A stretch of DNA of 64,000 nucleotides, taken from Nocardioides rotundus (GTDB lineage Bacteria; Actinomycetota; Actinomycetes; Propionibacteriales; Nocardioidaceae). The stretch is taken from the NCBI RefSeq assembly GCF_019931675.1, contig NZ_CP082922.1, positions 1,937,001 to 2,001,000 on the forward strand. The letters run 5' to 3'. Below are positions 1 through 64,000 of the stretch, piece after piece. Each line of letters opens with the position of its first letter. Position 1 is the first letter of the stretch. Below the pieces are notes generated by a model. That model was not told the origin of the DNA. It ran no database searches and saw only the letters and a program-made list of their open reading frames with translations. The position numbers and the translations under genes are program-made.

Positions 1-217
1 CGCGGCGGCCGAGCTCCACGCTGGTCACCTCCCCGACGCCGACGCCCGCGACCTGCACCTCCTCGCCGGCGCGCAGCCCGGCGGTGTGCTCGAGGACGGC
101 GGTGTACTCCCGGGAGCCCAGGCGCAGTCCGGCCGCGGCGCCCACGAGCACGGCGACCAGGGCGAGCACCAGCAGGGTGAGCAGGCCGGTGCGGTAGAGC
201 CGTCGCTTGTCGCTCAT
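1..217 (-). CDS. MCE-family lipid-transport protein (partial, N-terminus only)
   Basis: This is the N-terminal part of a protein cut by the left window edge. It reads MSDKRRLYRTGLL, then a single hydrophobic membrane anchor, then the start of an MCE domain with the typical 'AGLRAGEEVQVAGV' glycine-rich segment. MCE proteins form the periplasm-spanning lipid-binding subunits of Mce importers. The start ATG overlaps the stop codon of the upstream mce gene in an ATGA arrangement, so it is translationally coupled as the third mce gene visible here. The remainder of the gene and operon lies to the left of the window. Confidence 0.85.
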   Translation of the reverse strand, partial: MSDKRRLYRTGLLTLLVLALVAVLVGAAAGLRLGSREYTAVLEHTAGLRAGEEVQVAGVGVGEVTSVELGRR

Positions 218-1227
218 CGGCACGCCTCCGAGTTGGGTCCGTTGCCGCCGATCCACACCGTCTGTCCGGTGGGGGCCTCGATGCCGAGGGTGCACATGTA
301 GACGTTCATGTAGGCGCCGTAGGACATCGCGCGGCCGAAGCCGGACAGCAGCACCGGCAGCGCCTCGATCGTGGCCAGCAGCCGCGGCCGCTCCCGGGCC
401 AGCAGGGCCGCGGCCTCGCGCAGACTGGCGACGTCGCGGTCCAGGGGCGGGCGGGCCTCCTTGAGCAGCCCGCTGGTGCTCTCCACGAGCGAGCCCAGGT
501 GGTCGATGGTGTCGGCGAACTGGGACCGCTGCCGGGCGAGCCCGGTCATCAGCTTGCGGAACTCCACGACGGTGGCGTCGAACTGCCGGCCCTGCCGGGC
601 GAGGTTCTGCAGGACGGGGGTGAGGTTGCGGAGCACCTGGGTCAGCACCTGGTCGCGCGAGGCGAGGAACTCGGTGGCCTGCGCGGTGTTGCGCAGCAGC
701 TGCTCGACGGTGCCGGACTCCCCCTGCAGCACGCGCACCAGGCTGGTGGCCAGCCGGTTCACCTCGCCCGGCTCGATGGTGTTGAAGAGCGGCTCGAAGC
801 CGTTGAGCAGGGCGGTCAGGTCGAAGCCCGGGCTCGTCCGGCTCAGGGGGATCTGTGCGCCGAGCGGCAGCGCGGGCCCGCGGTCGGGATCCACCGACAG
901 CGCGAGATACCGCTGACCGAGGAGGTTCTGGTAGCGCAGCGTGACGTTGGTGTTGCGGTAGACCCGCTGCCCCTTGGCCAGGCTGAAGGTCACCTCGGCC
1001 TGGTCGTTCCCGGCGACCTCGATCCCCTCGACCCGGCCGACCCGGACCCCGGCCACGCGCACGTCGTCGCCCTCGCGCAGCCCGCTGACCGACTCGAAGC
1101 GGGCCGTCCAGGTGGCGACGTCGCCGCTCACCGAGTTCGTCATCATCCGGTAGAGCCCGGTGAACAGCAGGACGGAGACCACCAGGAACACGGTGAACTT
1201 CACCAGGGTCGATCTGGTTCCGGCCAT
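214..1227 (-). CDS. MCE-family protein (337 aa)
   Basis: An N-terminal signal anchor (about residues 10-28) precedes an MCE/MlaD domain (about 35-115, containing SGLREGDDVRVAGVRVG). A long helical region follows, and a short Cys-containing tail ends in NSEACR. This is the usual layout of actinobacterial Mce proteins, which line a lipid or sterol import channel fed by YrbE permeases. The MAGTRSTLVK start is chosen because it puts the anchor at the N-terminus and follows the preceding mce stop by one base. Substrate cannot be read from sequence; fatty acids, steroids and terpenoids are all known for the family. Confidence 0.88.
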   Translation of the reverse strand: MAGTRSTLVKFTVFLVVSVLLFTGLYRMMTNSVSGDVATWTARFESVSGLREGDDVRVAGVRVGRVEGIEVAGNDQAEVTFSLAKGQRVYRNTNVTLRYQNLLGQRYLALSVDPDRGPALPLGAQIPLSRTSPGFDLTALLNGFEPLFNTIEPGEVNRLATSLVRVLQGESGTVEQLLRNTAQATEFLASRDQVLTQVLRNLTPVLQNLARQGRQFDATVVEFRKLMTGLARQRSQFADTIDHLGSLVESTSGLLKEARPPLDRDVASLREAAALLARERPRLLATIEALPVLLSGFGRAMSYGAYMNVYMCTLGIEAPTGQTVWIGGNGPNSEACR

Positions 1228-1228
1228 G

Positions 1229-2296
1229 TCAGCACCCCCGTCCGCGCTGGCTGCCGTACTGCGGGCAGTCCCGGGGGGTGTACTGCGGGCCGGCGTTCCG
1301 GCGCAGCTCCGCATCGACCCGAACGTAGGGGCCGTAGGACATCGCGTCGGCGAACCGGGTGCCGAGGCGGCTGGTGGCGTTGAGGGCGTCGATCAGGTCG
1401 CCGCGTCCGTCGTAGAGCACGTCCACGACGACCGAGAGCCGCACGAGCAGCGCGGCGAGCGCCCGGCGGTTCTCGACCAGCAGCCGGTTGGTGCTGTCCA
1501 TCGACCGCGCACCGCGCCGCGCCAGCCGGCGGAAGTCGGTCTCGCGCTCGGCGATCGTCCGGGCCGCCACCAACGCGTTGTCGCTCGCGGCCAGCAGCCC
1601 GGGGGCGTACTCCCGGAACGCCTCGAGGTTGGTCGCCAGCAGACGCAGGTTGCGGCGGATGCGCGGCATCTCGGGGTTGATCTTGGCGAGCAGCCGGTCC
1701 AGCCGGACCATCGTCTGGCCGAGCGCCTCGCCGTTGCCCCGCAGCGCGGTGGCCATGTTGTCCAGGGTCGTGGACAGCCGGGCCGGCCCGAGCGCCTTCA
1801 CCAGCCCGTCGACCTGGTCCAGCACCGCCTGGATCTCCAGCGTCGGGCGGCTCAGGTCCTGGGCGATCACCTGGTCGGCCCGGATGGTCTCGGTCCGGGG
1901 GCCGACGGGGCTGCCGCCGACCAGGTCGATGAACGAGGTGCCGAAGATGGTGGCCGGCAGGACACGGGCGCGTACGTCGGCCGGGAGCCGCTCGCTGAGG
2001 TCGGGGTCCAGGGTCGCCGCGACCTCCACCCGGTGCCCGACCCGGCGCATCTGCCCGACCCGTCCGACCACGACGCCGTCGTACTTCACGTCCGTGCCGG
2101 GCACCAGGCTGCCGCCGGCGTTGTCGAGCCGCACGCGCACCGGCACCTCGTCGGCGAAGGCACCGCGCCCGACGAGCACGAGGAGGGTGACGGCGAGGAC
2201 GATCGCGCAGAGCAGGGCGACCCCGCGGGCCATCAGGGTGGCCCGGGACGGGTCGCGGCCGTTGCCGCGCAGCGTGGCGAGGAGGCTCATGGTCAC
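1229..2296 (-). CDS. MCE-family protein (355 aa)
   Basis: This is the first MCE subunit after the two YrbE permeases. A hydrophobic anchor (residues about 22-44) is followed by an MCE domain with VPGTDVKYDGVVVGRVG, then a long alpha-helical segment. The Cys-containing C-terminal tail lies just after an 'AMSYGPYV' motif that the next MCE protein repeats as 'AMSYGAYM'. The assigned GTG start overlaps the upstream yrbE stop by four bases (GTGA); an ATG two codons later is equally possible. Its position matches the mceA slot of the conserved yrbEAB-mceABCDEF order. Confidence 0.87.
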   Translation of the reverse strand: MTMSLLATLRGNGRDPSRATLMARGVALLCAIVLAVTLLVLVGRGAFADEVPVRVRLDNAGGSLVPGTDVKYDGVVVGRVGQMRRVGHRVEVAATLDPDLSERLPADVRARVLPATIFGTSFIDLVGGSPVGPRTETIRADQVIAQDLSRPTLEIQAVLDQVDGLVKALGPARLSTTLDNMATALRGNGEALGQTMVRLDRLLAKINPEMPRIRRNLRLLATNLEAFREYAPGLLAASDNALVAARTIAERETDFRRLARRGARSMDSTNRLLVENRRALAALLVRLSVVVDVLYDGRGDLIDALNATSRLGTRFADAMSYGPYVRVDAELRRNAGPQYTPRDCPQYGSQRGRGC

Positions 2297-3126
2297 CCCG
2301 CCACCCGGAAGCCTGGGTCGTTCCCCCAGAACGCCAGCGTCAACAGCATGTCGGTCACGACCACCACCACGATGCTGGCGCGGATCGCCCGGCCCGTGGC
2401 CTCGCCGACGCCCTGGGGGCCGCCGCCGGCCTGGAAGCCGTACCAGCAGTGGATCAGCGTGACCAACAGGGCGAAGACCAGGATCTTCACCACGGACAGG
2501 AAGACGTCGCGCCCGGAGATGAAGGTGTCGAAGTAGTGCTCGAAGGTGCCCGGCGACTGGCCGTAGATGACGACCACCGCGAGCTGCGAGGCGATCCAGG
2601 AGCCGATGAGGCCGATCAGGTAGAGCGGCAGGATCGCGATCATCGCGGCCGCGATCCGGGTGGTGACGAGGTAGCGCAGCGGGTGCACGGCCATCACGGC
2701 GAGCGCGTCGATCTCCTCGTGGATCCGCATCGACCCCAGCTGGGCGGTGAAGCGGCAGCCCACCTGAGCGGCCAGGGCGAGCGCGGCGACCAGCGGGGCG
2801 AGCTCGCGGGTGTTGACGCTGGCCGACACGAAGCCGGTCAGGGGCGCCAGGCCGACCAGCTCCAGGCCGCTGAACCCCTCGATGCCGAGCGAGGTGCCGG
2901 CGGACAGCGCCAGCAGCACCATCACGCCGATGGTCCCGCCGCCGACCACGATCGCGCCCGAGCCCCAGGAGATGTCGGTGAGCTGCCGCAGCACCTCGCT
3001 GCGGTAGTGGGTCAGGGGGTAGCGCAGGGACGCCAGCGCGCGCCCGGCGAAGGACGCGGCCTCGCCCGCCTTGACCAGACCGTCGGTGACGGCGCTGCCG
3101 GCGCGGGTGATCGACCAGTTCGACAT
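2293..3126 (-). CDS. yrbEB: YrbE/MlaE-family permease, second of the pair
   Basis: A 277-residue polytopic membrane protein of the MlaE/YrbE (DUF140) family, which forms the inner-membrane permease of Mce ABC-like lipid importers. It shows about five to six hydrophobic segments and the family's conserved 'GxMRIHEEIDALAVM' cytoplasmic loop (EExDAL motif) that contacts the ATPase. The MSNWSITRAG start overlaps the stop of the upstream yrbE gene by one base. No ATPase (MceG/MlaF) is encoded in the visible part of the operon, as is usual in actinobacteria where it is encoded elsewhere. Confidence 0.9.
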   Translation of the reverse strand: MSNWSITRAGSAVTDGLVKAGEAASFAGRALASLRYPLTHYRSEVLRQLTDISWGSGAIVVGGGTIGVMVLLALSAGTSLGIEGFSGLELVGLAPLTGFVSASVNTRELAPLVAALALAAQVGCRFTAQLGSMRIHEEIDALAVMAVHPLRYLVTTRIAAAMIAILPLYLIGLIGSWIASQLAVVVIYGQSPGTFEHYFDTFISGRDVFLSVVKILVFALLVTLIHCWYGFQAGGGPQGVGEATGRAIRASIVVVVVTDMLLTLAFWGNDPGFRVAG

Positions 3127-3953
3127 CAGGCGATCCTCTGCGGGACGAGCATGACGTAGGCCTGGGTCAGCGCCACGTTGACGATCGCGAGCAGGATGAA
3201 GCTCAGCACGACCGACTGGTTGACCGCGTCGGCGACGCCCTTGGGGCCGCCGGAGGCCGAGAGGCCCTTCTGCGCGGAGACGATCGTGGCGATGAACCCG
3301 AAGATCGCGGCCTTGAGCTCGGCCAGGAGGAGGTCGGTCGGCTGGGCGAAGGAGATGAACGAGCCGAGGTAGGTGCCCGAGCTGACCTGGCCCCCGCCGA
3401 CGTTGAGGGCGAACCCGGTGCCGATCGCGGTCACCGCGACGACGACGTTGAGCAGCAGCGCGACCACCAGGGCGGCCAGCAGCCGGGGAGCGACCAGCCG
3501 GTTCACCGGGTTGATGCCCATCACCCGGAGCGCGTCGACCTCCTCGCGGATCGTGCGGGCGCCGAGGTCGGAGGTGATGGCCGACCCGACCGCGCCCGCG
3601 ATCATCAGGCTGGTCACCAGCGGCGCGCCCTGACGGAGTACGCCGATCCCGTTGACGGCCCCGGAGAAGCTGGCGGCGCCGATCTGCTGGGCGATGCCGC
3701 CCACCTGCACGGAGACGATGACGCCGAACGGGATCGCCACCAGGATCGTCGGCAGCAGGGAGACCCGAACCATGAACCATGCCTGGAAGAGGAACTCGCT
3801 CCAGGAGAAACGGCGCTGGGCGATGTCCTCGACCACCGCGCGGCTCGCCTGCGCGGCCAGCTCGACCATGGCGCCGGTCGTGGTGACGCCCTCGTCGAAC
3901 CGGGTGCGGAGCCCCGCCAGGGTGGGGCGGCCGATCGGCGTCGTGGCGGCCAT
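3126..3953 (-). CDS. yrbEA: YrbE/MlaE-family permease, first of the pair
   Basis: A 275-residue MlaE-family permease with multiple membrane segments and the diagnostic 'ARTIREEVDALRVMGI' loop. It is paired with the downstream yrbEB. The ATG at 3953 (MAATTPIGRP) lies two bases after the end of the SCP2-domain gene, so SCP2, both permeases and the MCE proteins form one tightly packed operon. Both permeases are full length and show no disruptions. Confidence 0.9.
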   Translation of the reverse strand: MAATTPIGRPTLAGLRTRFDEGVTTTGAMVELAAQASRAVVEDIAQRRFSWSEFLFQAWFMVRVSLLPTILVAIPFGVIVSVQVGGIAQQIGAASFSGAVNGIGVLRQGAPLVTSLMIAGAVGSAITSDLGARTIREEVDALRVMGINPVNRLVAPRLLAALVVALLLNVVVAVTAIGTGFALNVGGGQVSSGTYLGSFISFAQPTDLLLAELKAAIFGFIATIVSAQKGLSASGGPKGVADAVNQSVVLSFILLAIVNVALTQAYVMLVPQRIA

Positions 3954-3955
3954 GG

Positions 3956-4885
3956 TCAGCGCACCCCGGGGATGTCCAGCACGCCGCTGAGCTGCAGGGC
4001 CTTCGCCCGGTCGCCCTTGACCTTCAGCGTCCCCTTCATCACCCCGGCGACCGCGTTGAGGTGGCCGGTGGCCAGGCGGAGGAAGTCGTGGCCGGTGCAG
4101 GTGATGGTGGCGTCGCGGCGCTCGCCGGCGTCGCCCTCGGAGACGCTCGCCCGGCCGTCGGCCACGGTGACGACGTACCTCTCGACCTCGCCGTCGGCGC
4201 TGCCGGTGAGGCGGAAGGCCACCACCAGGCGGCTGCGGCGGGCCTTGTGCTCGTCGACGAACTCCGGCAGCCGCCGGAAGATCTCGGTCAGCACCACCGC
4301 TCGGAAGCCGCCCGACATCACGTTCTTCAGGTGGGCGGCGGAGACCCCGTCGATCGCCTCGGCGACCTCGACCGGGTCGAGCGCGCGGGGGTCGACCGCG
4401 ACACCGGGCTGCCCGGGCACGCGGAAGATCCCGCCGACGGCGAGGGCCAGGTCGGCGTCTCCGTCGACCCCGAGCCGGCCGGAGAGGTACTCCAGGCCGG
4501 CGTTCGCCTCGCCCGTGACCAGCCGCACGAAGCCCAGCACGCTGGAGGTGAGCACCACGTCGGCCGGGGTGTCCGGGTCGAGCACGTCGATCGTGCCCGA
4601 GCAGAAGCGCAGCGCCTCCTGCTCCACGACCCGGCGGCCGTCCTTGAGGTCCAGCCGGACCACGCCGACGACCTCGTCGAGCCGCTCGGGGATCGCGAAC
4701 TCGTGCAGCCGCGCCAGGATCGCGCCGATCGCCGCCGTGCGGACGTCGGCGTCCTCCACCAGCGCGCGCAGCTCGTCGTCCTCCATCGCCGCGACGGACT
4801 CGACCAGCTCCTCGGCGTCGGCCTCGGCGAAGAGCCTCTGCACCGTCTCCTGGTCCGCCTCCTGCAGCGTCGCCAGCTCCAGCAC
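3956..4885 (-). CDS. SCP2 sterol-carrier-domain protein leading the mce operon
   Basis: A 309-residue soluble protein whose C-terminal half carries an SCP2-like lipid-binding fold (about residues 200-305, ending with MKGTLKVKGDRAKALQL, the typical SCP2 closing strand and helix). The middle of the protein (about 80-190) resembles a second, diverged copy of the same fold. It is the first gene after the promoter region and abuts yrbEA. A role as an intracellular acceptor or carrier for the lipid taken up by the Mce system is inferred from context. Confidence 0.75.
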   Translation of the reverse strand: MLELATLQEADQETVQRLFAEADAEELVESVAAMEDDELRALVEDADVRTAAIGAILARLHEFAIPERLDEVVGVVRLDLKDGRRVVEQEALRFCSGTIDVLDPDTPADVVLTSSVLGFVRLVTGEANAGLEYLSGRLGVDGDADLALAVGGIFRVPGQPGVAVDPRALDPVEVAEAIDGVSAAHLKNVMSGGFRAVVLTEIFRRLPEFVDEHKARRSRLVVAFRLTGSADGEVERYVVTVADGRASVSEGDAGERRDATITCTGHDFLRLATGHLNAVAGVMKGTLKVKGDRAKALQLSGVLDIPGVR

Positions 4886-4947
4886 CCTGCTTCTCCTCGT
4901 CCTCCACGCCGTCGATCGGGTGGCGCGGATCTCCCTCTTAGGATGTT

Positions 4948-4975
4948 GTAACGCGGAGTTACTCTAAGAGTTACG
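4948..4975. promoter_or_regulatory. Candidate operator of the mce operon
   Basis: In the 90-bp gap between the SCP2 gene and the glycosylase gene sits GTAAC-gcgga-GTTAC (4948-4962), a perfect 5-bp inverted repeat. It is followed by GTTACTCTAAGAGTTAC (4958-4974), which adds a further GTTAC copy. The cluster is 60-90 bp upstream of the SCP2 start. A repressor site, for example for a TetR-type lipid regulator, is plausible but the binding protein is unknown. Confidence 0.4.
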
Positions 4976-5899
4976 TCAGCGGACGGGAAGGTGTCGCCGG
5001 GGTGCCATCCGGGCGCCGCGCCGCGGTCGATGGAGCCGCGCGACCGCCACCAGGGCCTGGACCCGGTAGCGCTGGCCGCGCCAGGGCTCGAGCAGCTCCT
5101 CGAGCCCCTCGTCGTCGACCGGGGTGCCGGTGAGCGCCCAGCCGATGTCCTTGGCGACGTGGTAGTCGCCGAACGAGACGGCGTCGGGGTCGCCGAGGGA
5201 CCGGGAGCGCACCTCGGCGCTGGTCCACACCCCCACCCCGGGCAGGCTCTGCAGCCGGCGGTCCGCCTCGTCGTGCGGGACGGCGGCCAGCCGCTCCAGG
5301 GCGTCCGCCCGCTGAGCGGAGCGGACCAGCACCCGCGACCGAGCCGGGTCGATGTGGGCCTGCAGCCACTGCCAGGACGGCACCAGCGCGACCTGCTGCG
5401 GCGACGGCTGCACCCACAGCCGCTGCTCCGGCCCCGGGCCCGGGGCGCGCTCGCCGAAGCGGTGCACCAGCCGGCGGAAGCCGGCGAAGGCCTCCTGGCC
5501 GGTCACCTTCTGCTCGATCACGGCGGGCAGGAACGCCTCCCAGACCCGCCCGGTGCGGCCGACCCGCCAGTGCGGGTGTCGCCGGGCCGCCTCGACGAGC
5601 ACCGGGTGGCGCGGGTCGAACTCGCCGGGGTCGTCCTCGGCGCCGAGCATCGCGGGCAGCTGCGCGACCGCCCACTCCGCTCCCGGGCCCCAGGCTGCGG
5701 CGTACACCTCCCCCGTGCGCGGGAGGGTCTCGATCACCAGCGTGGCCGGGCCGTCCGGGGTGCGGATGCCGCGCCAGTGCCGGCCGCGGTCGTCGATCCG
5801 GTACGTCGGGTCTCCGGGGCCGCGGCGATGGGGTGCCAGCACGGCGCCGACCGGGCACGGCCAGGCGGGCCGCCAGGTGGTCTCGACGTCGGGCTGCAC
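4976..5899 (-). CDS. HhH-GPD DNA-3-methyladenine glycosylase (AlkA-like)
   Basis: A 307-residue protein with a helix-hairpin-helix module, LPGVGVWTSAEVRSRSLGD, and downstream 'GDPDAVSFGDYHVAKDIGW'. This matches the HhH-GPD superfamily, in which the Asp after the hairpin (in the DYH segment) is catalytic. 'FLPAVIEQKVTGQEA' matches the conserved substrate-pocket helix of AlkA-type enzymes. These excise alkylated bases in base-excision repair. The GTG start at 5899 is used. The gene runs in the same direction as the mce operon but is separated from it by its promoter region. Confidence 0.82.
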   Translation of the reverse strand: MQPDVETTWRPAWPCPVGAVLAPHRRGPGDPTYRIDDRGRHWRGIRTPDGPATLVIETLPRTGEVYAAAWGPGAEWAVAQLPAMLGAEDDPGEFDPRHPVLVEAARRHPHWRVGRTGRVWEAFLPAVIEQKVTGQEAFAGFRRLVHRFGERAPGPGPEQRLWVQPSPQQVALVPSWQWLQAHIDPARSRVLVRSAQRADALERLAAVPHDEADRRLQSLPGVGVWTSAEVRSRSLGDPDAVSFGDYHVAKDIGWALTGTPVDDEGLEELLEPWRGQRYRVQALVAVARLHRPRRGARMAPRRHLPVR

Positions 5900-5960
5900 A
5901 TCGCGAAACTACCGCCCGGCGCCGACAGCGCCCCGGCCCGGCGGCACTAGGTTGGGCGTC

Positions 5961-6815
5961 ATGGACGACGCGACCCCCGGACGGCCGCTGGAGGAGGGCA
6001 TCGAGCGGGACTTCGCGCAGCAGATGTCCTACGGCGACTACCTGCGCCTGGACGTGCTGCTCTCCGCGCAGCAGCCGCTGAGCGACCCTCCACAGCACGA
6101 CGAGCTGCTCTTCATCATCCAGCACCAGACCTCCGAGCTGTGGCTGAAGCTGCTCGTGCACGAGCTGCGGTCCGCGCGCGACCTGCTCCGTGGGGACGAG
6201 CTCGCGCCGGCGCTGAAGCGGCTGGCGAGGATCAAGCACGTCCAGCACACGCTCACCGACCAGTGGGCGGTGCTGGCCACGCTCACCCCGTCGGAGTACG
6301 CCCTCATCCGGCCGTTCCTCGCCACCTCCTCGGGCTTCCAGTCCGCGCAGTACCGCGAGGTCGAGTTCCTCCTCGGCAACAAGGACCCCGACATGGTCGC
6401 GGTCTTCGCCCACGACGACGCGGCCCGCGGCGAGCTGGAGCGGCTGCTGCACGAGCCGTCGCTCTACGACGAGTTCCTGGGCTACCTGGCGCGGCACGGG
6501 TACGACGTACCCCCCGACCGGGTCGAGCGCGACTGGGCCGCGCCGTACCGCTCCTCCCCCGGGCTGGTCGACGTCTTCGCGCAGGTCTATGCCGCCCCGG
6601 CCGACCACTGGGGCGTGTATGAGACGTGCGAGGAGCTGGTCGACATCGAGGACAACTTCCAGGCGTGGCGCTTCCGGCACCTGCAGGTCGTGCAGCGCAC
6701 GATCGGGCACCGCACCGGCACCGGCGGGTCGTCGGGCGTGGACTTCCTGCGGCGGGCGCTGGACCTGACGTTCTTCCCCGAGCTCTACGAGGTCCGGACC
6801 CGGATCGGCGGATGA
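5961..6815 (+). CDS. kynA: Tryptophan 2,3-dioxygenase
   Basis: This haem enzyme opens the indole ring of L-tryptophan to N-formylkynurenine, the first step of the kynurenine pathway. The 284-residue length matches bacterial TDO. The distal-side segment 'FIIQHQTSELWLKL' holds the active-site His. 'RTIGHRTGTGGSSGVDFL' near the C-terminus holds the proximal haem ligand His and the GTGGS substrate loop. ATG at 5961 is the first in-frame start giving the expected N-terminus. No kynureninase or formamidase is adjacent; instead an enoyl-CoA hydratase gene overlaps its stop codon. Confidence 0.95.
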   Translation: MDDATPGRPLEEGIERDFAQQMSYGDYLRLDVLLSAQQPLSDPPQHDELLFIIQHQTSELWLKLLVHELRSARDLLRGDELAPALKRLARIKHVQHTLTDQWAVLATLTPSEYALIRPFLATSSGFQSAQYREVEFLLGNKDPDMVAVFAHDDAARGELERLLHEPSLYDEFLGYLARHGYDVPPDRVERDWAAPYRSSPGLVDVFAQVYAAPADHWGVYETCEELVDIEDNFQAWRFRHLQVVQRTIGHRTGTGGSSGVDFLRRALDLTFFPELYEVRTRIGG

Positions 6816-7627
6816 CCCGCGACTCTGGGATGCTCGGCGCCGTGGACGCTGTGGACTCCGAGCTCTCCGTCACCCGCGAGGACGGCGCCGCGACGCTGTG
6901 GCTGAACCGCCCGGCCAAGCGCAACGCGATCACCCACGAGATGTGGCGGCGGATCGGCGACCTGTGCCACGAGCTCGCTGCCGACGACTCGGTGCGCCTC
7001 CTCGTGCTGCGCGGCGTGGGCGACCACTTCTGCGCGGGCGCGGACATCGGCGGGCTGGCGGACATGCCGCTGCGGGACTACCAGGCGAACAACCGGTACG
7101 CCGACGACGCGCTCGCGACCTTCCCCAAGCCCACCGTCGCCTTCATCACCGGCTCGTGCGTGGGCGGCGGCGTCGAGCTGGCCGCGTCCTGCGACCTGCG
7201 GATCGCCGCGGCGGGGTCGGTCTTCGGCATCACGCCGGCCCGGCTGGGGATCCTCTACCCCACCGACGCGCTGACCCGGGTGACCCGGCTGATCGGGCCG
7301 TCGGCGGCCAAGCACCTGCTCTTCACCGGCGAGATCGTCGACGCCGAGCGCGCGCTGCGGATCGGGCTGGTCGACGAGCTGCTGCCGTCGGTGCCCGACG
7401 CCGAGGCGCGCCTGGGTGAGCTGGTCGGCACGCTGCTCGAGCGCTCGCTGCTCACCCAGATGGGATCGAAGGCGATGATCGAGGCGATCTCCGCGTCCGG
7501 CGACGTCCCCGCCGAGGTCGACGATCACTGGTTCTCGGTGCTCGAGGGCTCCTCCGACCCCGCCGAGGGGATCGCCGCCTTCGGCGAACGGCGCCCTCCC
7601 CGCTTCACCTGGACGCCGGGGGCGTAG
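6812..7627 (+). CDS. Enoyl-CoA hydratase/isomerase family protein
   Basis: A 271-residue crotonase-fold protein. The oxyanion-hole segment 'DHFCAGADIGGLA' and the second 'GSCVGGGVELAASCDLRIA' are both intact. The glutamate expected to act in classic hydratases is not obvious, since the loop reads 'ARLGILYP', so hydratase versus isomerase or hydrolase activity is open. The ATG at 6812 overlaps the kynA stop (ATGA). This implies coupled translation and possibly a joint role in degrading the tryptophan-derived carbon skeleton, which is inference only. Confidence 0.85.
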   Translation: MTRDSGMLGAVDAVDSELSVTREDGAATLWLNRPAKRNAITHEMWRRIGDLCHELAADDSVRLLVLRGVGDHFCAGADIGGLADMPLRDYQANNRYADDALATFPKPTVAFITGSCVGGGVELAASCDLRIAAAGSVFGITPARLGILYPTDALTRVTRLIGPSAAKHLLFTGEIVDAERALRIGLVDELLPSVPDAEARLGELVGTLLERSLLTQMGSKAMIEAISASGDVPAEVDDHWFSVLEGSSDPAEGIAAFGERRPPRFTWTPGA

Positions 7628-7672
7628 GGCCGCCGTACTCCCGCCTGCGTCCGCCGTCGTACTCCTGCCGAC

Positions 7673-7760
7673 CATTTCCCAGGTAGTCGTGTCACAGTGA
7701 CGCTCCACCCAGCAAATTCACCATGCAGAGCGACGGTTCATCGCGACTACCTGGTAAATG
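7673..7760. repeat. 88-bp imperfect palindrome upstream of ligB
   Basis: The arms are 7673-7689 (CATTTCCCAGGTAGTCG) and 7744-7760 (CGACTACCTGGTAAATG), complementary at 16 of 17 positions. A nested CGCTC/GAGCG pair lies at 7701-7705 and 7728-7732, symmetric within the loop. It occupies most of the 184-bp gap between the enoyl-CoA hydratase and ligB. It could be a terminator or attenuator for ligB, or an interspersed palindromic element; no T-run follows it. Confidence 0.6.
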
Positions 7761-7811
7761 AATCCGCTGCGGCGGGCCGCGGATGTCGGCGGCGCCGGGC
7801 ACACTGAGCCC

Positions 7812-9329
7812 ATGCTGGTCCACGACGTCGCGGCCGCGTCCGCCACCGTCGCCGCCACCCGCTCCCGCAAGGAGAAGGTCGCTGCGCTCGCCGTCGCGCT
7901 CGAGGCCGCCGGGGAGGATCGCGCCATCGTCGCCTCGTGGTTGGCGGGGTCGCTGCGGCAGCGCCGTACCGGCCTGGGCTGGCGCGGTCTGCAGTCCCTG
8001 CCCGACCCGGCAGCCGAGCCGACGCTGACCGTGGCGGAGACCGACGCCGCGTTCGAGGCGCTGGGCGCCCTGGCCGGCCCGGGGTCACAGGCGGCTCGGA
8101 AGCAGGCCGTCGCCGACCTCTTCGGGCGGGCCACCGAGCTGGAGCAGCGCTGGCTGCGCGGCCTGGTCACGGGCGAGGTGCGGCAGGGCGCCCTCGACGC
8201 GCTCGTGCTGGAGGCGGTCGCGGCGGCGACGGGCATCGGCGTGCAGACAGTACGCCGGGCCGCGATGCTGGCGGGCGGCCCGGTGCCCGTGGCGGTCGCC
8301 GCCTTCGACGGCGGCGTCGCGGCGCTGGAGGAGATCGGGCTCGAGGTGGGGCGGCCGATCCTGCCTATGCTCGCCTCCAGCGCGCCCGACCTCGCCGCGG
8401 CGATGGCCAAGGCGGGCGCCGACGGGGCACCGGTGGCGATCGACACGAAGCTCGACGGCATCCGGATCCAGGTACACCGAGAGGGCGATGACGTCCTCAT
8501 CACCACCCGCAGCCTGGACGACATCACCGCACGGCTGCCCGAGGTGGTGGAGCTGGCCCGCTCCCTGCCCGCCGAGCGGTTCGTCCTCGACGGGGAGGCG
8601 ATCGCGCTGGACGAGACGGGGCGCCCGCGGCCGTTCCAGGAGACGGCGTCCCGCACGGCGCAGGCCGGCGGGGTCGCGGTGACGGCGTACTTCTTCGACC
8701 TGCTGCACCTCGACGGCGAGGACCTGCTCGACTCCCCCGGCAGCGAGCGACTGGAGGCGCTCGCGCGCCTCGTGCCTGAGGACTCGCTGGTGCCGCGGGT
8801 GGTCACCGGCGACCTCGACGAGGCCCAGCGGTTCGTCGAGCAGGCGCTGGCCGCCGGTCACGAGGGTGTGGTGGTGAAGAACCTGGAGGCGCCGTACGCC
8901 GCCGGCCGCCGTGGCGCGGGCTGGGTGAAGGTGAAGCCGGTGCACACCCTCGACCTGGTGGTGCTCGCGGTCGAGTGGGGGTCGGGCCGCCGCAAGGGAT
9001 GGCTGTCCAACATCCACCTCGGGGCCCGCGACGACTCCTCGCCGACCGGGTTCGTGATGCTCGGCAAGACGTTCAAGGGGATGACCGACCAGATCCTCGC
9101 CTGGCAGACCGAGCGCTTCACCGAGCTCGCGACTGTGGAGGATCCGAGTGCGGACTGGGTCGTCCCGGTCCGGCCCGAGCAGGTCGTCGAGATCGCCTTC
9201 GACGGGCTCCAGCGCTCGACCCGCTACCCCGGCGGGCTCGCGCTCCGCTTCGCTCGCGTCCTCCGCTACCGCGACGACAAGACCGCGGAGGAGGCCGACA
9301 CGATCGAGACCGTGCGGGCACTCGCCTGA
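7812..9329 (+). CDS. ligB: ATP-dependent DNA ligase (LigB type)
   Basis: A 505-residue ATP-dependent ligase: a helical N-terminal DNA-binding domain (about 1-180), the adenylation domain with the nucleotidyl lysine in 'DTKLDGIR' (Lys near residue 213), and a C-terminal OB fold. The conserved 'EGVVVKNL' and 'WVKVKPVH' motifs are present. Length and layout match mycobacterial LigB, a non-essential nick-sealing ligase separate from NAD-dependent LigA. The MLVHDVAAAS start is preferred; an upstream in-frame ATG at 7758 lies inside the palindrome. Confidence 0.92.
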   Translation: MLVHDVAAASATVAATRSRKEKVAALAVALEAAGEDRAIVASWLAGSLRQRRTGLGWRGLQSLPDPAAEPTLTVAETDAAFEALGALAGPGSQAARKQAVADLFGRATELEQRWLRGLVTGEVRQGALDALVLEAVAAATGIGVQTVRRAAMLAGGPVPVAVAAFDGGVAALEEIGLEVGRPILPMLASSAPDLAAAMAKAGADGAPVAIDTKLDGIRIQVHREGDDVLITTRSLDDITARLPEVVELARSLPAERFVLDGEAIALDETGRPRPFQETASRTAQAGGVAVTAYFFDLLHLDGEDLLDSPGSERLEALARLVPEDSLVPRVVTGDLDEAQRFVEQALAAGHEGVVVKNLEAPYAAGRRGAGWVKVKPVHTLDLVVLAVEWGSGRRKGWLSNIHLGARDDSSPTGFVMLGKTFKGMTDQILAWQTERFTELATVEDPSADWVVPVRPEQVVEIAFDGLQRSTRYPGGLALRFARVLRYRDDKTAEEADTIETVRALA

Positions 9330-9366
9330 CCCCAGCCGAGTCGGCGCCAATTCACGCCCAGTCGGC

Positions 9367-9389
9367 GGTGGGGCGCTCGGAGCCCCACC
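9367..9389 (+). terminator. Hairpin after ligB
   Basis: A perfect 8-bp stem GGTGGGGC / GCCCCACC with a 7-nt loop sits 38 bp after the ligB stop and before the TetR gene. It is GC-rich without a T-run, as is common for actinobacterial intrinsic-like terminators. Confidence 0.5.
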
Positions 9390-9407
9390 CCGGTAGGCTT
9401 CAGCAGC

Positions 9408-10085
9408 GTGACCACCGACGCCACCGATGGACGCCGGGTCGCCGCGGCGGCACGGCGGCGCAAGCGCGAGGACGAGATCCTCGCCGCGACCCGCGGACTC
9501 TTCGACCAGCGGGGCGTCAGCGACGCCCAGATCGAGGACATCGCCCGGGCGGTCGGCGTCAACCGGGCCATCGTCTATCGGCACTTCACCGGCAAGGAGG
9601 AGGTCTTCGCGCTCACGCTCGTCACCTACCTCGACGAGCTGCGCGACGACCTGGCCGAGGCCAGCGCCTCGGTGGCCGACCCGGAGAAGCGGCTGCTGGC
9701 GATCAGCGACGCGTTCGCCGGATACGGCCTCGAGCACCCCGCCTTCGTCGACTGTGCTCAGTCGCTGATGCGCCGTACCGGCCCGGAGCTGCAGGAGGAG
9801 ATCAGCGAGGCGGCGATGTACCGCCTCGGCCAGGCGATGACCGGCTGCCTGTCCATCCTCAGCGCCGCGCTCGAGGAGGGCACGCAAGAGGGACGGTTTG
9901 CGGTCAAGGACCCCGACATGCTCGCCAACACCCTCTACGCCGCCGGGCTGGGCGCGCTGCAGCTCGCCCGGGTCGGGATCCTGGTCAAGGAGGCCGCACC
10001 GGGCGTGCCTGCCGTCGGCACCGTCTCCACCGACGACATCCGCCGCTTCGTCACCACCACCGCGCTGGCCCTGGCGACGGCCTGA
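9408..10085 (+). CDS. TetR-family transcriptional regulator
   Basis: A 225-residue protein with an N-terminal TetR helix-turn-helix (about residues 41-60, QIEDIARAVGVNRAIVYRHF) and a helical ligand-binding C-terminal domain. The start codon is GTG at 9408. It is convergent with the thiolase gene and near a FabG/MaoC lipid module, so control of fatty-acid or lipid metabolism is a reasonable guess. Confidence 0.88.
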   Translation: MTTDATDGRRVAAAARRRKREDEILAATRGLFDQRGVSDAQIEDIARAVGVNRAIVYRHFTGKEEVFALTLVTYLDELRDDLAEASASVADPEKRLLAISDAFAGYGLEHPAFVDCAQSLMRRTGPELQEEISEAAMYRLGQAMTGCLSILSAALEEGTQEGRFAVKDPDMLANTLYAAGLGALQLARVGILVKEAAPGVPAVGTVSTDDIRRFVTTTALALATA

Positions 10086-10093
10086 GACGCCGA

Positions 10094-10123
10094 CCGGGCG
10101 AGCCGCCGCAGCGGCCCGCCCGG
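10094..10123. terminator. Bidirectional terminator between tetR and the thiolase
   Basis: CCGGGCG (10094-10100) pairs with CGCCCGG (10117-10123), with a second GCCGC/GCGGC pairing inside the loop. It lies in the 54-bp gap between the convergent TetR and thiolase genes. Confidence 0.55.
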
Positions 10124-10139
10124 GTGATCGCGGTGAGGC

Positions 10140-11420
10140 TCAGGCCTCCAGGATCGCGGTGACGCCCTGGCCGCCGGCCGCGCAGATCGAGATCAGGCCA
10201 CGGCCCGAGCCCTTCTCGTGCAGCAGCTTGGCCAGCACCGGGATGATCCGGCCGCCGGTCGCGGCGAACGGGTGCCCGGCGGCCAGCGACGAGCCGTTGA
10301 CGTTGAGCTTGGACCGGTCGATCGACCCCAGAGGCGCGTCCAGCCCGAGTCGCTCCTTGCAGAAGATCGGGTCCTCCCACGCCTTGAGCGTGGAGAGCAC
10401 CTGCGAGGCGAACGCCTCGTGGATCTCGTAGTAGTCGAAGTCCTGCAGGGTCAGTCCGTTGCGCTCGAGCATGCGGGGTACGGCGTACGCCGGGGCCATC
10501 AGCAGCCCCTCCTTGCCGTGCACGAAGTCCACGGCCGCGGTCTCGAAGTCGGTGAACCACGCCAGCGGCTCCAGCCCGCGCTCCTTGGCCCAGTCCTCCG
10601 ACGCGAGGAGCACCGTCGAGGCGCCGTCGGTCAGCGCCGTGGAGTTGCCGGCGGTCATCGTGGCGGTCTCGCCCTTGCCGAAGACCGGCTTGAGCTTGGC
10701 CAGCTTCTCCACCGAGGAGTCGGCGCGCAGGTTGTTGTCCCGGTCCAGGCCGCGGAACGGCGTCATCAGGTCGTCGTTGAAGCCGCGCTCGTAGGCCGCG
10801 GCCAGGTTGTGGTGCGAGGCCACGGCGAGCTCGTCCTGCTCCTCGCGGCCGATCTGCCACTCCAGCGCCGTGATGGCGGCGTGCTCGCCCATGGACTTGC
10901 CGGTGCGGGGCTCGCCGTTCTGCGGGATGTCCAGGCCGATGTCGGTCGGCCGGATCGCGCCGAGCGCCTTGAGCCGGCCCGCGGTGTCCTTGGCGGCGTT
11001 GACCTTCATCAGCTTCTTGCGCAGCCGGTCGCTGATCGCAACCGGGGCGTCGGAGGTCGTGTCGGACCCGCCCGCGATGCCGGCGTCGATCTGGCCCAGC
11101 GCGATCTTGCCGGCCACGATGGCCGCCGCCTGCAGCCCGGTGCCGCAGGCCTGCTGGATGTCGATCGCGGGCGTCTCGGGCGCCAGCTTGGAGCCGAGCA
11201 CGGTCTCGCGGGCCAGGTTGAAGTCGCGCGCGTGCTTGAGCACCGCACCGGCGGTGAACTCGCCGAGCCGCTCGCCCTCCAGGCCGTAGCGGGTCACCAG
11301 GCCGTCCAGGGCGGCGGTGAGCATCTCCTGGTTCGACGCGTCCGCGTAGGCCGAGTTGGATCGGGCGAACGGGATGCGGTTGCCACCGATCACGGCGACG
11401 CGACGGGTCTTGGCCTGCAT
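10140..11420 (-). CDS. Acetyl-CoA C-acetyltransferase (thiolase, FadI-like)
   Basis: A 426-residue thiolase. The acyl-accepting cysteine is in 'IQQACGTGLQAAA' (Cys92), the 'HEAFASQ' and 'NGSSLAAGHPFAATGG' active-site motifs are intact, and the second catalytic cysteine lies in 'CAAGGQGVTAI'. It cleaves or condenses 3-ketoacyl-CoA in beta-oxidation-type pathways. ATG at 11420 gives the usual thiolase N-terminus (RRVAVIGGNRIPFAR). It is divergent from the FabG gene across a 207-bp region, so the two probably share control. Confidence 0.92.
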   Translation of the reverse strand: MQAKTRRVAVIGGNRIPFARSNSAYADASNQEMLTAALDGLVTRYGLEGERLGEFTAGAVLKHARDFNLARETVLGSKLAPETPAIDIQQACGTGLQAAAIVAGKIALGQIDAGIAGGSDTTSDAPVAISDRLRKKLMKVNAAKDTAGRLKALGAIRPTDIGLDIPQNGEPRTGKSMGEHAAITALEWQIGREEQDELAVASHHNLAAAYERGFNDDLMTPFRGLDRDNNLRADSSVEKLAKLKPVFGKGETATMTAGNSTALTDGASTVLLASEDWAKERGLEPLAWFTDFETAAVDFVHGKEGLLMAPAYAVPRMLERNGLTLQDFDYYEIHEAFASQVLSTLKAWEDPIFCKERLGLDAPLGSIDRSKLNVNGSSLAAGHPFAATGGRIIPVLAKLLHEKGSGRGLISICAAGGQGVTAILEA

Positions 11421-11627
11421 GGTTCCTGCCTCCCGGACGGGGGTCGGCCGTCCTGTTGCCGGTTGATACTCACCGGTAATAATGGCACCCGTGGCGCTGG
11501 GAGCAACCCCGGAGTGGTGCAATGAGCGCCACACCGCGACCCTGTGGACACCGACTGTCACATCGAGTTACATGACGCGGTGCCGCAGATGCGGACCCAC
11601 CCCACAGTCGACCTGAAGGACCGCGCG
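11421..11627. promoter_or_regulatory. Divergent promoter region, thiolase / FabG module
   Basis: This 207-bp gap separates the leftward thiolase from the rightward reductase. Its AT-richest part (around 11461-11485) contains TACTCACCGGTAATAAT, with an ACCGGT core and a TAATAAT that could serve as a -10 element. No clear longer palindrome is visible. The arrangement suggests shared regulation, perhaps by the nearby TetR protein. Confidence 0.35.
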
Positions 11628-12962
11628 ATGAGCGACCGCTACCAGGGCTTCACCCGCACGCCGATCGGCAAGCTGCTGGTCAAGAACCTCGGCCTGCCCG
11701 CCCCCACCCCGCTCGAGCGCTGGGAGGAGGGCGCGCCCCTCGTCGACGGCGTCGTCGGCCTCGGCGGCACCGGGCGGCTCGCGGAGTCGCTGCCGGGGAT
11801 CCTCGCCTCGATGGGGATCGAGAGCAGCACCGCGCCGGCCCCGGGTGCGACGTACAAGGGCCTGGTCTTCGACGCCTCCGGCCTCACCTCCCCCGAGCAG
11901 CTGGTCGAGCTGCAGGAGTTCTTCTCCCCGCTGCTGCGCAGCCTCGCGCCGTGCAGCCGGGTGGTCGTGATCGGTACGCCGCCCGCGGAGGTCGCCGGTG
12001 ACGAGCGGATCGCGCAGCGTGCGCTGGAGGGCTTCACCCGCTCGCTGGGCAAGGAGATCGGCAAGGGCTCCACGGTCCAGCTGGTGTACGTCGCCCCCGG
12101 CGCCGAGGGCGCGGTGCACTCGACGCTGGCGTTCCTGCTGTCCCCGAAGTCGGCCTACGTCTCCGGGCAGGTCGTGCGGGTCGGCGCCGCGGGCGAGAAG
12201 AAGGCCGCGGAGACCCCGGACGCCGAGTGTCCCCTGGCCGGCAAGGTCGCCCTCGTCACGGGCGCGAGCCGCGGCATCGGCGAGGCGATCGCCCGGGTGC
12301 TGCACCGCGACGGCGCCACGGTCGTCGGGGTCGACGTACCCCAGGCAGCGAACGAGCTGCACGCCCTGATGACCGAGCTCGACGGCGACCAGCTGCTCCT
12401 CGACATCACCGCCAAGGACGCCCCGCAGCGGATCGCCCACGAGCTGAAGCAGCGGCACGGCGGCGTGGACGTGGTCGTGCACAACGCCGGCATCACGCGG
12501 GACCGCAAGCTGGCGAACATGGACGCCGACCGGTTCTCCTCGGTCATCGACGTGAACCTCGTCGCACCGGACCGGATCACCCGGGAGCTGCTCGACCAGG
12601 GCGTCATCCGGCCCAACGGACGGATCGTCGGCGTCGCCTCGATCGCCGGCATCGCCGGCAACGTGGGGCAGACGAACTACGCCACGTCGAAGGCCGGCGT
12701 GATCGGGCTGGTCGACTCGCTCGCCGGGGAGCTCAAGGACGGGATCACCGTCAACGCCGTGGCTCCCGGCTTCATCATCACCCAGATGACCGCCGCCGTG
12801 CCGTTCGCCACCCGCGAGGTCGGCCAGCGGATGAACGCGATGTCCCAGGGCGGCCTGCCGGTCGACGTCGCCGAGACGATCGCGTGGTACGCCCACCCCG
12901 GCTCCACCGCCGTCAACGGCAACACCGTCCGGGTCTGCGGCCAGATGATGCTGGGGGCGTGA
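11628..12962 (+). CDS. 3-oxoacyl-ACP/CoA reductase, high-molecular-weight FabG (FabG4-like)
   Basis: A 444-residue two-domain short-chain dehydrogenase. The N-terminal 200 residues form a degenerate Rossmann-like domain. The C-terminal SDR domain carries 'GKVALVTGASRGIGEAIA' for cofactor binding, 'VVVHNAGITRD', and the catalytic Tyr351-x3-Lys355 in 'NYATSKAGV'. This matches mycobacterial FabG4 (HMwFabG), an NADH-dependent 3-oxoacyl-CoA reductase. The start MSDRYQGFTRTP is the conserved family start. It overlaps the MaoC gene by one base, forming a hydratase/reductase pair. Confidence 0.92.
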   Translation: MSDRYQGFTRTPIGKLLVKNLGLPAPTPLERWEEGAPLVDGVVGLGGTGRLAESLPGILASMGIESSTAPAPGATYKGLVFDASGLTSPEQLVELQEFFSPLLRSLAPCSRVVVIGTPPAEVAGDERIAQRALEGFTRSLGKEIGKGSTVQLVYVAPGAEGAVHSTLAFLLSPKSAYVSGQVVRVGAAGEKKAAETPDAECPLAGKVALVTGASRGIGEAIARVLHRDGATVVGVDVPQAANELHALMTELDGDQLLLDITAKDAPQRIAHELKQRHGGVDVVVHNAGITRDRKLANMDADRFSSVIDVNLVAPDRITRELLDQGVIRPNGRIVGVASIAGIAGNVGQTNYATSKAGVIGLVDSLAGELKDGITVNAVAPGFIITQMTAAVPFATREVGQRMNAMSQGGLPVDVAETIAWYAHPGSTAVNGNTVRVCGQMMLGA

Positions 12963-13852
12963 TGACCCAGGCGCGCGTGGTCGAGAACCCCGCCGGCGGT
13001 GTGACCGGCCTGCTCAAGGCGGCGCTGCCGTCGGTGCCCGGGCTCAACCAGCTGCCCGGCGTGCGGAAGACGGGCGGCCCGTTCACCGGGCTGGCGCTCA
13101 CCCGTCCGGCCGTGACCGTGGACCGGGACCGGGCGGCGGCGTACGCGCGCGTCTGCGGCTTCCCGGCCAAGGACGCGGTCCCGCTGACCTATCCCCATCT
13201 GCTGGCGTTCCCGCTGCACATGGCGATCATGACCAGCCCGGAGTTCCCGTTCCCCGCGATCGGGACCGTCCACCTGGAGAACTCGATCACCGGTCACCGG
13301 CCCGTCCATTCCGGCGAGTCCCTCGACGTGACGGTCCGGGCCGAGTCGCCGCGCCCGCACCGGAAGGGCGCGACCGTCGACTTCGTGGCCGAGGTCCGCT
13401 CCGGTGACGAGGTGGTGTGGGAGTCGGTGTCGACCTACCTCCGCCTCGGGCGGTCCGCCACCGCGGCGGCCACCGGCGAGGAGCGGGCCCCGCTCAACGT
13501 CGGTGAGGCCCCGCCCGCGAGCACCGAGTGGCGGCTGCCGGGCGACCTCGGGCGCCGCTATGCCGCGGTCTCCCGTGACCACAACCCGATCCACCTCTAC
13601 CCGCTGACCGCGAAGGCCCTGGGCTTCCCACGGCAGATCGCGCACGGCATGTGGAGCCTGGCGCGCTGCGTCGCGGCGATCGAGAACCGACTGCCCGACG
13701 CGGTCACCGTCGAGGTGGCCTTCCGCAAGCCGATCCTGCTCCCCGGCACCGTGGGCTTCGGGCTGGAGTCCGAGGGGACGACGTACTCCTTCGGGCTCAC
13801 CCGGCCCAAGGACGGTGCCCCGCACCTGGTCGGGCGCGCCGCACCGGCCTGA
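12962..13852 (+). CDS. MaoC-family acyl-CoA dehydratase (double hot-dog)
   Basis: A 296-residue protein with an N-terminal hot-dog-like half and a C-terminal MaoC hot-dog domain holding the hydratase motif 'SRDHNPIH' (Asp206-x4-His211). The ATG overlaps the FabG stop (TGATG), indicating coupling. Together with the reductase and the divergent thiolase it forms a three-enzyme acyl-CoA elongation or degradation module. Confidence 0.88.
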   Translation: MTQARVVENPAGGVTGLLKAALPSVPGLNQLPGVRKTGGPFTGLALTRPAVTVDRDRAAAYARVCGFPAKDAVPLTYPHLLAFPLHMAIMTSPEFPFPAIGTVHLENSITGHRPVHSGESLDVTVRAESPRPHRKGATVDFVAEVRSGDEVVWESVSTYLRLGRSATAAATGEERAPLNVGEAPPASTEWRLPGDLGRRYAAVSRDHNPIHLYPLTAKALGFPRQIAHGMWSLARCVAAIENRLPDAVTVEVAFRKPILLPGTVGFGLESEGTTYSFGLTRPKDGAPHLVGRAAPA

Positions 13853-14323
13853 GGGCGCGCTTCCCGCACCCCCGCAGCCCTGCCGGGACGTCATACGAAC
13901 TGGAGAACCCCTTCCCCTGTCGTGTCCGGGGACATCGGTGACACATATGTCTCAGGACATCGGTGACACTAGCGGTCTTGGGGTTGGTAGCGGCGGTTGT
14001 AGTCGAGGGTGAGGCTGCGGAGGAGCTCGTCGCCGGTGAAGATGGCAACGAAGGCGCCGGTGCGGAAGACGGTGACTGGCTTTCCGGCGTGTTTTCTTCC
14101 GAGGCCGATGAGGCGTCCGTCGAGGCCGACGGAGCCGGTGGCGCTGACCAGCTGTCGGGTCAGGATGGTGGTCGCCGGGGGTAGGTCGGGGACGGTGGCG
14201 AATGGGCCGAGGTCGAAGCGTTGGTGTGGGGTGAGCTTGGCGAGCACCTTGTTGCGGCGGTTGTTGTAGCCATCGCGGTACTCGTCGAGTAGTGCTTGGA
14301 ATTCGGCGATGCTGCTGACTAAG

Positions 14324-16031
14324 CCCGGATCCACCGATGAGTTTGGTGACGTGAGCGTGGCGTAGAACGAGAATGCCCTTGCAGGGCAGGAGAATCTGAG
14401 TTCTTCAGGCAAAGATTCACACCGGCAGCAAGGGCATCTCTGGGATGAAACTCTCTCACACGGTTCGAGCGACGTCGGCAGCCTTCGATGATCCGAATCT
14501 CGTGTCGACTGGCGGCCTGGTCCCGGTGCTCGCGTTGGCCGACCGTGGTGGGCTGCGGGATCTGGCTGATACCCACCTCACGGTGCCCACGCACAAGGGC
14601 GCGAACGCCGGACTGAAGGTCGCCTCGCTCGTCGGTGGGATGGTCGCCGGCGCGGACTCGATCGATGACATGGCGCTGCTGCGGCACGGCGGGATGGGCC
14701 GGGTTTTCGCCCGCGCCTACGCGCCCTCGACGTTGGGCTCGTTCCTGCGAGCGTTCACCTTCGGCCACGTTCGTCAGCTCGACGCAGTCGCATCGAGGTT
14801 CCTGATCGCGGTGGCCGGACTCACCCGGCTCCTGGGCGCCGGGACCGGTCTTGGCGCCGGCACCGAGGAGTCAGGAGCCGGTGCCGGGTACGCGTTGCTC
14901 GACGTCGACGACACGATCATCGAGGTCCACGGCCACTCCAAGCAGGGCGCCGGGTTCGGCTACTCCGGTGTGCGCGGGCTCAACGCACTGCTGGCCACGC
15001 TCACGACCGCGACGACGGCGCCGGTGATCGTGGCCCAGCGGCTCCGCAAGGGCGCGGCGGGGTCGCCACGCGGCGCGAAGCGGCTGGTCGGCGACGCGGT
15101 GAGGACCGCCCGGCGACTGCTCGGCACGGGTCAGCTGGTCTTGGTCCGGATGGACTCGGCGTTCTACGGCCGCGGACCAGTCCACGCCGCCCTGGTCGGC
15201 GGCGCCGATGTGTCGGTCACGGTGCGGATGGACAAGGCCGTCAAGAAAGCGATCGCCACAATCGGCCACGACGCGTGGACCACCATCGAGTACACCGACG
15301 CCGTCTTCGACGAAACCTCGCAGAAGTGGATCTCTCGCGCCGAGGTCGCCGAGATTCCCTTCACCGCCTTCGCCGCGCAGAAGAAGTCCGAGCAGGTGCC
15401 CGGGCGGCTGGTGGTGCGTCGGATCCCCGACTTCAACGCCGAGAAGAACAAGGCAGCCGGCCAGGACACCCTGTTCGACGTGTGGCGCTTCCACGCGTTC
15501 TTCACCACCGCCGACCCCGTGCTCCTGGACACCGTCGCGGCGGACAAGACCCACCGCCATCACGCCGTCATCGAGCAGGTCCACGCCGACCTCAAAGGAT
15601 CCGCGCTGGCCCACCTGCCGTCCGGAGTGTTCACCGCCAACGCCGCCTGGCTGGTGCTCGCCGTTATCGCGTTCAACCTCACCCGCGCCGCAGGCACCCT
15701 CGCCGCACCAGACCTGGCACGGGCGACCACCGCGACGATCCGACGCAAGCTGATCACCGTGCCCGCGAGGGTAGCGACCTCAGCGCGCCGGATCACCCTG
15801 CACCTGCCCCAAGCCTGGCCCTGGGAGAACGCCTGGACCGCCCTGTTCGACCGGGTCAGCGACCCGCCGCCCGGCCTCGCGGCCTGACCCACCCAGCAGC
15901 CACCGCTGCGCGACCCGAGGACCAAAGGACGACCCGGACAGCAAGGTCCGGCAGATCCCCACGCCCACAGCCGCTCACCCCACGGCGATCCGGATCACGC
16001 GATTACCACCAAGCTCATCGGTGGATCCGGG
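14324..16031 (+). mobile_element. IS1380-family insertion sequence, copy A
   Basis: A 1708-bp element whose ends are perfect 18-bp inverted repeats: CCCGGATCCACCGATGAG at the left and its complement at the right, extendable to TTGGTG with one mismatch. It is flanked by the 5-bp target duplication CTAAG (14319-14323 and 16032-16036). A 10-bp hairpin (ATGCCCTTGC at 14373-14382 with GCAAGGGCAT at 14428-14437) lies just before the transposase start. By eye the sequence is the same as copy B at 51674-53381. Confidence 0.93.
14445..15887 (+). CDS. IS1380-family transposase (copy A)
   Basis: A 480-residue DDE transposase. 'LLDVDDTIIEVHG', 'LVLVRMDSAFYG' and 'HAVIEQVHADLKGS' carry the DDE triad in IS1380/IS1182-like spacing. 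The translated protein is identical to that of copy B, which implies recent transposition. It is intact and could be active. Confidence 0.92.
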   Translation: MKLSHTVRATSAAFDDPNLVSTGGLVPVLALADRGGLRDLADTHLTVPTHKGANAGLKVASLVGGMVAGADSIDDMALLRHGGMGRVFARAYAPSTLGSFLRAFTFGHVRQLDAVASRFLIAVAGLTRLLGAGTGLGAGTEESGAGAGYALLDVDDTIIEVHGHSKQGAGFGYSGVRGLNALLATLTTATTAPVIVAQRLRKGAAGSPRGAKRLVGDAVRTARRLLGTGQLVLVRMDSAFYGRGPVHAALVGGADVSVTVRMDKAVKKAIATIGHDAWTTIEYTDAVFDETSQKWISRAEVAEIPFTAFAAQKKSEQVPGRLVVRRIPDFNAEKNKAAGQDTLFDVWRFHAFFTTADPVLLDTVAADKTHRHHAVIEQVHADLKGSALAHLPSGVFTANAAWLVLAVIAFNLTRAAGTLAAPDLARATTATIRRKLITVPARVATSARRITLHLPQAWPWENAWTALFDRVSDPPPGLAA

Positions 16032-16996
16032 CTAAGGGACGCCGTTTGAGCCACTTTTGGACCCGCTGGTGGGCTCGCTCGTTCTTGCCGCAGGTTTGGG
16101 GGTGAGAGACCCGGGAGGTGATCGCGTGCACCCCGAGGTCGGTCAGGTTGCGCTCGAAGACACTGATCCACCCGCGTCGTTTGCCCGAGAACGCCGACCC
16201 GTTGTCGCTGAGCAGCTGGACGGGCAACCCGTAGCGTTCCACCGCCAGGCAGAAGGTCGCCCAGATGTCGCTGCCGTTCTCCGACACCGCTGCCTGCAGG
16301 GCCAAGTCCGTGCGCGAGCAGTCGTCGGTCAACTGCAGCACCGTGACCGTCTCGCCGGTGGCAAGCTGGTACTCAAACCCGTCGAACTGCCACAGCGCGT
16401 TGACCTCGCTGCGCTCGAAGCGCCGGGAGCCACGACGTGGCTTGCGTTGAGGAACCTTGACCAACTGGCCCCGCTGGTCGAAGACCCGATTGACCGTGGA
16501 CCGAGCCGGCAACGGACGGTCGGCGGGCCAAGAGGAGGTCCCGGCCTCGATCTGTTCCTCCAACCGCATCAACACCGCGTCCGCGCCGTAGTCCCACCCC
16601 GCCTCGGCCTCGTGCTTACGGATCGCGATCAACACATCCTCAAGCGCGGCGGGGAGTCTTGTCGGTGAGCGCCGCGGGCGACGCGAGTCGGGGTAGAACC
16701 CCTCCACGCCACGGGCCCTGAACCGCTTCACATAGTCGTAGAACATCTTGCGGCTGATCCCCAGCTCGCGACAGATCCTCGACACGTTCTGCTTCGGACC
16801 CGGCGCGACGTGAGCAGCAACCGCTGCCGCCACCGCAGCATCCACGGCAACCCCATCTCTGGCCATCCCTGATAGTGACGACCAACCTCAGGTGTTACCG
16901 ATGTCCCCGGACTTCAACTGTTACCGATGTGCTCGGACTTCACAGGAGAACCCCTTCCCCGGAACGTATGACGTTGTTGTCGCCCCCGCGATCAGG

Positions 16997-17043
16997 GGTA
17001 GCCGAGCCACGCCGTACGACGGCGCAGATGTGGCTGGGCTACC
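16997..17043. terminator. GGTAGCC-type stem-loop at the epimerase 3' end
   Basis: The arms are GGTAGCCGAGCCAC (16997-17010) and GTGGCTGGGCTACC (17030-17043), 13 of 14 paired, with an inner CCGT/ACGG stem. The right arm contains the epimerase stop codon. The same arm sequence recurs in the hairpin at 35344-35394, so it appears to be a repeated terminator-like element of this genome. Confidence 0.6.
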
Positions 17044-18049
17044 TCCCATCGGCGAGGGCGCGGGAGTACGCCGCCCACAGGCGCCGTTCGGCGGCGTCGT
17101 CCATCCCCTGGCGCCCGCGAGCGGTGCCCGACGGCATGCCCTCGGCCTGCACCCAGGTCCACGTGTCCCGGACGGTCGAGATCAGCGGGCGCGACACGAA
17201 GCCGGCCGCCTCGGCGGCAGCGGTGGAGGAGTCGTGCAGTGCCGCATGCTCGTGCTCGGGCGGCAGCCAGATCGGCAGCTCGGTCCACGGCGCCACGCCT
17301 GCCTCCGCGACGGCCTCCGGTGGGGCCCACACGAGCTCGGCGTCGCTGTCGGCCACCGAGCGGCACGCCTCCATCAGCTCCCCGAAGGTGTGCTCACCGG
17401 TGGGCGTGGTGACGTTGAAGGTGCCCGCGCGGCCGGCCGACGCTCCCGCGCGGATCCAGGCAGCAGCGTCGCGCGCGTCGACGTACTGGATGCCCCGCTC
17501 CGGCGGGCCCGGCACCGGGACCCGGTCTCCCCGCGAGATCCGTTCCAGCCAGAACGGCAACCGGCCCACGTTCTCGTACGGCCCGAGCACCAGCCCCACC
17601 CGCGCCAGGACGACGGGGCAGTCGGCCTCGAGCGCGGCCAGCTCGCCGCCGCGCTTCGCCCCCGGATAGAAGTCGGCGTCGGTCGACGCGGGGTCCCCGG
17701 GCCACAGCGGCGCCGACTCGTCCAACCCGGTGCGGAGAGGCGAGGCGTAGACCGACCGCGAGGAGACGTAGGTCCAGTGGCCGACCCGGCCGCGCAGCAC
17801 CGAGACCGAGGTACGCACCGCGAGCGGCTCCAGCGACCAGGTGTCGACGACCGCGTCCCACTCCCCGGAGCCCAGCGCCTCGGTCAGCGCCGCCGGGTCC
17901 CGCCGATCGGCGTACCTCGCGTCCGCGCCCCCAGCAGGCGACCCGCTGGTGCCACTGGTCAGCGTGGTGACCTGGTCGCCGGCGGCGAGCAGCGTCTCCA
18001 CCAGCGCGCGACCGACGAAGTGGGTGCCGCCGAGGACGAGGATGCGCAT
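17039..18049 (-). CDS. NAD-dependent epimerase/dehydratase (extended SDR)
   Basis: A 336-residue extended short-chain dehydrogenase. The N-terminal 'MRILVLGGTHFVGRALVE' is the NAD(P)-binding GxxGxxG. 'WTYVSSRSVYA' supplies the catalytic serine region and 'FYPGAKRGGE' the Tyr-x3-Lys. Substrate is unknown: it may be a nucleotide sugar, or it may resemble the reductases annotated simply as NAD-dependent epimerases. The ATG at 18049 starts directly on the Rossmann strand. Confidence 0.85.
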   Translation of the reverse strand: MRILVLGGTHFVGRALVETLLAAGDQVTTLTSGTSGSPAGGADARYADRRDPAALTEALGSGEWDAVVDTWSLEPLAVRTSVSVLRGRVGHWTYVSSRSVYASPLRTGLDESAPLWPGDPASTDADFYPGAKRGGELAALEADCPVVLARVGLVLGPYENVGRLPFWLERISRGDRVPVPGPPERGIQYVDARDAAAWIRAGASAGRAGTFNVTTPTGEHTFGELMEACRSVADSDAELVWAPPEAVAEAGVAPWTELPIWLPPEHEHAALHDSSTAAAEAAGFVSRPLISTVRDTWTWVQAEGMPSGTARGRQGMDDAAERRLWAAYSRALADGR

Positions 18050-18114
18050 GGTGCGAGCCTGTCGCGGCGGCGCCGTACCGTCGAGCGTTCTTCGCGGCGG
18101 GCGTACGGCGTGGG

Positions 18115-19374
18115 TCAGCCCTTGGCCCGCCCGAACTGGATCGTCTCGGTGGAGAACTCGCCCCCGGTCGGCCGGGTGGCGATCCGCCGGCTGAAGGTGG
18201 AGGTGTTGGGGTCCCACACGCCGAGGTCGGTGTAGCCGTTGTTGTCCCAGTCTCCGGTGACAGCGATGCTGCCGGGCTTGCCGAACTTCACGGTGTAGGA
18301 GCGGCTGACCCAGTCCTTGCCGAGGATCCGCAGCGTGAACGTGCTGGTCTCGGCGTCGTAGGCGCCCACGTCGGCGATCCCGTCGGCGTTCCAGTCGCCG
18401 GTGACCGGCTTGTCGTCGCTGCCGCCGAAGCTGACGCTGTAGGTCTTGCCGTCGGCCATCCGCTTGATGAACGTGGTGCCGCGGCGCACGCCGACGTCCC
18501 AGACGCCGTCACCGTCCCAGTCGCCGACCACCGGAATGTCCCCGGCGCGGCCGAACTGGATGGTCGGCTGAGGACCGCGGCGCAGCACGAACGTGCTCGT
18601 GGAGGGGCGGTAGTACCCGACGTTGTCACGGCCGTTGCCGTCCCAGTCGCCCATGAGCGGGGTGTCGCTGCCCAGGCCGAAGCGCCGGATGGAGTCGGAG
18701 TCGCCCGGGCGGCGGGTCACGAACGTGCCCTCCTGCAGCCGGCGGAAGACGGTGAGGTCGGCTCGGCCGTCGAGCACCAGGTCGCCCGCGAGCGGGACGT
18801 TGGTGTCGGTGGGGGTCTGGATCGGCTCGGCCGGCGGCGTCGCGCAGTTCTGCGAGACCTGCGTCGTGCCGAAGACGAACGCCTTCCCGCCGAAGTACGG
18901 CCGGATCACGCTCGAGCCGGACCGGGTCTCGAAGTGCAGGTGCGGGCCGGTCGAGTTGCCGCTGGTGCCGACCCACCCGATGACGTCACCGCGGGAGACC
19001 TTCTGCTGACCTCGCACGTTGATCGCCGACATGTGGGCGTAGATCGTGTTCTCGTTGTTGGCGTGCTGGATCCGCACCCAGCGGCCGTACCCGCCGTTGT
19101 CGACGGGGTCCGCCACCGACACCACGCCGTCGGCGGCCGCCACCACGGGGTCGCCCACGTCGTCAGGCCGGTTCCAGTCGATCGCGTAGGAGCTGGGGCT
19201 GTGCCCGGAGCGGGTGGTGCCCGTCCAGCTCTGCTTGCACGGGAAGGGCATCTGGTAGGAGTTCGCCGGCGCGGCGCCGGCGGGCGCCGTCGGCAGCGCT
19301 GCCGCCATGCCGGCGAGCAGTCCCGCGGAGAGAGCGGCGCTGGCGGAGACACGGAGCGTCGTACGGGGGCGCAT
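18115..19374 (-). CDS. Secreted M23 metallopeptidase with FG-GAP/VCBS-like repeats
   Basis: A 419-residue protein with a cleavable signal peptide (residues about 1-35, ending in APAGAAPA). An M23 (LytM) zinc endopeptidase domain follows, with His58 and Asp66 in 'GHSPSSYAIDWN', His114, and His145-x-His147 in 'GPHLHFE'. After about residue 185 come four repeats with the 'GDWDGxGxxDVG' calcium-binding-loop pattern of FG-GAP/VCBS beta-propellers. It probably cleaves peptidoglycan cross-links outside the cell, and the propeller may bind the wall or a ligand. A GAGGAA ribosome binding site precedes the ATG. Confidence 0.88.
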   Translation of the reverse strand: MRPRTTLRVSASAALSAGLLAGMAAALPTAPAGAAPANSYQMPFPCKQSWTGTTRSGHSPSSYAIDWNRPDDVGDPVVAAADGVVSVADPVDNGGYGRWVRIQHANNENTIYAHMSAINVRGQQKVSRGDVIGWVGTSGNSTGPHLHFETRSGSSVIRPYFGGKAFVFGTTQVSQNCATPPAEPIQTPTDTNVPLAGDLVLDGRADLTVFRRLQEGTFVTRRPGDSDSIRRFGLGSDTPLMGDWDGNGRDNVGYYRPSTSTFVLRRGPQPTIQFGRAGDIPVVGDWDGDGVWDVGVRRGTTFIKRMADGKTYSVSFGGSDDKPVTGDWNADGIADVGAYDAETSTFTLRILGKDWVSRSYTVKFGKPGSIAVTGDWDNNGYTDLGVWDPNTSTFSRRIATRPTGGEFSTETIQFGRAKG

Positions 19375-19503
19375 GAGGCAGTTCCTCGGGGGTCGGGGAT
19401 GGGAGGCAGGACGCCCGTCACAACAGACTCATCCGTTGTCACAAGGAACTGGCGTCACACAATTCCCACACGTTAGGACACCCCGGCGTGTCTGTCACGA
19501 AAC

Positions 19504-19515
19504 TACATCGATGTA
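19504..19515. promoter_or_regulatory. 12-bp palindrome upstream of the M23 gene
   Basis: TACATCGATGTA is a perfect palindrome 130 bp upstream of the M23 start and 21 bp downstream of the convergent end of tesB. It lies in the AT-richest part of the gap and could be an operator for the peptidase gene. No regulator is identifiable. Confidence 0.3.
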
Positions 19516-19536
19516 ATGGTAATGAGCGGAAACCGT

Positions 19537-20433
19537 TCACCCGGCGCGCAGTGCCTCGTCACCCGACGTTCCCGCATCGGAGCGATACCGGATCAGCCCC
19601 TCCTGGGCCACCGTCGCCACCAGCGTGCCGTCCTGGGTGAACACCCGCCCCAGTGCCAGGCCGCGCGCGCCCGACGCCGAGGGCGAGACCTGGTCGTAGA
19701 GCCACCACCGGTCGGCTCGGAACGGCCGGTGGAACCAGATCGTGTGGTCCAGCGACGCGGGCTGCAGCCGGGGGTTGGAGATGTCCATCCCGTGCGGGAC
19801 GAGCGTGGCGCCCAGCAGTGTCAGGTCGGAGGCGTAGGTGAAGGCCGCGAGGTGCTCGGCGGGGTCGTCGGAGAGGTCGCCGTTGACCTTGATCCACAGC
19901 TGGGCGCGCGCCGGGTGCATCGGGTCCTCCGGGAGCCCGCGCGCGGAGTTGCCGAGGTAGCGCACGTCCAGGGCCGCCCACTCCTTGGCGAACGCCTCGG
20001 AGTCCGCGCCGCCCCGCGAGCGCATCAGGTCGTGGAAGCTCAGCCCCTGCTCGGGCGGCACCACGTCGGGCATCACGTCCTGGTGCTCGAAGCCCTCCTC
20101 GGGGCGCTGCATGTTGGCCGTGAGGTAGTAGATCGGGCGGCCGTGCTGCCGGGCGACGACCCGTCGGGTGGCGAAGCTGCGGCCGTCGCGCATCGCCTCG
20201 ACGTCGTACACGATCGGCACGGCGGTGTCGCCGGGCCGCAGGAAGTAGGAGTGCAGCGAGTGCACGTGGAAGTCGGGGTCGACCGTGCGGATCGCAGCGA
20301 TCAGGGCCTGGGCGGCCACCTGGCCGCCGAACACGCGCTGCCGGTCGGTCTGCGGCTGCCGGCCACGGAAGAGGTTGCGATCGATATCCTCGATGTCGAG
20401 CAGCTCGACCAGCTCGGAGGCGGAAGCGGGCAC
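19537..20433 (-). CDS. tesB: Acyl-CoA thioesterase II
   Basis: A 298-residue double hot-dog thioesterase of the TesB family, which hydrolyses medium- to long-chain acyl-CoA. The N-terminal 'NLFRGRQPQTDRQRVFGGQVAAQAL' and the C-terminal 'PASLDHTIWFHRPF', with the catalytic Asp and the DHT motif, are conserved. GTG at 20433 is the start. It follows the PAC2 gene by 13 bp and is probably co-transcribed with it. Confidence 0.92.
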   Translation of the reverse strand: MPASASELVELLDIEDIDRNLFRGRQPQTDRQRVFGGQVAAQALIAAIRTVDPDFHVHSLHSYFLRPGDTAVPIVYDVEAMRDGRSFATRRVVARQHGRPIYYLTANMQRPEEGFEHQDVMPDVVPPEQGLSFHDLMRSRGGADSEAFAKEWAALDVRYLGNSARGLPEDPMHPARAQLWIKVNGDLSDDPAEHLAAFTYASDLTLLGATLVPHGMDISNPRLQPASLDHTIWFHRPFRADRWWLYDQVSPSASGARGLALGRVFTQDGTLVATVAQEGLIRYRSDAGTSGDEALRAG

Positions 20434-20446
20434 GGACGGATCTCCT

Positions 20447-21361
20447 TCACTCGTCCTCGTCGGGCCGGTCCAGGCCCGCGAGGAACTGCTCGAACTGCTG
20501 ACCGATCTCCTCCCCCGTCGGCAGCGGCTGGTCGGTCGCCAGCAGGTTGCTGCCGCTCTCCTCCGCGGCGCGGAAGGTGTCGTACTGCTCCTCCAGGCCG
20601 GAGACGACCTGGGCGACCTCCTCGTCGGCGGCCAGCCGCCGGCCGATCTCCTCCTCGCGCTCGTCGGCGTCCTCCTGCAGCGCGGTCAGGTCCAGGGTCA
20701 GCCGGCCGCCGCGCTCCACCTGCTCCAGCAGGGTGACCGCCGCCCGGGGATAGTCCAGCTGCGCGAGGTAGTGCGGGACGTGCGCGACATAGCCGAGCGC
20801 GTCGTGACCCCACTCGCCGAGGCGGATCTCCAGCAGCGCCTGGGCGCTGGAGGGGATCCGCAGCTCGCCGCGCCACGGGCTCGCCTGCGTGAGCAGCGAC
20901 GGGTCGTTGGCGTGCGGGGTGATCGCGATCGGGCGGGTGTGCGGCACCGCCATGGGCACCGAGCCGATCGACACGACACGCGTCACGCCCAGCCGCTCGA
21001 CGACCTCGCGCACCGCGCCGCAGAAGGCCTCCCAGCGGTTGTCCGGCTCGGGTCCGCGCAGGAGGAGGTACGGCGTCCCGCCAGCGTCCGCGAGCAGCCG
21101 CACGACCAGCCGGGGCGCGTCGTACCCCGCGTAGTGGTCCCGCACGAAGGACATCGCCGGGCGCCGGGCGCGGTAGTCGTGGAACTGGTCGACGTCGAAG
21201 GTGGCGACGACCCGGGTGTCGCTGGTGCGCTCGAGCTGGGCCGCGGCGTGCGCCGCCGCCTGGCCGGCGTCGAGGAAGCCGTCCAGCGCCAGCACCATGG
21301 TCAGGTCGTCGACCCCGTCGAGCTCGGGGACCTCGTCCACGATGTGCACCAGCCTGCTCAA
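20447..21361 (-). CDS. PAC2-family protein
   Basis: A 304-residue protein of the PAC2 family, related to eukaryotic proteasome-assembly chaperone 2 and common in proteasome-bearing actinobacteria. It shows the family's alternating beta-alpha fold with 'LVVRLLADAGGTPYLLLRGPEPD' and 'VTRVVSIGSVPMAVPHTRP'. The C-terminal 70 residues are strongly acidic and probably coiled coil. The assigned start is TTG, and a few residues' uncertainty remains. Its bacterial function is not established. Confidence 0.8.
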   Translation of the reverse strand: MSRLVHIVDEVPELDGVDDLTMVLALDGFLDAGQAAAHAAAQLERTSDTRVVATFDVDQFHDYRARRPAMSFVRDHYAGYDAPRLVVRLLADAGGTPYLLLRGPEPDNRWEAFCGAVREVVERLGVTRVVSIGSVPMAVPHTRPIAITPHANDPSLLTQASPWRGELRIPSSAQALLEIRLGEWGHDALGYVAHVPHYLAQLDYPRAAVTLLEQVERGGRLTLDLTALQEDADEREEEIGRRLAADEEVAQVVSGLEEQYDTFRAAEESGSNLLATDQPLPTGEEIGQQFEQFLAGLDRPDEDE

Positions 21362-21500
21362 CGACGCGCCCTTCTCTCGACCCCGTCCGGAGGGCCAAGC
21401 CTACGGGCGCGCCCGGATCGCTGTCGCGACACCCCGCGAGACGTCTAGGCCCCGGGTGCAGGCGTAGGACAGACTGATCGGCCAGGAAGGGAGTCCACGC

Positions 21501-23045
21501 ATGACGAGTACGAGCGCCCCGGCCGAGGAGAAGCGCGGAAGCTTCTCCTCCCGACGGGTCTTCATCCTGGCAGCCATCGGGTCAGCCGTGGGGCTGGGGA
21601 ACATCTGGCGGTTCCCCTATGTCGCCTACGAGAACGGCGGGGGCGCGTTCGTGATCCCCTACCTGGTCGCCCTGTTGACGGCCGGGCTGCCGTTCCTCTT
21701 CCTCGACTACGCCGTCGGGCACCACTACCGCGGCTCGGCGCCGCTCTCCTTCCGCCGGATCGCGCGCTGGGCCGAGCCGCTGGGCTGGTGGCAGGTCGGG
21801 ATCACCTTCGTGATCGCCGTCTACTACGCCGCCGTCATCGCGTGGGCCGGCCGCTACATGTTCTTCTCCCTGGACCAGGCCTGGGGCGGCGACCCGGAGG
21901 CCTTCCTGTTCGGGGAGTTCCTGCAGGCGGGCGACCCGGGCATCGGGTTCGACTACGTCAGCGGGGTGACCATCCCGCTGGTGCTCGTGTGGGTGGTGAC
22001 CCTGGTCGTCCTCGCGCTCGGCGTGCAGCGCGGCATCGGCGCCACCGCGGTGGTGTTCATCCCCATCCTGCTGGTCGCGTTCGCCGCTCTGGTCGTCGTG
22101 GCGCTCACCCTCGACGGCGCCGGCACCGGCCTCGACGCGCTCTTCACCCCCGACTGGGCCGCCCTGACCGAGACCAGCGTGTGGGTGGCGGCGTTCGGGC
22201 AGATCTTCTTCTCGCTCTCCGTCGGCTTCGGCATCATGATCACCTACGCCTCCTACGTCGACCGGAAGAGCGACATGACCGGCTCCGGCCTGGTGGTCGG
22301 CTTCGCCAACTCCGGCTTCGAGCTGCTGGCCGGCATCGGCGTCTTCGCCGCCCTGGGCTTCATGGCCACCGCGGCGGGTGTCGGCGTCAACGAGGTCGCC
22401 ACCGACGGGCTCGGCCTCGCCTTTATCGCCTTCCCGACGATCATCAGCGAGGCGCCGGGCGGTGCGCTGATCGGCGTCCTGTTCTTCGGCTCGCTGGTCA
22501 TCGCCGGCCTCACCTCGCTGATCAGCGTGATCGAGGTGCCCATCTCCGCGGTGCGCGACAAGTTCCAGCTCGGCCGCGTGGCTGCCTCGATGGCGGTGGG
22601 CCTGCCGGCCGCCGTCCTCAGCATCGTGCTGCTGGGCACCACCACCGGCGTCTACGTCCTGGACGTGGTGGACCACTTCATCAACCAGTTCGGCATCCTC
22701 CTGGTCGCCGTCGTCAGCATGGTGGCGCTCAGCTGGATCTTCGGCAGGACCCGGCTGCTGCAGCGGCACCTCAACCGCACCGGGTCGGTCCGGCTGGGCG
22801 CCTGGTGGCGCTGGCTGATCGGCATCGTCACCCCGATCGTGCTCACCTTCATCCTGGTCCGCGAGTTCATCGCCAACATCGAGGAGCCCTACGAGGGCTA
22901 CCCCGGCTGGCTGCTCGGCTCACTGGGCTGGGGTCTCTGCGCCGCGGTGATCCTGCTCTCGATCCCGCTGTCGCTGCTGCCCTGGCGCAGGGACGTCGAC
23001 CTGAGCGATCCCGAGCCACTGGAGACCAGGGAAGGGAGGGCGTGA
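21501..23045 (+). CDS. Neurotransmitter:sodium symporter (SNF) family transporter
   Basis: A 514-residue membrane protein with about 11-12 helices and the NSS signature at the N-terminus, 'SAVGLGNIWRFPYVAYENGGGAF', which forms the sodium and substrate site of LeuT-fold transporters. It probably imports an amino acid with Na+. The downstream 42-residue membrane peptide overlaps its stop codon, as in MetP/MetS-type methionine/alanine importers. Confidence 0.92.
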   Translation: MTSTSAPAEEKRGSFSSRRVFILAAIGSAVGLGNIWRFPYVAYENGGGAFVIPYLVALLTAGLPFLFLDYAVGHHYRGSAPLSFRRIARWAEPLGWWQVGITFVIAVYYAAVIAWAGRYMFFSLDQAWGGDPEAFLFGEFLQAGDPGIGFDYVSGVTIPLVLVWVVTLVVLALGVQRGIGATAVVFIPILLVAFAALVVVALTLDGAGTGLDALFTPDWAALTETSVWVAAFGQIFFSLSVGFGIMITYASYVDRKSDMTGSGLVVGFANSGFELLAGIGVFAALGFMATAAGVGVNEVATDGLGLAFIAFPTIISEAPGGALIGVLFFGSLVIAGLTSLISVIEVPISAVRDKFQLGRVAASMAVGLPAAVLSIVLLGTTTGVYVLDVVDHFINQFGILLVAVVSMVALSWIFGRTRLLQRHLNRTGSVRLGAWWRWLIGIVTPIVLTFILVREFIANIEEPYEGYPGWLLGSLGWGLCAAVILLSIPLSLLPWRRDVDLSDPEPLETREGRA

Positions 23046-23173
23046 TGTCCGGATCCGCGATCGTGATGATGCTCGTGGCGATGCTCGTCCTGTGGGGCGG
23101 CCTCGCGTGGGCGATCATCCACCTGATGCAGAGCGACCGGGCGACGGCCGCGGAGGCCCGACGCGACCTCTGA
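23045..23173 (+). CDS. Small membrane subunit of the NSS transporter (MetS-like)
   Basis: A 42-residue protein with a single transmembrane helix (residues about 4-28) and a charged tail (QSDRATAAEARRDL). It starts within the stop of the transporter gene (TGATG). This is the size, topology and position of MetS-type small subunits required by some actinobacterial NSS importers. Confidence 0.78.
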   Translation: MSGSAIVMMLVAMLVLWGGLAWAIIHLMQSDRATAAEARRDL

Positions 23174-23240
23174 GGCGACGGCGACAACCCCACGGCGGTT
23201 GGGTGCATCCTAAGGAGCACACCGAACCCGAGGAGACGCC

Positions 23241-23939
23241 ATGAACCGCCGACCGGCCTTCTGGGCCCCCACCCTCGTGCTGGCGTTCATCGCCAGCGTC
23301 CTGCTGGCGACGCCTGCGGGCGCCTCCGAGCCCTGGGTCGAGCGCGCGCAGCAGCGGCTCAACGCGCTGCGCTGCGACTCCGGCCCGGTCGACGGGGTGA
23401 TGGGGCGCCACACCAGGTCCGCCATCCACCGGTTCCAGTCCCGGCACGGCCTGGCCCAGACCGGAGAGCTGAACGACGCGACGCGGCAGCGGCTCTACTC
23501 CGCCACGGCCAAGCGCTGCGACCTCCGCCCGGTGCCTGCACGGTCCGGCACCGGCCGGCGGATCGTGCTGAGCCAGAGGCAGAACTGGGTCTGGCTGGTC
23601 GGCCCCGCCGGTGGCGTGGTCGCCCAGGGGCCGATGATCGACAACCCCGCGGAGGTCTCTCCCGGCACCTATCGCAGCGGCTCCTACTGCGGCCGCGCCG
23701 GCAGGATCGCGGCGAACCGGTCCTACAACCGGCTGATCCTGCGCAACTTCGTCCGCTGGGCCCCCTGCGGCATCGGCTTCCACCGCGTCCCGCAGTACGA
23801 GTCGGGAGCGCAGATCCACGCCGACTGGCTGCTCGGCACCAACCTGGACCGGTCGGCGGGGTGCATCCGCCTCACCCGCGGGCTCTCCCGCAGGATCTGG
23901 GACTTCACCACGACCCGGACCACCGTCCGGGTGAAGTGA
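23241..23939 (+). CDS. Secreted L,D-transpeptidase with peptidoglycan-binding domain
   Basis: A 232-residue exported protein: a signal peptide (1-29, ending in TPAGAS), a peptidoglycan-binding type 1 domain (about 32-90), then a YkuD L,D-transpeptidase domain. The catalytic 'IHADWLLGTNLDRSAGCIR' places His193 and Cys208 in the canonical spacing. The enzyme makes 3-3 cross-links or attaches ligands in peptidoglycan. GAGGAG lies at a suitable distance before the ATG. Confidence 0.9.
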   Translation: MNRRPAFWAPTLVLAFIASVLLATPAGASEPWVERAQQRLNALRCDSGPVDGVMGRHTRSAIHRFQSRHGLAQTGELNDATRQRLYSATAKRCDLRPVPARSGTGRRIVLSQRQNWVWLVGPAGGVVAQGPMIDNPAEVSPGTYRSGSYCGRAGRIAANRSYNRLILRNFVRWAPCGIGFHRVPQYESGAQIHADWLLGTNLDRSAGCIRLTRGLSRRIWDFTTTRTTVRVK

Positions 23940-24033
23940 AGCGGCCGAGCGGCCGAACCTTCCACCCGCCTCGTCTCGTCTGCTGTAGTACGACGCCACA
24001 CCACGGTGGCGTCGATCACGATGGGGGTGAGGC

Positions 24034-24558
24034 ATGGCGCGACGCAATGCCAGCGCATTCGGTGACTTCGCGATCGCCAGGTCCGCCGCGCTGCACCGGG
24101 CGGCGTACCTCATGGTGGGCGACGTCCAGTTGGCCCAGGATCTCGTCCAGGAGGCCCTCACCACGACGTACGTCGCGTGGCCGCGACTGCGGGATCCCGC
24201 GAACGCCGAGGCTTACGCGCGCAAGGTGATCAGCACGACCGCGATCACCTGGTTCCGCCGGCGGTCCTGGGGCGAGCGCCCCACCGACGAGCTCCCCGAA
24301 CCCCATCTCGACGGGCTGGCCGACCAGGTCGCCCGCCACGAGACCCTCTGGGCGGCGCTGCAGCAGCTCCCGCCCCGCCAACGGGTGGCGGTGGTCCTGC
24401 GCTACTACGAGGACCTGACCGAGGCCCAGACCGCCGCGGCGATGGACTGCGCCGTCGGCACCGTCAAGAGCCAGGTCTCGGCCGCCCTGCGCACGCTGCG
24501 GCGCGAGCTCGGCGACGACCCCGCCCTTCTCCCCCACGACCCGATCGAGGTGAGCTGA
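24034..24558 (+). CDS. ECF sigma factor, SigE family
   Basis: A 174-residue extracytoplasmic-function sigma factor. Region 2 is 'AAYLMVGDVQLAQDLVQEAL' and region 4 is 'LPPRQRVAVVLRYYEDLTEAQTAAAMDCAVGTVKSQ'. It belongs to the actinobacterial SigE-family group usually paired with a membrane protein encoded next door. The partner gene starts one base after its stop codon. Target promoters are unknown. Confidence 0.9.
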   Translation: MARRNASAFGDFAIARSAALHRAAYLMVGDVQLAQDLVQEALTTTYVAWPRLRDPANAEAYARKVISTTAITWFRRRSWGERPTDELPEPHLDGLADQVARHETLWAALQQLPPRQRVAVVLRYYEDLTEAQTAAAMDCAVGTVKSQVSAALRTLRRELGDDPALLPHDPIEVS

Positions 24559-24559
24559 G

Positions 24560-25690
24560 ATGACCTCCCTGCTTGAAGAGACCCTGCGTGAGCGTGCCGA
24601 CCGGCTCGATGTGCCGCAACCGGACATCGAGGCGATCGTCCGCGCCGGGGACCGGCGCGTCGCCCGGCGGCGTACGGCGTGGCTCGGGGGCGCCGTCGCG
24701 GCGGTCACCGCCACGGCGCTGGTGCTCCCGACCCTGTCCGGCGACGCGCGCGACACGGGGAGCGACCGGCCCACGAGCCGGTTCGCGGCCGCCTTCGCGG
24801 CCAACGACCCCACCTACGCCGTCGGGCGGACCGTGCACGTCGACGGGCGCACCTTCCAGCTGACCGAGCCGGTCCGGGCGTTCGTGCAGACCGACGCCGG
24901 CGTCGTCTACGCGGACCCCGACGGCGTGGTCCGCGCCTCCGACGGCGAGCGAGAGACCGAGCTGGGGCGGTTGACGTTCCGCCGCGGCGACCGGGCCCTG
25001 GCCGCCGACGGCAGCCTGGCCGCCTGGGTCGAGGCCGGCGAGACGCCTCGGCTGGCCGTCGTGGACCAGCGCACCGGAGAGGTGACCCGGACCGACCTGC
25101 AGCCCGGCAGCCTGAGCCCCGAGATCGACATCCCGGCCCGGGTGGCCGCCGTCGACGACGGCGCCGTCTATGTCCAAGACGACCGGGGTCTGTCCGTGTG
25201 GCGCGAGGGCCGCACCGAGACCGTGCTCCCGGGCGCCGACGGACGCCGGATGCAGCTGGACGACGTCCAGAGCGGGGTGCTCGCGTGGCGGGACGACTCG
25301 GGGAGCTACCGGGTCGGTCGCAGCCTCTCCGACCCGGTGACGGTGCGGGCCTACGGCATCGGCACCCTCTCTCCCGACGGCTCGCGGCTGGCGGTGGAGG
25401 TGACCGACGGCGATCCCGGGCTCTTCGACACCCGGACGGGCCGGAAGCTCCCCGAGCCGGACACCGGCTACGCCTTCCAGCTCGTCTACGGATGGGTCGA
25501 TGCCGACACCTATGTCGCGGTGGGCATCCCCGACGTCAACGAGCGCGGCACGGCCCCGGACGGTGGCTGGACCGTGGACCTGCTCACCTGCTCGGTGCCC
25601 ACGTCCTCGTGCGAGACCGCGCCGACCAAGCTCCAGCCGGCCAGCGACGGGTCCGCCATCCCGATCGGGATGGACTGGAGCGACGGCTGA
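24560..25690 (+). CDS. Membrane-anchored beta-propeller-like partner of the sigma factor
   Basis: A 376-residue protein: a cytoplasmic N-terminus of about 38 residues, one transmembrane helix (about 40-60, AWLGGAVAAVTATALVLPTL), then an extracellular domain with repeated strand patterns and 'LSPDGSRLAVEV' segments typical of TolB/WD40-like propellers. The layout and the tight linkage to the sigma gene suggest an anti-sigma or sensor role. No classical zinc anti-sigma motif is present, so this remains inference. Confidence 0.7.
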   Translation: MTSLLEETLRERADRLDVPQPDIEAIVRAGDRRVARRRTAWLGGAVAAVTATALVLPTLSGDARDTGSDRPTSRFAAAFAANDPTYAVGRTVHVDGRTFQLTEPVRAFVQTDAGVVYADPDGVVRASDGERETELGRLTFRRGDRALAADGSLAAWVEAGETPRLAVVDQRTGEVTRTDLQPGSLSPEIDIPARVAAVDDGAVYVQDDRGLSVWREGRTETVLPGADGRRMQLDDVQSGVLAWRDDSGSYRVGRSLSDPVTVRAYGIGTLSPDGSRLAVEVTDGDPGLFDTRTGRKLPEPDTGYAFQLVYGWVDADTYVAVGIPDVNERGTAPDGGWTVDLLTCSVPTSSCETAPTKLQPASDGSAIPIGMDWSDG

Positions 25691-25703
25691 GCACGAGGGG
25701 GCG

Positions 25704-27056
25704 TCAGCCGGAGGAGGTCGCGCGAGGCGACGGCGACGGTGATGATGAGGGCGACCGGCTCGGGCGCGGCTCCCGGACGCCGCCCTCGCGCAGCACCAGT
25801 CGCCGGGCGCCGCGAGCGACCTGCTCGGGTGAGACGCCGAGGGTCTCTCGCAGGACCGTGCTCGGGTCGGCCTGCGCCCCCGCCGCCCGGAACCGGGAGA
25901 TGAGCGTCCAGACGGCACCCTCGCCGTAGGACCGCGCGAGGTACTCGCACAGCCACCAGGAGACGCCGTACGCCGCCCGCGAGCGGTCGCCGGTGAAGGC
26001 GGAGGCGTCCGGGAGGCGGAGCGGCCCCGCCTCGGCAGCCGCGACGGTGGCGTCGGGAGGTGTGCGGTCGGCAGGACCGAGCGCCTGGGCGGAGACCCAT
26101 TCCGCGGACCCTTCGGCCAGCCAGAGGGGTACGGCGTCGCCCAGTGGCCCGGTCGCCACATGGGTCAGCTCGTGCCGGACCAGCCGGTCCAACGCCGGCC
26201 CCGACGACTCCAGGACCCGCGGGCTCAGCACGAACCGGCTGGCGGCCGGACGGGCGCCCAGCCCCGGGACGGTGAAGGTGAGGGCGTCCACGCGGTCGGT
26301 GTCCCCGGACCGCGCGGCGGGCAGGCTGCCGAGGAAGCGGCCATCGGAGAGGGCGTAGACGACGACCGAGCGGGGCCAGGCTGTCGGAACCCGCGGCCTG
26401 ACGTCCGCCGTACCCCTCCGCACGGAGGCCAGCACGTCAGGTGCCCACGCGTCACTGCCGGGGTCGAAGACGCCGAGCACGGACCCCCTCCGCCGCGCCA
26501 CGATCGGTCCGAGGTCCCACGGCTGCGCGCCCGACTCCCCCAGCGACACGTCGGTGATCCGGATCCCGGCAGGCTCCCGCCGGAAGGTCATCCGGGCCCG
26601 CGATCGAGTTGGCCCGGCGTCGTAGCCGTCGAGCTGCAACAGCAGGTCCACCACGGCGGTGTAGTCCCGGCCGGTCCGCATCAGCGAGGCGGGGTCCAGG
26701 ACGTACTGCACCCGGGTCAGCGGCAGCTGGGCGAGGTTCTGCTGGTACTCCCGCTGCTCCTCGGCGAAGCCCGGCGAGCCGCCCAACGTGCTTTGGAAGG
26801 CGGCGACGTCCCGCCCCATCAGGGCCTGCGCCCGGGCGTCGAGGACCGTGCGGATCTCGGCCAGCGTGTCCGGGGCGCTCTGCACTCGGCGCGGACGGTC
26901 CCGGCGCGCCTTGCCCGGCCGCGCGCCCGGCTGCTTCTTCCCGGCCTGCCCCTGATCGGTGGTGGCGGCCGAGGGCGGCGGTGCGGTGTCGTCGGCACAC
27001 CCCACGACCGACGTCGCCACCAGGGCCCAGGTCAGGACCGCGGCCAGCCGCCGCAT
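25704..27056 (-). CDS. Lipoprotein with HExxH (gluzincin-type) metallopeptidase motif
   Basis: A 450-residue protein with a lipobox (TSVVGC, the Cys near residue 20), then a Pro/Lys/Arg-rich linker, an NTF2-like segment (about 65-195), and 'RHELTHVATG' followed by 'WLAEGSAEWVSAQAL'. The HELTH plus downstream Glu layout is that of membrane-associated zinc peptidases (gluzincins). The tail is Ser/Pro/Arg rich and looks disordered. MRRLAAVLTW is chosen as the start to give a proper signal sequence. Substrate is unknown. It is convergent with the sigma-partner gene. Confidence 0.75.
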   Translation of the reverse strand: MRRLAAVLTWALVATSVVGCADDTAPPPSAATTDQGQAGKKQPGARPGKARRDRPRRVQSAPDTLAEIRTVLDARAQALMGRDVAAFQSTLGGSPGFAEEQREYQQNLAQLPLTRVQYVLDPASLMRTGRDYTAVVDLLLQLDGYDAGPTRSRARMTFRREPAGIRITDVSLGESGAQPWDLGPIVARRRGSVLGVFDPGSDAWAPDVLASVRRGTADVRPRVPTAWPRSVVVYALSDGRFLGSLPAARSGDTDRVDALTFTVPGLGARPAASRFVLSPRVLESSGPALDRLVRHELTHVATGPLGDAVPLWLAEGSAEWVSAQALGPADRTPPDATVAAAEAGPLRLPDASAFTGDRSRAAYGVSWWLCEYLARSYGEGAVWTLISRFRAAGAQADPSTVLRETLGVSPEQVARGARRLVLREGGVREPRPSRSPSSSPSPSPRATSSG

Positions 27057-27060
27057 CGCC

Positions 27061-28965
27061 TCAGGGCCGGATCCTGACATCGGCGAGCGTCGAGTCCTCC
27101 GCCGCCGCGCTCATCGCCTCGACCGTGTCCCGGGCGATCGCCTGCGGCGTCAGCCCGATGCGCTCGAGGATCGCGCCCCGCTTGGCGTGGTCCAGGAACT
27201 CCTGCGGGATGCCGTGGACGCGGACCGGCGTCGTCACGCCCTCGCTGTTGAGGGTCGAGAGCAGGGTGGCGCCGACACCGCCGACGACCCCGTTGTCCTC
27301 GATGGTCACGACCAGCCGGTGCTCGTCGGCCAGCCGGACCAGGGCCGGGTCGACCGGCTTGACCCACCGCGGGTCGACGACCGTGGCGCCGATGCCCTGG
27401 GCGGCGAGCCGCTCGCCGACGTCGACGGCGGTGGTCGCCATGGCGCCCACCCCGACCACGAGCACGTCCTTGGGCCCGCTGCGCAGCAGGATGTCGCAGT
27501 CGCCGGCGCGGTCGACGCGCTCGATGTCCTCGGGCGGCGGGCCCTTGGGGAAGCGCACCACAGTGGGGGCGTCGTCGACCTGCACCGCCTCGCGCACCAG
27601 GTCGCGCAGCCGGGTGACGTCACGGGGCGCGGCGAGCCGCAGCCCCGGCACGATCTGCAGCAGCGACAGGTCCCACATGCCGTTGTGGCTCGCCCCGTCG
27701 TCGCCGGTCACACCGGAGCGGTCCAGCACGAAGGTGACGCCGCAGCGGTGCAGCGCACAGTCCATCAGCACCTGGTCGAAGGCCCGGTTGAGGAAGGTCG
27801 CGTAGAGCGCGAACACCGGGTGCAGGCCGCCCATCGCGAGTCCGGCGGCGCTGGTGGCGCCGTGCTGCTCGGCGATGCCGACATCGAAGGTGCGCTCGGG
27901 GAAGCGCGCGGCGAAGGCGTCCAGGCCCACCGGGTGCATCATTGCGGCGGTGACGCCGACGACGTCGGGCCGCTCCTCGCCCAGCTCGACCATCACGTCG
28001 GAGAAGTGGTCGGTCCAGATCCGGCCCTTGGGCTGCTCCGCGCCGGTCTGGACGTCGAAGGGGCCCGGCCCGTGGAACAGGTCGGCCTCGTGGCGCTCGG
28101 CGGGGTCGTAGCCGAAGCCCTTGCGGGTGATCGCGTGCACGATCACCGGGCCGTCGAACCGCTTGGCCTTCTCCAGCGCCTGCTCGAGCGCGGTCCGGTC
28201 GTGCCCGTCGACGGGGCCGACGTACTTCAGGCCGAGGTCCTCGAAGAGGCCCTGCGGCGCCAGCGCGTCCTTCATCCCCTTCTTGACCGCGTGCAGCGCG
28301 TCGTACGCCGCATGGCCGATACCGGGGACCGCATTGAGGCGCTTCTTGACCTGGTCGAGCACCTGCTCGTAGCGGGGGTTGGTCCGCAGCGTGGTGAGGG
28401 CGTTCGCCAGCCCGCCGACGGTCGGGGTGTAGGAGCGGCCGTTGTCGTTGACCACGATCACCAGCCGGCTGTCCTGCTGCACCGCGATGTTATTGAGCGC
28501 CTCCCAGGCCATCCCGCCGGTGAGCGCCCCGTCGCCGACCACGGCCACGACGTGCCGGTTCTCGCCGCGGATCCGGAAGGCCTTGGCGAGCCCGTCGGCG
28601 TAGGACAGCGCGGTCGAGGCGTGGGAGTTCTCCACCAGGTCGTGCTCGGACTCCGCCTGGCTGGGGTATCCGCTGATGCCGCCCTCGTGCCGGAGCTTCT
28701 CGAAGCCCGCCATCCGCCCGGTCAGCAGCTTGTGGACATACGCCTGGTGCCCGGTGTCGAAGACGACCCGGTCCCGCGGGGAGTCGAAGATGCGGTGCAC
28801 CGCCAGGGTGAGCTCCACGACACCGAGGTTCGGGCCCAGGTGGCCCCCCGTGCGCGCACAGGTGGAGATGAGGAAGTCGCGGACCTCCGCGGCGAGCTGC
28901 TCCAGCTGCTCGTCGGAGAGGTCACGCAGGTCCTGCGGCGCGGTGATTCGCTCCAGATGCCCCAT
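27061..28965 (-). CDS. dxs: 1-deoxy-D-xylulose-5-phosphate synthase
   Basis: A 634-residue thiamine-diphosphate enzyme, the first step of the MEP isoprenoid pathway (pyruvate plus glyceraldehyde 3-phosphate to DXP). '[20 protein letters not shown]' is the ThDP/Mg motif, and '[20 protein letters not shown]' and '[15 protein letters not shown]' are hallmark N-terminal motifs. The transketolase-like C-terminal domain with '[21 protein letters not shown]' is intact. It is full length and expected to be essential. Confidence 0.97.
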
Positions 28966-28987
28966 AGCCAGCGAGTCTAACCGCCGG

Positions 28988-29923
28988 TCAGCGGTCCACG
29001 ACCGCCACGGCGGGCTCGTGCAGGCTGCCGAGCCAGACCCGGCCGTCGTGCTCGCGCACCCCGGTCACCATGTGGAAGTCCGGCGTGGACACGTCCAGGT
29101 CGTGCACGAGCGTGCCGCGGTCGTCGTACGCCTGCGCGCGGACGGTGCGCCGGGGCTTGGGCTGGATCCGCTCCGGCACCAACGTCGCGACCCGGCGCAG
29201 CGGGGCCGGAGCGCCGTGCAGCCGCTCCACGACGGCGTCGGTGGGCGAGGCGAGGGCCACCCAGATCAGCCCGTCGGAGCCGCGGGCGATGTTGTCGGGA
29301 TAGCCCGGCAGGCCCTGGACCAGGTAGTCGCGGGTGCCCTCGCGCGGGCCCGACACCCAGTGGCGTACGACGGTCCGCGCGCCCGTCTCGGCCACGGCCA
29401 CGTAGTCGCCGGAGGCCGACAGCGCGACGCCGTTGGCGAAGGCGAGGCCGTCCAGCGCGACGCCGATCCGGCCGTCCGGGCCGCGGCGGAGCAGCCGGCC
29501 GGTGCAGGTGTTGCGGACGAAGTCCTCCTTCCACTCCTCGATGCCGTGGTGCCGCGAGGAGTCGGTGAACCAGATGGTGCCGTCAGGGGCGATCGCCGCG
29601 TTGTTGCAGAACCGCATCGGCTCGCCGCCGACCTCGGTCACCAGCTCCTCGACCTCGCCCGAGTCCACTCGCACCACCAGCAGACCCCGGCGGGCGTCGC
29701 AGACGAGCAGGTCGCCGTCGTCGAAGAGCTCCAGGCCGAGCGGGCGTCCGCCGGTGCGGGCGACCTGCTCGACCCGCCTGCCGTCGTGGGAGAGTCGCCA
29801 GACCGAGCCCTCCTCGGTGCCGGTGTAGACGGAGCCCTCGTGGCGCCCTGAGGGCACCACGACGACGTCCTCGGCTCCCATGGCGGGGACAGGGTGGACG
29901 GTGATCCTCGGCGTCGCACTCAT
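28988..29923 (-). CDS. SMP-30/strictosidine synthase-like beta-propeller protein
   Basis: A 311-residue six-bladed propeller protein of the SMP-30/gluconolaconase/strictosidine-synthase group. '[19 protein letters not shown]', '[21 protein letters not shown]' and '[18 protein letters not shown]' match the metal-site loops of this fold. Activity (lactonase, other hydrolase) cannot be assigned. It follows dxs in orientation but starts a separate unit. Confidence 0.78.
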
Positions 29924-29966
29924 CCGCCCCATCCTGGCATCCCGCTCCGCCGGACGATGAGGGGAC

Positions 29967-30380
29967 TCAGAGCCGCGCCACGAACCGGCGGCCGCGGATC
30001 GCCTCCTCGACCAGCCCGACGGCGCGGCGGACCCCGAGCAGCCGGGCGTCCTCCAGGAGGAAGGTCTGCACGGCGGCCTCCACGACGGCCTCGTCGGCGA
30101 CGTCGCGCAGATCCGCGCGCGCCTCGCTCAGCCCGCGCCGCACCGCCGCCTGCTCGGCCTCCACGTGCAGGACCGCGAACCGGGCCAGGACCACCAGGTG
30201 CCGGCGCAGACCGGTGTAGCGGCGGTAGTCCGGCGGGCAGAGGTCCAGCAGCCACTCGACCGCGGTGTGCTCCCAGCCCGGCACTCCGGGCGGGCGCACC
30301 TCGCGCGGCCAGCCGGGGGGCGCCACGCCGTCACGGCCCTGGGGGACGGTGCGCCGCGGCTTCTCGGGGATCGGGAACAC
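29967..30380 (-). CDS. Conserved hypothetical protein under a perfect LexA box
   Basis: A 137-residue soluble, largely helical protein with no domain I recognise. The N-terminus is Pro/Arg rich ('IPEKPRRTVPQGRDGVAPPGW') and the C-terminal two thirds form amphipathic helices ('FLLEDARLLGVRRAVGLVEE'). The GTG start at 30380 is 12 bases from a perfect SOS box, so it is almost certainly DNA-damage induced. The function is unknown; a repair or division-control role would fit the regulation. Confidence 0.7.
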   Translation of the reverse strand: MFPIPEKPRRTVPQGRDGVAPPGWPREVRPPGVPGWEHTAVEWLLDLCPPDYRRYTGLRRHLVVLARFAVLHVEAEQAAVRRGLSEARADLRDVADEAVVEAAVQTFLLEDARLLGVRRAVGLVEEAIRGRRFVARL

Positions 30381-30392
30381 CCCAGCAGTCTA

Positions 30393-30408
30393 TCGAACAG
30401 ATGTTCGA
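30393..30408 (-). promoter_or_regulatory. LexA-binding SOS box
   Basis: TCGAACAGATGTTCGA is a perfect match to the actinobacterial LexA consensus TCGAAC-N4-GTTCGA. It sits in the 32-bp gap between the GNAT stop and the start of the 137-residue protein, so it should repress the latter. Confidence 0.88.
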
Positions 30409-30412
30409 TGCC

Positions 30413-30982
30413 TCAATCGCCCAGCAGCTCCCGGAGGCGGGACAGCTCGGGGTCGCGCAGCCCCGCGGCGTGGGCGGCCCAGAAGGCATCGGGGTAGACC
30501 AGCCGCCCGCTGGCGTCCGGGTCCTGCAGCACCGCGACCTGGAAGGCCGGGGCGGGGATCCGGCTCGTGGGCGCGAGGAAGCCACGCCGGTCGGCACGCT
30601 CGAAGCCGCGGGCGCCGTAGTAGTCCGGGGCACCCTCGAGGAAGACCAGCGCCTCCCCCGCGGCGCGGGCGGCGTCCAGGGCGGCGGCGATGAGCTCCGT
30701 ACCGATGCCGCCCTGTTGATAGTCCGGAGCCACGCCCAGCGGGCTGAGCACCAGCACGTCGACCACCCGGAGGTCGTCGTCCACCCAGCCGCGATTGAGC
30801 ATCACGTGCCCGACGACCGTCGCCCCGTCGGTGGCGACCAGCTCGTGCCAGGCTCGGCGGGTCGCGCGCAGCTCCTCGACCACGTCGGCCACGCCCGGCT
30901 CCTCGGCGAACGCGGCGAGGATCACCTCGCGGATCGCGTCGTGGTCGTCCGCCGTGGCCGGGCGGATCTCGATGCCGCTCAT
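30413..30982 (-). CDS. GNAT-family N-acetyltransferase
   Basis: A 189-residue GNAT protein with the acetyl-CoA pyrophosphate loop 'VAPDYQQGGIGTELI' and 'FLEGAPDYYGARGFERAD', resembling the YhbS-type group. Substrate is unknown. Its start overlaps the stop of the YjbQ-like gene by four bases, so these genes are one unit. Confidence 0.85.
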   Translation of the reverse strand: MSGIEIRPATADDHDAIREVILAAFAEEPGVADVVEELRATRRAWHELVATDGATVVGHVMLNRGWVDDDLRVVDVLVLSPLGVAPDYQQGGIGTELIAAALDAARAAGEALVFLEGAPDYYGARGFERADRRGFLAPTSRIPAPAFQVAVLQDPDASGRLVYPDAFWAAHAAGLRDPELSRLRELLGD

Positions 30983-31383
30983 CCGGCGAGGAAGTCCAGC
31001 CGCACGGTGCGGTCGGCGTTGTCCACGTTGAGGTCGACCAGGCAGATGGACTGCCAGGTGCCGAGCGCGAGACGCCCGTCGTCGACCGGGACGGTGGCGT
31101 ACGGCGGCACCAGCGCCGGCATGACGTGCGAGCGGCCGTGTCCGCGCGACCCGTGCCGGTGCTCCCAGCGGTCGTCGGCGGGCAGCAGGTCGCCCAGCGA
31201 CGACAGCAGGTCGTCGTCGGAGCCGGCGCCGGTCTCGATGATCGCGATGCCCGCGGTGGCGTGCGGCACGAAGACGTGCAGCAGCCCGTCGCCCCGGCCC
31301 TGGACGAAGTCGGCGCAGTCGCGGGTCAGGTCGCGGACGACCTCGTCGCCGCCCGTGCGGACCTGCAGGCTCTCAGTCTCCAC
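30979..31383 (-). CDS. YjbQ/UPF0047 family, secondary thiamine-phosphate synthase
   Basis: A 134-residue UPF0047 protein with 'GLLHVFVPHATAGIAIIETG', 'HRHGSRGHGRSHVMPAL' and 'LGTWQSICLVDL', all family signatures. Members were shown to have weak thiamine-phosphate synthase activity. It overlaps the upstream thiamine-binding-protein gene by 11 bases, which strengthens a thiamine connection. Confidence 0.88.
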   Translation of the reverse strand: METESLQVRTGGDEVVRDLTRDCADFVQGRGDGLLHVFVPHATAGIAIIETGAGSDDDLLSSLGDLLPADDRWEHRHGSRGHGRSHVMPALVPPYATVPVDDGRLALGTWQSICLVDLNVDNADRTVRLDFLAG

Positions 31384-31675
31384 GGAGCGCCTCCTCGACC
31401 CGCTCGACCTTCGCGGTGAGCTGGCCCTCGTATCCGGGCCGGATGTCGGCCTTGAGCACCAGGCTGACCCGCGGGGAGGTCTCGGCGAGGACGTCCACGG
31501 CGCGCTTGATCACCGCCATCACCTCGTCCCACTCCCCCTCGATGTTGGTGAACATGCTGTTGGTCTCGTTGGGCAGCCCGGAGTCGCGGACCACCTGGAC
31601 GGCGCGGGCGACGCCCTCGCTGACCGATCCGGAGTCGTCCCGGCTGGACGGTGAGATGGAGAACGCGACGATCAT
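31373..31675 (-). CDS. MTH1187/YkoF-type thiamine-binding protein
   Basis: A 100-residue ferredoxin-like protein of the MTH1187/thiamine-binding family ('MIVAFSISPSS', 'SGLPNETNSMFTNIEGEWDEV', 'VSLVLKADIRPGYEGQLTAKV'). Homologues bind thiamine or related pyrimidines. It is the first gene of a short unit with the YjbQ-like and GNAT genes. Confidence 0.85.
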   Translation of the reverse strand: MIVAFSISPSSRDDSGSVSEGVARAVQVVRDSGLPNETNSMFTNIEGEWDEVMAVIKRAVDVLAETSPRVSLVLKADIRPGYEGQLTAKVERVEEALRGD

Positions 31676-31698
31676 GGGACGAGCCTACGCAGGCCCGC

Positions 31699-32085
31699 TC
31701 AGCCCCGGTCCAGGTAGAGGCAGAACGGGTGGCCCGCCGGGTCGAGCATCACCCGGACGTCCTGTTGGGGCTGGAAGTCGGCCAGCGTGCCGCCGAGCCC
31801 CTCGACCTCCTCGACGGCGGCGGCGACGTCGAGCACGCCGACGTCGAGATGCACCTGCATCTGCTGGGCCCCCGGGCCGGCCGGCCACGCCGGGGCGACA
31901 TGCTCCTCCTCCAGCTGGAAGGCCAGGTAGGTGGTCGTGCCCGGCGTGTGCAGGGTGACGAACTCGGGGCGGCCGTCGTCGAGCTCGCCGCCGAGGACCG
32001 CGGCGTAGAAACGCGCCAGGCCGGGCGGGTCGGGCGTGCCCAGGACCGTGCCCACCCAGCCGGTGAACCCCTCCAGTCCGCTCAC
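31699..32085 (-). CDS. VOC (glyoxalase-like) family protein
   Basis: A 128-residue vicinal-oxygen-chelate protein with two beta-alpha-beta3 repeats. It shows 'TPDPPGLARFYAAVLGGEL' and 'MLDPAGHPFCLYLD', the usual ends of a bleomycin-resistance/glyoxalase-like domain. The GTG start overlaps the regulator stop (GTGA). The substrate is unknown. Confidence 0.82.
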   Translation of the reverse strand: MSGLEGFTGWVGTVLGTPDPPGLARFYAAVLGGELDDGRPEFVTLHTPGTTTYLAFQLEEEHVAPAWPAGPGAQQMQVHLDVGVLDVAAAVEEVEGLGGTLADFQPQQDVRVMLDPAGHPFCLYLDRG

Positions 32086-33284
32086 GGACCCTCCGCCACG
32101 CTGAGGGACACGTCGCGGGAGATCCGGTAGGGGTGCGACTCCACCAGGGCTCCGATGGTCCGCCGCAGCCGGGACATCTCCGCGCGCACCGTGACCGCGT
32201 GGTCGGCGTCGCCGTAGACCGCCGTACTGAGGTCGGCCGCCGTCACCCCGGTCTCCCCCGCCGCGGCGACCAGGCGCAGCAGCTCGACGTGCCGGGCCGT
32301 GAGCGGTGCCCGCCACGGCCCGTCGGCGGCGTCCACCTGCAGCACCCGTTCGGCGGGGTCGAGGACGGCGCTCATCCGGCCCTCGGCGGCGCCGGGACGC
32401 AGCAGCCAGCCCTCGGCGAGCCGCTCGGGCAGGCAGGTGCCGAGCCCGGGGATGGCCAGCGCATGGTGCTCCCGGGGCGCCTGCACCCGGTCCCGCCGGG
32501 CCAGGCCGGAGTGGTGGGCCACCCAGCCCAGGTCGTCGACCACCAGCAGCGGGCCACGGGTGCCGGCGAGCAGCGGCTCCGCCGTACGCCGAAGCCGGTC
32601 GAGGCGCTCGCGGTGCAGGTCGCCCAGGCGGGCCTCCGCGAGTCGCACCGCGCTCTCGACCAGCACCCGGATGGTGGGGTGCAGGGTGAGCGCCGGACCG
32701 CTGACGTCGACCACGCCGAGCAGGTCGCCGGTGCGCGGGTCGTGGATCGGGCGGGCGCTGCAGTACCACGGATGCTGGGCCTGCTCGAAGTGCTCGGCGG
32801 AGAACAGCTCGACCGGCGCGGCCTCGGCGAGCGCGGTGCCGATCGCGTTCGTGCCCACCGTCTGCTCGGTCCACCGCGCACCCTCGGTGAAGCCCAGCGA
32901 GTCCGCCTGCAGCCGCACCCGGGACGACCCCTCCCGCCACAGCACCACGCCGTCGGCGTCGGTCACGACCATGAGGTACGTCGACGCGTCGGCGACCGAG
33001 GTCAGGACGTGCCGCAGCTCCTCGATCACCAGCGCCAGGGCCGACCCGGTGCGCCGGCGCTCCACCTCCGAGAGCGGGAGCGGCTCGCGGGCGTTGTTGG
33101 CGTCGGCGTCCAGGCCGACGGCCATCACCCGGCGCCAGGACCGCACCACGAGGTCGCGCACCGGCGGCGCGGTGGAGGGCCGCATCCCGGAGAGGACGGC
33201 GTCGTGCAGCGCCCGGAGCTCTCTGGCGCGCAGGCTCAGGTCGGTGCCCGGCGTCACCGCACCGCTCTGTCTCGCTCCGGCCAT
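32082..33284 (-). CDS. GAF-domain transcriptional regulator
   Basis: A 400-residue regulator with an N-terminal helical segment, a GAF sensor domain (about residues 85-215, including 'RWTEQTVGTNAIGTALAE', the signature of AcoR/MimR-type activators) and a C-terminal winged-helix DNA-binding domain ('YGDADHAVTVRAEMSRLRR'). It lacks the AAA+ domain and so should not use sigma-54. It is divergent from the monooxygenase gene and is the likely regulator of it. Confidence 0.85.
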   Translation of the reverse strand: MAGARQSGAVTPGTDLSLRARELRALHDAVLSGMRPSTAPPVRDLVVRSWRRVMAVGLDADANNAREPLPLSEVERRRTGSALALVIEELRHVLTSVADASTYLMVVTDADGVVLWREGSSRVRLQADSLGFTEGARWTEQTVGTNAIGTALAEAAPVELFSAEHFEQAQHPWYCSARPIHDPRTGDLLGVVDVSGPALTLHPTIRVLVESAVRLAEARLGDLHRERLDRLRRTAEPLLAGTRGPLLVVDDLGWVAHHSGLARRDRVQAPREHHALAIPGLGTCLPERLAEGWLLRPGAAEGRMSAVLDPAERVLQVDAADGPWRAPLTARHVELLRLVAAAGETGVTAADLSTAVYGDADHAVTVRAEMSRLRRTIGALVESHPYRISRDVSLSVAEGP

Positions 33285-33350
33285 CCTCGCCCCTCTCCCC
33301 ACCGAGGATAGAGGCAGGGGTGTGACGCCCGCCACGGAGTGTGACCGGTG

Positions 33351-33370
33351 CGTTGCAACACGATGCAACG
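33351..33370. promoter_or_regulatory. Candidate operator for the GAF regulator
   Basis: CGTTGCAACACGATGCAACG is a perfect 7-bp inverted repeat with a 6-bp spacer. It lies in the 177-bp divergent gap between the regulator and the monooxygenase, 92 bp before the monooxygenase start. Confidence 0.6.
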
Positions 33371-33461
33371 GTGTCCGGGGCCGTGGGTGCGGGGTTGTGA
33401 TGTGACTGGCACCACAGGCCGGGGTCCTCCCCGGCCGCACACCAGACCCGGGAGGTCCCTC

Positions 33462-35300
33462 ATGACACAGACACTCGACCCCGAGACGCGCGACGCCGCC
33501 GACACCGGCCCGCAGGCACGCGTCGACGCCTGGCTGGCCCGCTTCGAGCAGGCCCTGAGCGCCGGCGACCCCGAGGGGGTGGCGAGCCTCTTCACCACCG
33601 AGAGCTACTGGCGCGACCTGATCGCCTTCACCTGGAACCTCAAGACCGTCGAGGGCCGCGAGCAGGTCGCCGACCTGGTCTCCGCGACCGCCGAGCGGAC
33701 CGCCGCGAGCGGGTTCGCCACCACCGAGGAGCCCGAGGAGGCCGACGGGGTGGTGACCGCCTGGATCGCCTTCGAGACCGCGGTCGGGCGCGGCATGGGG
33801 CTGCTCCGGCTGACCGAGGAGGACGGCGAAGACCGCGCCTGGACCCTGCTCACCGCGATGTACGAGCTCAAGGGACACGAGGAGCCGCGCGGCACGCACC
33901 GCCCGATGGGCGCCGAGCACGGCGCGAACAAGAACCGCAAGACCTGGAAGGAGAAGCAGCAGGAGGAGGCCGAGAGCCTCGGCTCGACCACCCAGCCCTA
34001 CGTCCTGGTGGTGGGCGGCGGTCAGGGCGGCATCGCGCTGGGCTCGCGGCTGCGGCAGCTCGGCGTACCAGCCCTCGTCGTCGACAAGCACCCGCGGCCC
34101 GGCGACCAGTGGCGCAACCGCTACAAGTCGCTGTGCCTGCACGACCCGGTCTGGTACGACCACCTGCCCTACCTGAAGTTCCCGGACAACTGGCCGGTCT
34201 TCGCGCCCAAGGACAAGGTCGGCGACTGGCTGGAGAGCTACGTCAAGGTGATGGAGGTCCCCTACTGGTCCAACACCGAGGTGAAGAGCGCGACGTTCTC
34301 CGAGGAGGCCGGCGAGTGGACCGTGGAGCTGGAGCGCGAGGGGCAGCCGTTGACGCTGCGCCCGACCCAGCTGGTCTTCGCGACCGGGATGAGCGGCAAG
34401 CCCCGGATGCCCGAGATCCCCGGGATGGACGTGTTCAAGGGGGACGTCCATCACTCCTCGGCGCACCCCGGCCCGGACGCGTACGCCGGCAAGAAGGCCG
34501 TGATCATCGGCAGCAACAACTCCGCCTTCGACATCTGCGGGGCGCTGTGGGAGAACGACGCCGACGTGACCATGGTGCAGCGCTCCTCGACGCACATCGT
34601 GAAGAGCGACAGCCTGATGGAGTACGGCCTGGGCGACCTCTACTCCGAGCGGGCCCTGGAGGCCGGCGTGACCACGGAGAAGGCCGACCTGATCTTCGCC
34701 TCGCTCCCCTACCGGATCATGCACACCTTCCAGATCCCGGCCTACGAGAAGATGGCCGAGGCCGACAAGGACTTCTACGACCGCCTGGAGAAGGCCGGGT
34801 TCTGGCTGGACTGGGGCGACGACGGCTCCGGGCTGTTCATGAAGTACCTCCGCCGCGGCTCCGGCTACTACATCGATGTCGGCGCCGCGGACCTGGTCGC
34901 CAACGGGGACGTGAAGCTCGCGCACGGCCAGGTCACCGAGCTCACCGAGGATGGCGTGCGCCTCGAGGACGGCACCGAGCTGCCGGCCGACGTGGTGGTC
35001 TTCGCCACCGGCTACAACTCGATGAACGGGTGGGTCGCCGACGTGATCGACCAGGAGACCGCCGACCGGCTCGGCAAGTGCTGGGGCCTCGGCTCGGACA
35101 CGACGCTGGACCCGGGCCCGTGGGAGGGCGAGCAGCGGAACATGTGGAAGCCGACGCAGGTGCCAAACCTGTGGATGCACGGCGGCAACCTGCACCAGTC
35201 CCGGCACTACTCGCTCTACCTCGCGCTGCAGCTCAAGGCGCGCCTGGAGGGCATCGAGACCCCGGTGTATGCGCTGCAGGAGGTGCACCACACCGGCTGA
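33462..35300 (+). CDS. Flavin-dependent monooxygenase with N-terminal NTF2-like domain
   Basis: A 612-residue protein. An NTF2/SnoaL-like domain (about 15-140) is fused to a flavin-containing monooxygenase. The FAD-binding 'VLVVGGGQGGIALGSRL' is near residue 183, the NADPH-binding 'VIIGSNNSAFDICG' is near 348, and the FMO-type 'VFATGYNSMNGW' is near the C-terminus. Such enzymes oxygenate ketones or heteroatoms. The divergent GAF regulator suggests substrate-induced expression for a catabolic step. A GGGAGG ribosome binding site precedes the ATG. Confidence 0.88.
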   Translation: MTQTLDPETRDAADTGPQARVDAWLARFEQALSAGDPEGVASLFTTESYWRDLIAFTWNLKTVEGREQVADLVSATAERTAASGFATTEEPEEADGVVTAWIAFETAVGRGMGLLRLTEEDGEDRAWTLLTAMYELKGHEEPRGTHRPMGAEHGANKNRKTWKEKQQEEAESLGSTTQPYVLVVGGGQGGIALGSRLRQLGVPALVVDKHPRPGDQWRNRYKSLCLHDPVWYDHLPYLKFPDNWPVFAPKDKVGDWLESYVKVMEVPYWSNTEVKSATFSEEAGEWTVELEREGQPLTLRPTQLVFATGMSGKPRMPEIPGMDVFKGDVHHSSAHPGPDAYAGKKAVIIGSNNSAFDICGALWENDADVTMVQRSSTHIVKSDSLMEYGLGDLYSERALEAGVTTEKADLIFASLPYRIMHTFQIPAYEKMAEADKDFYDRLEKAGFWLDWGDDGSGLFMKYLRRGSGYYIDVGAADLVANGDVKLAHGQVTELTEDGVRLEDGTELPADVVVFATGYNSMNGWVADVIDQETADRLGKCWGLGSDTTLDPGPWEGEQRNMWKPTQVPNLWMHGGNLHQSRHYSLYLALQLKARLEGIETPVYALQEVHHTG

Positions 35301-35343
35301 CCGGGGCCTCGGCCGCTCCCGGGGCCGGCCCCGGCCACCCATG

Positions 35344-35394
35344 GAGGTAGCCCAGCCACGCGGACTCGCGGTCCGCAGGTGGCTGGGCTACCTC
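35344..35394. terminator. Bidirectional terminator between the monooxygenase and acnA
   Basis: A perfect 16-bp outer stem (GAGGTAGCCCAGCCAC, 35344-35359, with its complement at 35379-35394) encloses a 6-bp inner stem (GCGGAC/GTCCGC). It lies between the two convergent genes. The outer arm matches the hairpin at 16997-17043. Confidence 0.8.
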
Positions 35395-35465
35395 TCGTTC
35401 ACCTCGGGCGGTCGGCGGCCGAGCGCCTCCGGCCGGTGCCTCGAGCACCGCCGGAGGCGCCGTAC

Positions 35466-38153
<2,688 letters not shown>

Positions 38154-38238
38154 GCCCTCACTCCTCGAAGGTTGCGTGTGGTCCCCATCTTGCGCCTCGC
38201 ACGCCACCCGCCGGAAGCCGGGTGCCCGCCACGAAGTC

Positions 38239-38252
38239 TCTTGACATCAAGA
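38239..38252. promoter_or_regulatory. Palindromic candidate operator upstream of acnA
   Basis: TCTTGACATCAAGA is a perfect 6-bp inverted repeat with a 2-bp spacer, 86 bp upstream of the acnA start. It overlaps the stop codon of the methyltransferase remnant. The position and symmetry suggest a transcription-factor site controlling acnA. The regulator is not identifiable here. Confidence 0.5.
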
Positions 38253-38330
38253 TATCACGGGCTCGAGGAGCGCGACACACTCCACGTGGTGCGTCATCGG
38301 GAACACACCGGCGAGGTTACGCGGGATTGC
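38247..38330 (-). pseudogene. 3' remnant of a TRAM/RumA-type class I SAM RNA methyltransferase
   Basis: Read leftwards, the sequence encodes FPMTHHVECVALLEP plus VIS and a stop at 38247. This is the hallmark C-terminus of 23S rRNA m5U-type methyltransferases (FPMTHHVE motif), which commonly precede acnA in actinobacteria. Upstream of it (beyond about 38304) the reading frame continues for only a few non-family residues before repeat-rich DNA. The rest of the gene is missing from this side. It is either truncated or left as a duplicated 3' end by site-specific integration. Confidence 0.75.
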
Positions 38331-38474
38331 GAATCTTTGCGCTCCACTGCGATCGGCGGCCAAACGTGGCCGCTGATCTGCAACTATGCCGATTTCAGGC
38401 GCTGATGGCGTCGGGGGCCGATTGCGGGTCTTTGCGAATCAAAGTGCGCCCAAAGTGCGCCCTGCTGTCAGCAG
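38325..38474. repeat. Repeat cluster at the island's left edge (possible att region)
   Basis: GATTGCGAATCTTTGCG (38325-38341) and GATTGCGGGTCTTTGCG (38420-38436) are direct repeats matching at 15 of 17 positions. AAAGTGCGCCC occurs twice in tandem (38441-38451, 38452-38462), followed by the palindrome CTGCTGTCAGCAG (38462-38474). This is the look of integrase arm-binding sites beside an attachment core. The remainder of the gap, 38475-38774, shows no supportable gene or motif. Confidence 0.5.
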
Positions 38475-38774
38475 TCTCCGACGCTCGCAAAGGACCGCAG
38501 GTCGCGTGGACCCTCCCCAGCGTCAGCTCGTCGCCGAGGGCGGCAACGACCGAAGTGTGGAAGTGAGCCCATGCGAGTAGGCCCTCGGCAGTGCCGCGCG
38601 CTTTGTATGGCCCACGAGACGGGGCCGTAGGTCACGACATGCCGCGGGCACCAGTCGGCCACCAGCAGCGTGGGCGGCATCCTGCGCCGACGATTCGGCC
38701 GACGTCATCGATCTCCTTCGATGGCGCAACCGCTAAGGGCGCGGTCGGCAGCCGGTGCGTGTCGAAATGACCAT

Positions 38775-39716
38775 TCAGGTCCAGACCATCACGTCGTGCT
38801 GCAGGTACTCCCACGGGTCGTGACTGAGCGCGGCCGGCACCGTATCGAGGAGCTCGCCCGACACTTCTTGGCAGATGAACTGCGTGATGCCCAGCACCGT
38901 GGCCTCGACCTGATACCAGGTCCGGACCTGGGCGGCGCTGGCAGCGAAGGTCAGCCCGGCGACGGCGTCCGGGCTCACATGAGTGAGGACGTTGCGGCGC
39001 GCAACCCACTTGATCCAGTTCACGCGGAGACGTTCCCAGATGTGGAGGGGCGCCTGGGGCTTCGACTCCCCCAGCAGCAGGTCGATCGAATACTGCAGGC
39101 CGCGATTAGGTGGAGGAGGAGGTGGTGGGCGCAACGCCTCAGCCAACCCGCCAGTCCGCACGAAGAGCGCCGTCCCCGCCAACTCGGGCCACGGCTCTGC
39201 GACCCCTTCCAGATGACAGACCTGCTCGACGAGACCCCGATACGCCTCGGCGATATGAGGGTCACTGGGCTCGTGCGCGAGCACCATCGGCAGGCCCGGG
39301 TCGAGGGCTCCGGCAACCATTCCGAGGGTCCATCCCCGAATCACCGGTGACAAGGATGGCGGGCGCGCTCCGACCAGGGGCGCCTCGGAAGTCATACGGC
39401 GCTGCACTGCGTCGAGCAGTCGGCCGGAAAGGTCGTACGAATCTCCCGTGTTCCTAAGACCCGCCAGCAACCACGTCGCGAGGAGCGAATGCTCGACGGG
39501 TAGCGCGTAGTCATGGACCGTCGCAGGCTCCAGCAGCGCGGCGATGTCGGCCCACTTGGCGTCGTAGTCGTCGGCGCGGTCGCGGAGCCAGTCTGAGTCA
39601 TAGCCGATCTCGTCGAGGCGGTCGTCGAGCACGTCCCCGATGCGCCTGTCCGCGAGAAGCAGCCGGTAGAGCTCGGCGAAGACCAGTGGCGAGAGAGTGC
39701 AGGTCAGCTCTGCCAC
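38775..39716 (-). CDS. Candidate HEPN-domain protein in a restriction-like module
   Basis: A 313-residue, mostly helical protein with no named family I recognise. The C-terminal helix 'HIWERLRVNWIKWVARRNVLTHV' contains Arg241-Asn242-x3-His246, the R-[N/D/H]-x3-H signature of HEPN ribonucleases, followed by another long helix as in that fold. A seven-proline run (about 197-203) separates this from the N-terminal 195 residues. The GTG start lies inside the end of the specificity-subunit gene (13-base overlap), so it is translated with it. A role as the toxic effector of the module is inferred. It could instead be a structural or immunity partner. Confidence 0.6.
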   Translation of the reverse strand: MAELTCTLSPLVFAELYRLLLADRRIGDVLDDRLDEIGYDSDWLRDRADDYDAKWADIAALLEPATVHDYALPVEHSLLATWLLAGLRNTGDSYDLSGRLLDAVQRRMTSEAPLVGARPPSLSPVIRGWTLGMVAGALDPGLPMVLAHEPSDPHIAEAYRGLVEQVCHLEGVAEPWPELAGTALFVRTGGLAEALRPPPPPPPNRGLQYSIDLLLGESKPQAPLHIWERLRVNWIKWVARRNVLTHVSPDAVAGLTFAASAAQVRTWYQVEATVLGITQFICQEVSGELLDTVPAALSHDPWEYLQHDVMVWT

Positions 39717-40864
39717 AGGACCTGCTCCAGGCGACGGGCAAGTGGCCGAGCGTCCGGCACCACGTCCAAGGTTAGCGCGTCATGCGGTACCGGAATGCGC
39801 CTCAGATCGGCCAAGCTCAGCGACGGGATCGTCGATCCGGTCAAGAAGAGCTGGCGGATCCGGTATGCGGCTTGGCTATTGAGATACTGCGCCAGGGCCG
39901 GGCCGAGGTCTCGGTTTCGGAGCCGGGCAACGATCACGTGACTATCTGCAACGACCGGCCGATCTGCAACGCGCGCGTGGGCCTGGTTGCCCAGCGCCGC
40001 GACGAGCAGGTCACCAGGCTCGGCCACAACCGCCGAGCCGCCATCCGGGGAGAGCCACCGTCGGGGTGGCTTGCCGCCGAGCATTGAAACGTCTGCCACC
40101 GGCAGGTAGCCGGGTGCCTCCGAATTTAGCGCTCCGTCTCGGGTGTTCCGCCCACGCCGAATCTCGCCGAAGTAGTCGCCAAGCGGCTCGCCATTGGTGA
40201 GTTCAGCCGGGTTCGGCGTCGCCAGGGCGATCCGCCATTCGGCGACCCGGAGGTCAGTCGTCTGCCACCAGGTCTCGACCGCCTCTTCCTCGGCAATTCG
40301 GGTGGTGGCGTGCATGTCGCGCAGCCGGTCAGCAATCGACCGCAGCTCCGCGAGAGGAGGCACCGGCACCGTCGCGTCGATGACCGTCTTCACATCCATC
40401 GAGGCGACGACTGTCCCGGAGGTGAGCGTCGCACGCCATCGTTGGCCCGACTCGCAGCTCAGGAGACCCCAAAGCCACAGCCCGAGAGTCTGGTCGCCAG
40501 CTCGGAGTGCATGGAAGCGCGAGGACACCAAGGCGCCGCGAAGGTGAGCACTGACCAGCAGGGCGGGACTCGTCCCCGTCCGCGGGAGCAGGACATCACC
40601 GTCCCTGAGCTCCGCGCCCACTTGGTACACCGAGCCCTGGTACTTCCGGCCCCGGCGCCGTACTCCCCCGCTTACGGGGTCAATGTCGCCAGGACCGATA
40701 ACCGGCGACCCGGCCTCAGCAAATGATCTGGGTGCGAGACGAGAAGCGATGTCGCGAACTTCGACCTGGCGAAGCTCGACCGGCCAGCGAAACGCCTCGG
40801 CGGTCAAGCGGCCCGGATCCCAGCTCGGCTCGAAGCGGAGGTCGAGGATTGCGCTCGAAAACAT
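39704..40864 (-). CDS. Restriction/modification specificity (S) subunit with two target-recognition domains
   Basis: A 386-residue protein with the two-fold layout of HsdS-type subunits. TRD1 (about 30-170) ends in 'DVKTVIDATVPVPPLAEL'. A connecting helix follows, then TRD2 (about 215-360) with 'GEPLGDYFGEIRRGRN', 'GYLPVADVSMLGG' and 'SLSLADLRRIPVP'. Such proteins dictate DNA sequence recognition for a methyltransferase partner. It starts 4 bp after the methyltransferase-like gene and overlaps the HEPN-like gene. Confidence 0.78.
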   Translation of the reverse strand: MFSSAILDLRFEPSWDPGRLTAEAFRWPVELRQVEVRDIASRLAPRSFAEAGSPVIGPGDIDPVSGGVRRRGRKYQGSVYQVGAELRDGDVLLPRTGTSPALLVSAHLRGALVSSRFHALRAGDQTLGLWLWGLLSCESGQRWRATLTSGTVVASMDVKTVIDATVPVPPLAELRSIADRLRDMHATTRIAEEEAVETWWQTTDLRVAEWRIALATPNPAELTNGEPLGDYFGEIRRGRNTRDGALNSEAPGYLPVADVSMLGGKPPRRWLSPDGGSAVVAEPGDLLVAALGNQAHARVADRPVVADSHVIVARLRNRDLGPALAQYLNSQAAYRIRQLFLTGSTIPSLSLADLRRIPVPHDALTLDVVPDARPLARRLEQVLWQS

Positions 40865-40868
40865 CGGC

Positions 40869-42137
40869 CTACTCGCCGTCGAGGTGCTCGAGCGCAGCGT
40901 TCATGACTGCGCCAGTCTCGGAGAGCTGCGACCGCCAGTCCTCGCCGAGCTGCGCGACGAAGGTTTCGCCCGGTGGCGCGCTATCGATCACGAGGAGGAC
41001 TGCCCGCACTCCCGTGTTCACCAATGCGCCAGAGGGAAGCCCGATCAGGGCACCTACCCGGAACTTGTTGGCTAGGTACCGGCGATACGGCTCGAGGTTT
41101 TGCCGGAAGGTGATGCCATTCGGCAGGAGCATCACGGCGCGACCGCCGGGGCGGAGCTGCCGAACGCACAGGTCGAGCGCGGCGGTCTCAAGCTCGCGAG
41201 CCTGCGTTCCGTCGAGCAAGGTCCACGGCCGCATCGTCCGGACCCCGAATGGCGGAGCAGCAACGACACAGTCGGCGCTCGGCAATGCGCCTTCGAACGA
41301 GTCGCCGACCGTGACGTTAGCCAGCAGTGGCGCGGTCCGCGCGATCTGGCCGGCAAGCTCTGCGAGCTCAGCGTTGATCTCTTGGCCAATGAATTCAGCG
41401 GGGCCCTCCGTGGCAGTGGCACGCTCCAGCGCAGCCCACAGGAAGTTGCCGATGCCGCAGAACGGATCAAGCACGGTGCCGCCGAGCCGGGTGCCGAGAA
41501 GGCGAGCAACAGCATCGGCGATCTCGGTCGTCGTGGCGTGCTCTCCCGCCCAGCGCATTCGGTCCATGAAGCCCGCGACAGCACGGCGTCTGGCTTGCCA
41601 CAAGACATCGGGCCGGACCGGAACGAAGTCCCCTTGGGAGGTCTCGATGCCGGGAAGGGCTGTCTCCATGAAGAGCTCGGCGGATGGAAAGAAGATATCC
41701 GCCTGGCCTTTGCCCCGCCTGCTGTCGGCTTCGTACCAAAGCCGGTCGGTCAGCAGCGAGGTGGCGAGGCCGGGGTCAGTGATCCAGCCTCGACCGTCAA
41801 TGGCCGGGCCAGCCGGACCGTCCACAGGATCGAAAGTGCGCAGACTCCGGTCGGCGCGGAACCACTGGCCGTTGAGGACGGCGTAGTGCTCGACGGTACC
41901 GAGCAGCTCTCGCGCCTGCAGGAGATGCGGGAGGGTTAGCTCGGGCTTGGCGTGGGCGCCGTTCTTCGCCTCAACGACGATCCATGGCACCAGGTCGCCA
42001 TCCGCGTTGGCGGCGTACCCAACGGCGTCGGCACGCATCTTTGTGTCTCCCAGCTTGCTGTCGAGCTGGACCACCCGATAGCCCGCGGCCTCCAGTGCGG
42101 CACGGATCTGACCACGTGAATCTCGTTCGTTCGCCAT
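40869..42137 (-). CDS. N6-adenine methyltransferase-like protein with ExK N-terminal domain and altered motif IV
   Basis: A 422-residue protein. Residues about 5-100 resemble a PD-(D/E)xK nuclease, with Asp37 and Glu56-Ala-Lys58 in 'RADAVGY' and 'PWIVVEAKNG'. The HsdM-like methyltransferase domain has SAM motif I 'LDPFCGIGNFL' (224-233), but motif IV reads A-A-P-P-F-G (293-298), lacking the Asp/Asn/Ser required before PP[YF]. Methylation may therefore be lost. A fused nuclease/methyltransferase with a separate S subunit recalls BcgI-type IIB systems, though this protein is shorter. A strong GGAGGGAGGG ribosome binding site and an 86-bp gap set it off from the upstream genes. Confidence 0.75.
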   Translation of the reverse strand: MANERDSRGQIRAALEAAGYRVVQLDSKLGDTKMRADAVGYAANADGDLVPWIVVEAKNGAHAKPELTLPHLLQARELLGTVEHYAVLNGQWFRADRSLRTFDPVDGPAGPAIDGRGWITDPGLATSLLTDRLWYEADSRRGKGQADIFFPSAELFMETALPGIETSQGDFVPVRPDVLWQARRRAVAGFMDRMRWAGEHATTTEIADAVARLLGTRLGGTVLDPFCGIGNFLWAALERATATEGPAEFIGQEINAELAELAGQIARTAPLLANVTVGDSFEGALPSADCVVAAPPFGVRTMRPWTLLDGTQARELETAALDLCVRQLRPGGRAVMLLPNGITFRQNLEPYRRYLANKFRVGALIGLPSGALVNTGVRAVLLVIDSAPPGETFVAQLGEDWRSQLSETGAVMNAALEHLDGE

Positions 42138-42223
42138 CTACTTCCCTCCCTCCTGGTTCAAAAGAGCCGCAGAACGTACCACGGGCAGTCTCAGCCGGCA
42201 ACGCTCCGGGCCGCGCACATCAA

Positions 42224-43012
42224 TCACTCCTCGTCGCATGGTGTCCCGAGGTCCGAATCGATGTTGAGAACTCGCACGCGCGGCGTCTGTTGGGCGATGA
42301 GGACGGCTGCATTCTCGGCGAGGCGGCGGGCCGACTTGAGGCGGAGGTCAGCTGGGCCACTGCCGTCGACAGCCACTTCAGTGGCGATCGCGAAATCGAT
42401 GGATCCACCGAACATCAGATGGCGGGTGATCTCCGTATGGATCCGCCGACTCGTCCGTTGGGTCGACCGATCGGTCTTGGCGTTGCGGTAATTCCGAGCC
42501 CTGCGGGCGAGGTTCTGCGATTCGCCGATGTAGTAGGTGCGTGTGCCGCCTTCGTCCAGGCCGAAGTCGTAGCGGTACAAACCCGGTTCCGACGGCAGCC
42601 GCGGAAACAGTGGCAGGCCCCGGTCGTCGAGCACGATGGCCCCCGCTTGGCGCCAGGTCAGGGCAACCGACACGGTCAGGGTCTCGAGTTCGGGGAGGTC
42701 GGCTACGTCGACGCTCCCCGACCGCGATGCCCCCGGGCGACGAGTGCCTGGCTGCACCGCCTTCGATCCCGTGCCGACAGTGAACCCCAGCTTCGCCAAC
42801 AGACGTCGGCTGTTCTGAGATTGGAAACTCGTGCGCGCCAAGCCCGTCGCGAGCGCCATGACCTGCTTGACCGGCCACCGGACGCCGTCGATGTCGACCC
42901 AGTACTGATCGACCGACTCGGGATCGTGCTGTTGCAGCCGACGTCGTACGTCGTCAGCTGTCAGGTCGAATGACCTGCCGGCCAAGGTGAAAGATACGCT
43001 CTCAGTGCTCAT
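42224..43012 (-). CDS. GIY-YIG nuclease-domain protein
   Basis: A 262-residue protein. The N-terminal 80 residues form a small module with 'WPVKQVMALATGL' and 'SRRLLAKLGF', of a kind often found in front of nuclease domains in restriction-like proteins. After a Pro/Arg/Gly linker comes a GIY-YIG domain: 'GLYRYDF' (144-150), 'TYYIGESQNLARRARNYR' with the catalytic Arg near 171, and Glu233 in 'RLAENAAVL'. ATG at 43012 overlaps the HerA stop by one base, so it is translationally coupled to HerA-SIR2. The sizeable N-terminal module probably targets the nuclease. Confidence 0.8.
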   Translation of the reverse strand: MSTESVSFTLAGRSFDLTADDVRRRLQQHDPESVDQYWVDIDGVRWPVKQVMALATGLARTSFQSQNSRRLLAKLGFTVGTGSKAVQPGTRRPGASRSGSVDVADLPELETLTVSVALTWRQAGAIVLDDRGLPLFPRLPSEPGLYRYDFGLDEGGTRTYYIGESQNLARRARNYRNAKTDRSTQRTSRRIHTEITRHLMFGGSIDFAIATEVAVDGSGPADLRLKSARRLAENAAVLIAQQTPRVRVLNIDSDLGTPCDEE

Positions 43013-45033
43013 CAGAACGGAGGCTCCTCGCCGGTCCACTCGCCGCTGCCGGCGAAATCGTCCCAGGGGTCGGAAGGGTCGGTCGGGTCGTTCGCCGCCG
43101 CGCCGGAGCCACCGTCATCTGGGTCGGTGCCGGGGATCCAGCCGTCTGCCAAGGTCATCGTCTTGTTGTTCGGCTCGTACTCAGCCGGCAGCTTCTCGAT
43201 GTCGACGACGACCGGCACCTGCGTCGACAGCCCGGAGAGGACGCACGAGCCTGTCGGAAGGATCGGCAGGGACTCAAACGACACGCGGTCCAGGTACGCG
43301 ACAGCTCGCTCGATGGCCATGATGTCGAGGTTGTTGACCAGGCGGTGCAGGAAGTAGTTGTGCAGCTGGGAAATGATCGTCTCGGAGATGTCGTGCGGTC
43401 GCTGGCTCGCGATCGTCAAGAAGACGCCGAACTTCCGACCCTCCTTGATGATTTCCTCGAAGGTCTCCAGCCGGTAGTCCTTCCATGCCTCGCTCTCGCG
43501 GGACGACACGTTCGACAGAATGTTGTGGGCCTCGTCGACGACGATGTTGAGGTAACGCGACGGATCGCCATCGCGCTTCTTCTCGTCGTAGAGCTGGCGG
43601 CAGATGAGGAGCGGGATGACCTTGCGCATCTCGACATTGACGTCGCGCAACGAGATCACGGTCAATGGCTTGTCCAGCAGCGTGCCGTCTGAGACTTCGA
43701 TCAGGCGCTTCACGCGTGGCATGCGCGACTCCAGCCGCTTGATTAGCGGGCCGAGGTGCTCGCGGTTCGCGTAGCCGTGGAAGATGTCGGAGTAGTACTG
43801 CAGCACGAGTTTGAACCGGATGCGGTCAACGCTCTGCAGGGCGCTCGGATCGATGCCAAGCCCACCGATGCGGGTGTAGGTCAGCTCTTGGAAGTAGTAG
43901 TCGTACGACGGGTCATTGGCGTAGACGTTGATGCCGTTGGCTTGCCGGTAGTAGAAGCACTTGTTCTGCCCGTGGTAGCCGAGGTTTGACTGGATGTCAC
44001 GGATGTAGTCGCCCAGGGCATCAGGTGCCTCCCCGCCCATGCAGCCTTCGACTTCCTCGAGGAACTTGACGACCAGGCCCTTGTCGAGCGCTGGGTCGGA
44101 ACTGCGGATGGCTGCATAGACGATGCCGGCGACTGCGGCCGCGAGATCCTCGCCCGTCTCCAACCGAGACTCCCAGTAGTCGCTCTGGAGCGTGCGCTGC
44201 ACGAACGGCGCTTGGGTCTTCTCCGTTGCGTCAAGGAGCACCGTCCAGATGACCGGGTCCTCCATCGCCTCCTTGCTCAGAGGAAGGCGGTCACCTTCGT
44301 CGGTCCGAGTCGAGAGCACGAACTCGGTCTTCAGGTCGTTGTCGGTGAGTACTGAACTGCTCTGCTCCCCGGACGCGGCACCAACCCGGTTGACGTACTC
44401 GCCGTTGAAGTCGATGACGAGCACCCGCGCCCGCGTCTTGAACGCGTCCGAGTCGCCGTAGGCCGCGAAGAGCTCGTGGTAGAGCTTGGTCAACGTGTAG
44501 GACTTGCCGCTGCCGGTGTTGCCGAAGATGCCGATGTGGCTGGCGAAGAGGCTGTCGACGCCAACCCGAACGTCCTGTCCCTTCTCCATCGCCAGGCGGC
44601 CGATCGTGAGTGCGCGGTCCTTCGGGTCGACAAAGCTATGGATGCGATCGAACTCGTCTTCGTCGAGCAGGAAGCACTCGTTGCCAACGAGCGGCAGCTC
44701 GCGTACACCGCGGCGGAACTGGCCGCCGGACATGAAGCCGATGAGGCTGACAGTTAGGATCCGTTCGACCCGGTCTCGGGAGCTGCGGTAGCTGTCGTCG
44801 CCGCGCGCCTCAGCAACCTCTTCGCCATCGACCTTGCCGACCAGCTCGGCGAAGCCCTTGCTGATCTTGAGGAAGCCGCCGACACCAACGTTGCGCAGCA
44901 GCCGACCTTGGTAGATCAGGTGCGCACCGTTCTTGGCCTTGTCAACGCGAATGCGAACCGTCCGGCCCTGAATCCCGACAACCTCACCGACGCGAAAGAC
45001 GGCATCGCGTGTGAGCAGTTCGTGGTCAATCAT
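43012..45033 (-). CDS. HerA-family ATPase/DNA translocase (DUF87) of a SIR2-HerA defence system
   Basis: A 673-residue protein with an N-terminal HAS-barrel (about 1-75) and the HerA/FtsK-type ATPase core. Walker A is GNTGSGKS at 171-178, Walker B is 'LNIVVDEAHN', and 'FLTIASQRPHDISETI' is the sensor region. HerA ATPases form hexamers and pair with nuclease or NADase effectors. The start overlaps the SIR2 stop by eight bases. SIR2-HerA pairs are known anti-phage systems that deplete NAD+ or cut DNA. The acidic C-terminal tail (GSGAAANDPTDPSDPWDDF) is probably disordered. Confidence 0.9.
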   Translation of the reverse strand: MIDHELLTRDAVFRVGEVVGIQGRTVRIRVDKAKNGAHLIYQGRLLRNVGVGGFLKISKGFAELVGKVDGEEVAEARGDDSYRSSRDRVERILTVSLIGFMSGGQFRRGVRELPLVGNECFLLDEDEFDRIHSFVDPKDRALTIGRLAMEKGQDVRVGVDSLFASHIGIFGNTGSGKSYTLTKLYHELFAAYGDSDAFKTRARVLVIDFNGEYVNRVGAASGEQSSSVLTDNDLKTEFVLSTRTDEGDRLPLSKEAMEDPVIWTVLLDATEKTQAPFVQRTLQSDYWESRLETGEDLAAAVAGIVYAAIRSSDPALDKGLVVKFLEEVEGCMGGEAPDALGDYIRDIQSNLGYHGQNKCFYYRQANGINVYANDPSYDYYFQELTYTRIGGLGIDPSALQSVDRIRFKLVLQYYSDIFHGYANREHLGPLIKRLESRMPRVKRLIEVSDGTLLDKPLTVISLRDVNVEMRKVIPLLICRQLYDEKKRDGDPSRYLNIVVDEAHNILSNVSSRESEAWKDYRLETFEEIIKEGRKFGVFLTIASQRPHDISETIISQLHNYFLHRLVNNLDIMAIERAVAYLDRVSFESLPILPTGSCVLSGLSTQVPVVVDIEKLPAEYEPNNKTMTLADGWIPGTDPDDGGSGAAANDPTDPSDPWDDFAGSGEWTGEEPPF

Positions 45034-46246
45034 CGAGTTCGACCAGCGGTTCTTGCACCGAGACCTTCACTTCGACCGACTGCTTGGGCGCCGACGACGA
45101 TGGCGCGACCTTCGCGAAGAACTCGGAGGTGACGGTCGGCAGGTCGTAGCGCAGCGGCTGCTCGCCCTCCGCATCGGCGGGCGGCGCGATCAGCCAGATG
45201 TTGCTATTGGTGATTGGGTAGCCGTCGAAGGCATGCTCAATGTCCGTTGCGGCGTGCGGGCTGTAGGCGAAGATGACGATCTGGAGCGTTGGGTTGGTAC
45301 GAGCTGCGCGCACCATGAGCTCCCGGATGTGCTCGTCGCGGCAGGAGAAGCCGATGACGAACAGGGCGGCATTCTCCTTCTCCAGCTCGTTCGAGAAGAG
45401 CCGCAGCAGGTCGTAGTAGTTCTGGTTCAGCACGGTCTGCTGGAACTTCGCCTTCGTCGGATTGACGATGGCCAGCTGGCTGTAGGCATCCAAGAACGGC
45501 GCCAGCAAGGTCGTAGCGCTGGCTGGGACCGGGCCGGCGAGCAGCGTCTCTAAGGTCGTGTTGGCGCCAACCTCAGCCAAGATCGCGTCGACCTTGTCCA
45601 GCTCTTCCGCGACTGCGGCTACCTTTCGCAGCCGGATGTCGAGACCAATCTCGGGACGGCTCGCCTCCTCCCCCATGGCTGACCAACCGACCGAGCCATG
45701 GAGCTTGAGCAGGTTGAAGGTGGGTACCTCGGAGAGGTTGTCATATTGGAGGCTGCGCCGCGAGACGACCGATCCGAAGTTGGACGTGCTGAAGCACGGC
45801 TGCAGCCGTCCTGCGAAGCCATCGTTGAGGTGGACCTGGAGGCTCTCGCTGGCTATCTCCGTCGTCAGGTCAACATTGGTCGTGAAAAGGTTGACCTGCT
45901 TGTTGAGCAGCGAACTGCGGCGCTCGAGAAGCAGGCGGTGGATCGTCTGAAGAAACGCCTCATACCGCTCCAGGAGCTGGGGCGCCTCAGTCCCGCTCCG
46001 GTCGAGCAGGTCGTTGTTCTTGAGCACCACACTGCGGAAGAAGCCCGAGTAGATGGAAGCTCGGGCGTAGGCCTTCGCATCCTCCGCGGCGTCGGAGGAG
46101 TCCAGGCTCGTTAGCAGGTTCTCGATGTCGCCGAGCAAACGGAACATTGGAGCAGACGCGCCGGCCCCGAACAGGAACGACAGATGGGCGTCCTGCACCA
46201 GATCACGCAGGCGCTCGGCCGTCAGCTCCTTGGCGACGAGGGTCAT
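45026..46246 (-). CDS. SIR2-domain NADase-type effector of the SIR2-HerA system
   Basis: A 406-residue protein with the SIR2 NAD+-binding motif '[12 protein letters not shown]' (Gly27-Ser31), '[12 protein letters not shown]' (Asn124, Asp126), the catalytic His183 in '[11 protein letters not shown]', and '[15 protein letters not shown]'. All canonical residues for NAD+ hydrolysis are present. The C-terminal part is helical. The ATG overlaps the hsdR stop (ATGA), so the gene is read from the same message as the type I system. Confidence 0.9.
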
Positions 46247-49200
46247 GGGGACGCTCCCCCGTCGACGGAGGCATAGAGCTCCGCCTGCTCAAGGACCAGC
46301 TCGATCGCCTTCTCCTCCAGGTCGGGCGGGTAGTCGTACTTGGCGAGCAGCCGCCGGACCTTGGTGCGCATCGCGGCGCGGACCGAGTCCTTGAGGTTCC
46401 AGTCCAGCGTGGCGCTTTGGCGAATCGAGGTCACCAGTTCCGCGGCCATCTTCTTCAGGGTGTCGTCACCCATCTGCAGTACCGCCGCATCGTTCTGCAC
46501 GATGGCGTCGTAGAACGCAGCCTCGGCCACCGACAATCCGAGCGCCTCGTGCCGCTGGCTCTGGGTGCGCATCTCCTTCGCCAGCTTGACCAGCTCGGCG
46601 ATGATCTCGGCCGTCGTCAGGCTGCGGTTGGTGTAGCGGTTGATCGCTTCCTCGAGCAGCTCGGAGAACTTCCGGGACTGGACGATGTTAGTGCGCTGGA
46701 TAGTCTTGATCTGGTCGTTGAGCAGGCGGCGCAGCAGACCCAGCTGCAGATTGGGCTTGTCCTTGTCGACCAGCGAGTCGAGAAACTCGTCGCTGAGGAT
46801 CGACAGCTCCGGGGTGTCGATTCCCGCCAGCTTGTAGATGTCCACCACTTCGTCGGCACCGACGGCTTCGTTGACCAGCTGCCCGATAGCCGTGTCGATC
46901 TCGGCAGCGCCCACTCCGCCGCGCCCTGCGTCCGGGTTCTGGATCTTCAGGATGGCAGCGCGCACGTCAGCGAAGAGCCGGGCGTCGTTTCGAATCGCTG
47001 CCGCTTCGTCACGGGAGCCAGCCAGGGCGTAGGCCTTGGCGAGAGCGAGCACCTGGTCGATAAAGCGCTTCGTGCGGTCGGGATCGCCCATAACGAAGTC
47101 GAGCACCTTGGCATGCTCAGCGAGCCGCTGACCAGCGGGCAAGTCGGGTCTGGAGTTGAACTCGCAGCCGTGCAGCAGCCCGCTGATGACGTCGTGTTTC
47201 TCCAGCATGGCGTCGACGATCTCGTCGATCGGCACGCCGGCCTGGTCGCGGTCGCTCGGCGAGTACTCGACCAGTGCCTTCTGAAGGTTCGAGAAGACAC
47301 CGATGTAGTCGACGATGAGGCCACCAGGCTTATCGCGGAACGTACGGTTGACGCGAGCGATGGCCTGCATGAGCCCAGCGCCTTGCATCGTCTTGTCGAC
47401 GTACATGGTGTGCATGCTGGGCGCGTCGAAACCGGTCAGCCACATGTCGCGGACGATCACGATTTCCAGCGGATCCTCAGGGTTCTTGGCACGGGCCTTG
47501 AGGTCCTTGCGGACGTCCTTGCTGTAGATATGCGGCTGGAACTCGGCAGGGTCAGCCGCCGAGCCGGTCATGACGACCTTGATCTTGCCCTGAGTCGGAT
47601 CGTCGCTGTGCCAGTCGGGGCGAAGCGCGACGATCTTCTCGTAGAGCCGCACCGCGATGCGGCGGCTCATGGTGACGATCATGGCCTTGCCGATCATGGC
47701 CTCGCGGCGCTTCTGCCAATGCTCGACGATGTCTTCGGCGATCAGGTCCAGACGGTCCTCGGCACCGACGATCGCCTCCAGTCGGGCCCAGCGAGACTTG
47801 GCCTTGTCAGCCACGTCCTGCTCGACCTTCTCCGTGATCTCCTCGGCCAGCTCATCGAGCGCTGCGTAGTCCTCCTCGGAGAGCGCGATCTTGGCGAGGC
47901 GCGACTCGTAATAGATCTTGACGGTGGCACCGTCCTCGACGGCACGCGTCAGGTCGTAGACGTCGATGTACTCACCGAAGACGGCCTGCGTGGACTTGTC
48001 GCCCGATTCGATCGGGGTGCCCGTGAAGCCGAGGAAAGTCGCGCCAGGCAGCGCGTCACGCATGTGCTTCGCGAGGCCAGCCTTGAGCCGGCCGTCTTTG
48101 TCGAGTGACTCCGTGAAGCCGTACTGCGAGCGGTGCGCCTCGTCTGCGACCACGACGACGTTGCGGCGGTCGGTCAGGACCGGGTTGGCGTCGAGGCCTT
48201 CCTCGGGGCGGAACTTCTGCAGCGTCGTGAAGATGATGCCGCCACTGGCGCGACGCAGCAGAACGCGCAGGTCAGAGATGGAGTCCGCTTGGACCGGCTT
48301 CTCGGGCAGGATCTCCGCCGGAGCGAAGACCTCTCCGAAGAGCTGGTCGTCGAGGTCGTTGCGGTCAGTTAGGAATACGAGCGTCGGGTTGTTCATGCGG
48401 GCGTCACGCATGATCTTGGCGGCGTAGAGCAGCATTTCGATGCTCTTGCCACTCCCCTGCGTGTGCCACACGACGCCACCGCGACGGTCGCCGCTCGGAC
48501 CAGAAGCCTCAACAGTTGACTCGACGGCGGCGTTGACGGCCCAGTACTGGTGGTACTTCGCAACCCGCTTTATGAGGCCAACCGGCTCGTCACTGAAGAC
48601 GATGAAGTTGCGGACGATGTCGAGGAAGCGTTTCGGCTCGAAGACGCCCTTGGTGAGCACCTCAAGCGCCGGAACTCCACTCACGACGTCGCGGCCGTCG
48701 ATCGTCTTCCAGGGCGCGTAGTGCTCGAACCCGCCCGAGAACGAACTCATGGCTGCGCTGGTGCCGTCCGAGATCACGGTGACGGCGTTCGGCGTGAAGA
48801 TCGCCGGGATGTCGGAGCGGTAGGTTTGGATCTGGTTCCACGCGTTTTTGAGGGTGGCGTGCTCGTCAGCCAGGTTCTTCAGCTCCAGCAGGCCGAGCGG
48901 GATGCCATTGACGAAGATCAAGACATCGGGCCGGCGGTTCTTGTTGCCGACGATGGTGAACTGGCTGACCGCGAGGAAGTCGTTCTTCTCCGGGTGCTCC
49001 CAGTCGATCAGCAGCAGCGGGATGGTGCGCACCTGGCCATCGGCATCGCGGTACTCCACCGGGACACCGCGGGTCAGCAGGTTGTGGACCCGCAGGTTCT
49101 CCGCCACCGCGCTCTGCGACTCAGCTCGCTCGAGGCGCTTGACGGCCTCTTCGATGAGCTCCAGGTGGTCCGGGTTGAGCCTGCGGGCTGCTTCGCGGAT

Positions 49201-49350
49201 TCGGTCGTACAGGTAGACCTGCTGGAAGGACTCGCGTTCGGGGCGGAGACCGTCGGGCGCGATGTTGGGTCCAAACTCGGTCGAGTAGCCGAGCTCGCGG
49301 AGGTAGTCGAGTGCTGCCTCCTCGATGATGGACTCGTTGATGGCCGTCAT
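46243..49350 (-). CDS. hsdR: Type I restriction endonuclease, R subunit
   Basis: A 1035-residue HsdR. The N-terminal PD-(D/E)xK nuclease has Asp142 and Glu156-Leu-Lys158 in '[20 protein letters not shown]'. The SF2 translocase has Walker A '[12 protein letters not shown]' and '[13 protein letters not shown]' (DEAH). The helical C-terminal domain docks to HsdM/HsdS. It is intact, but its methyltransferase partner is disrupted, and restriction needs the full R2M2S complex. It overlaps hsdS by four bases. Confidence 0.95.
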
Positions 49351-50483
49351 GCGGCCTCCCCTTTTCCTCGGGCAGCGAGGTCTGACACCGTCACGCGGCC
49401 CGAAAGCAGTTCAGGGATGAGTGCGTCGCGAAGACGCCGCACCTCCGCCGACTCGTCGCGCGCGGACTGCACCGCGTCGACCAAAGAAAGAGCCTGCTCC
49501 AGCACGGCGCTATCAAGGGCGGCGACATCAGGTACCTCAATGCCTAGCAGGTCGTCAGGACGGACGCGTTGATGGCTCCCCGACGTGCCGGTGACTCGAC
49601 GCACTAGTTCTGTCATGAACTTGGGGCTCCGAACGGCGAGCCAAAGGCCCGCGAGTGATGCACGATCCGAAGCGGTGAGACAGCTGAATTCGGTCGAGGC
49701 CACCGCCGGGACACCATCTCGAGGCTCTGCCCACCACGTTCGGTTAGTTCGCGGGTTCAACCGTGAAACGAGGATCGCGGGGACCTCCAGCAGGAACTTG
49801 TTGCTCATGATCGCGGCACCAGGCTCGCTCACTGGCGTGGCATCCACGTCAAATGCGGGCAAACTGTAGTGATCGACGGCTGACGTGCCGTAGCTCGCTG
49901 GATTCACTTGGGCTCGCGCAACGGATGCGACAGTCCCCAAGGGCACGGGCGGCGCTTCGAAGGCAACCCTGGCTGCGAGAACGTCAAGCAACTCCAGACA
50001 AATGTCGGCTGCACGCGTGTTAGAGGCCACCTGGTCATCAAGAGTTCCCAGGAGGTCTGCGATCTCAATCTGCTCCGCGATCCCTGGCGCATTGATGGGG
50101 ACGGACGCAAGCGACTTCTGGGTCAGCTTGGGCTGGGTAGAGCCCGTGAGGTAACCGCCGATATCCGTGGCTTGGAGCACATACGACAGGAAACGAGTGT
50201 CATTATCCGAGTTGCCCTGCAGAACGTGGGCATGGTTGTTGACCCAGTATTTCCCGTCGGCGAGAAACGCGATTGGAGACTTCCGGCTACGGAGATTCTC
50301 GCCGTCCTCCGCCACCAGGAGGTGCAGTCCCTCGAAGATATAGTCCGCCACGTGGTCCACCACACCGCTGGCGCCGTAATAGGGGTAGGGCCCCGCCTTG
50401 CGGTCCGACGACTTGATGGGCACCCGGCGTCGGTCGAGATTCAGTGTTCGCTCGCCGAGCGGCTTGGTTTCCCAGGAGCTCAT
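49347..50483 (-). CDS. hsdS: Type I restriction-modification specificity subunit
   Basis: A 378-residue HsdS with two target-recognition domains (about 1-170, including '[20 protein letters not shown]', and about 190-360) and two conserved helices ('[18 protein letters not shown]' and the C-terminal '[20 protein letters not shown]'). It sets the bipartite recognition sequence, which cannot be predicted from the protein by eye. The ATG overlaps the hsdM stop (ATGA). Confidence 0.92.
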
Positions 50484-51673
50484 TGACGCGCCTCGCCGAA
50501 CAAGCCGCGGACCTTGTCCCGAATGATATCTGCGCGCTCGAACTCCTCGAAGAGCGCCTCCGTCAGGCGTGCAACCTTTGCATCGAAGGCCTCGTCGTCA
50601 GCCTCGGCTTCCTCGGTGCCGACGTAACGACCAGGAGTGAGGACGTAACCGTGTTCCGCGATTTCATCGAGCGTGGCTACGCGGCAGAAGCCGGGAATGT
50701 CCTCGTAGTCGCCATCGTGGTTGCGCCAGGCGTGATACGCGCCGGAGATCTGAGCGATGTTGTCATCCGTCAGAACCTGGATGCGACGCGTCTCAGCGAC
50801 ACCGAGTTTGCGCGCATCGATGAAGAGAACCTCGCCGGTGCGCTTGCGGTGTCCGTTGCCGCCTCGATCCTTGGAGATGAACCAGAGACTCACCGGAATC
50901 GGGGTGTTGAAGAATAGCTTGCCGGGCATCGCGACCACGCAATCGACGAGATCGGCGTCCACGAGCTTCTTCCGAATCTCGCCTTCGCCTCCGCTCTGGG
51001 TGGAGAGGGACCCGTTGGCGAGGACGAATCCGGCCGTACCGCGAGGCGACAGATGGTGGACGAAGTGCTGCACCCAAGCGAAGTTTGCGTTGCCCTGGGG
51101 CGGGGTCCCGTACTCCCAGCGCTTGTCGCCGTCGAGTTTGGCGTCCCACCAGTCGCTCACGTTGAACGGCGGATTGGCGATGACGAAGTCTGCGCGCAGA
51201 TCCGGGTGGAGGTCCTGGGTGAAGGTGTCAGCAGAACGCTCGCCCAGATCAGCCTCGATCCCGCGGAGGGCGAGGTTCATCTTGGCAAGCTTCCAGGTGG
51301 TGTCGGTGAACTCCTGGCCATAGACCGAGATGTCCGTGCGTTTGCCGCCGTGGGCCCTCACGAACTCAGCGGACTGCACGAACATGCCGCCCGAGCCACA
51401 AGCAGGGTCGTAGACGCGGCCGTGGTACGGCTCCAGCATCTCGACAAGGGTCTTGACGACGCTGCGCGGCGTGTAGAACGCCCCGGCGTCCTTGCCCGTC
51501 TCCTTGCCGGCGAACTGGCCCAGGAAGTACTCGTACACACGTCCGAGCACATCGTCGCTGCCGTGGTCGTCGGTCTCGGTGAAGCCGATCGACCCGATCA
51601 GGTCAACGAGGCGCTTGAGGCGACTCTTGTCCAGTCCCTCCCGGCCGTAGTTGCGCGGCAGGACGCCCTTAAG

Positions 51674-53381
51674 CCCGGATCCACCGATGAGTTTGGTGAC
51701 GTGAGCGTGGCGTAGAACGAGAATGCCCTTGCAGGGCAGGAGAATCTGAGTTCTTCAGGCAAAGATTCACACCGGCAGCAAGGGCATCTCTGGGATGAAA
51801 CTCTCTCACACGGTTCGAGCGACGTCGGCAGCCTTCGATGATCCGAATCTCGTGTCGACTGGCGGCCTGGTCCCGGTGCTCGCGTTGGCCGACCGTGGTG
51901 GGCTGCGGGATCTGGCTGATACCCACCTCACGGTGCCCACGCACAAGGGCGCGAACGCCGGACTGAAGGTCGCCTCGCTCGTCGGTGGGATGGTCGCCGG
52001 CGCGGACTCGATCGATGACATGGCGCTGCTGCGGCACGGCGGGATGGGCCGGGTTTTCGCCCGCGCCTACGCGCCCTCGACGTTGGGCTCGTTCCTGCGA
52101 GCGTTCACCTTCGGCCACGTTCGTCAGCTCGACGCAGTCGCATCGAGGTTCCTGATCGCGGTGGCCGGACTCACCCGGCTCCTGGGCGCCGGGACCGGTC
52201 TTGGCGCCGGCACCGAGGAGTCAGGAGCCGGTGCCGGGTACGCGTTGCTCGACGTCGACGACACGATCATCGAGGTCCACGGCCACTCCAAGCAGGGCGC
52301 CGGGTTCGGCTACTCCGGTGTGCGCGGGCTCAACGCACTGCTGGCCACGCTCACGACCGCGACGACGGCGCCGGTGATCGTGGCCCAGCGGCTCCGCAAG
52401 GGCGCGGCGGGGTCGCCACGCGGCGCGAAGCGGCTGGTCGGCGACGCGGTGAGGACCGCCCGGCGACTGCTCGGCACGGGTCAGCTGGTCTTGGTCCGGA
52501 TGGACTCGGCGTTCTACGGCCGCGGACCAGTCCACGCCGCCCTGGTCGGCGGCGCCGATGTGTCGGTCACGGTGCGGATGGACAAGGCCGTCAAGAAAGC
52601 GATCGCCACAATCGGCCACGACGCGTGGACCACCATCGAGTACACCGACGCCGTCTTCGACGAAACCTCGCAGAAGTGGATCTCTCGCGCCGAGGTCGCC
52701 GAGATTCCCTTCACCGCCTTCGCCGCGCAGAAGAAGTCCGAGCAGGTGCCCGGGCGGCTGGTGGTGCGTCGGATCCCCGACTTCAACGCCGAGAAGAACA
52801 AGGCAGCCGGCCAGGACACCCTGTTCGACGTGTGGCGCTTCCACGCGTTCTTCACCACCGCCGACCCCGTGCTCCTGGACACCGTCGCGGCGGACAAGAC
52901 CCACCGCCATCACGCCGTCATCGAGCAGGTCCACGCCGACCTCAAAGGATCCGCGCTGGCCCACCTGCCGTCCGGAGTGTTCACCGCCAACGCCGCCTGG
53001 CTGGTGCTCGCCGTTATCGCGTTCAACCTCACCCGCGCCGCAGGCACCCTCGCCGCACCAGACCTGGCACGGGCGACCACCGCGACGATCCGACGCAAGC
53101 TGATCACCGTGCCCGCGAGGGTAGCGACCTCAGCGCGCCGGATCACCCTGCACCTGCCCCAAGCCTGGCCCTGGGAGAACGCCTGGACCGCCCTGTTCGA
53201 CCGGGTCAGCGACCCGCCGCCCGGCCTCGCGGCCTGACCCACCCAGCAGCCACCGCTGCGCGACCCGAGGACCAAAGGACGACCCGGACAGCAAGGTCCG
53301 GCAGATCCCCACGCCCACAGCCGCTCACCCCACGGCGATCCGGATCACGCGATTACCACCAAGCTCATCGGTGGATCCGGG
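51674..53381 (+). mobile_element. IS1380-family insertion sequence, copy B (in hsdM)
   Basis: A 1708-bp element with the same 18-bp terminal inverted repeats as copy A (14324-16031) and a 5-bp target duplication TTAAG (51669-51673 and 53382-53386). It is inserted antisense to hsdM. Both targets, CTAAG and TTAAG, share the YTAAG pattern. Confidence 0.95.
51795..53237 (+). CDS. IS1380-family transposase (copy B)
   Basis: A 480-residue DDE transposase identical in translation to the copy at 14445-15887. The acidic triad segments (LLDVDDTIIE, VRMDSAFYG, VIEQVHADLK) are intact. A hairpin sequestering the start region is present upstream, as in copy A. Read-through from this rightward gene is antisense to hsdM. 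Confidence 0.93.
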   Translation: MKLSHTVRATSAAFDDPNLVSTGGLVPVLALADRGGLRDLADTHLTVPTHKGANAGLKVASLVGGMVAGADSIDDMALLRHGGMGRVFARAYAPSTLGSFLRAFTFGHVRQLDAVASRFLIAVAGLTRLLGAGTGLGAGTEESGAGAGYALLDVDDTIIEVHGHSKQGAGFGYSGVRGLNALLATLTTATTAPVIVAQRLRKGAAGSPRGAKRLVGDAVRTARRLLGTGQLVLVRMDSAFYGRGPVHAALVGGADVSVTVRMDKAVKKAIATIGHDAWTTIEYTDAVFDETSQKWISRAEVAEIPFTAFAAQKKSEQVPGRLVVRRIPDFNAEKNKAAGQDTLFDVWRFHAFFTTADPVLLDTVAADKTHRHHAVIEQVHADLKGSALAHLPSGVFTANAAWLVLAVIAFNLTRAAGTLAAPDLARATTATIRRKLITVPARVATSARRITLHLPQAWPWENAWTALFDRVSDPPPGLAA

Positions 53382-53778
53382 TTAAGGGAGCGGTTCTCCC
53401 TCTCGATGAGGTCCATCGCGTCGTCGATGACCGTGCCGATCTTGGACGCGTCGCCGGCGCTGTTCTGGATGTACTCCCAGCGTGCCTCGGCAGGTACCCA
53501 GAAGACGCTGTGACTGCGGTACTCGTCGCGGTCCTCGAGGAAGGTCTGACGACGGGCCTCGTTCGGGATGTAGTCATCCGAATTCGGGTCCGAGAGCGCC
53601 GCCTCGATGTCCTTGTACCGAGCCTCGAAGCGGTCCGAGATGTACTTGAGGAAGACCAGACCGAGGACGACATGCTTGTACTCGCTCGGCTCCTGGTTAC
53701 CCCGAAGCGCGTCGGCGGCCTCCCAAAGGCGCTGCTCCAGCGTCTTGGCCTGCGCCGCCTTCTTGGCTGCGCGCGCCA

Positions 53779-53826
53779 TCAGAGCCACACTTCCGCCGTC
53801 GCGAGCGCGGTCGTTTGCGTGGTCAT
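53779..53826 (-). CDS. 15-codon leader ORF coupled to hsdM
   Basis: An ATG at 53826 with an ideal AGGAGG eight bases upstream opens a short frame, MTTQTTALATAEVWL. It stops with TGA overlapping the hsdM ATG (TGATG). hsdM itself has only a weak GGAAG. The whole defence operon therefore seems to be translated through this leader. It may be purely a coupling device or a regulatory peptide. Confidence 0.55.
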   Translation of the reverse strand: MTTQTTALATAEVWL

Positions 53827-54157
53827 GCTTGTGTCCTCCTGGGATGTGACAAAGAAAAGCCGAGAAGGATGACACAACACCTGCTTCCCCGCAAGGACGA
53901 CTCTATCGAGGGCGGCCGACGGATCGGGGACGAACGCGCGGGGTGGGGGCGCCGTAGCTGCTCCTTGCGGCTACATATGCCGAGTCATGGTGCTTATTGC
54001 GAAGCACGCTGGTGCGCGACAACGCCGATGTGCTGCGGCCAGCCAGCCCCTTGGCGGGCGTCCCGTTGCCACGGCGATTCACGGGCTTCGCCGTGCGTCA
54101 TCCGCGAGTCGGGCGCTCCGAAGTCCGGTCTGCGATTGTCCCGTACCTTGCGCCGGT
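53827..54157. other. Divergent promoter region of the defence operon
   Basis: This gap holds the start region for the leftward hsdM operon (TTGTGTCATC... running towards the AGGAGG at about 53835-53840). It also holds an AT-richer stretch around 53970-54000 containing CATATG. I see no gene, tRNA or strong palindrome. Promoters for both directions must lie here or just to the right. Confidence 0.35.
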
Positions 54158-54271
54158 ATGACCGGATTTCTGTCGTGGGAACCGCCGTTCGAGAGCGATG
54201 AGACCGGCGCCGTGCTTGGTGCGCTGGTCCGGCTGCGCACGAGGTACCGTTCCGTGTCGAGGAGGTCCTGA
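54158..54271 (+). pseudogene. Possible N-terminal fragment of a DinB/DUF664 protein
   Basis: A 37-codon frame, 'MTGFLSWEPPFESDETGAVL' and then 'GALVRLRTRYR', resembles the start of DinB/DUF664-type proteins (WEPP...DE...LLGALDRLR pattern). It then ends abruptly. It is probably debris from an earlier gene cut during island assembly. The match is from memory of the family and is weak. Confidence 0.35.
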
Positions 54272-54302
54272 AACCGTCGGCCGACTCGACCACAATGGGA
54301 CT

Positions 54303-55097
54303 ATGTCATCGACGAGCGAGCGTCTGCCGCACCGAGTATCGAGCCTCGCCATCGACATGTTCGCGCGGGAGACCGGGTTCAGCGGGCCAGAGATTCACAG
54401 CATCTTCGCCGAGCACACCGATGCTCTCGGCCCCTATCAGGGGTGGGGCGGCGGGAGCCAATCCCGCTGGCAAATCTTCGAGGCAGGCTTGAACTCGCTC
54501 CCCCTGCAACAGCAGAGGGCGCTGCTGCTCGAACTCTGCGACTACGACGGCTCCGTCAGGCACGGCATGCCAGCACCAGCGCGAATCGAGAAGCTGCGTT
54601 CACTCCTGCTGGCCGATGGCACCCCCGGTGCAGTAGCAGCCGGAGAGGGGCTAACCAAGCTGGCTGATTGGCAAGCGGTCACGAAGTCGTGGACGGTCGC
54701 GTTGAGCAAGGTGACCACCGATCCCGACGGGGCGATTACGGCCACTCGGACGACGCTGGAGAGCATCTGCAAGCACATCTGCGACGAGCGCTCCGTGACC
54801 TATGAGGACTCGTGGGACCTCGCCCGGTTGTACAAGGCCGCGGCCGCGGCGATGGAGGTCTCCCCAGATCAGCACACCGAGCAGATCATCAAGCAGATTC
54901 TCAGTGGAGCCGCGACTGTCGTGGGCGGACTCGCCGGGATGCGGAACGCACTGAGCGATGCGCACGGCCGCGGTAAGGGGTCCGTAGGTCCTGCTCCGAG
55001 GCACGCGAAACTTGCGGTCAACGCGGGATTCGCGATCGCTGGCTTTCTGATCGATACCCACATCGAGAAGCCAGCTCGAAAGGCGGAGGCGAATTAG
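54303..55097 (+). CDS. Abortive-infection (Abi C-terminal/HEPN-like) protein
   Basis: A 264-residue protein. The N-terminal part (about 1-100) is helical with 'FARETGFSGPEIHSIFAEH'. The C-terminal part has 'SICKHICDERSVTYEDSWDLARLYKAA' and 'GLAGMRNALSDAHGRGK', the RN-x5-H pattern (Arg214, His221) of Abi_C/HEPN domains. Such proteins often act as RNases in abortive infection. It is divergent from the hsdM operon and thus part of the same defence locus. Its stop overlapped the stop of the small membrane gene now at 57316 before the IS21 insertion. Confidence 0.75.
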   Translation: MSSTSERLPHRVSSLAIDMFARETGFSGPEIHSIFAEHTDALGPYQGWGGGSQSRWQIFEAGLNSLPLQQQRALLLELCDYDGSVRHGMPAPARIEKLRSLLLADGTPGAVAAGEGLTKLADWQAVTKSWTVALSKVTTDPDGAITATRTTLESICKHICDERSVTYEDSWDLARLYKAAAAAMEVSPDQHTEQIIKQILSGAATVVGGLAGMRNALSDAHGRGKGSVGPAPRHAKLAVNAGFAIAGFLIDTHIEKPARKAEAN

Positions 55098-55199
55098 ACG
55101 ACCCTTGTCGACGGCACGTGAAAACTGACCCCCAAACGGCAACTGAAAACTGACCCCCTCCGAGACCCTGTCCTCGAGCTCGAGGCAGGGAGATGCGGA

Positions 55200-56453
55200 G
55201 TGTTGGCAGTGGAGGACTGGGCGGAGATCCGGCGGTTGCACCGCGTGGAGGGAGTGCCGATCAAGGTGATCGCCAGGTCGATGGGGATCTCGAAGAACAC
55301 GGTGCGCAAGGCGCTGCGCGATGACGGGCCGCCGCGCTACGAGCGGGTCGGGCGTGGGTCGCTGGTTGATGCGGTCGAGCCGCAGATCCGAGAGCTGCTG
55401 CGGGTGACGCCGACCATGCCGGCGACGGTCGTGGCCGAACGGATCGGGTGGGAACACTCGATCCGGATCCTGCGGACCCGGGTCAGCGACCTGCGGCCGG
55501 TGTACCTGCCGCCGGACCCGGCATCGCGCACGACCTATGAGCCGGGTGAGCTGGCGCAGTTCGACTTCTGGTTCCCCGACATCGAGCTCCCCGTCGGGTA
55601 CGGCCAGATCCGGACGGCAAAGCGGCTGCCGGTGATGACCACGGTGACCGGTTACTCGCGGTGGTCGGGCGGCTTGTTGATCCCTTCCCGCGATGCCGCG
55701 GATCTCTACGCCAGCTGGTGGCAGCTGCTGTCGACCCAGCTGCAGGGCGTGCCGAAGACACTGGTGTGGGACGGCGAAGGAGCAGTCGGTCGGTGGCGCG
55801 CCCGCCAACCCGAACTCACCGGCGATTGCCAGGCGTTCCGTGGCGTGCTCGGCGCGAAGGTCTACGTCTGCAAGCCAGCCGATCCCGAAGCCAAGGGCAT
55901 GCTCGAGCGGCTCCACGACTACCTGGAGAAATCGTTCCTGCCCGGTCGCACGTTCACCTCACCAGAAGACTTCAACACCCAGCTTGCCGCGTTCTTCGTG
56001 AGAGCCAACGCCCGCCGGATGCGGGTCCTGGGCTGCAGCCCGGGTGACCGGGTTGCCGCGGACCGTGCCGCGATGATGCCCCTGCCGCCGGTGCCGCCCG
56101 AGGTCGGCTGGCGCAAGACCATGCGGCTGCCGCGCGACCACTACGTCCGGCTCGATTCCAACGACTACTCCGTTCACCCGGCTGTGGTCGGGCGGCGGAT
56201 CGAGATCCACGCCGACCTCGAACGAGTGTGGGTGACATGTGAGGGCGCGATCGTCGCCGACCACGCCCGCGTGTGGGCCCAGCACCAGACCATCACCGAG
56301 TTCGAGCACACCGTCGCTGCCAAGCACCTGCGGCACGGTCGGGCGGACCTGCTGCGCCCGGTCGCCGACGCGGTCACCGGCGAGGAGGTCGAGATCCGCT
56401 CACTCGGGTTCTACGACCAAGCACTCGGCGTGGTCGACGGGGAGGTGTCCTGA
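55200..56453 (+). CDS. istA: IS21 transposase
   Basis: A 417-residue IstA with an N-terminal HTH ('IKVIARSMGISKNTVRKAL') and an rve integrase core with Asp in 'AQFDFWFPDIE', Asp in 'LVWDGEGAV' and Glu in 'EAKGMLERLHDYLE'. A GTG start is used. It overlaps istB by one base. Confidence 0.94.
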   Translation: MLAVEDWAEIRRLHRVEGVPIKVIARSMGISKNTVRKALRDDGPPRYERVGRGSLVDAVEPQIRELLRVTPTMPATVVAERIGWEHSIRILRTRVSDLRPVYLPPDPASRTTYEPGELAQFDFWFPDIELPVGYGQIRTAKRLPVMTTVTGYSRWSGGLLIPSRDAADLYASWWQLLSTQLQGVPKTLVWDGEGAVGRWRARQPELTGDCQAFRGVLGAKVYVCKPADPEAKGMLERLHDYLEKSFLPGRTFTSPEDFNTQLAAFFVRANARRMRVLGCSPGDRVAADRAAMMPLPPVPPEVGWRKTMRLPRDHYVRLDSNDYSVHPAVVGRRIEIHADLERVWVTCEGAIVADHARVWAQHQTITEFEHTVAAKHLRHGRADLLRPVADAVTGEEVEIRSLGFYDQALGVVDGEVS

Positions 56454-57274
56454 TGGCCACCAGGTCGACCACCAGAACCACGACGAAGCCGAAGACCGGG
56501 CGAGACGTCACCAGCGAGTTGGAGTACCTGACCCGGGCGTTGAAGGCACCCACCCTGCGGGAGTCGGTCGAGCGGCTGGCCGAGCGTGCCAGGGAGGAGT
56601 CATGGACCCATGAGGAGTTCCTGGCCGCCTGCCTGCAACGCGAGGTGTCGGCCCGGGAGTCCCACGGCGGCGAGGGACGGATCCGCGCCGCCCGCTTTCC
56701 CAGCCGCAAGAGCTTGGAGGACTTCGACTACGACCACGCCCGTGGTCTGAAGCGGGAGACGATCGCGCACCTGGGCACCTTGGACTTCGTCGCCGCCAAG
56801 GAGAACGTCGTGCTGCTCGGCCCGCCCGGGACCGGGAAGACCCATCTGGCCACCGGATTGGCGATCCGCGCTTGCCAGGCCGGACACCGCGTCCTGTTCG
56901 CCACCGCGTCCCAGTGGGTCGACCGGCTTGCTGAGGCCCACCACGCCGGCAAACTCCAAGACGAACTCCGCAAGCTGGTGCGCTACCCGGTGCTGGTCAT
57001 CGACGAGGTCGGCTACATCCCCTTCGAACCCGAAGCCGCCAACCTGTTCTTCCAACTCATCTCATCCCGCTACGAACGCGCCAGCCTGATCGTCACGTCC
57101 AACAAGAACTTCGCCCGCTGGGGCGAGGTCTTCGGCGACGACACCGTCGCCGCGGCCATGATCGACCGGCTCGTCCACCACGCCGAGGTCATCGCCTTGA
57201 AGGGCGACTCCTACCGGCTGAAGAACCGAGAACTCGGCCGCGTCCCCGCGGCCGTCAACGAAGAGAACCAGTAA
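56453..57274 (+). CDS. istB: IS21 transposition helper ATPase
   Basis: A 273-residue AAA+ ATPase with Walker A 'LLGPPGTGKTHLA' and Walker B 'VLVIDEVGYIPF', of the IstB/DnaC-like group that directs IstA to target DNA. The start overlaps the istA stop (TGATG). Confidence 0.95.
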   Translation: MATRSTTRTTTKPKTGRDVTSELEYLTRALKAPTLRESVERLAERAREESWTHEEFLAACLQREVSARESHGGEGRIRAARFPSRKSLEDFDYDHARGLKRETIAHLGTLDFVAAKENVVLLGPPGTGKTHLATGLAIRACQAGHRVLFATASQWVDRLAEAHHAGKLQDELRKLVRYPVLVIDEVGYIPFEPEAANLFFQLISSRYERASLIVTSNKNFARWGEVFGDDTVAAAMIDRLVHHAEVIALKGDSYRLKNRELGRVPAAVNEENQ

Positions 57275-57315
57275 CCGAGGGGGTCAGTTTTCGATTGCCG
57301 CGAGAGGGTCAGTTT

Positions 57316-57648
57316 TCAGCCGCCGTTGACAACCCTGGGGTCCCCGATGCGCCGGAGCGCTCGTCCCGCCATCAACGGAAGGCTGAGAAGAGCCATCCAG
57401 ACGAATTTCATCGCGTTCCAGAAGAAGAGGAACACCAGCACGTTGAGCCCGCCGAGGCCAGGCCGGGCTGCACCTTGGATCGTCAGGGCGGTCAGGCCGA
57501 GGTAGGTGGGCGTGGCGATGAGGGCAACGGGGATCGCCCACTTGAGGCCGCGCGGGGTGCGCAACCAGTCGACTGCGCGGTTGGTGGGCATGTAGAAGCG
57601 GAGGTAGCCGCGGATCGCGGCGCAAAGGTGCCAGAGCGCGGTGAGCAT
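57316..57648 (-). CDS. Small membrane protein next to the relaxase, tail altered by IS21
   Basis: A 110-residue protein with two hydrophobic helices (about 36-56, AIPVALIATPTYLGLTALTI, and about 70-95, NVLVFLFFWNAMKFVWMALL). I do not recognise the family; its position beside the relaxase suggests a conjugation-related function. A good GAAGGAG ribosome binding site precedes the ATG. The last codons come from the IS21 right end. Before the insertion the protein would have ended in GDPRVV with a stop overlapping that of the abi gene; now it ends in VVNGG. Confidence 0.65.
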   Translation of the reverse strand: MLTALWHLCAAIRGYLRFYMPTNRAVDWLRTPRGLKWAIPVALIATPTYLGLTALTIQGAARPGLGGLNVLVFLFFWNAMKFVWMALLSLPLMAGRALRRIGDPRVVNGG

Positions 57649-57759
57649 GAGATCTCCTTCGGTCGGGGCTCACCTCCTGCCTACGCCCGGCATCCGACAG
57701 TCCGGCCGCCCCATCGCCCCTACTGGGGATATCTCGGCCGTAACTACCGCTGTGTACCG

Positions 57760-60700
57760 CTACCCCAGCGCCCGTCCCTCCCGCTCAACGGGGCGGCTCC
57801 GCCCGTCCTCGGCGCCAGAGGCTTCCTCGGAGATCGCCCGGGCACGCGTGATCGCCTGCTTGGCGCGGCCGGCGTCGAGCTTCTGCGCGACGGTCTCAGG
57901 CTCGCCGAGAGTCCTCCGGCCGTCCACGCCGTAGCGGTCGCGGTACGCAGCGATCGTCCGCACCTCGTGGAGCCATCGACGGCGTGCCGCCTCGGTCGGG
58001 GGCGGGGTGCCGAGCCGCTTCGACCAGAGGGCGTTGTCCTCGACCGCCTCCTCCGCCAGCGTCAACGCCCGTCCTTCCATCAGGTCAGCGCGCTCGGCCA
58101 GCGCCTTGGCCATGACCTCGTCCATCGGGCCGTCGGCGACCGGGATCAGACCAACGACCAGCTTCGGGGACGGGCAACGCATGCCCTGCTTCGGCTGGGC
58201 AGCCTTCTGGAGGCGGCTGATGAGGACGGCACCGATGTCCTCGGCGTCAGCGAGCGAGCGCCGCCTGACCACGGCCGGCAGGAGCCGCTCGACATCGTGG
58301 TGGTTGGACTCGGCCCGGCGCAGCTCGGAGGTGAGCGGGCCGAACGACTCGGACCTCAGCACTTGCTCGACCTGGGCGTCTGTCAGCCCGCTGCTCCTGA
58401 TCGCAATGATCCAGCGCTCGCGCTGGGCGACTGCGCCGATGGTTTCGTACTCGGCAGCGATCTGCGCGATGGACGACCAGCGGTCCTGCTCCGCCGCGAT
58501 CATCTGGTGCGCGGAGAGCTCTCCGCCGATGTGTTGGAGGACGCCGTAGAGAACGGTGTGGGCGTCCACCTCGTCAGGCTCGGGAGGGGCGTGACCTTCG
58601 TCGGGCTTGTCGAGCGCGACGTACGCGATGTTGGAGTTCCGGCCGCGGGTCATGGAGACGTAGAAGTTCTCCCGCGTCGTCGAGCCGGTCACCACGACAT
58701 GAGCGGTGTCGACGGTCATCCCCTGAGCGCGGTGCGCGGTGACGGCGTACCCGAGGTCGACATGCTCGGCGACGTACGCCGCAGGCAACGTCACCGACCC
58801 ACCAACGGCGATCCCGAGACGTTCGACCTGCATCGAGCCGTCGTTGTGAACGCGGGTGACGGTCCAACGGTCGCCGTTGCGGACCCAGCCGCCGCGCAGG
58901 GTGTGGAGGCGTCGGTCGTTGTGGCGGGTGATGATGAGGTCACCCTCGGACGCCTGGGTGCCGTCGGCCAGGTTCACCTCGATGTCTCCGACCGGGTTGG
59001 CAACGATTCGGTCGGCGCGGGCACGCCGGTTGAGTCGGATCACCATGTCACTGGCCTCGGCGACCAGGATCGACGTCCGCCCCTCCTTCACGTCGGCAGT
59101 CCACGCCAGAAAGGCGGCGTCCATCATGTCGTCGGTTGTGCCCTCCTGGACGCGATCCTTGGCGACGTAGGTGCTGATGACTTCCGCCCGTCCGAACCGA
59201 AGGTCGAGCGATGCGGACTTCTCCCACTCGTGGGTGAAGCGGTGGACCTCGGCCAGCTCGGGGGTGTCGGGACGGGCGGAGGCCAACAGAGAGAACGCCC
59301 CTCCTGCGTCGACCGACTGAAGCTGTGCCCAATCGCCGACCAACAGGACCTTCGCACCAGCCTCGGCAGCGAGCGTCGTGAGGCGGTCGAGACTGAGCGT
59401 GCCGGCGAGGGTCGCCTCGTCGATGATGACGAGTTGGCCGCTGAGGAACTCCGCCCGTCCCCGGTCGTGCTCGTGGAGCCACTTGGCGGTGTTCTCGCAC
59501 GCGATGCCCAGATCCTCGGCGAGTACCTGGGCGGCGACCGCGCTCGGCGCGAGGCCGACGACGCTGCCCTTGCCGTGAACCTCCATCCAAGCCGTCTTCA
59601 GCGCGTGCATCGCGGTGGTTTTACCCGCGCCGGCCGGACCCACGAGCAAATCGAGCCTCCGACCGGACACGGCGATCCCTGCCAGCGTCTCGGACTGCTC
59701 GGCAGACAACAGGTGCTCCTTGCGCGTCACCCGCTCGATCACGTCGAGGTCCATCTCCGCGGCGGTCATGTCTTCGGCCCGGGCCAGGAGGCGGTCCTCG
59801 GCGGCGAGCAGGGTCTCGGAGGTGAACACGACTCCGTGACGCGGCCGGAACCGCGAGGTGCCGTCGGCTCGCCGGAAGATCTCCGGCACGGTGACCAGAT
59901 CGGGCGGAGTGATCGTCACCGACTCCTGCTTCGCGGCCTCGACGATCATGCCGACGACGGCCTCGCGATCCTCCGCGCTGGCGAACCGCCAACCCATCGT
60001 CTGCCGGGATGCCTCCGCCCAGAGGTTCCAGTGCTTCCAGGTCGAACGCTTCTCCTCGACCGCGCCCACGACGGAGACGCCGACTTCGGTGATCGCGTCG
60101 AGGGGCACGTCGTCGGCGCGGAGGGTGGGACGAGCGCGAGAAGGTGCGGTGGCTTCCTTGGCCCAGTCGACTGGGCCCCTTCCGAGGATCTTCTGCGCCC
60201 GTCCTCGCCACTGGGTCGTGAGATCGAACAGGGAGTGAATCTCCTTCTCGGGGCGCGTTGCCAGCGTGGCCTTCGCGCGCAACTGGATGATCCTGGCCGA
60301 GGAGGGGCGGCGGCCAGTCAACTCGACGTACTCCGCTATCAAGCGGTCCTTCTCTCGGTCGATGTGACGGGACCGGCTGGAGAACTCGCGGATGAGCGTC
60401 TCGGGGACGGGGGCGAGCTCCCAGGCCGCGTTGCGTTCCGCACCCCGCTCCCGCTGCTCCCACTCGATGCCGAACAGTCGGGTGAGGCGGTCGGCCAGCA
60501 CCGCGTTGTAGTGCTCGGAGATGGGCACGTTGGCCTCGTACATCGCGGTGCCGTCCAGGCTTCGCCAGCGCCCGTCCTCTGTCGTCTTGACCCTGTTGGA
60601 GATGACGACGTGGGTGTGGAGCTGCGGGTCCCCGAGCCGGGAGTCCCAGTGGTCGTACGCCGTGGCGGCCACTCCGATGACATCGGCCTGCATCACCGCG

Positions 60701-61287
60701 CCGTTCCCAGCGGCAACGCCCCTCCTCGTGGAGACGACCTCCCGCTCCATGAAGTCGAGCACCTCGGCAACTGCCTCGTAGTGGGCACGGTCGATCAGTG
60801 CCTGCGTGCCAGCGTCGGACACGCCCCACAGCGCCGAGACCGACTTGGGAACGCTGAACGTGTAGTCGTAGCCGGCGACCCCGCTGGACGGTTTGACCGA
60901 CTCCTCGGCCTTGATCTGTCTCTCCGCCTCTGACCGCTGCTCGGCGGTGAGGCTCGGACTCAGCTCGGTCACCCGAGCGGCGATCCGCGCTCCCACTGGC
61001 GGGAAGACCGGGAAGGCACGACCGAGTTTCTCGCCAGTGACCGGGTCCAATCCAGTGCCGATCAGGAGCTGGAGTTGCTGCGGCGTCACCTGATCACCGC
61101 GCTTGATCTCGCCGTCGCCGAAGGCGTGGAGCGCCGAGCCCATCCAGCGGCCCGGCGGAGTGCCTTCCTCGGTGTAGTACCGCGTGACCGGGTTGGCGTC
61201 TGCCATGTTGGCGTCGCCCCGGACCACACTCTTGAGCAGGTAGTCGTAGCCCCGGCCGGCCCGGATCTTCCTCATCGAGACGGTCAT
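57760..61287 (-). CDS. MobF-family conjugative relaxase/helicase (TrwC/TraA-like)
   Basis: A 1175-residue protein that nicks oriT and unwinds plasmid or ICE DNA. The TrwC relaxase domain spans about 1-320. The three-histidine metal site is in 'DHWDSRLGDPQLHTHVVISN' (His213, 224, 226), and Tyr13-Tyr16 lie near the N-terminus. The RecD-like helicase has Walker A GPAGAGKT near residue 550 and later 'VTAHRAQGMTVDTAHVV'. The ATG at 61287 is preferred over further upstream starts because of the AAGGAGG ribosome binding site and the conserved MTVSMRKI start. Confidence 0.93.
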   Translation of the reverse strand: MTVSMRKIRAGRGYDYLLKSVVRGDANMADANPVTRYYTEEGTPPGRWMGSALHAFGDGEIKRGDQVTPQQLQLLIGTGLDPVTGEKLGRAFPVFPPVGARIAARVTELSPSLTAEQRSEAERQIKAEESVKPSSGVAGYDYTFSVPKSVSALWGVSDAGTQALIDRAHYEAVAEVLDFMEREVVSTRRGVAAGNGAVMQADVIGVAATAYDHWDSRLGDPQLHTHVVISNRVKTTEDGRWRSLDGTAMYEANVPISEHYNAVLADRLTRLFGIEWEQRERGAERNAAWELAPVPETLIREFSSRSRHIDREKDRLIAEYVELTGRRPSSARIIQLRAKATLATRPEKEIHSLFDLTTQWRGRAQKILGRGPVDWAKEATAPSRARPTLRADDVPLDAITEVGVSVVGAVEEKRSTWKHWNLWAEASRQTMGWRFASAEDREAVVGMIVEAAKQESVTITPPDLVTVPEIFRRADGTSRFRPRHGVVFTSETLLAAEDRLLARAEDMTAAEMDLDVIERVTRKEHLLSAEQSETLAGIAVSGRRLDLLVGPAGAGKTTAMHALKTAWMEVHGKGSVVGLAPSAVAAQVLAEDLGIACENTAKWLHEHDRGRAEFLSGQLVIIDEATLAGTLSLDRLTTLAAEAGAKVLLVGDWAQLQSVDAGGAFSLLASARPDTPELAEVHRFTHEWEKSASLDLRFGRAEVISTYVAKDRVQEGTTDDMMDAAFLAWTADVKEGRTSILVAEASDMVIRLNRRARADRIVANPVGDIEVNLADGTQASEGDLIITRHNDRRLHTLRGGWVRNGDRWTVTRVHNDGSMQVERLGIAVGGSVTLPAAYVAEHVDLGYAVTAHRAQGMTVDTAHVVVTGSTTRENFYVSMTRGRNSNIAYVALDKPDEGHAPPEPDEVDAHTVLYGVLQHIGGELSAHQMIAAEQDRWSSIAQIAAEYETIGAVAQRERWIIAIRSSGLTDAQVEQVLRSESFGPLTSELRRAESNHHDVERLLPAVVRRRSLADAEDIGAVLISRLQKAAQPKQGMRCPSPKLVVGLIPVADGPMDEVMAKALAERADLMEGRALTLAEEAVEDNALWSKRLGTPPPTEAARRRWLHEVRTIAAYRDRYGVDGRRTLGEPETVAQKLDAGRAKQAITRARAISEEASGAEDGRSRPVEREGRALG

Positions 61288-61292
61288 GGCCG

Positions 61293-61309
61293 CACACCTC
61301 CTTGGTGTG
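61293..61309 (-). promoter_or_regulatory. Hairpin over the relaxase ribosome binding site
   Basis: On the coding strand CACACC-AAGGA-GGTGTG is a perfect 6-bp stem whose loop and 3' arm contain the AAGGAGG of the relaxase. It is placed so that folding would hide the Shine-Dalgarno sequence. Confidence 0.5.
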
Positions 61310-61643
61310 AAGGTGTCCGCGCAGGTCCACAGCCCCGGTTCAGGCTGAGTTGTCCACAGAGCCCCGGCCACATAGCCCACCTCGTTCTGCATGACGTGTA
61401 TGCCGAGAAGGAGGGTGCGGCCCATCAGGGCGGGGCGCAGGCGCGGTGCGGTCGGTGCGGCACACCTGGGTGAGAAGAGGCGGCACTCGGTCTCACGGAG
61501 CGAGGAGGCAACGTGAAAAGCGAACCGGTTCAAGGTCCCGGATGTGACGTACGATACGAATGCGACGACCCAGTCGGCCCGCCGTCAGGGCGTCGTATGC
61601 GACCTTCTCGGGATGGTCTCGCGAAGGCGTCCAGGACTCGGCC
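61310..61643. other. Relaxase upstream region, possible oriT / divergent promoters
   Basis: A 334-bp gap between divergent genes without a supportable ORF. It contains short GC-rich repeats (GTCCACAGCCCCGG near 61323 and GTCCACAGAGCCCCGG near 61353) and GACGTACGATACGAATG (61545-61563), whose TACGAT could be a -10 for the rightward genes. A MobF oriT commonly lies next to the relaxase gene, so this is the prime place for it. No nic site is recognisable. Confidence 0.35.
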
Positions 61644-62270
61644 ATGACGAACGCCCGACACTCTGCGCTCCTGGCGACCGTTACCGCGGTGGCGATCGCA
61701 ACGGGAGGTTGTGCCTCCGACGGCAATGACCCGGCGGCGACCCCGACCCCCACTTCGAGTTCGAGCTCGCCGGCCACCACCACGACTTCCCCAACGCCGC
61801 AATCTGACAGCGAGATCGCATCAGAGGCGGCGTCTGCCATTCTCCGGAAGTACTACGAGGTGCGAAACGACCTTCGCCGAAACCCAAGCAAGCCGTTGAG
61901 GTTGCTCGACGAGGTCGCGATCAGCACCGAACTCGCGGCACAGAAGAACCTGTTCACGAAGGAGCGCAAGCAAGGCCTCCACCAGACCGGTGCGACGAAG
62001 ATCGTCGAGCTGGAAGTGCAGTCGGTCAACCTCGACAACTCGGACCCGAAGGCCGGCAAGGTGCCGACGGTCCAGATCGACCTCTGCTTCGACGTGAGCG
62101 ACGTCGACGTCGTCGACAAGAACGGCGATTCGGTCATCAGCCCAGACCGACCGGACACCGGCTGGATTCAGTTCCTGGTGTCGAACTACCGGTGGGACAC
62201 CGATCCCGATGGCTCGTGGCGTGTTGCCTCAAGCCAGGACATCGAGCGCGCGCCATGCGAAGCCTCGTAG
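61644..62270 (+). CDS. Putative lipoprotein of the conjugation locus
   Basis: A 208-residue protein with a lipoprotein signal (lipobox ATGGC, the Cys near residue 23), a Thr/Ser/Pro-rich linker (about 30-55), and a globular domain resembling NTF2-like secreted proteins ('ILRKYYEVRNDLRRNP'...'WRVASSQDIERAPCEAS'). It probably sits on the outer face of the membrane. The ATG at 61644 gives the signal peptide. The next gene begins inside its last codons. Confidence 0.7.
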   Translation: MTNARHSALLATVTAVAIATGGCASDGNDPAATPTPTSSSSSPATTTTSPTPQSDSEIASEAASAILRKYYEVRNDLRRNPSKPLRLLDEVAISTELAAQKNLFTKERKQGLHQTGATKIVELEVQSVNLDNSDPKAGKVPTVQIDLCFDVSDVDVVDKNGDSVISPDRPDTGWIQFLVSNYRWDTDPDGSWRVASSQDIERAPCEAS

Positions 62271-63239
62271 TCCGTGCCGTCGTCACCTCACTCGCCGTCG
62301 CGGGGCTACTCATCCATGCCCGTCGCGGGGCTACTCATCCATGCCCAGGCGCCGTCGTACGCCGACACCGTCTGTCAGGTCACGGACCCTGAAACCGGCG
62401 TCTGCCTGATCTACGTCGAGGTCCCCGGAGAACCCAGCGACCCCGGAGACGGTGGCGACGACGGACCCAAGGACACCGGGGGCGATGCCGCTTGCTTCTG
62501 GGACGGGAGCGATCAGGGGATCACGAAGCCTCCGCCCGGGCCTGTCCCCTGTTCCACCGAGTACGGGTACTGGTCGAACGGCTACCGGTGCTACATCTCG
62601 CTGCTCGACCCGCAACCGCCAGCCGGCGATCCGAACTGGCAAGGCCACGAGCCAGGCGACGGTGCCGTCTACACCTGTTACCAGCCACAGACCGACCTGC
62701 TCATCTGGATCTGGTCGAAGGACCCGCCGCCGAACTCCGGCGCAGGGCCGACGCCCGGCGAGGTCGCGCAGGTCGCGATTCAGGAGATGAACCTGCGGGC
62801 CATCGACATCGGCATCACACCTGAGCCAGGTGAGGACAGCATCGGAATCGTCGGTATGCCCGTGTGGATGTGGGCTGCCAACCCTGACGAGCACACCGTC
62901 GGTCCGATCACGGAGTCGGCCTCCGCGGGTGGGATCACGGTCACTGCCACGGCGAAGCTCCACAAGATCACCTGGGACATGGGCGACGGCGCCACGGTCA
63001 AGTGCATAACCGCCGGGACGCCGTACGAGGCGGCGTACGGCAACTCGAAGTCGCCCGACTGCGGGCACGTCTATGAGAAGTCGAGCTCGAAGCAGGCGGG
63101 CGGGACGTACACGGTGACCGCCACCTCGGACTGGGTCATCACATGGGAAGGGGCAGGCCAAACCGGGACCATCCGGCTGAACGGCCTGACACGGACGGTC
63201 GCGATTGCGGTCGGGGAAGCGCAGGTGCTCGTGCAGTAG
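62255..63239 (+). CDS. Secreted Cys-containing protein with frameshifted signal peptide
   Basis: An ATG at 62255 (overlapping the lipoprotein gene) begins a good signal peptide, MRSLVVRAVVTSLAVAGLL. A 25-bp tandem duplication then shifts the frame and ends that product at 62392. The remaining body ('QAPSYADTVCQVTDPETGVC' onwards to LVQ at 63239) lies in the +1 frame and could be initiated at 62316 (MPVAGLLIHAQAPSYA). The mature part is Pro/Gly rich, then has a PKD-like beta domain ('ITWDMGDGATVKC', 'CGHVYEKSS'). With one repeat copy the gene would be continuous. The function is unknown; it is part of the conjugation locus. Confidence 0.7.
62296..62345. repeat. 25-bp perfect tandem duplication
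   Basis: Two identical 25-bp units (62296-62320 and 62321-62345, each beginning CGTCGCGGGGCTACTC) lie within the signal-peptide coding region. Since 25 is not a multiple of three, the duplication changes the reading frame. Confidence 0.95.
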
Positions 63240-63263
63240 CGGGCAGCGGAGAGGCGATTGAGT

Positions 63264-63935
63264 ATGAGTAGTGCAGCCACCCGAGTCGACGGGGCTCTCA
63301 ATCAGGAGGGTCCGGCCACGACGGCGCTCGTGCCTCCGCCGAAGCTGCGTCGACGACCAGCGCTCGTAGCCGCCGCGATCGGTGCCATCTGCATCGGAGC
63401 GCTGCTCGCCGGCTGGGCCTGGACCGCGACGACCAACACCCAAGAAGTGCTCGTCGCGCGTCACTCCATCGAGCGTGGCTCCGTCATCGAGGCAGATGAC
63501 CTTGCCCGGGTTCAGCTCAGCGCTGACCCGGCCTTCAAGCCCGTGTCGGCCGCGGAGCTCGATCGGGTGGTCGGGCAGCGCGCGGCGATGGACATCTCTT
63601 CTGGCGGGATGCTGACACCGGGTGCGTTCACCGCTGAGGTCGTTCCCGGCGCAGGCGACTCAGTCGTCGGCGTCGCGCTCACCCCCGCTCAAGCCCCTGG
63701 TCTTGCACTTCGGTACGGAGACAAGGTCCGCGTCGTCGTCACTCCAGCCCAAGGCGACGACCTCCCGGCAGGCACGCCGTTGAGCAACGACGCCACCATC
63801 GTCGGCGTCCACACCTCCGACGAGACCGGACAGACCGTCGTCGACCTGCTCGTTCCCAAGGCTGATGCCGCGGTGCTCGCCACCAGGATCGCGACCGGCA
63901 ACATCGCCCTTGTCCTGGATTCCCGGGAGCGCTGA
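63264..63935 (+). CDS. SAF-domain (CpaB/RcpC-like) membrane protein
   Basis: A 223-residue protein with a cytoplasmic N-terminus, one transmembrane helix (about 33-52, ALVAAAIGAICIGALLAGWA) and a SAF domain ('VLVARHSIERGSVIEADDL', 'DISSGGMLTPGAF'). CpaB/RcpC proteins take part in Flp/Tad pilus assembly. In actinobacterial ICEs similar genes precede a TadZ-like ATPase. ATG at 63264 is chosen for spacing from GGAGAGG; a TTG two codons upstream is possible. Confidence 0.8.
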   Translation: MSSAATRVDGALNQEGPATTALVPPPKLRRRPALVAAAIGAICIGALLAGWAWTATTNTQEVLVARHSIERGSVIEADDLARVQLSADPAFKPVSAAELDRVVGQRAAMDISSGGMLTPGAFTAEVVPGAGDSVVGVALTPAQAPGLALRYGDKVRVVVTPAQGDDLPAGTPLSNDATIVGVHTSDETGQTVVDLLVPKADAAVLATRIATGNIALVLDSRER

Positions 63936-64000
63936 TGGCTGTCCTCGCGCTCGCTTCCGCTTCCGGCTCCCCTGGCGTCACCACGACAGCGCTCGGGTTG
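63935..64000 (+). CDS. MinD/TadZ-like ATPase (partial)
   Basis: The first 22 residues, MAVLALASASGSPGVTTTAL and two more, match the start of ParA/MinD/CpaE-type ATPases with a deviant Walker A (GSPGVTTTA). It begins at the overlapping TGATG of the SAF gene. The rest lies beyond the window. Confidence 0.7.
   Translation, partial: MAVLALASASGSPGVTTTALGL

Follow-up and report, generated by a model that had tools for sequence, protein, structure and literature searches.

A recurrent three-gene cassette pairing a predicted type IIB-like complex of degenerate methylation motif with a candidate HEPN ribonuclease

How might an enzyme built like a restriction-modification (R-M) system avoid damaging its own cell without methylation, and what would it then sense? 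This testable question is raised by three adjacent genes, the trio, in a 64,000-nucleotide stretch of Nocardioides rotundus DNA, the whole of which is referred to as the window (Table 1). Links between HEPN genes and R-M systems are already known; at least 16 HEPN clades show one according to the part of a survey that treats them, where it is also proposed that R-M subunits restrain a HEPN RNase (PMC3710099). In the present case a whole family lacks the methylation motif, yet has kept the cofactor motif, the nuclease residues and an S subunit that does not diversify.

The three co-directional genes and the very strong ribosome binding site recorded in the earlier note were confirmed, coordinates included. 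All lie on the minus strand, with a gap of 4 bp between gene 1 and the S gene, an overlap of 13 bp between the S gene and gene 3, and AGGAGGGAGGGAAGTAG-ATG opening gene 1.

Table 1. Positions of the trio, its motifs and its neighbours in the window.
Feature	Position	Strand	Description
Gene 1	40869..42137	-	422 aa; predicted PD-(D/E)xK nuclease fused to a degenerate N6-methyltransferase-fold protein
Gene 2 (S, specificity-like subunit)	39704..40864	-	386 aa; two TRD halves
Gene 3	38775..39716	-	313 aa; HEPN-domain protein, predicted RNase effector
Gene 1 N-terminal nuclease-like domain	41823..42137	-	Residues 1 to ~105; D37, E56, K58
SAM-binding motif I, DPFCGIG	41448..41468	-	Gene 1 residues 224-230
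Degenerate motif IV, APPF	41247..41258	-	Gene 1 residues 294-297
S TRD halves	~40340-40807 and ~39785-40207	-	Two Specificity_I stretches
R-N-x3-H motif, RNVLTH	38979..38996	-	Gene 3 residues 241-246
Strong Shine-Dalgarno-like run before gene 1	42144..42154	-	Read from sequence
Neighbour hsdR (type I), outside the trio	46243..49350	-	NCBIfam hsdR, 585 bits (cut-off 285)
Neighbours between hsdR and trio, SIR2 and HerA	43012..46246	-	PADLOC
SIR2	46246-45026	-	PADLOC SIR2, E 2.3e-59
HerA	45033-43012	-	PADLOC HerA, E 5.1e-167

The trio is a real, recurrent unit, beyond what chance would produce. With ~8000 candidates scored per protein, 134 homologues of protein 1, 49 of protein 2 and 63 of protein 3 were found. 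Linkage was tabulated in the 12 loci that a profile of protein 1 matched with E of 1e-60 or lower. Gene starts came from an ORF rule, from tblastn or from manual placement; that of gene 3 in L068 followed its counterpart in L067 and proved on checking to be GTG. The third gene was linked in all 12, in the same gene order, and the S and HEPN genes overlapped by 13 or 10 bp. Eleven of the 12 loci carried an intact trio; the exception is L011, whose gene 1 carries a frameshift and whose gene 3 is interrupted in frame by a stop codon close to its start, so that the cassette is dispensable there. The three proteins co-diverged (r 0.94-0.95), a correlation equalled in 0 of 5000 permutations; with L011 left out, r was 0.95-0.96 over 55 pairs (means 53.4, 51.8 and 50.6). 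Purifying selection was indicated by dN/dS values of 0.07-0.11 in one pair and 0.17-0.31 in another, the values for L067/L068 being touched by gene 1 starts that may be placed too far upstream in L010, L067 and L068. In addition, at least 22 of the 63 HEPN clusters had a longest contig exactly equal in size to that of a cluster listed for protein 1 or for S.

Protein 1 matched Pfam N6_Mtase over residues 197-385 (E 8.6e-15), and its AF2 model (pLDDT 90.6) matched the folds of type I M subunits and of the BsaXI RM subunit. In this model the N-terminal domain follows the order alpha-beta-beta-beta-alpha-beta, with D37 in the second strand and E56-x-K58 closing the third. The DPFCGIG, the APPF and the N-terminal D...ExK pattern on which attention had initially fallen were all present, and their conservation was followed in an alignment of 121 sequences, comprising the window protein and 120 listed of its 134 homologues. 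The putative nuclease residues were retained (ungapped, D37 in 109/112, E56 in 109/114, K58 in 101/114), as was motif I (D224 in 120/121, G228 and G230 in 121/121). In motif IV the PP turn was kept (P295 in 120/121, P296 in 121/121), and the first place held N or D in none of the 121 sequences and S in eight; the fourth was F in 53 and L in 46. APPF or APPL accounted for 81/121, and the normal [DNS]PP[YF] occurred only as SPPF, in 2/121. As a control, the neighbouring HsdM has NPPF in 4/4 loci. Judged by sequence, motif IV is thus degenerate across the family with SAM motif and nuclease residues retained; SAM binding by protein 1 may be a relic.

The S subunit, in which two TRDs had been seen, matched Specificity_I models in two stretches (~85-186 and ~280-361), with a Pfam Methylase_S score of 21.6 bits, just under the 22-bit cut-off. 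Two weak PDB matches (E 0.0075 and 0.0082) bore the name Esub1, on which a literature search gave nothing relevant. Over 45 sequences (the window's and, out of 49 homologues, the 44 exceeding 350 aa), S was conserved over its full length, both TRDs included, and it co-diverged with its partners at r ~0.95. By comparison, type I HsdS from four trio loci showed 26-53% identity, against 75-96% for HsdR and for HsdM compared without its N-terminal part. Because S tracks its partners, unlike these HsdS subunits, its specificity is probably fixed. A target common to the trio S and the HsdS found at the same locus was not supported, since the two are only 26-28% identical (global identity, 4 loci).

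Protein 3 is predicted to adopt the HEPN helical fold suspected in the earlier note. HEPN toxins led the fold comparison with its predicted structure, from one model and at moderate Z. R-N-x3-H was near-invariant among the window protein and its 63 homologues (ungapped, R241 in 61/62, N242 in 56/62 and H246 in 61/61), and R241 and H246 conform to the Rx4-6H motif of the HEPN superfamily. The motif had been placed in a helical region at the end of the protein; its identity held, and its position proved to be internal, at 241-246 of 313 within a helical region spanning ~150-290. Foldseek alone found nothing significant, sequence searches of Pfam and PDB with protein 3 found no HEPN, and Pfam HEPN models matched 0 of 36 family members. 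Protein 3 itself matched no Pfam family, and no ABC ATPase domain was found in it.

Recognised defence genes were close by in 8 of the 12 loci, among the selected neighbour proteins that were scanned; around the L010 trio, those scanned were products of housekeeping genes. By BLAST of the window genes within ~10 kb, a type I system was present upstream of the trio in five loci. In the other seven, the stretch examined showed none beside the trio. Type I R-M is accordingly not an obligate partner, and the view of the trio as a fixed appendix of a type I system was rejected.

No model of the trio was matched in PADLOC (2023), NCBIfam (2026) or Pfam (2025), nor was the trio found in the literature searched (open-access papers, with preprints and most subscription papers outside its scope). 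It had been thought to resemble neither classic type I nor BcgI-type IIB enzymes. The first half of that statement stands: the trio itself encodes no translocating R subunit, its motif IV is lost, and its S is conserved, unlike the hypervariable TRDs of type I. The second half does not, as genes 1 and 2 resemble RM+S enzymes of type IIB. As in BsaXI and BcgI, one chain is predicted to join an N-terminal PD-(D/E)xK domain to a methyltransferase fold, alongside a separate two-TRD S subunit, and residues 1-422 of the protein 1 model can be aligned with the RM subunit of BsaXI. The same RM+S architecture is described for BsaXI in the relevant part of PMC11997821. The trio departs from type IIB in its degenerate motif IV, in its obligate HEPN partner and, compared with BsaXI, in length (422 aa vs >900 residues). 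Membership of MADS was also considered: the best PADLOC match of protein 1 was mad2 (E 3.6e-27) and mad5 came second for S (E 5e-10), but the scores fell far under the NCBIfam cut-offs (39.7 vs 720 bits for MAD2, 50.2 vs 400 bits for MAD5), and membership was rejected.

In its logic the trio may be compared with PrrC. According to the portion of PMC2610378 that concerns it, the type I R-M enzyme to which PrrC is linked keeps it silent, and phage Stp activates it. Like PrrC with the type Ic system EcoprrI, the trio sets a predicted HEPN RNase gene beside R-M-type subunits and would, by analogy, follow a hold-and-release logic. In PrrC an ABC ATPase at the N-terminus is joined to HEPN, but protein 3 matched no Pfam ABC ATPase domain. 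PrrC has a linked type I system, and one lies beside the trio in 5/12 loci. The partner of protein 3, judging by its motifs, is the trio's own non-methylating RM-S pair rather than a working type I enzyme. The R-M-linked HEPN families treated in the same part of PMC3710099 likewise occupy R-M-like neighbourhoods, but the trio family matches no Pfam HEPN model and its partner methylase is degenerate.

The best reading is that of a candidate RNase-armed pseudo-restriction sensor with PrrC-like logic and a conserved trigger. In full, the trio would be an anti-phage cassette in which a type IIB-like, non-methylating complex restrains a HEPN RNase or has it nearby, a proposal we regard as evenly poised. 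Proteins 1 and 2 would form a nuclease-methyltransferase-S complex, probably (RM)2S, able to bind DNA and SAM and unable to methylate, with protein 3 held inactive by it or near it. Upon infection, something would engage the complex, switching on the DNA nuclease, releasing the HEPN RNase, or both; the freed RNase would cut RNA and stop the infected cell. As S shows so little diversification, the trigger is probably a conserved one and not just a site lacking methylation; a DNA structure, a modification of DNA and an anti-restriction protein of the phage are the candidates. The idea of sequence-specific recognition by a non-methylating complex coupled to a nuclease or RNase effector gains partial support, from the lost motif IV and the kept nuclease and R-N-x3-H residues. 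Phage anti-restriction proteins are DNA mimics that bind M-S cores. A more particular version, which we put forward only tentatively as possible, is that the pseudo-methyltransferase and an S of fixed specificity act as bait for such proteins or for modified phage DNA, and that engagement frees the HEPN RNase. If true, this would be a stand-alone, methylation-free form of PrrC logic, with a guard complex that had abandoned methylation entirely.

The same motif data could be read in two other ways, both of which we consider improbable. The altered pocket might read a modified base, the complex cutting modified phage DNA with HEPN as a back-up effector; loss of the catalytic N/D with the PP turn, SAM motif and nuclease residues kept fits this, as does the fixed S that a fixed modified target would predict, but the obligate HEPN partner is left unexplained. 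Alternatively, and with equally little likelihood, APPF/APPL might methylate in another manner, or another host enzyme protect the sites, leaving type IIB restriction with an accessory HEPN. The family-wide SAM motif, the type IIB-like architecture and, within the 121 sequences defined above, the eight with S in first place and 53 with F in fourth are compatible with that view. Against it stand the complete lack of N or D in the first place and L in the fourth place of 46 of those sequences, the NPPF kept by the adjacent active-type HsdM, the non-diversifying S, and the unsupported sharing of a target with the local HsdS.

Slightly less probable still is a role outside phage defence, as a regulator or in toxin-antitoxin-like maintenance of a mobile element, with the R-M-like pair as antitoxin of a HEPN toxin. 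Restraint of a HEPN toxin by linked proteins is a known toxin-antitoxin scheme, that of HEPN-MNT (PMC4621449), and solved structures in the fold comparison show it too. However, the defence genes close by in 8/12 loci and the plasmid and phage collections, in which protein 3 found no match, argue against this role, and the conserved nuclease residues and DNA-recognition subunit would be superfluous for a simple antitoxin. If the sensor reading is true, the trio would show how a restriction-type enzyme can operate without self-marking. For phage assays it provides a small unit of just three genes, and its HEPN family matched no Pfam model here.

Genome searches, with few candidates scored per genome and no positive control, were empty. 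Three viral-contig loci were partial matches only (34-38% over at most 88 residues). Of 21 plasmid matches of protein 1 listed, 15 were ordinary methylases, at 25-31% identity and with none covering 80%; one further plasmid match was a partial one of a distant homologue. A scan of genome contigs returned, among the matches listed, partial matches and, at 3 of 39 loci, relatives of the trio.

The three genes lie together on the minus strand of the window, and the spacing reported in the earlier note, a 4-bp gap between gene 1 and the S gene and a 13-bp overlap between S and gene 3, was confirmed, as was the strong ribosome binding site, a Shine-Dalgarno-like run ahead of gene 1. Recurring linkage of the third gene was likewise borne out: the three genes were found in the same order at all 12 loci that the profile of protein 1 picked up with E 1e-60 or better, with a gene 1/S junction of -4 to +6 bp and an S/gene 3 overlap of 13 bp in eight loci and 10 bp in four. 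Hosts include Nocardioides albidus (locus L009), Paractinoplanes ovalisporus (L010) and Streptomyces silvae (L011). The trio at L011 (10001-13410) is decayed, with a frameshifted gene 1 and an in-frame stop near the start of gene 3; because both genes are broken there, 11 of the 12 trios are intact.

Homologues numbered 134 for protein 1, 49 for protein 2 and 63 for protein 3, and those with a species name among the matches listed were actinobacterial. When genomes were surveyed with the profile of protein 1 (threshold E 1e-60), carriers made up 7 of 341 genomes in the window's own family, 4 of 220 in the family to which the Paractinoplanes genome belongs (itself counted) and 1 of 396 in a phylum sample (the window's own genome); two other families, represented by 301 and 186 genomes, had none. 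The profile of protein 3 detected 2 of 394 in a class sample.

Positions and strands of the trio and neighbouring features in the window
Feature	Position	Strand	Basis
Gene 1 (nuclease + methyltransferase fold)	42137-40869	-	sequence
Gene 2 (S)	40864-39704	-	sequence
Gene 3 (HEPN-like)	39716-38775	-	sequence
Protein between HerA and trio	42224-43039	-	weak GIY-YIG (Pfam) and N-terminal SCO5918-family matches, both below cut-off
SIR2-HerA pair, inserted between hsdR and trio	43012-46246	-	
Insertion sequence in hsdM	51667-53388		32-nt inverted repeats, 88% complementary
Its transposase	51795-53237		DDE_Tnp_1_4

Alignment of motif IV across 121 protein 1 sequences upheld the claimed loss of [DNS]PP[YF] and extended it to the whole family: APPF occurred in 41, APPL in 40, APPV in 9 and VPPF in 6, the remainder having rarer forms; none had N or D at the first place, and only SPPF (2/121) fits the active pattern. 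The SAM-binding motif I, DPFCGIG, was preserved (D224 120/121, G228 and G230 121/121), and residue 253 was D or E throughout. HsdM of the adjoining type I system carried NPPF in all four loci checked. The nuclease residues were largely retained (D37 109/112, E56 109/114, K58 101/114, gapped sequences excluded). These motifs predict that protein 1 is likely SAM-binding and non-methylating with a live nuclease; methylation has very probably been lost.

The three genes are maintained as a set. Over 66 locus pairs, mean identities were 51.6 (protein 1), 50.5 (S) and 49.5 (protein 3), and the pairwise identities correlated at r 0.94-0.95, a level reached in 0 of 5000 permutations; excluding L011 gave 53.4, 51.8 and 50.6, with r 0.95-0.96. 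Values of dN/dS were 0.07-0.11 for the pair L056/L057 and 0.17-0.31 for L067/L068. Conservation of S extended across both TRD halves (45 sequences), being lowest in blocks 141-180 and 361-380. Where a closely related type I system is present (four loci: window, L009, L056 and L057), HsdM was 75-80% and HsdR 85-96% identical, whereas HsdS was only 26-53% identical; the S of the trio (45-91%) tracked protein 1 (46-89%) and protein 3 (38-88%). S thus escapes the diversifying regime to which HsdS is subject. A complex with a fixed S and no self-methylation would meet an ordinary short site throughout the host genome, which means that either cutting is gated or the trigger is no plain sequence. This probably fixed specificity, with the need for gating or a non-sequence trigger that results, is the main addition to the finding.

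The nearest worked-out parallel is the logic of PrrC (PMC2610378): a linked type I enzyme keeps this tRNase silent, and it is freed once phage Stp neutralizes that enzyme. A HEPN survey (PMC3710099) counts at least 16 HEPN clades with links to R-M systems and proposes that restraint works there in a similar way. In the trio, the restraining complex would be the degenerate type IIB-like RM-S pair itself (proteins 1 and 2), serving as sensor; protein 3 would be the effector, and the nuclease fused in protein 1 possibly a second. Candidate triggers would be phage anti-restriction proteins or modified DNA, the two to which a complex that is fixed and does not methylate could be suited. The trio is quite probably a defence cassette, and protein 3 is probably an active HEPN RNase; the chances of the whole hold-and-release scheme are even. 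A HEPN gene adjoining R-M is an already known kind; what is new is the family-wide degenerate methylase in combination with the non-diversifying S and the constant HEPN partner. Among the models of PADLOC 2023, NCBIfam 2026 and Pfam 2025, the trio proteins matched none that describes a system of this type, and the trio was not found in the open-access literature searched.

A recognised defence gene lay near the trio in 8 of the 12 loci. The trio was downstream of hsdM-hsdS-hsdR in five (window, L009, L056, L057, L058), with gene 1 starting 2 bp past hsdR in L056 and L057; QatA and QatC were near it in L054, type I-E Cas7 in L067 and DpdD in L068. Only weak or candidate-family matches were near the trio in L055, L011 and L069. 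At L010, where it adjoins a histidine kinase, a universal stress protein and a sugar kinase, none of the four neighbouring proteins scanned had a PADLOC match, and the trio is therefore able to stand alone. The hsdR-trio gap differed by locus, holding an AAA ATPase in L009 (7934-9874) and a YgjP-like metallopeptidase in L058 (8267-8989), and nothing in L056 and L057. Homologous genes near the trio in L054 (19079-19687) and L055 (6445-7092), with products containing RIGVMGGTFDPIHHG, are plausibly nadD and perhaps mark a shared insertion spot.

In the window, whose genome is a single 4.09-Mb contig, GC content was 0.72 at bases 1-34000 versus 0.64 at 38001-52000. Upstream of the trio, on the same strand, lie the weak GIY-YIG protein, HerA and SIR2, then hsdR, hsdS and hsdM, the last cut in two by the insertion sequence. 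SIR2 and HerA together make up a defence pair of a known kind. At 54198-55097 the plus strand encodes a protein with an Abi_C (abortive infection C-terminus) domain, and 55200-61533 holds an istA/istB pair of the IS21 type and a TrwC-type relaxase of 1257 aa; istA/istB and a relaxase beside defence genes are signs of a mobile element.
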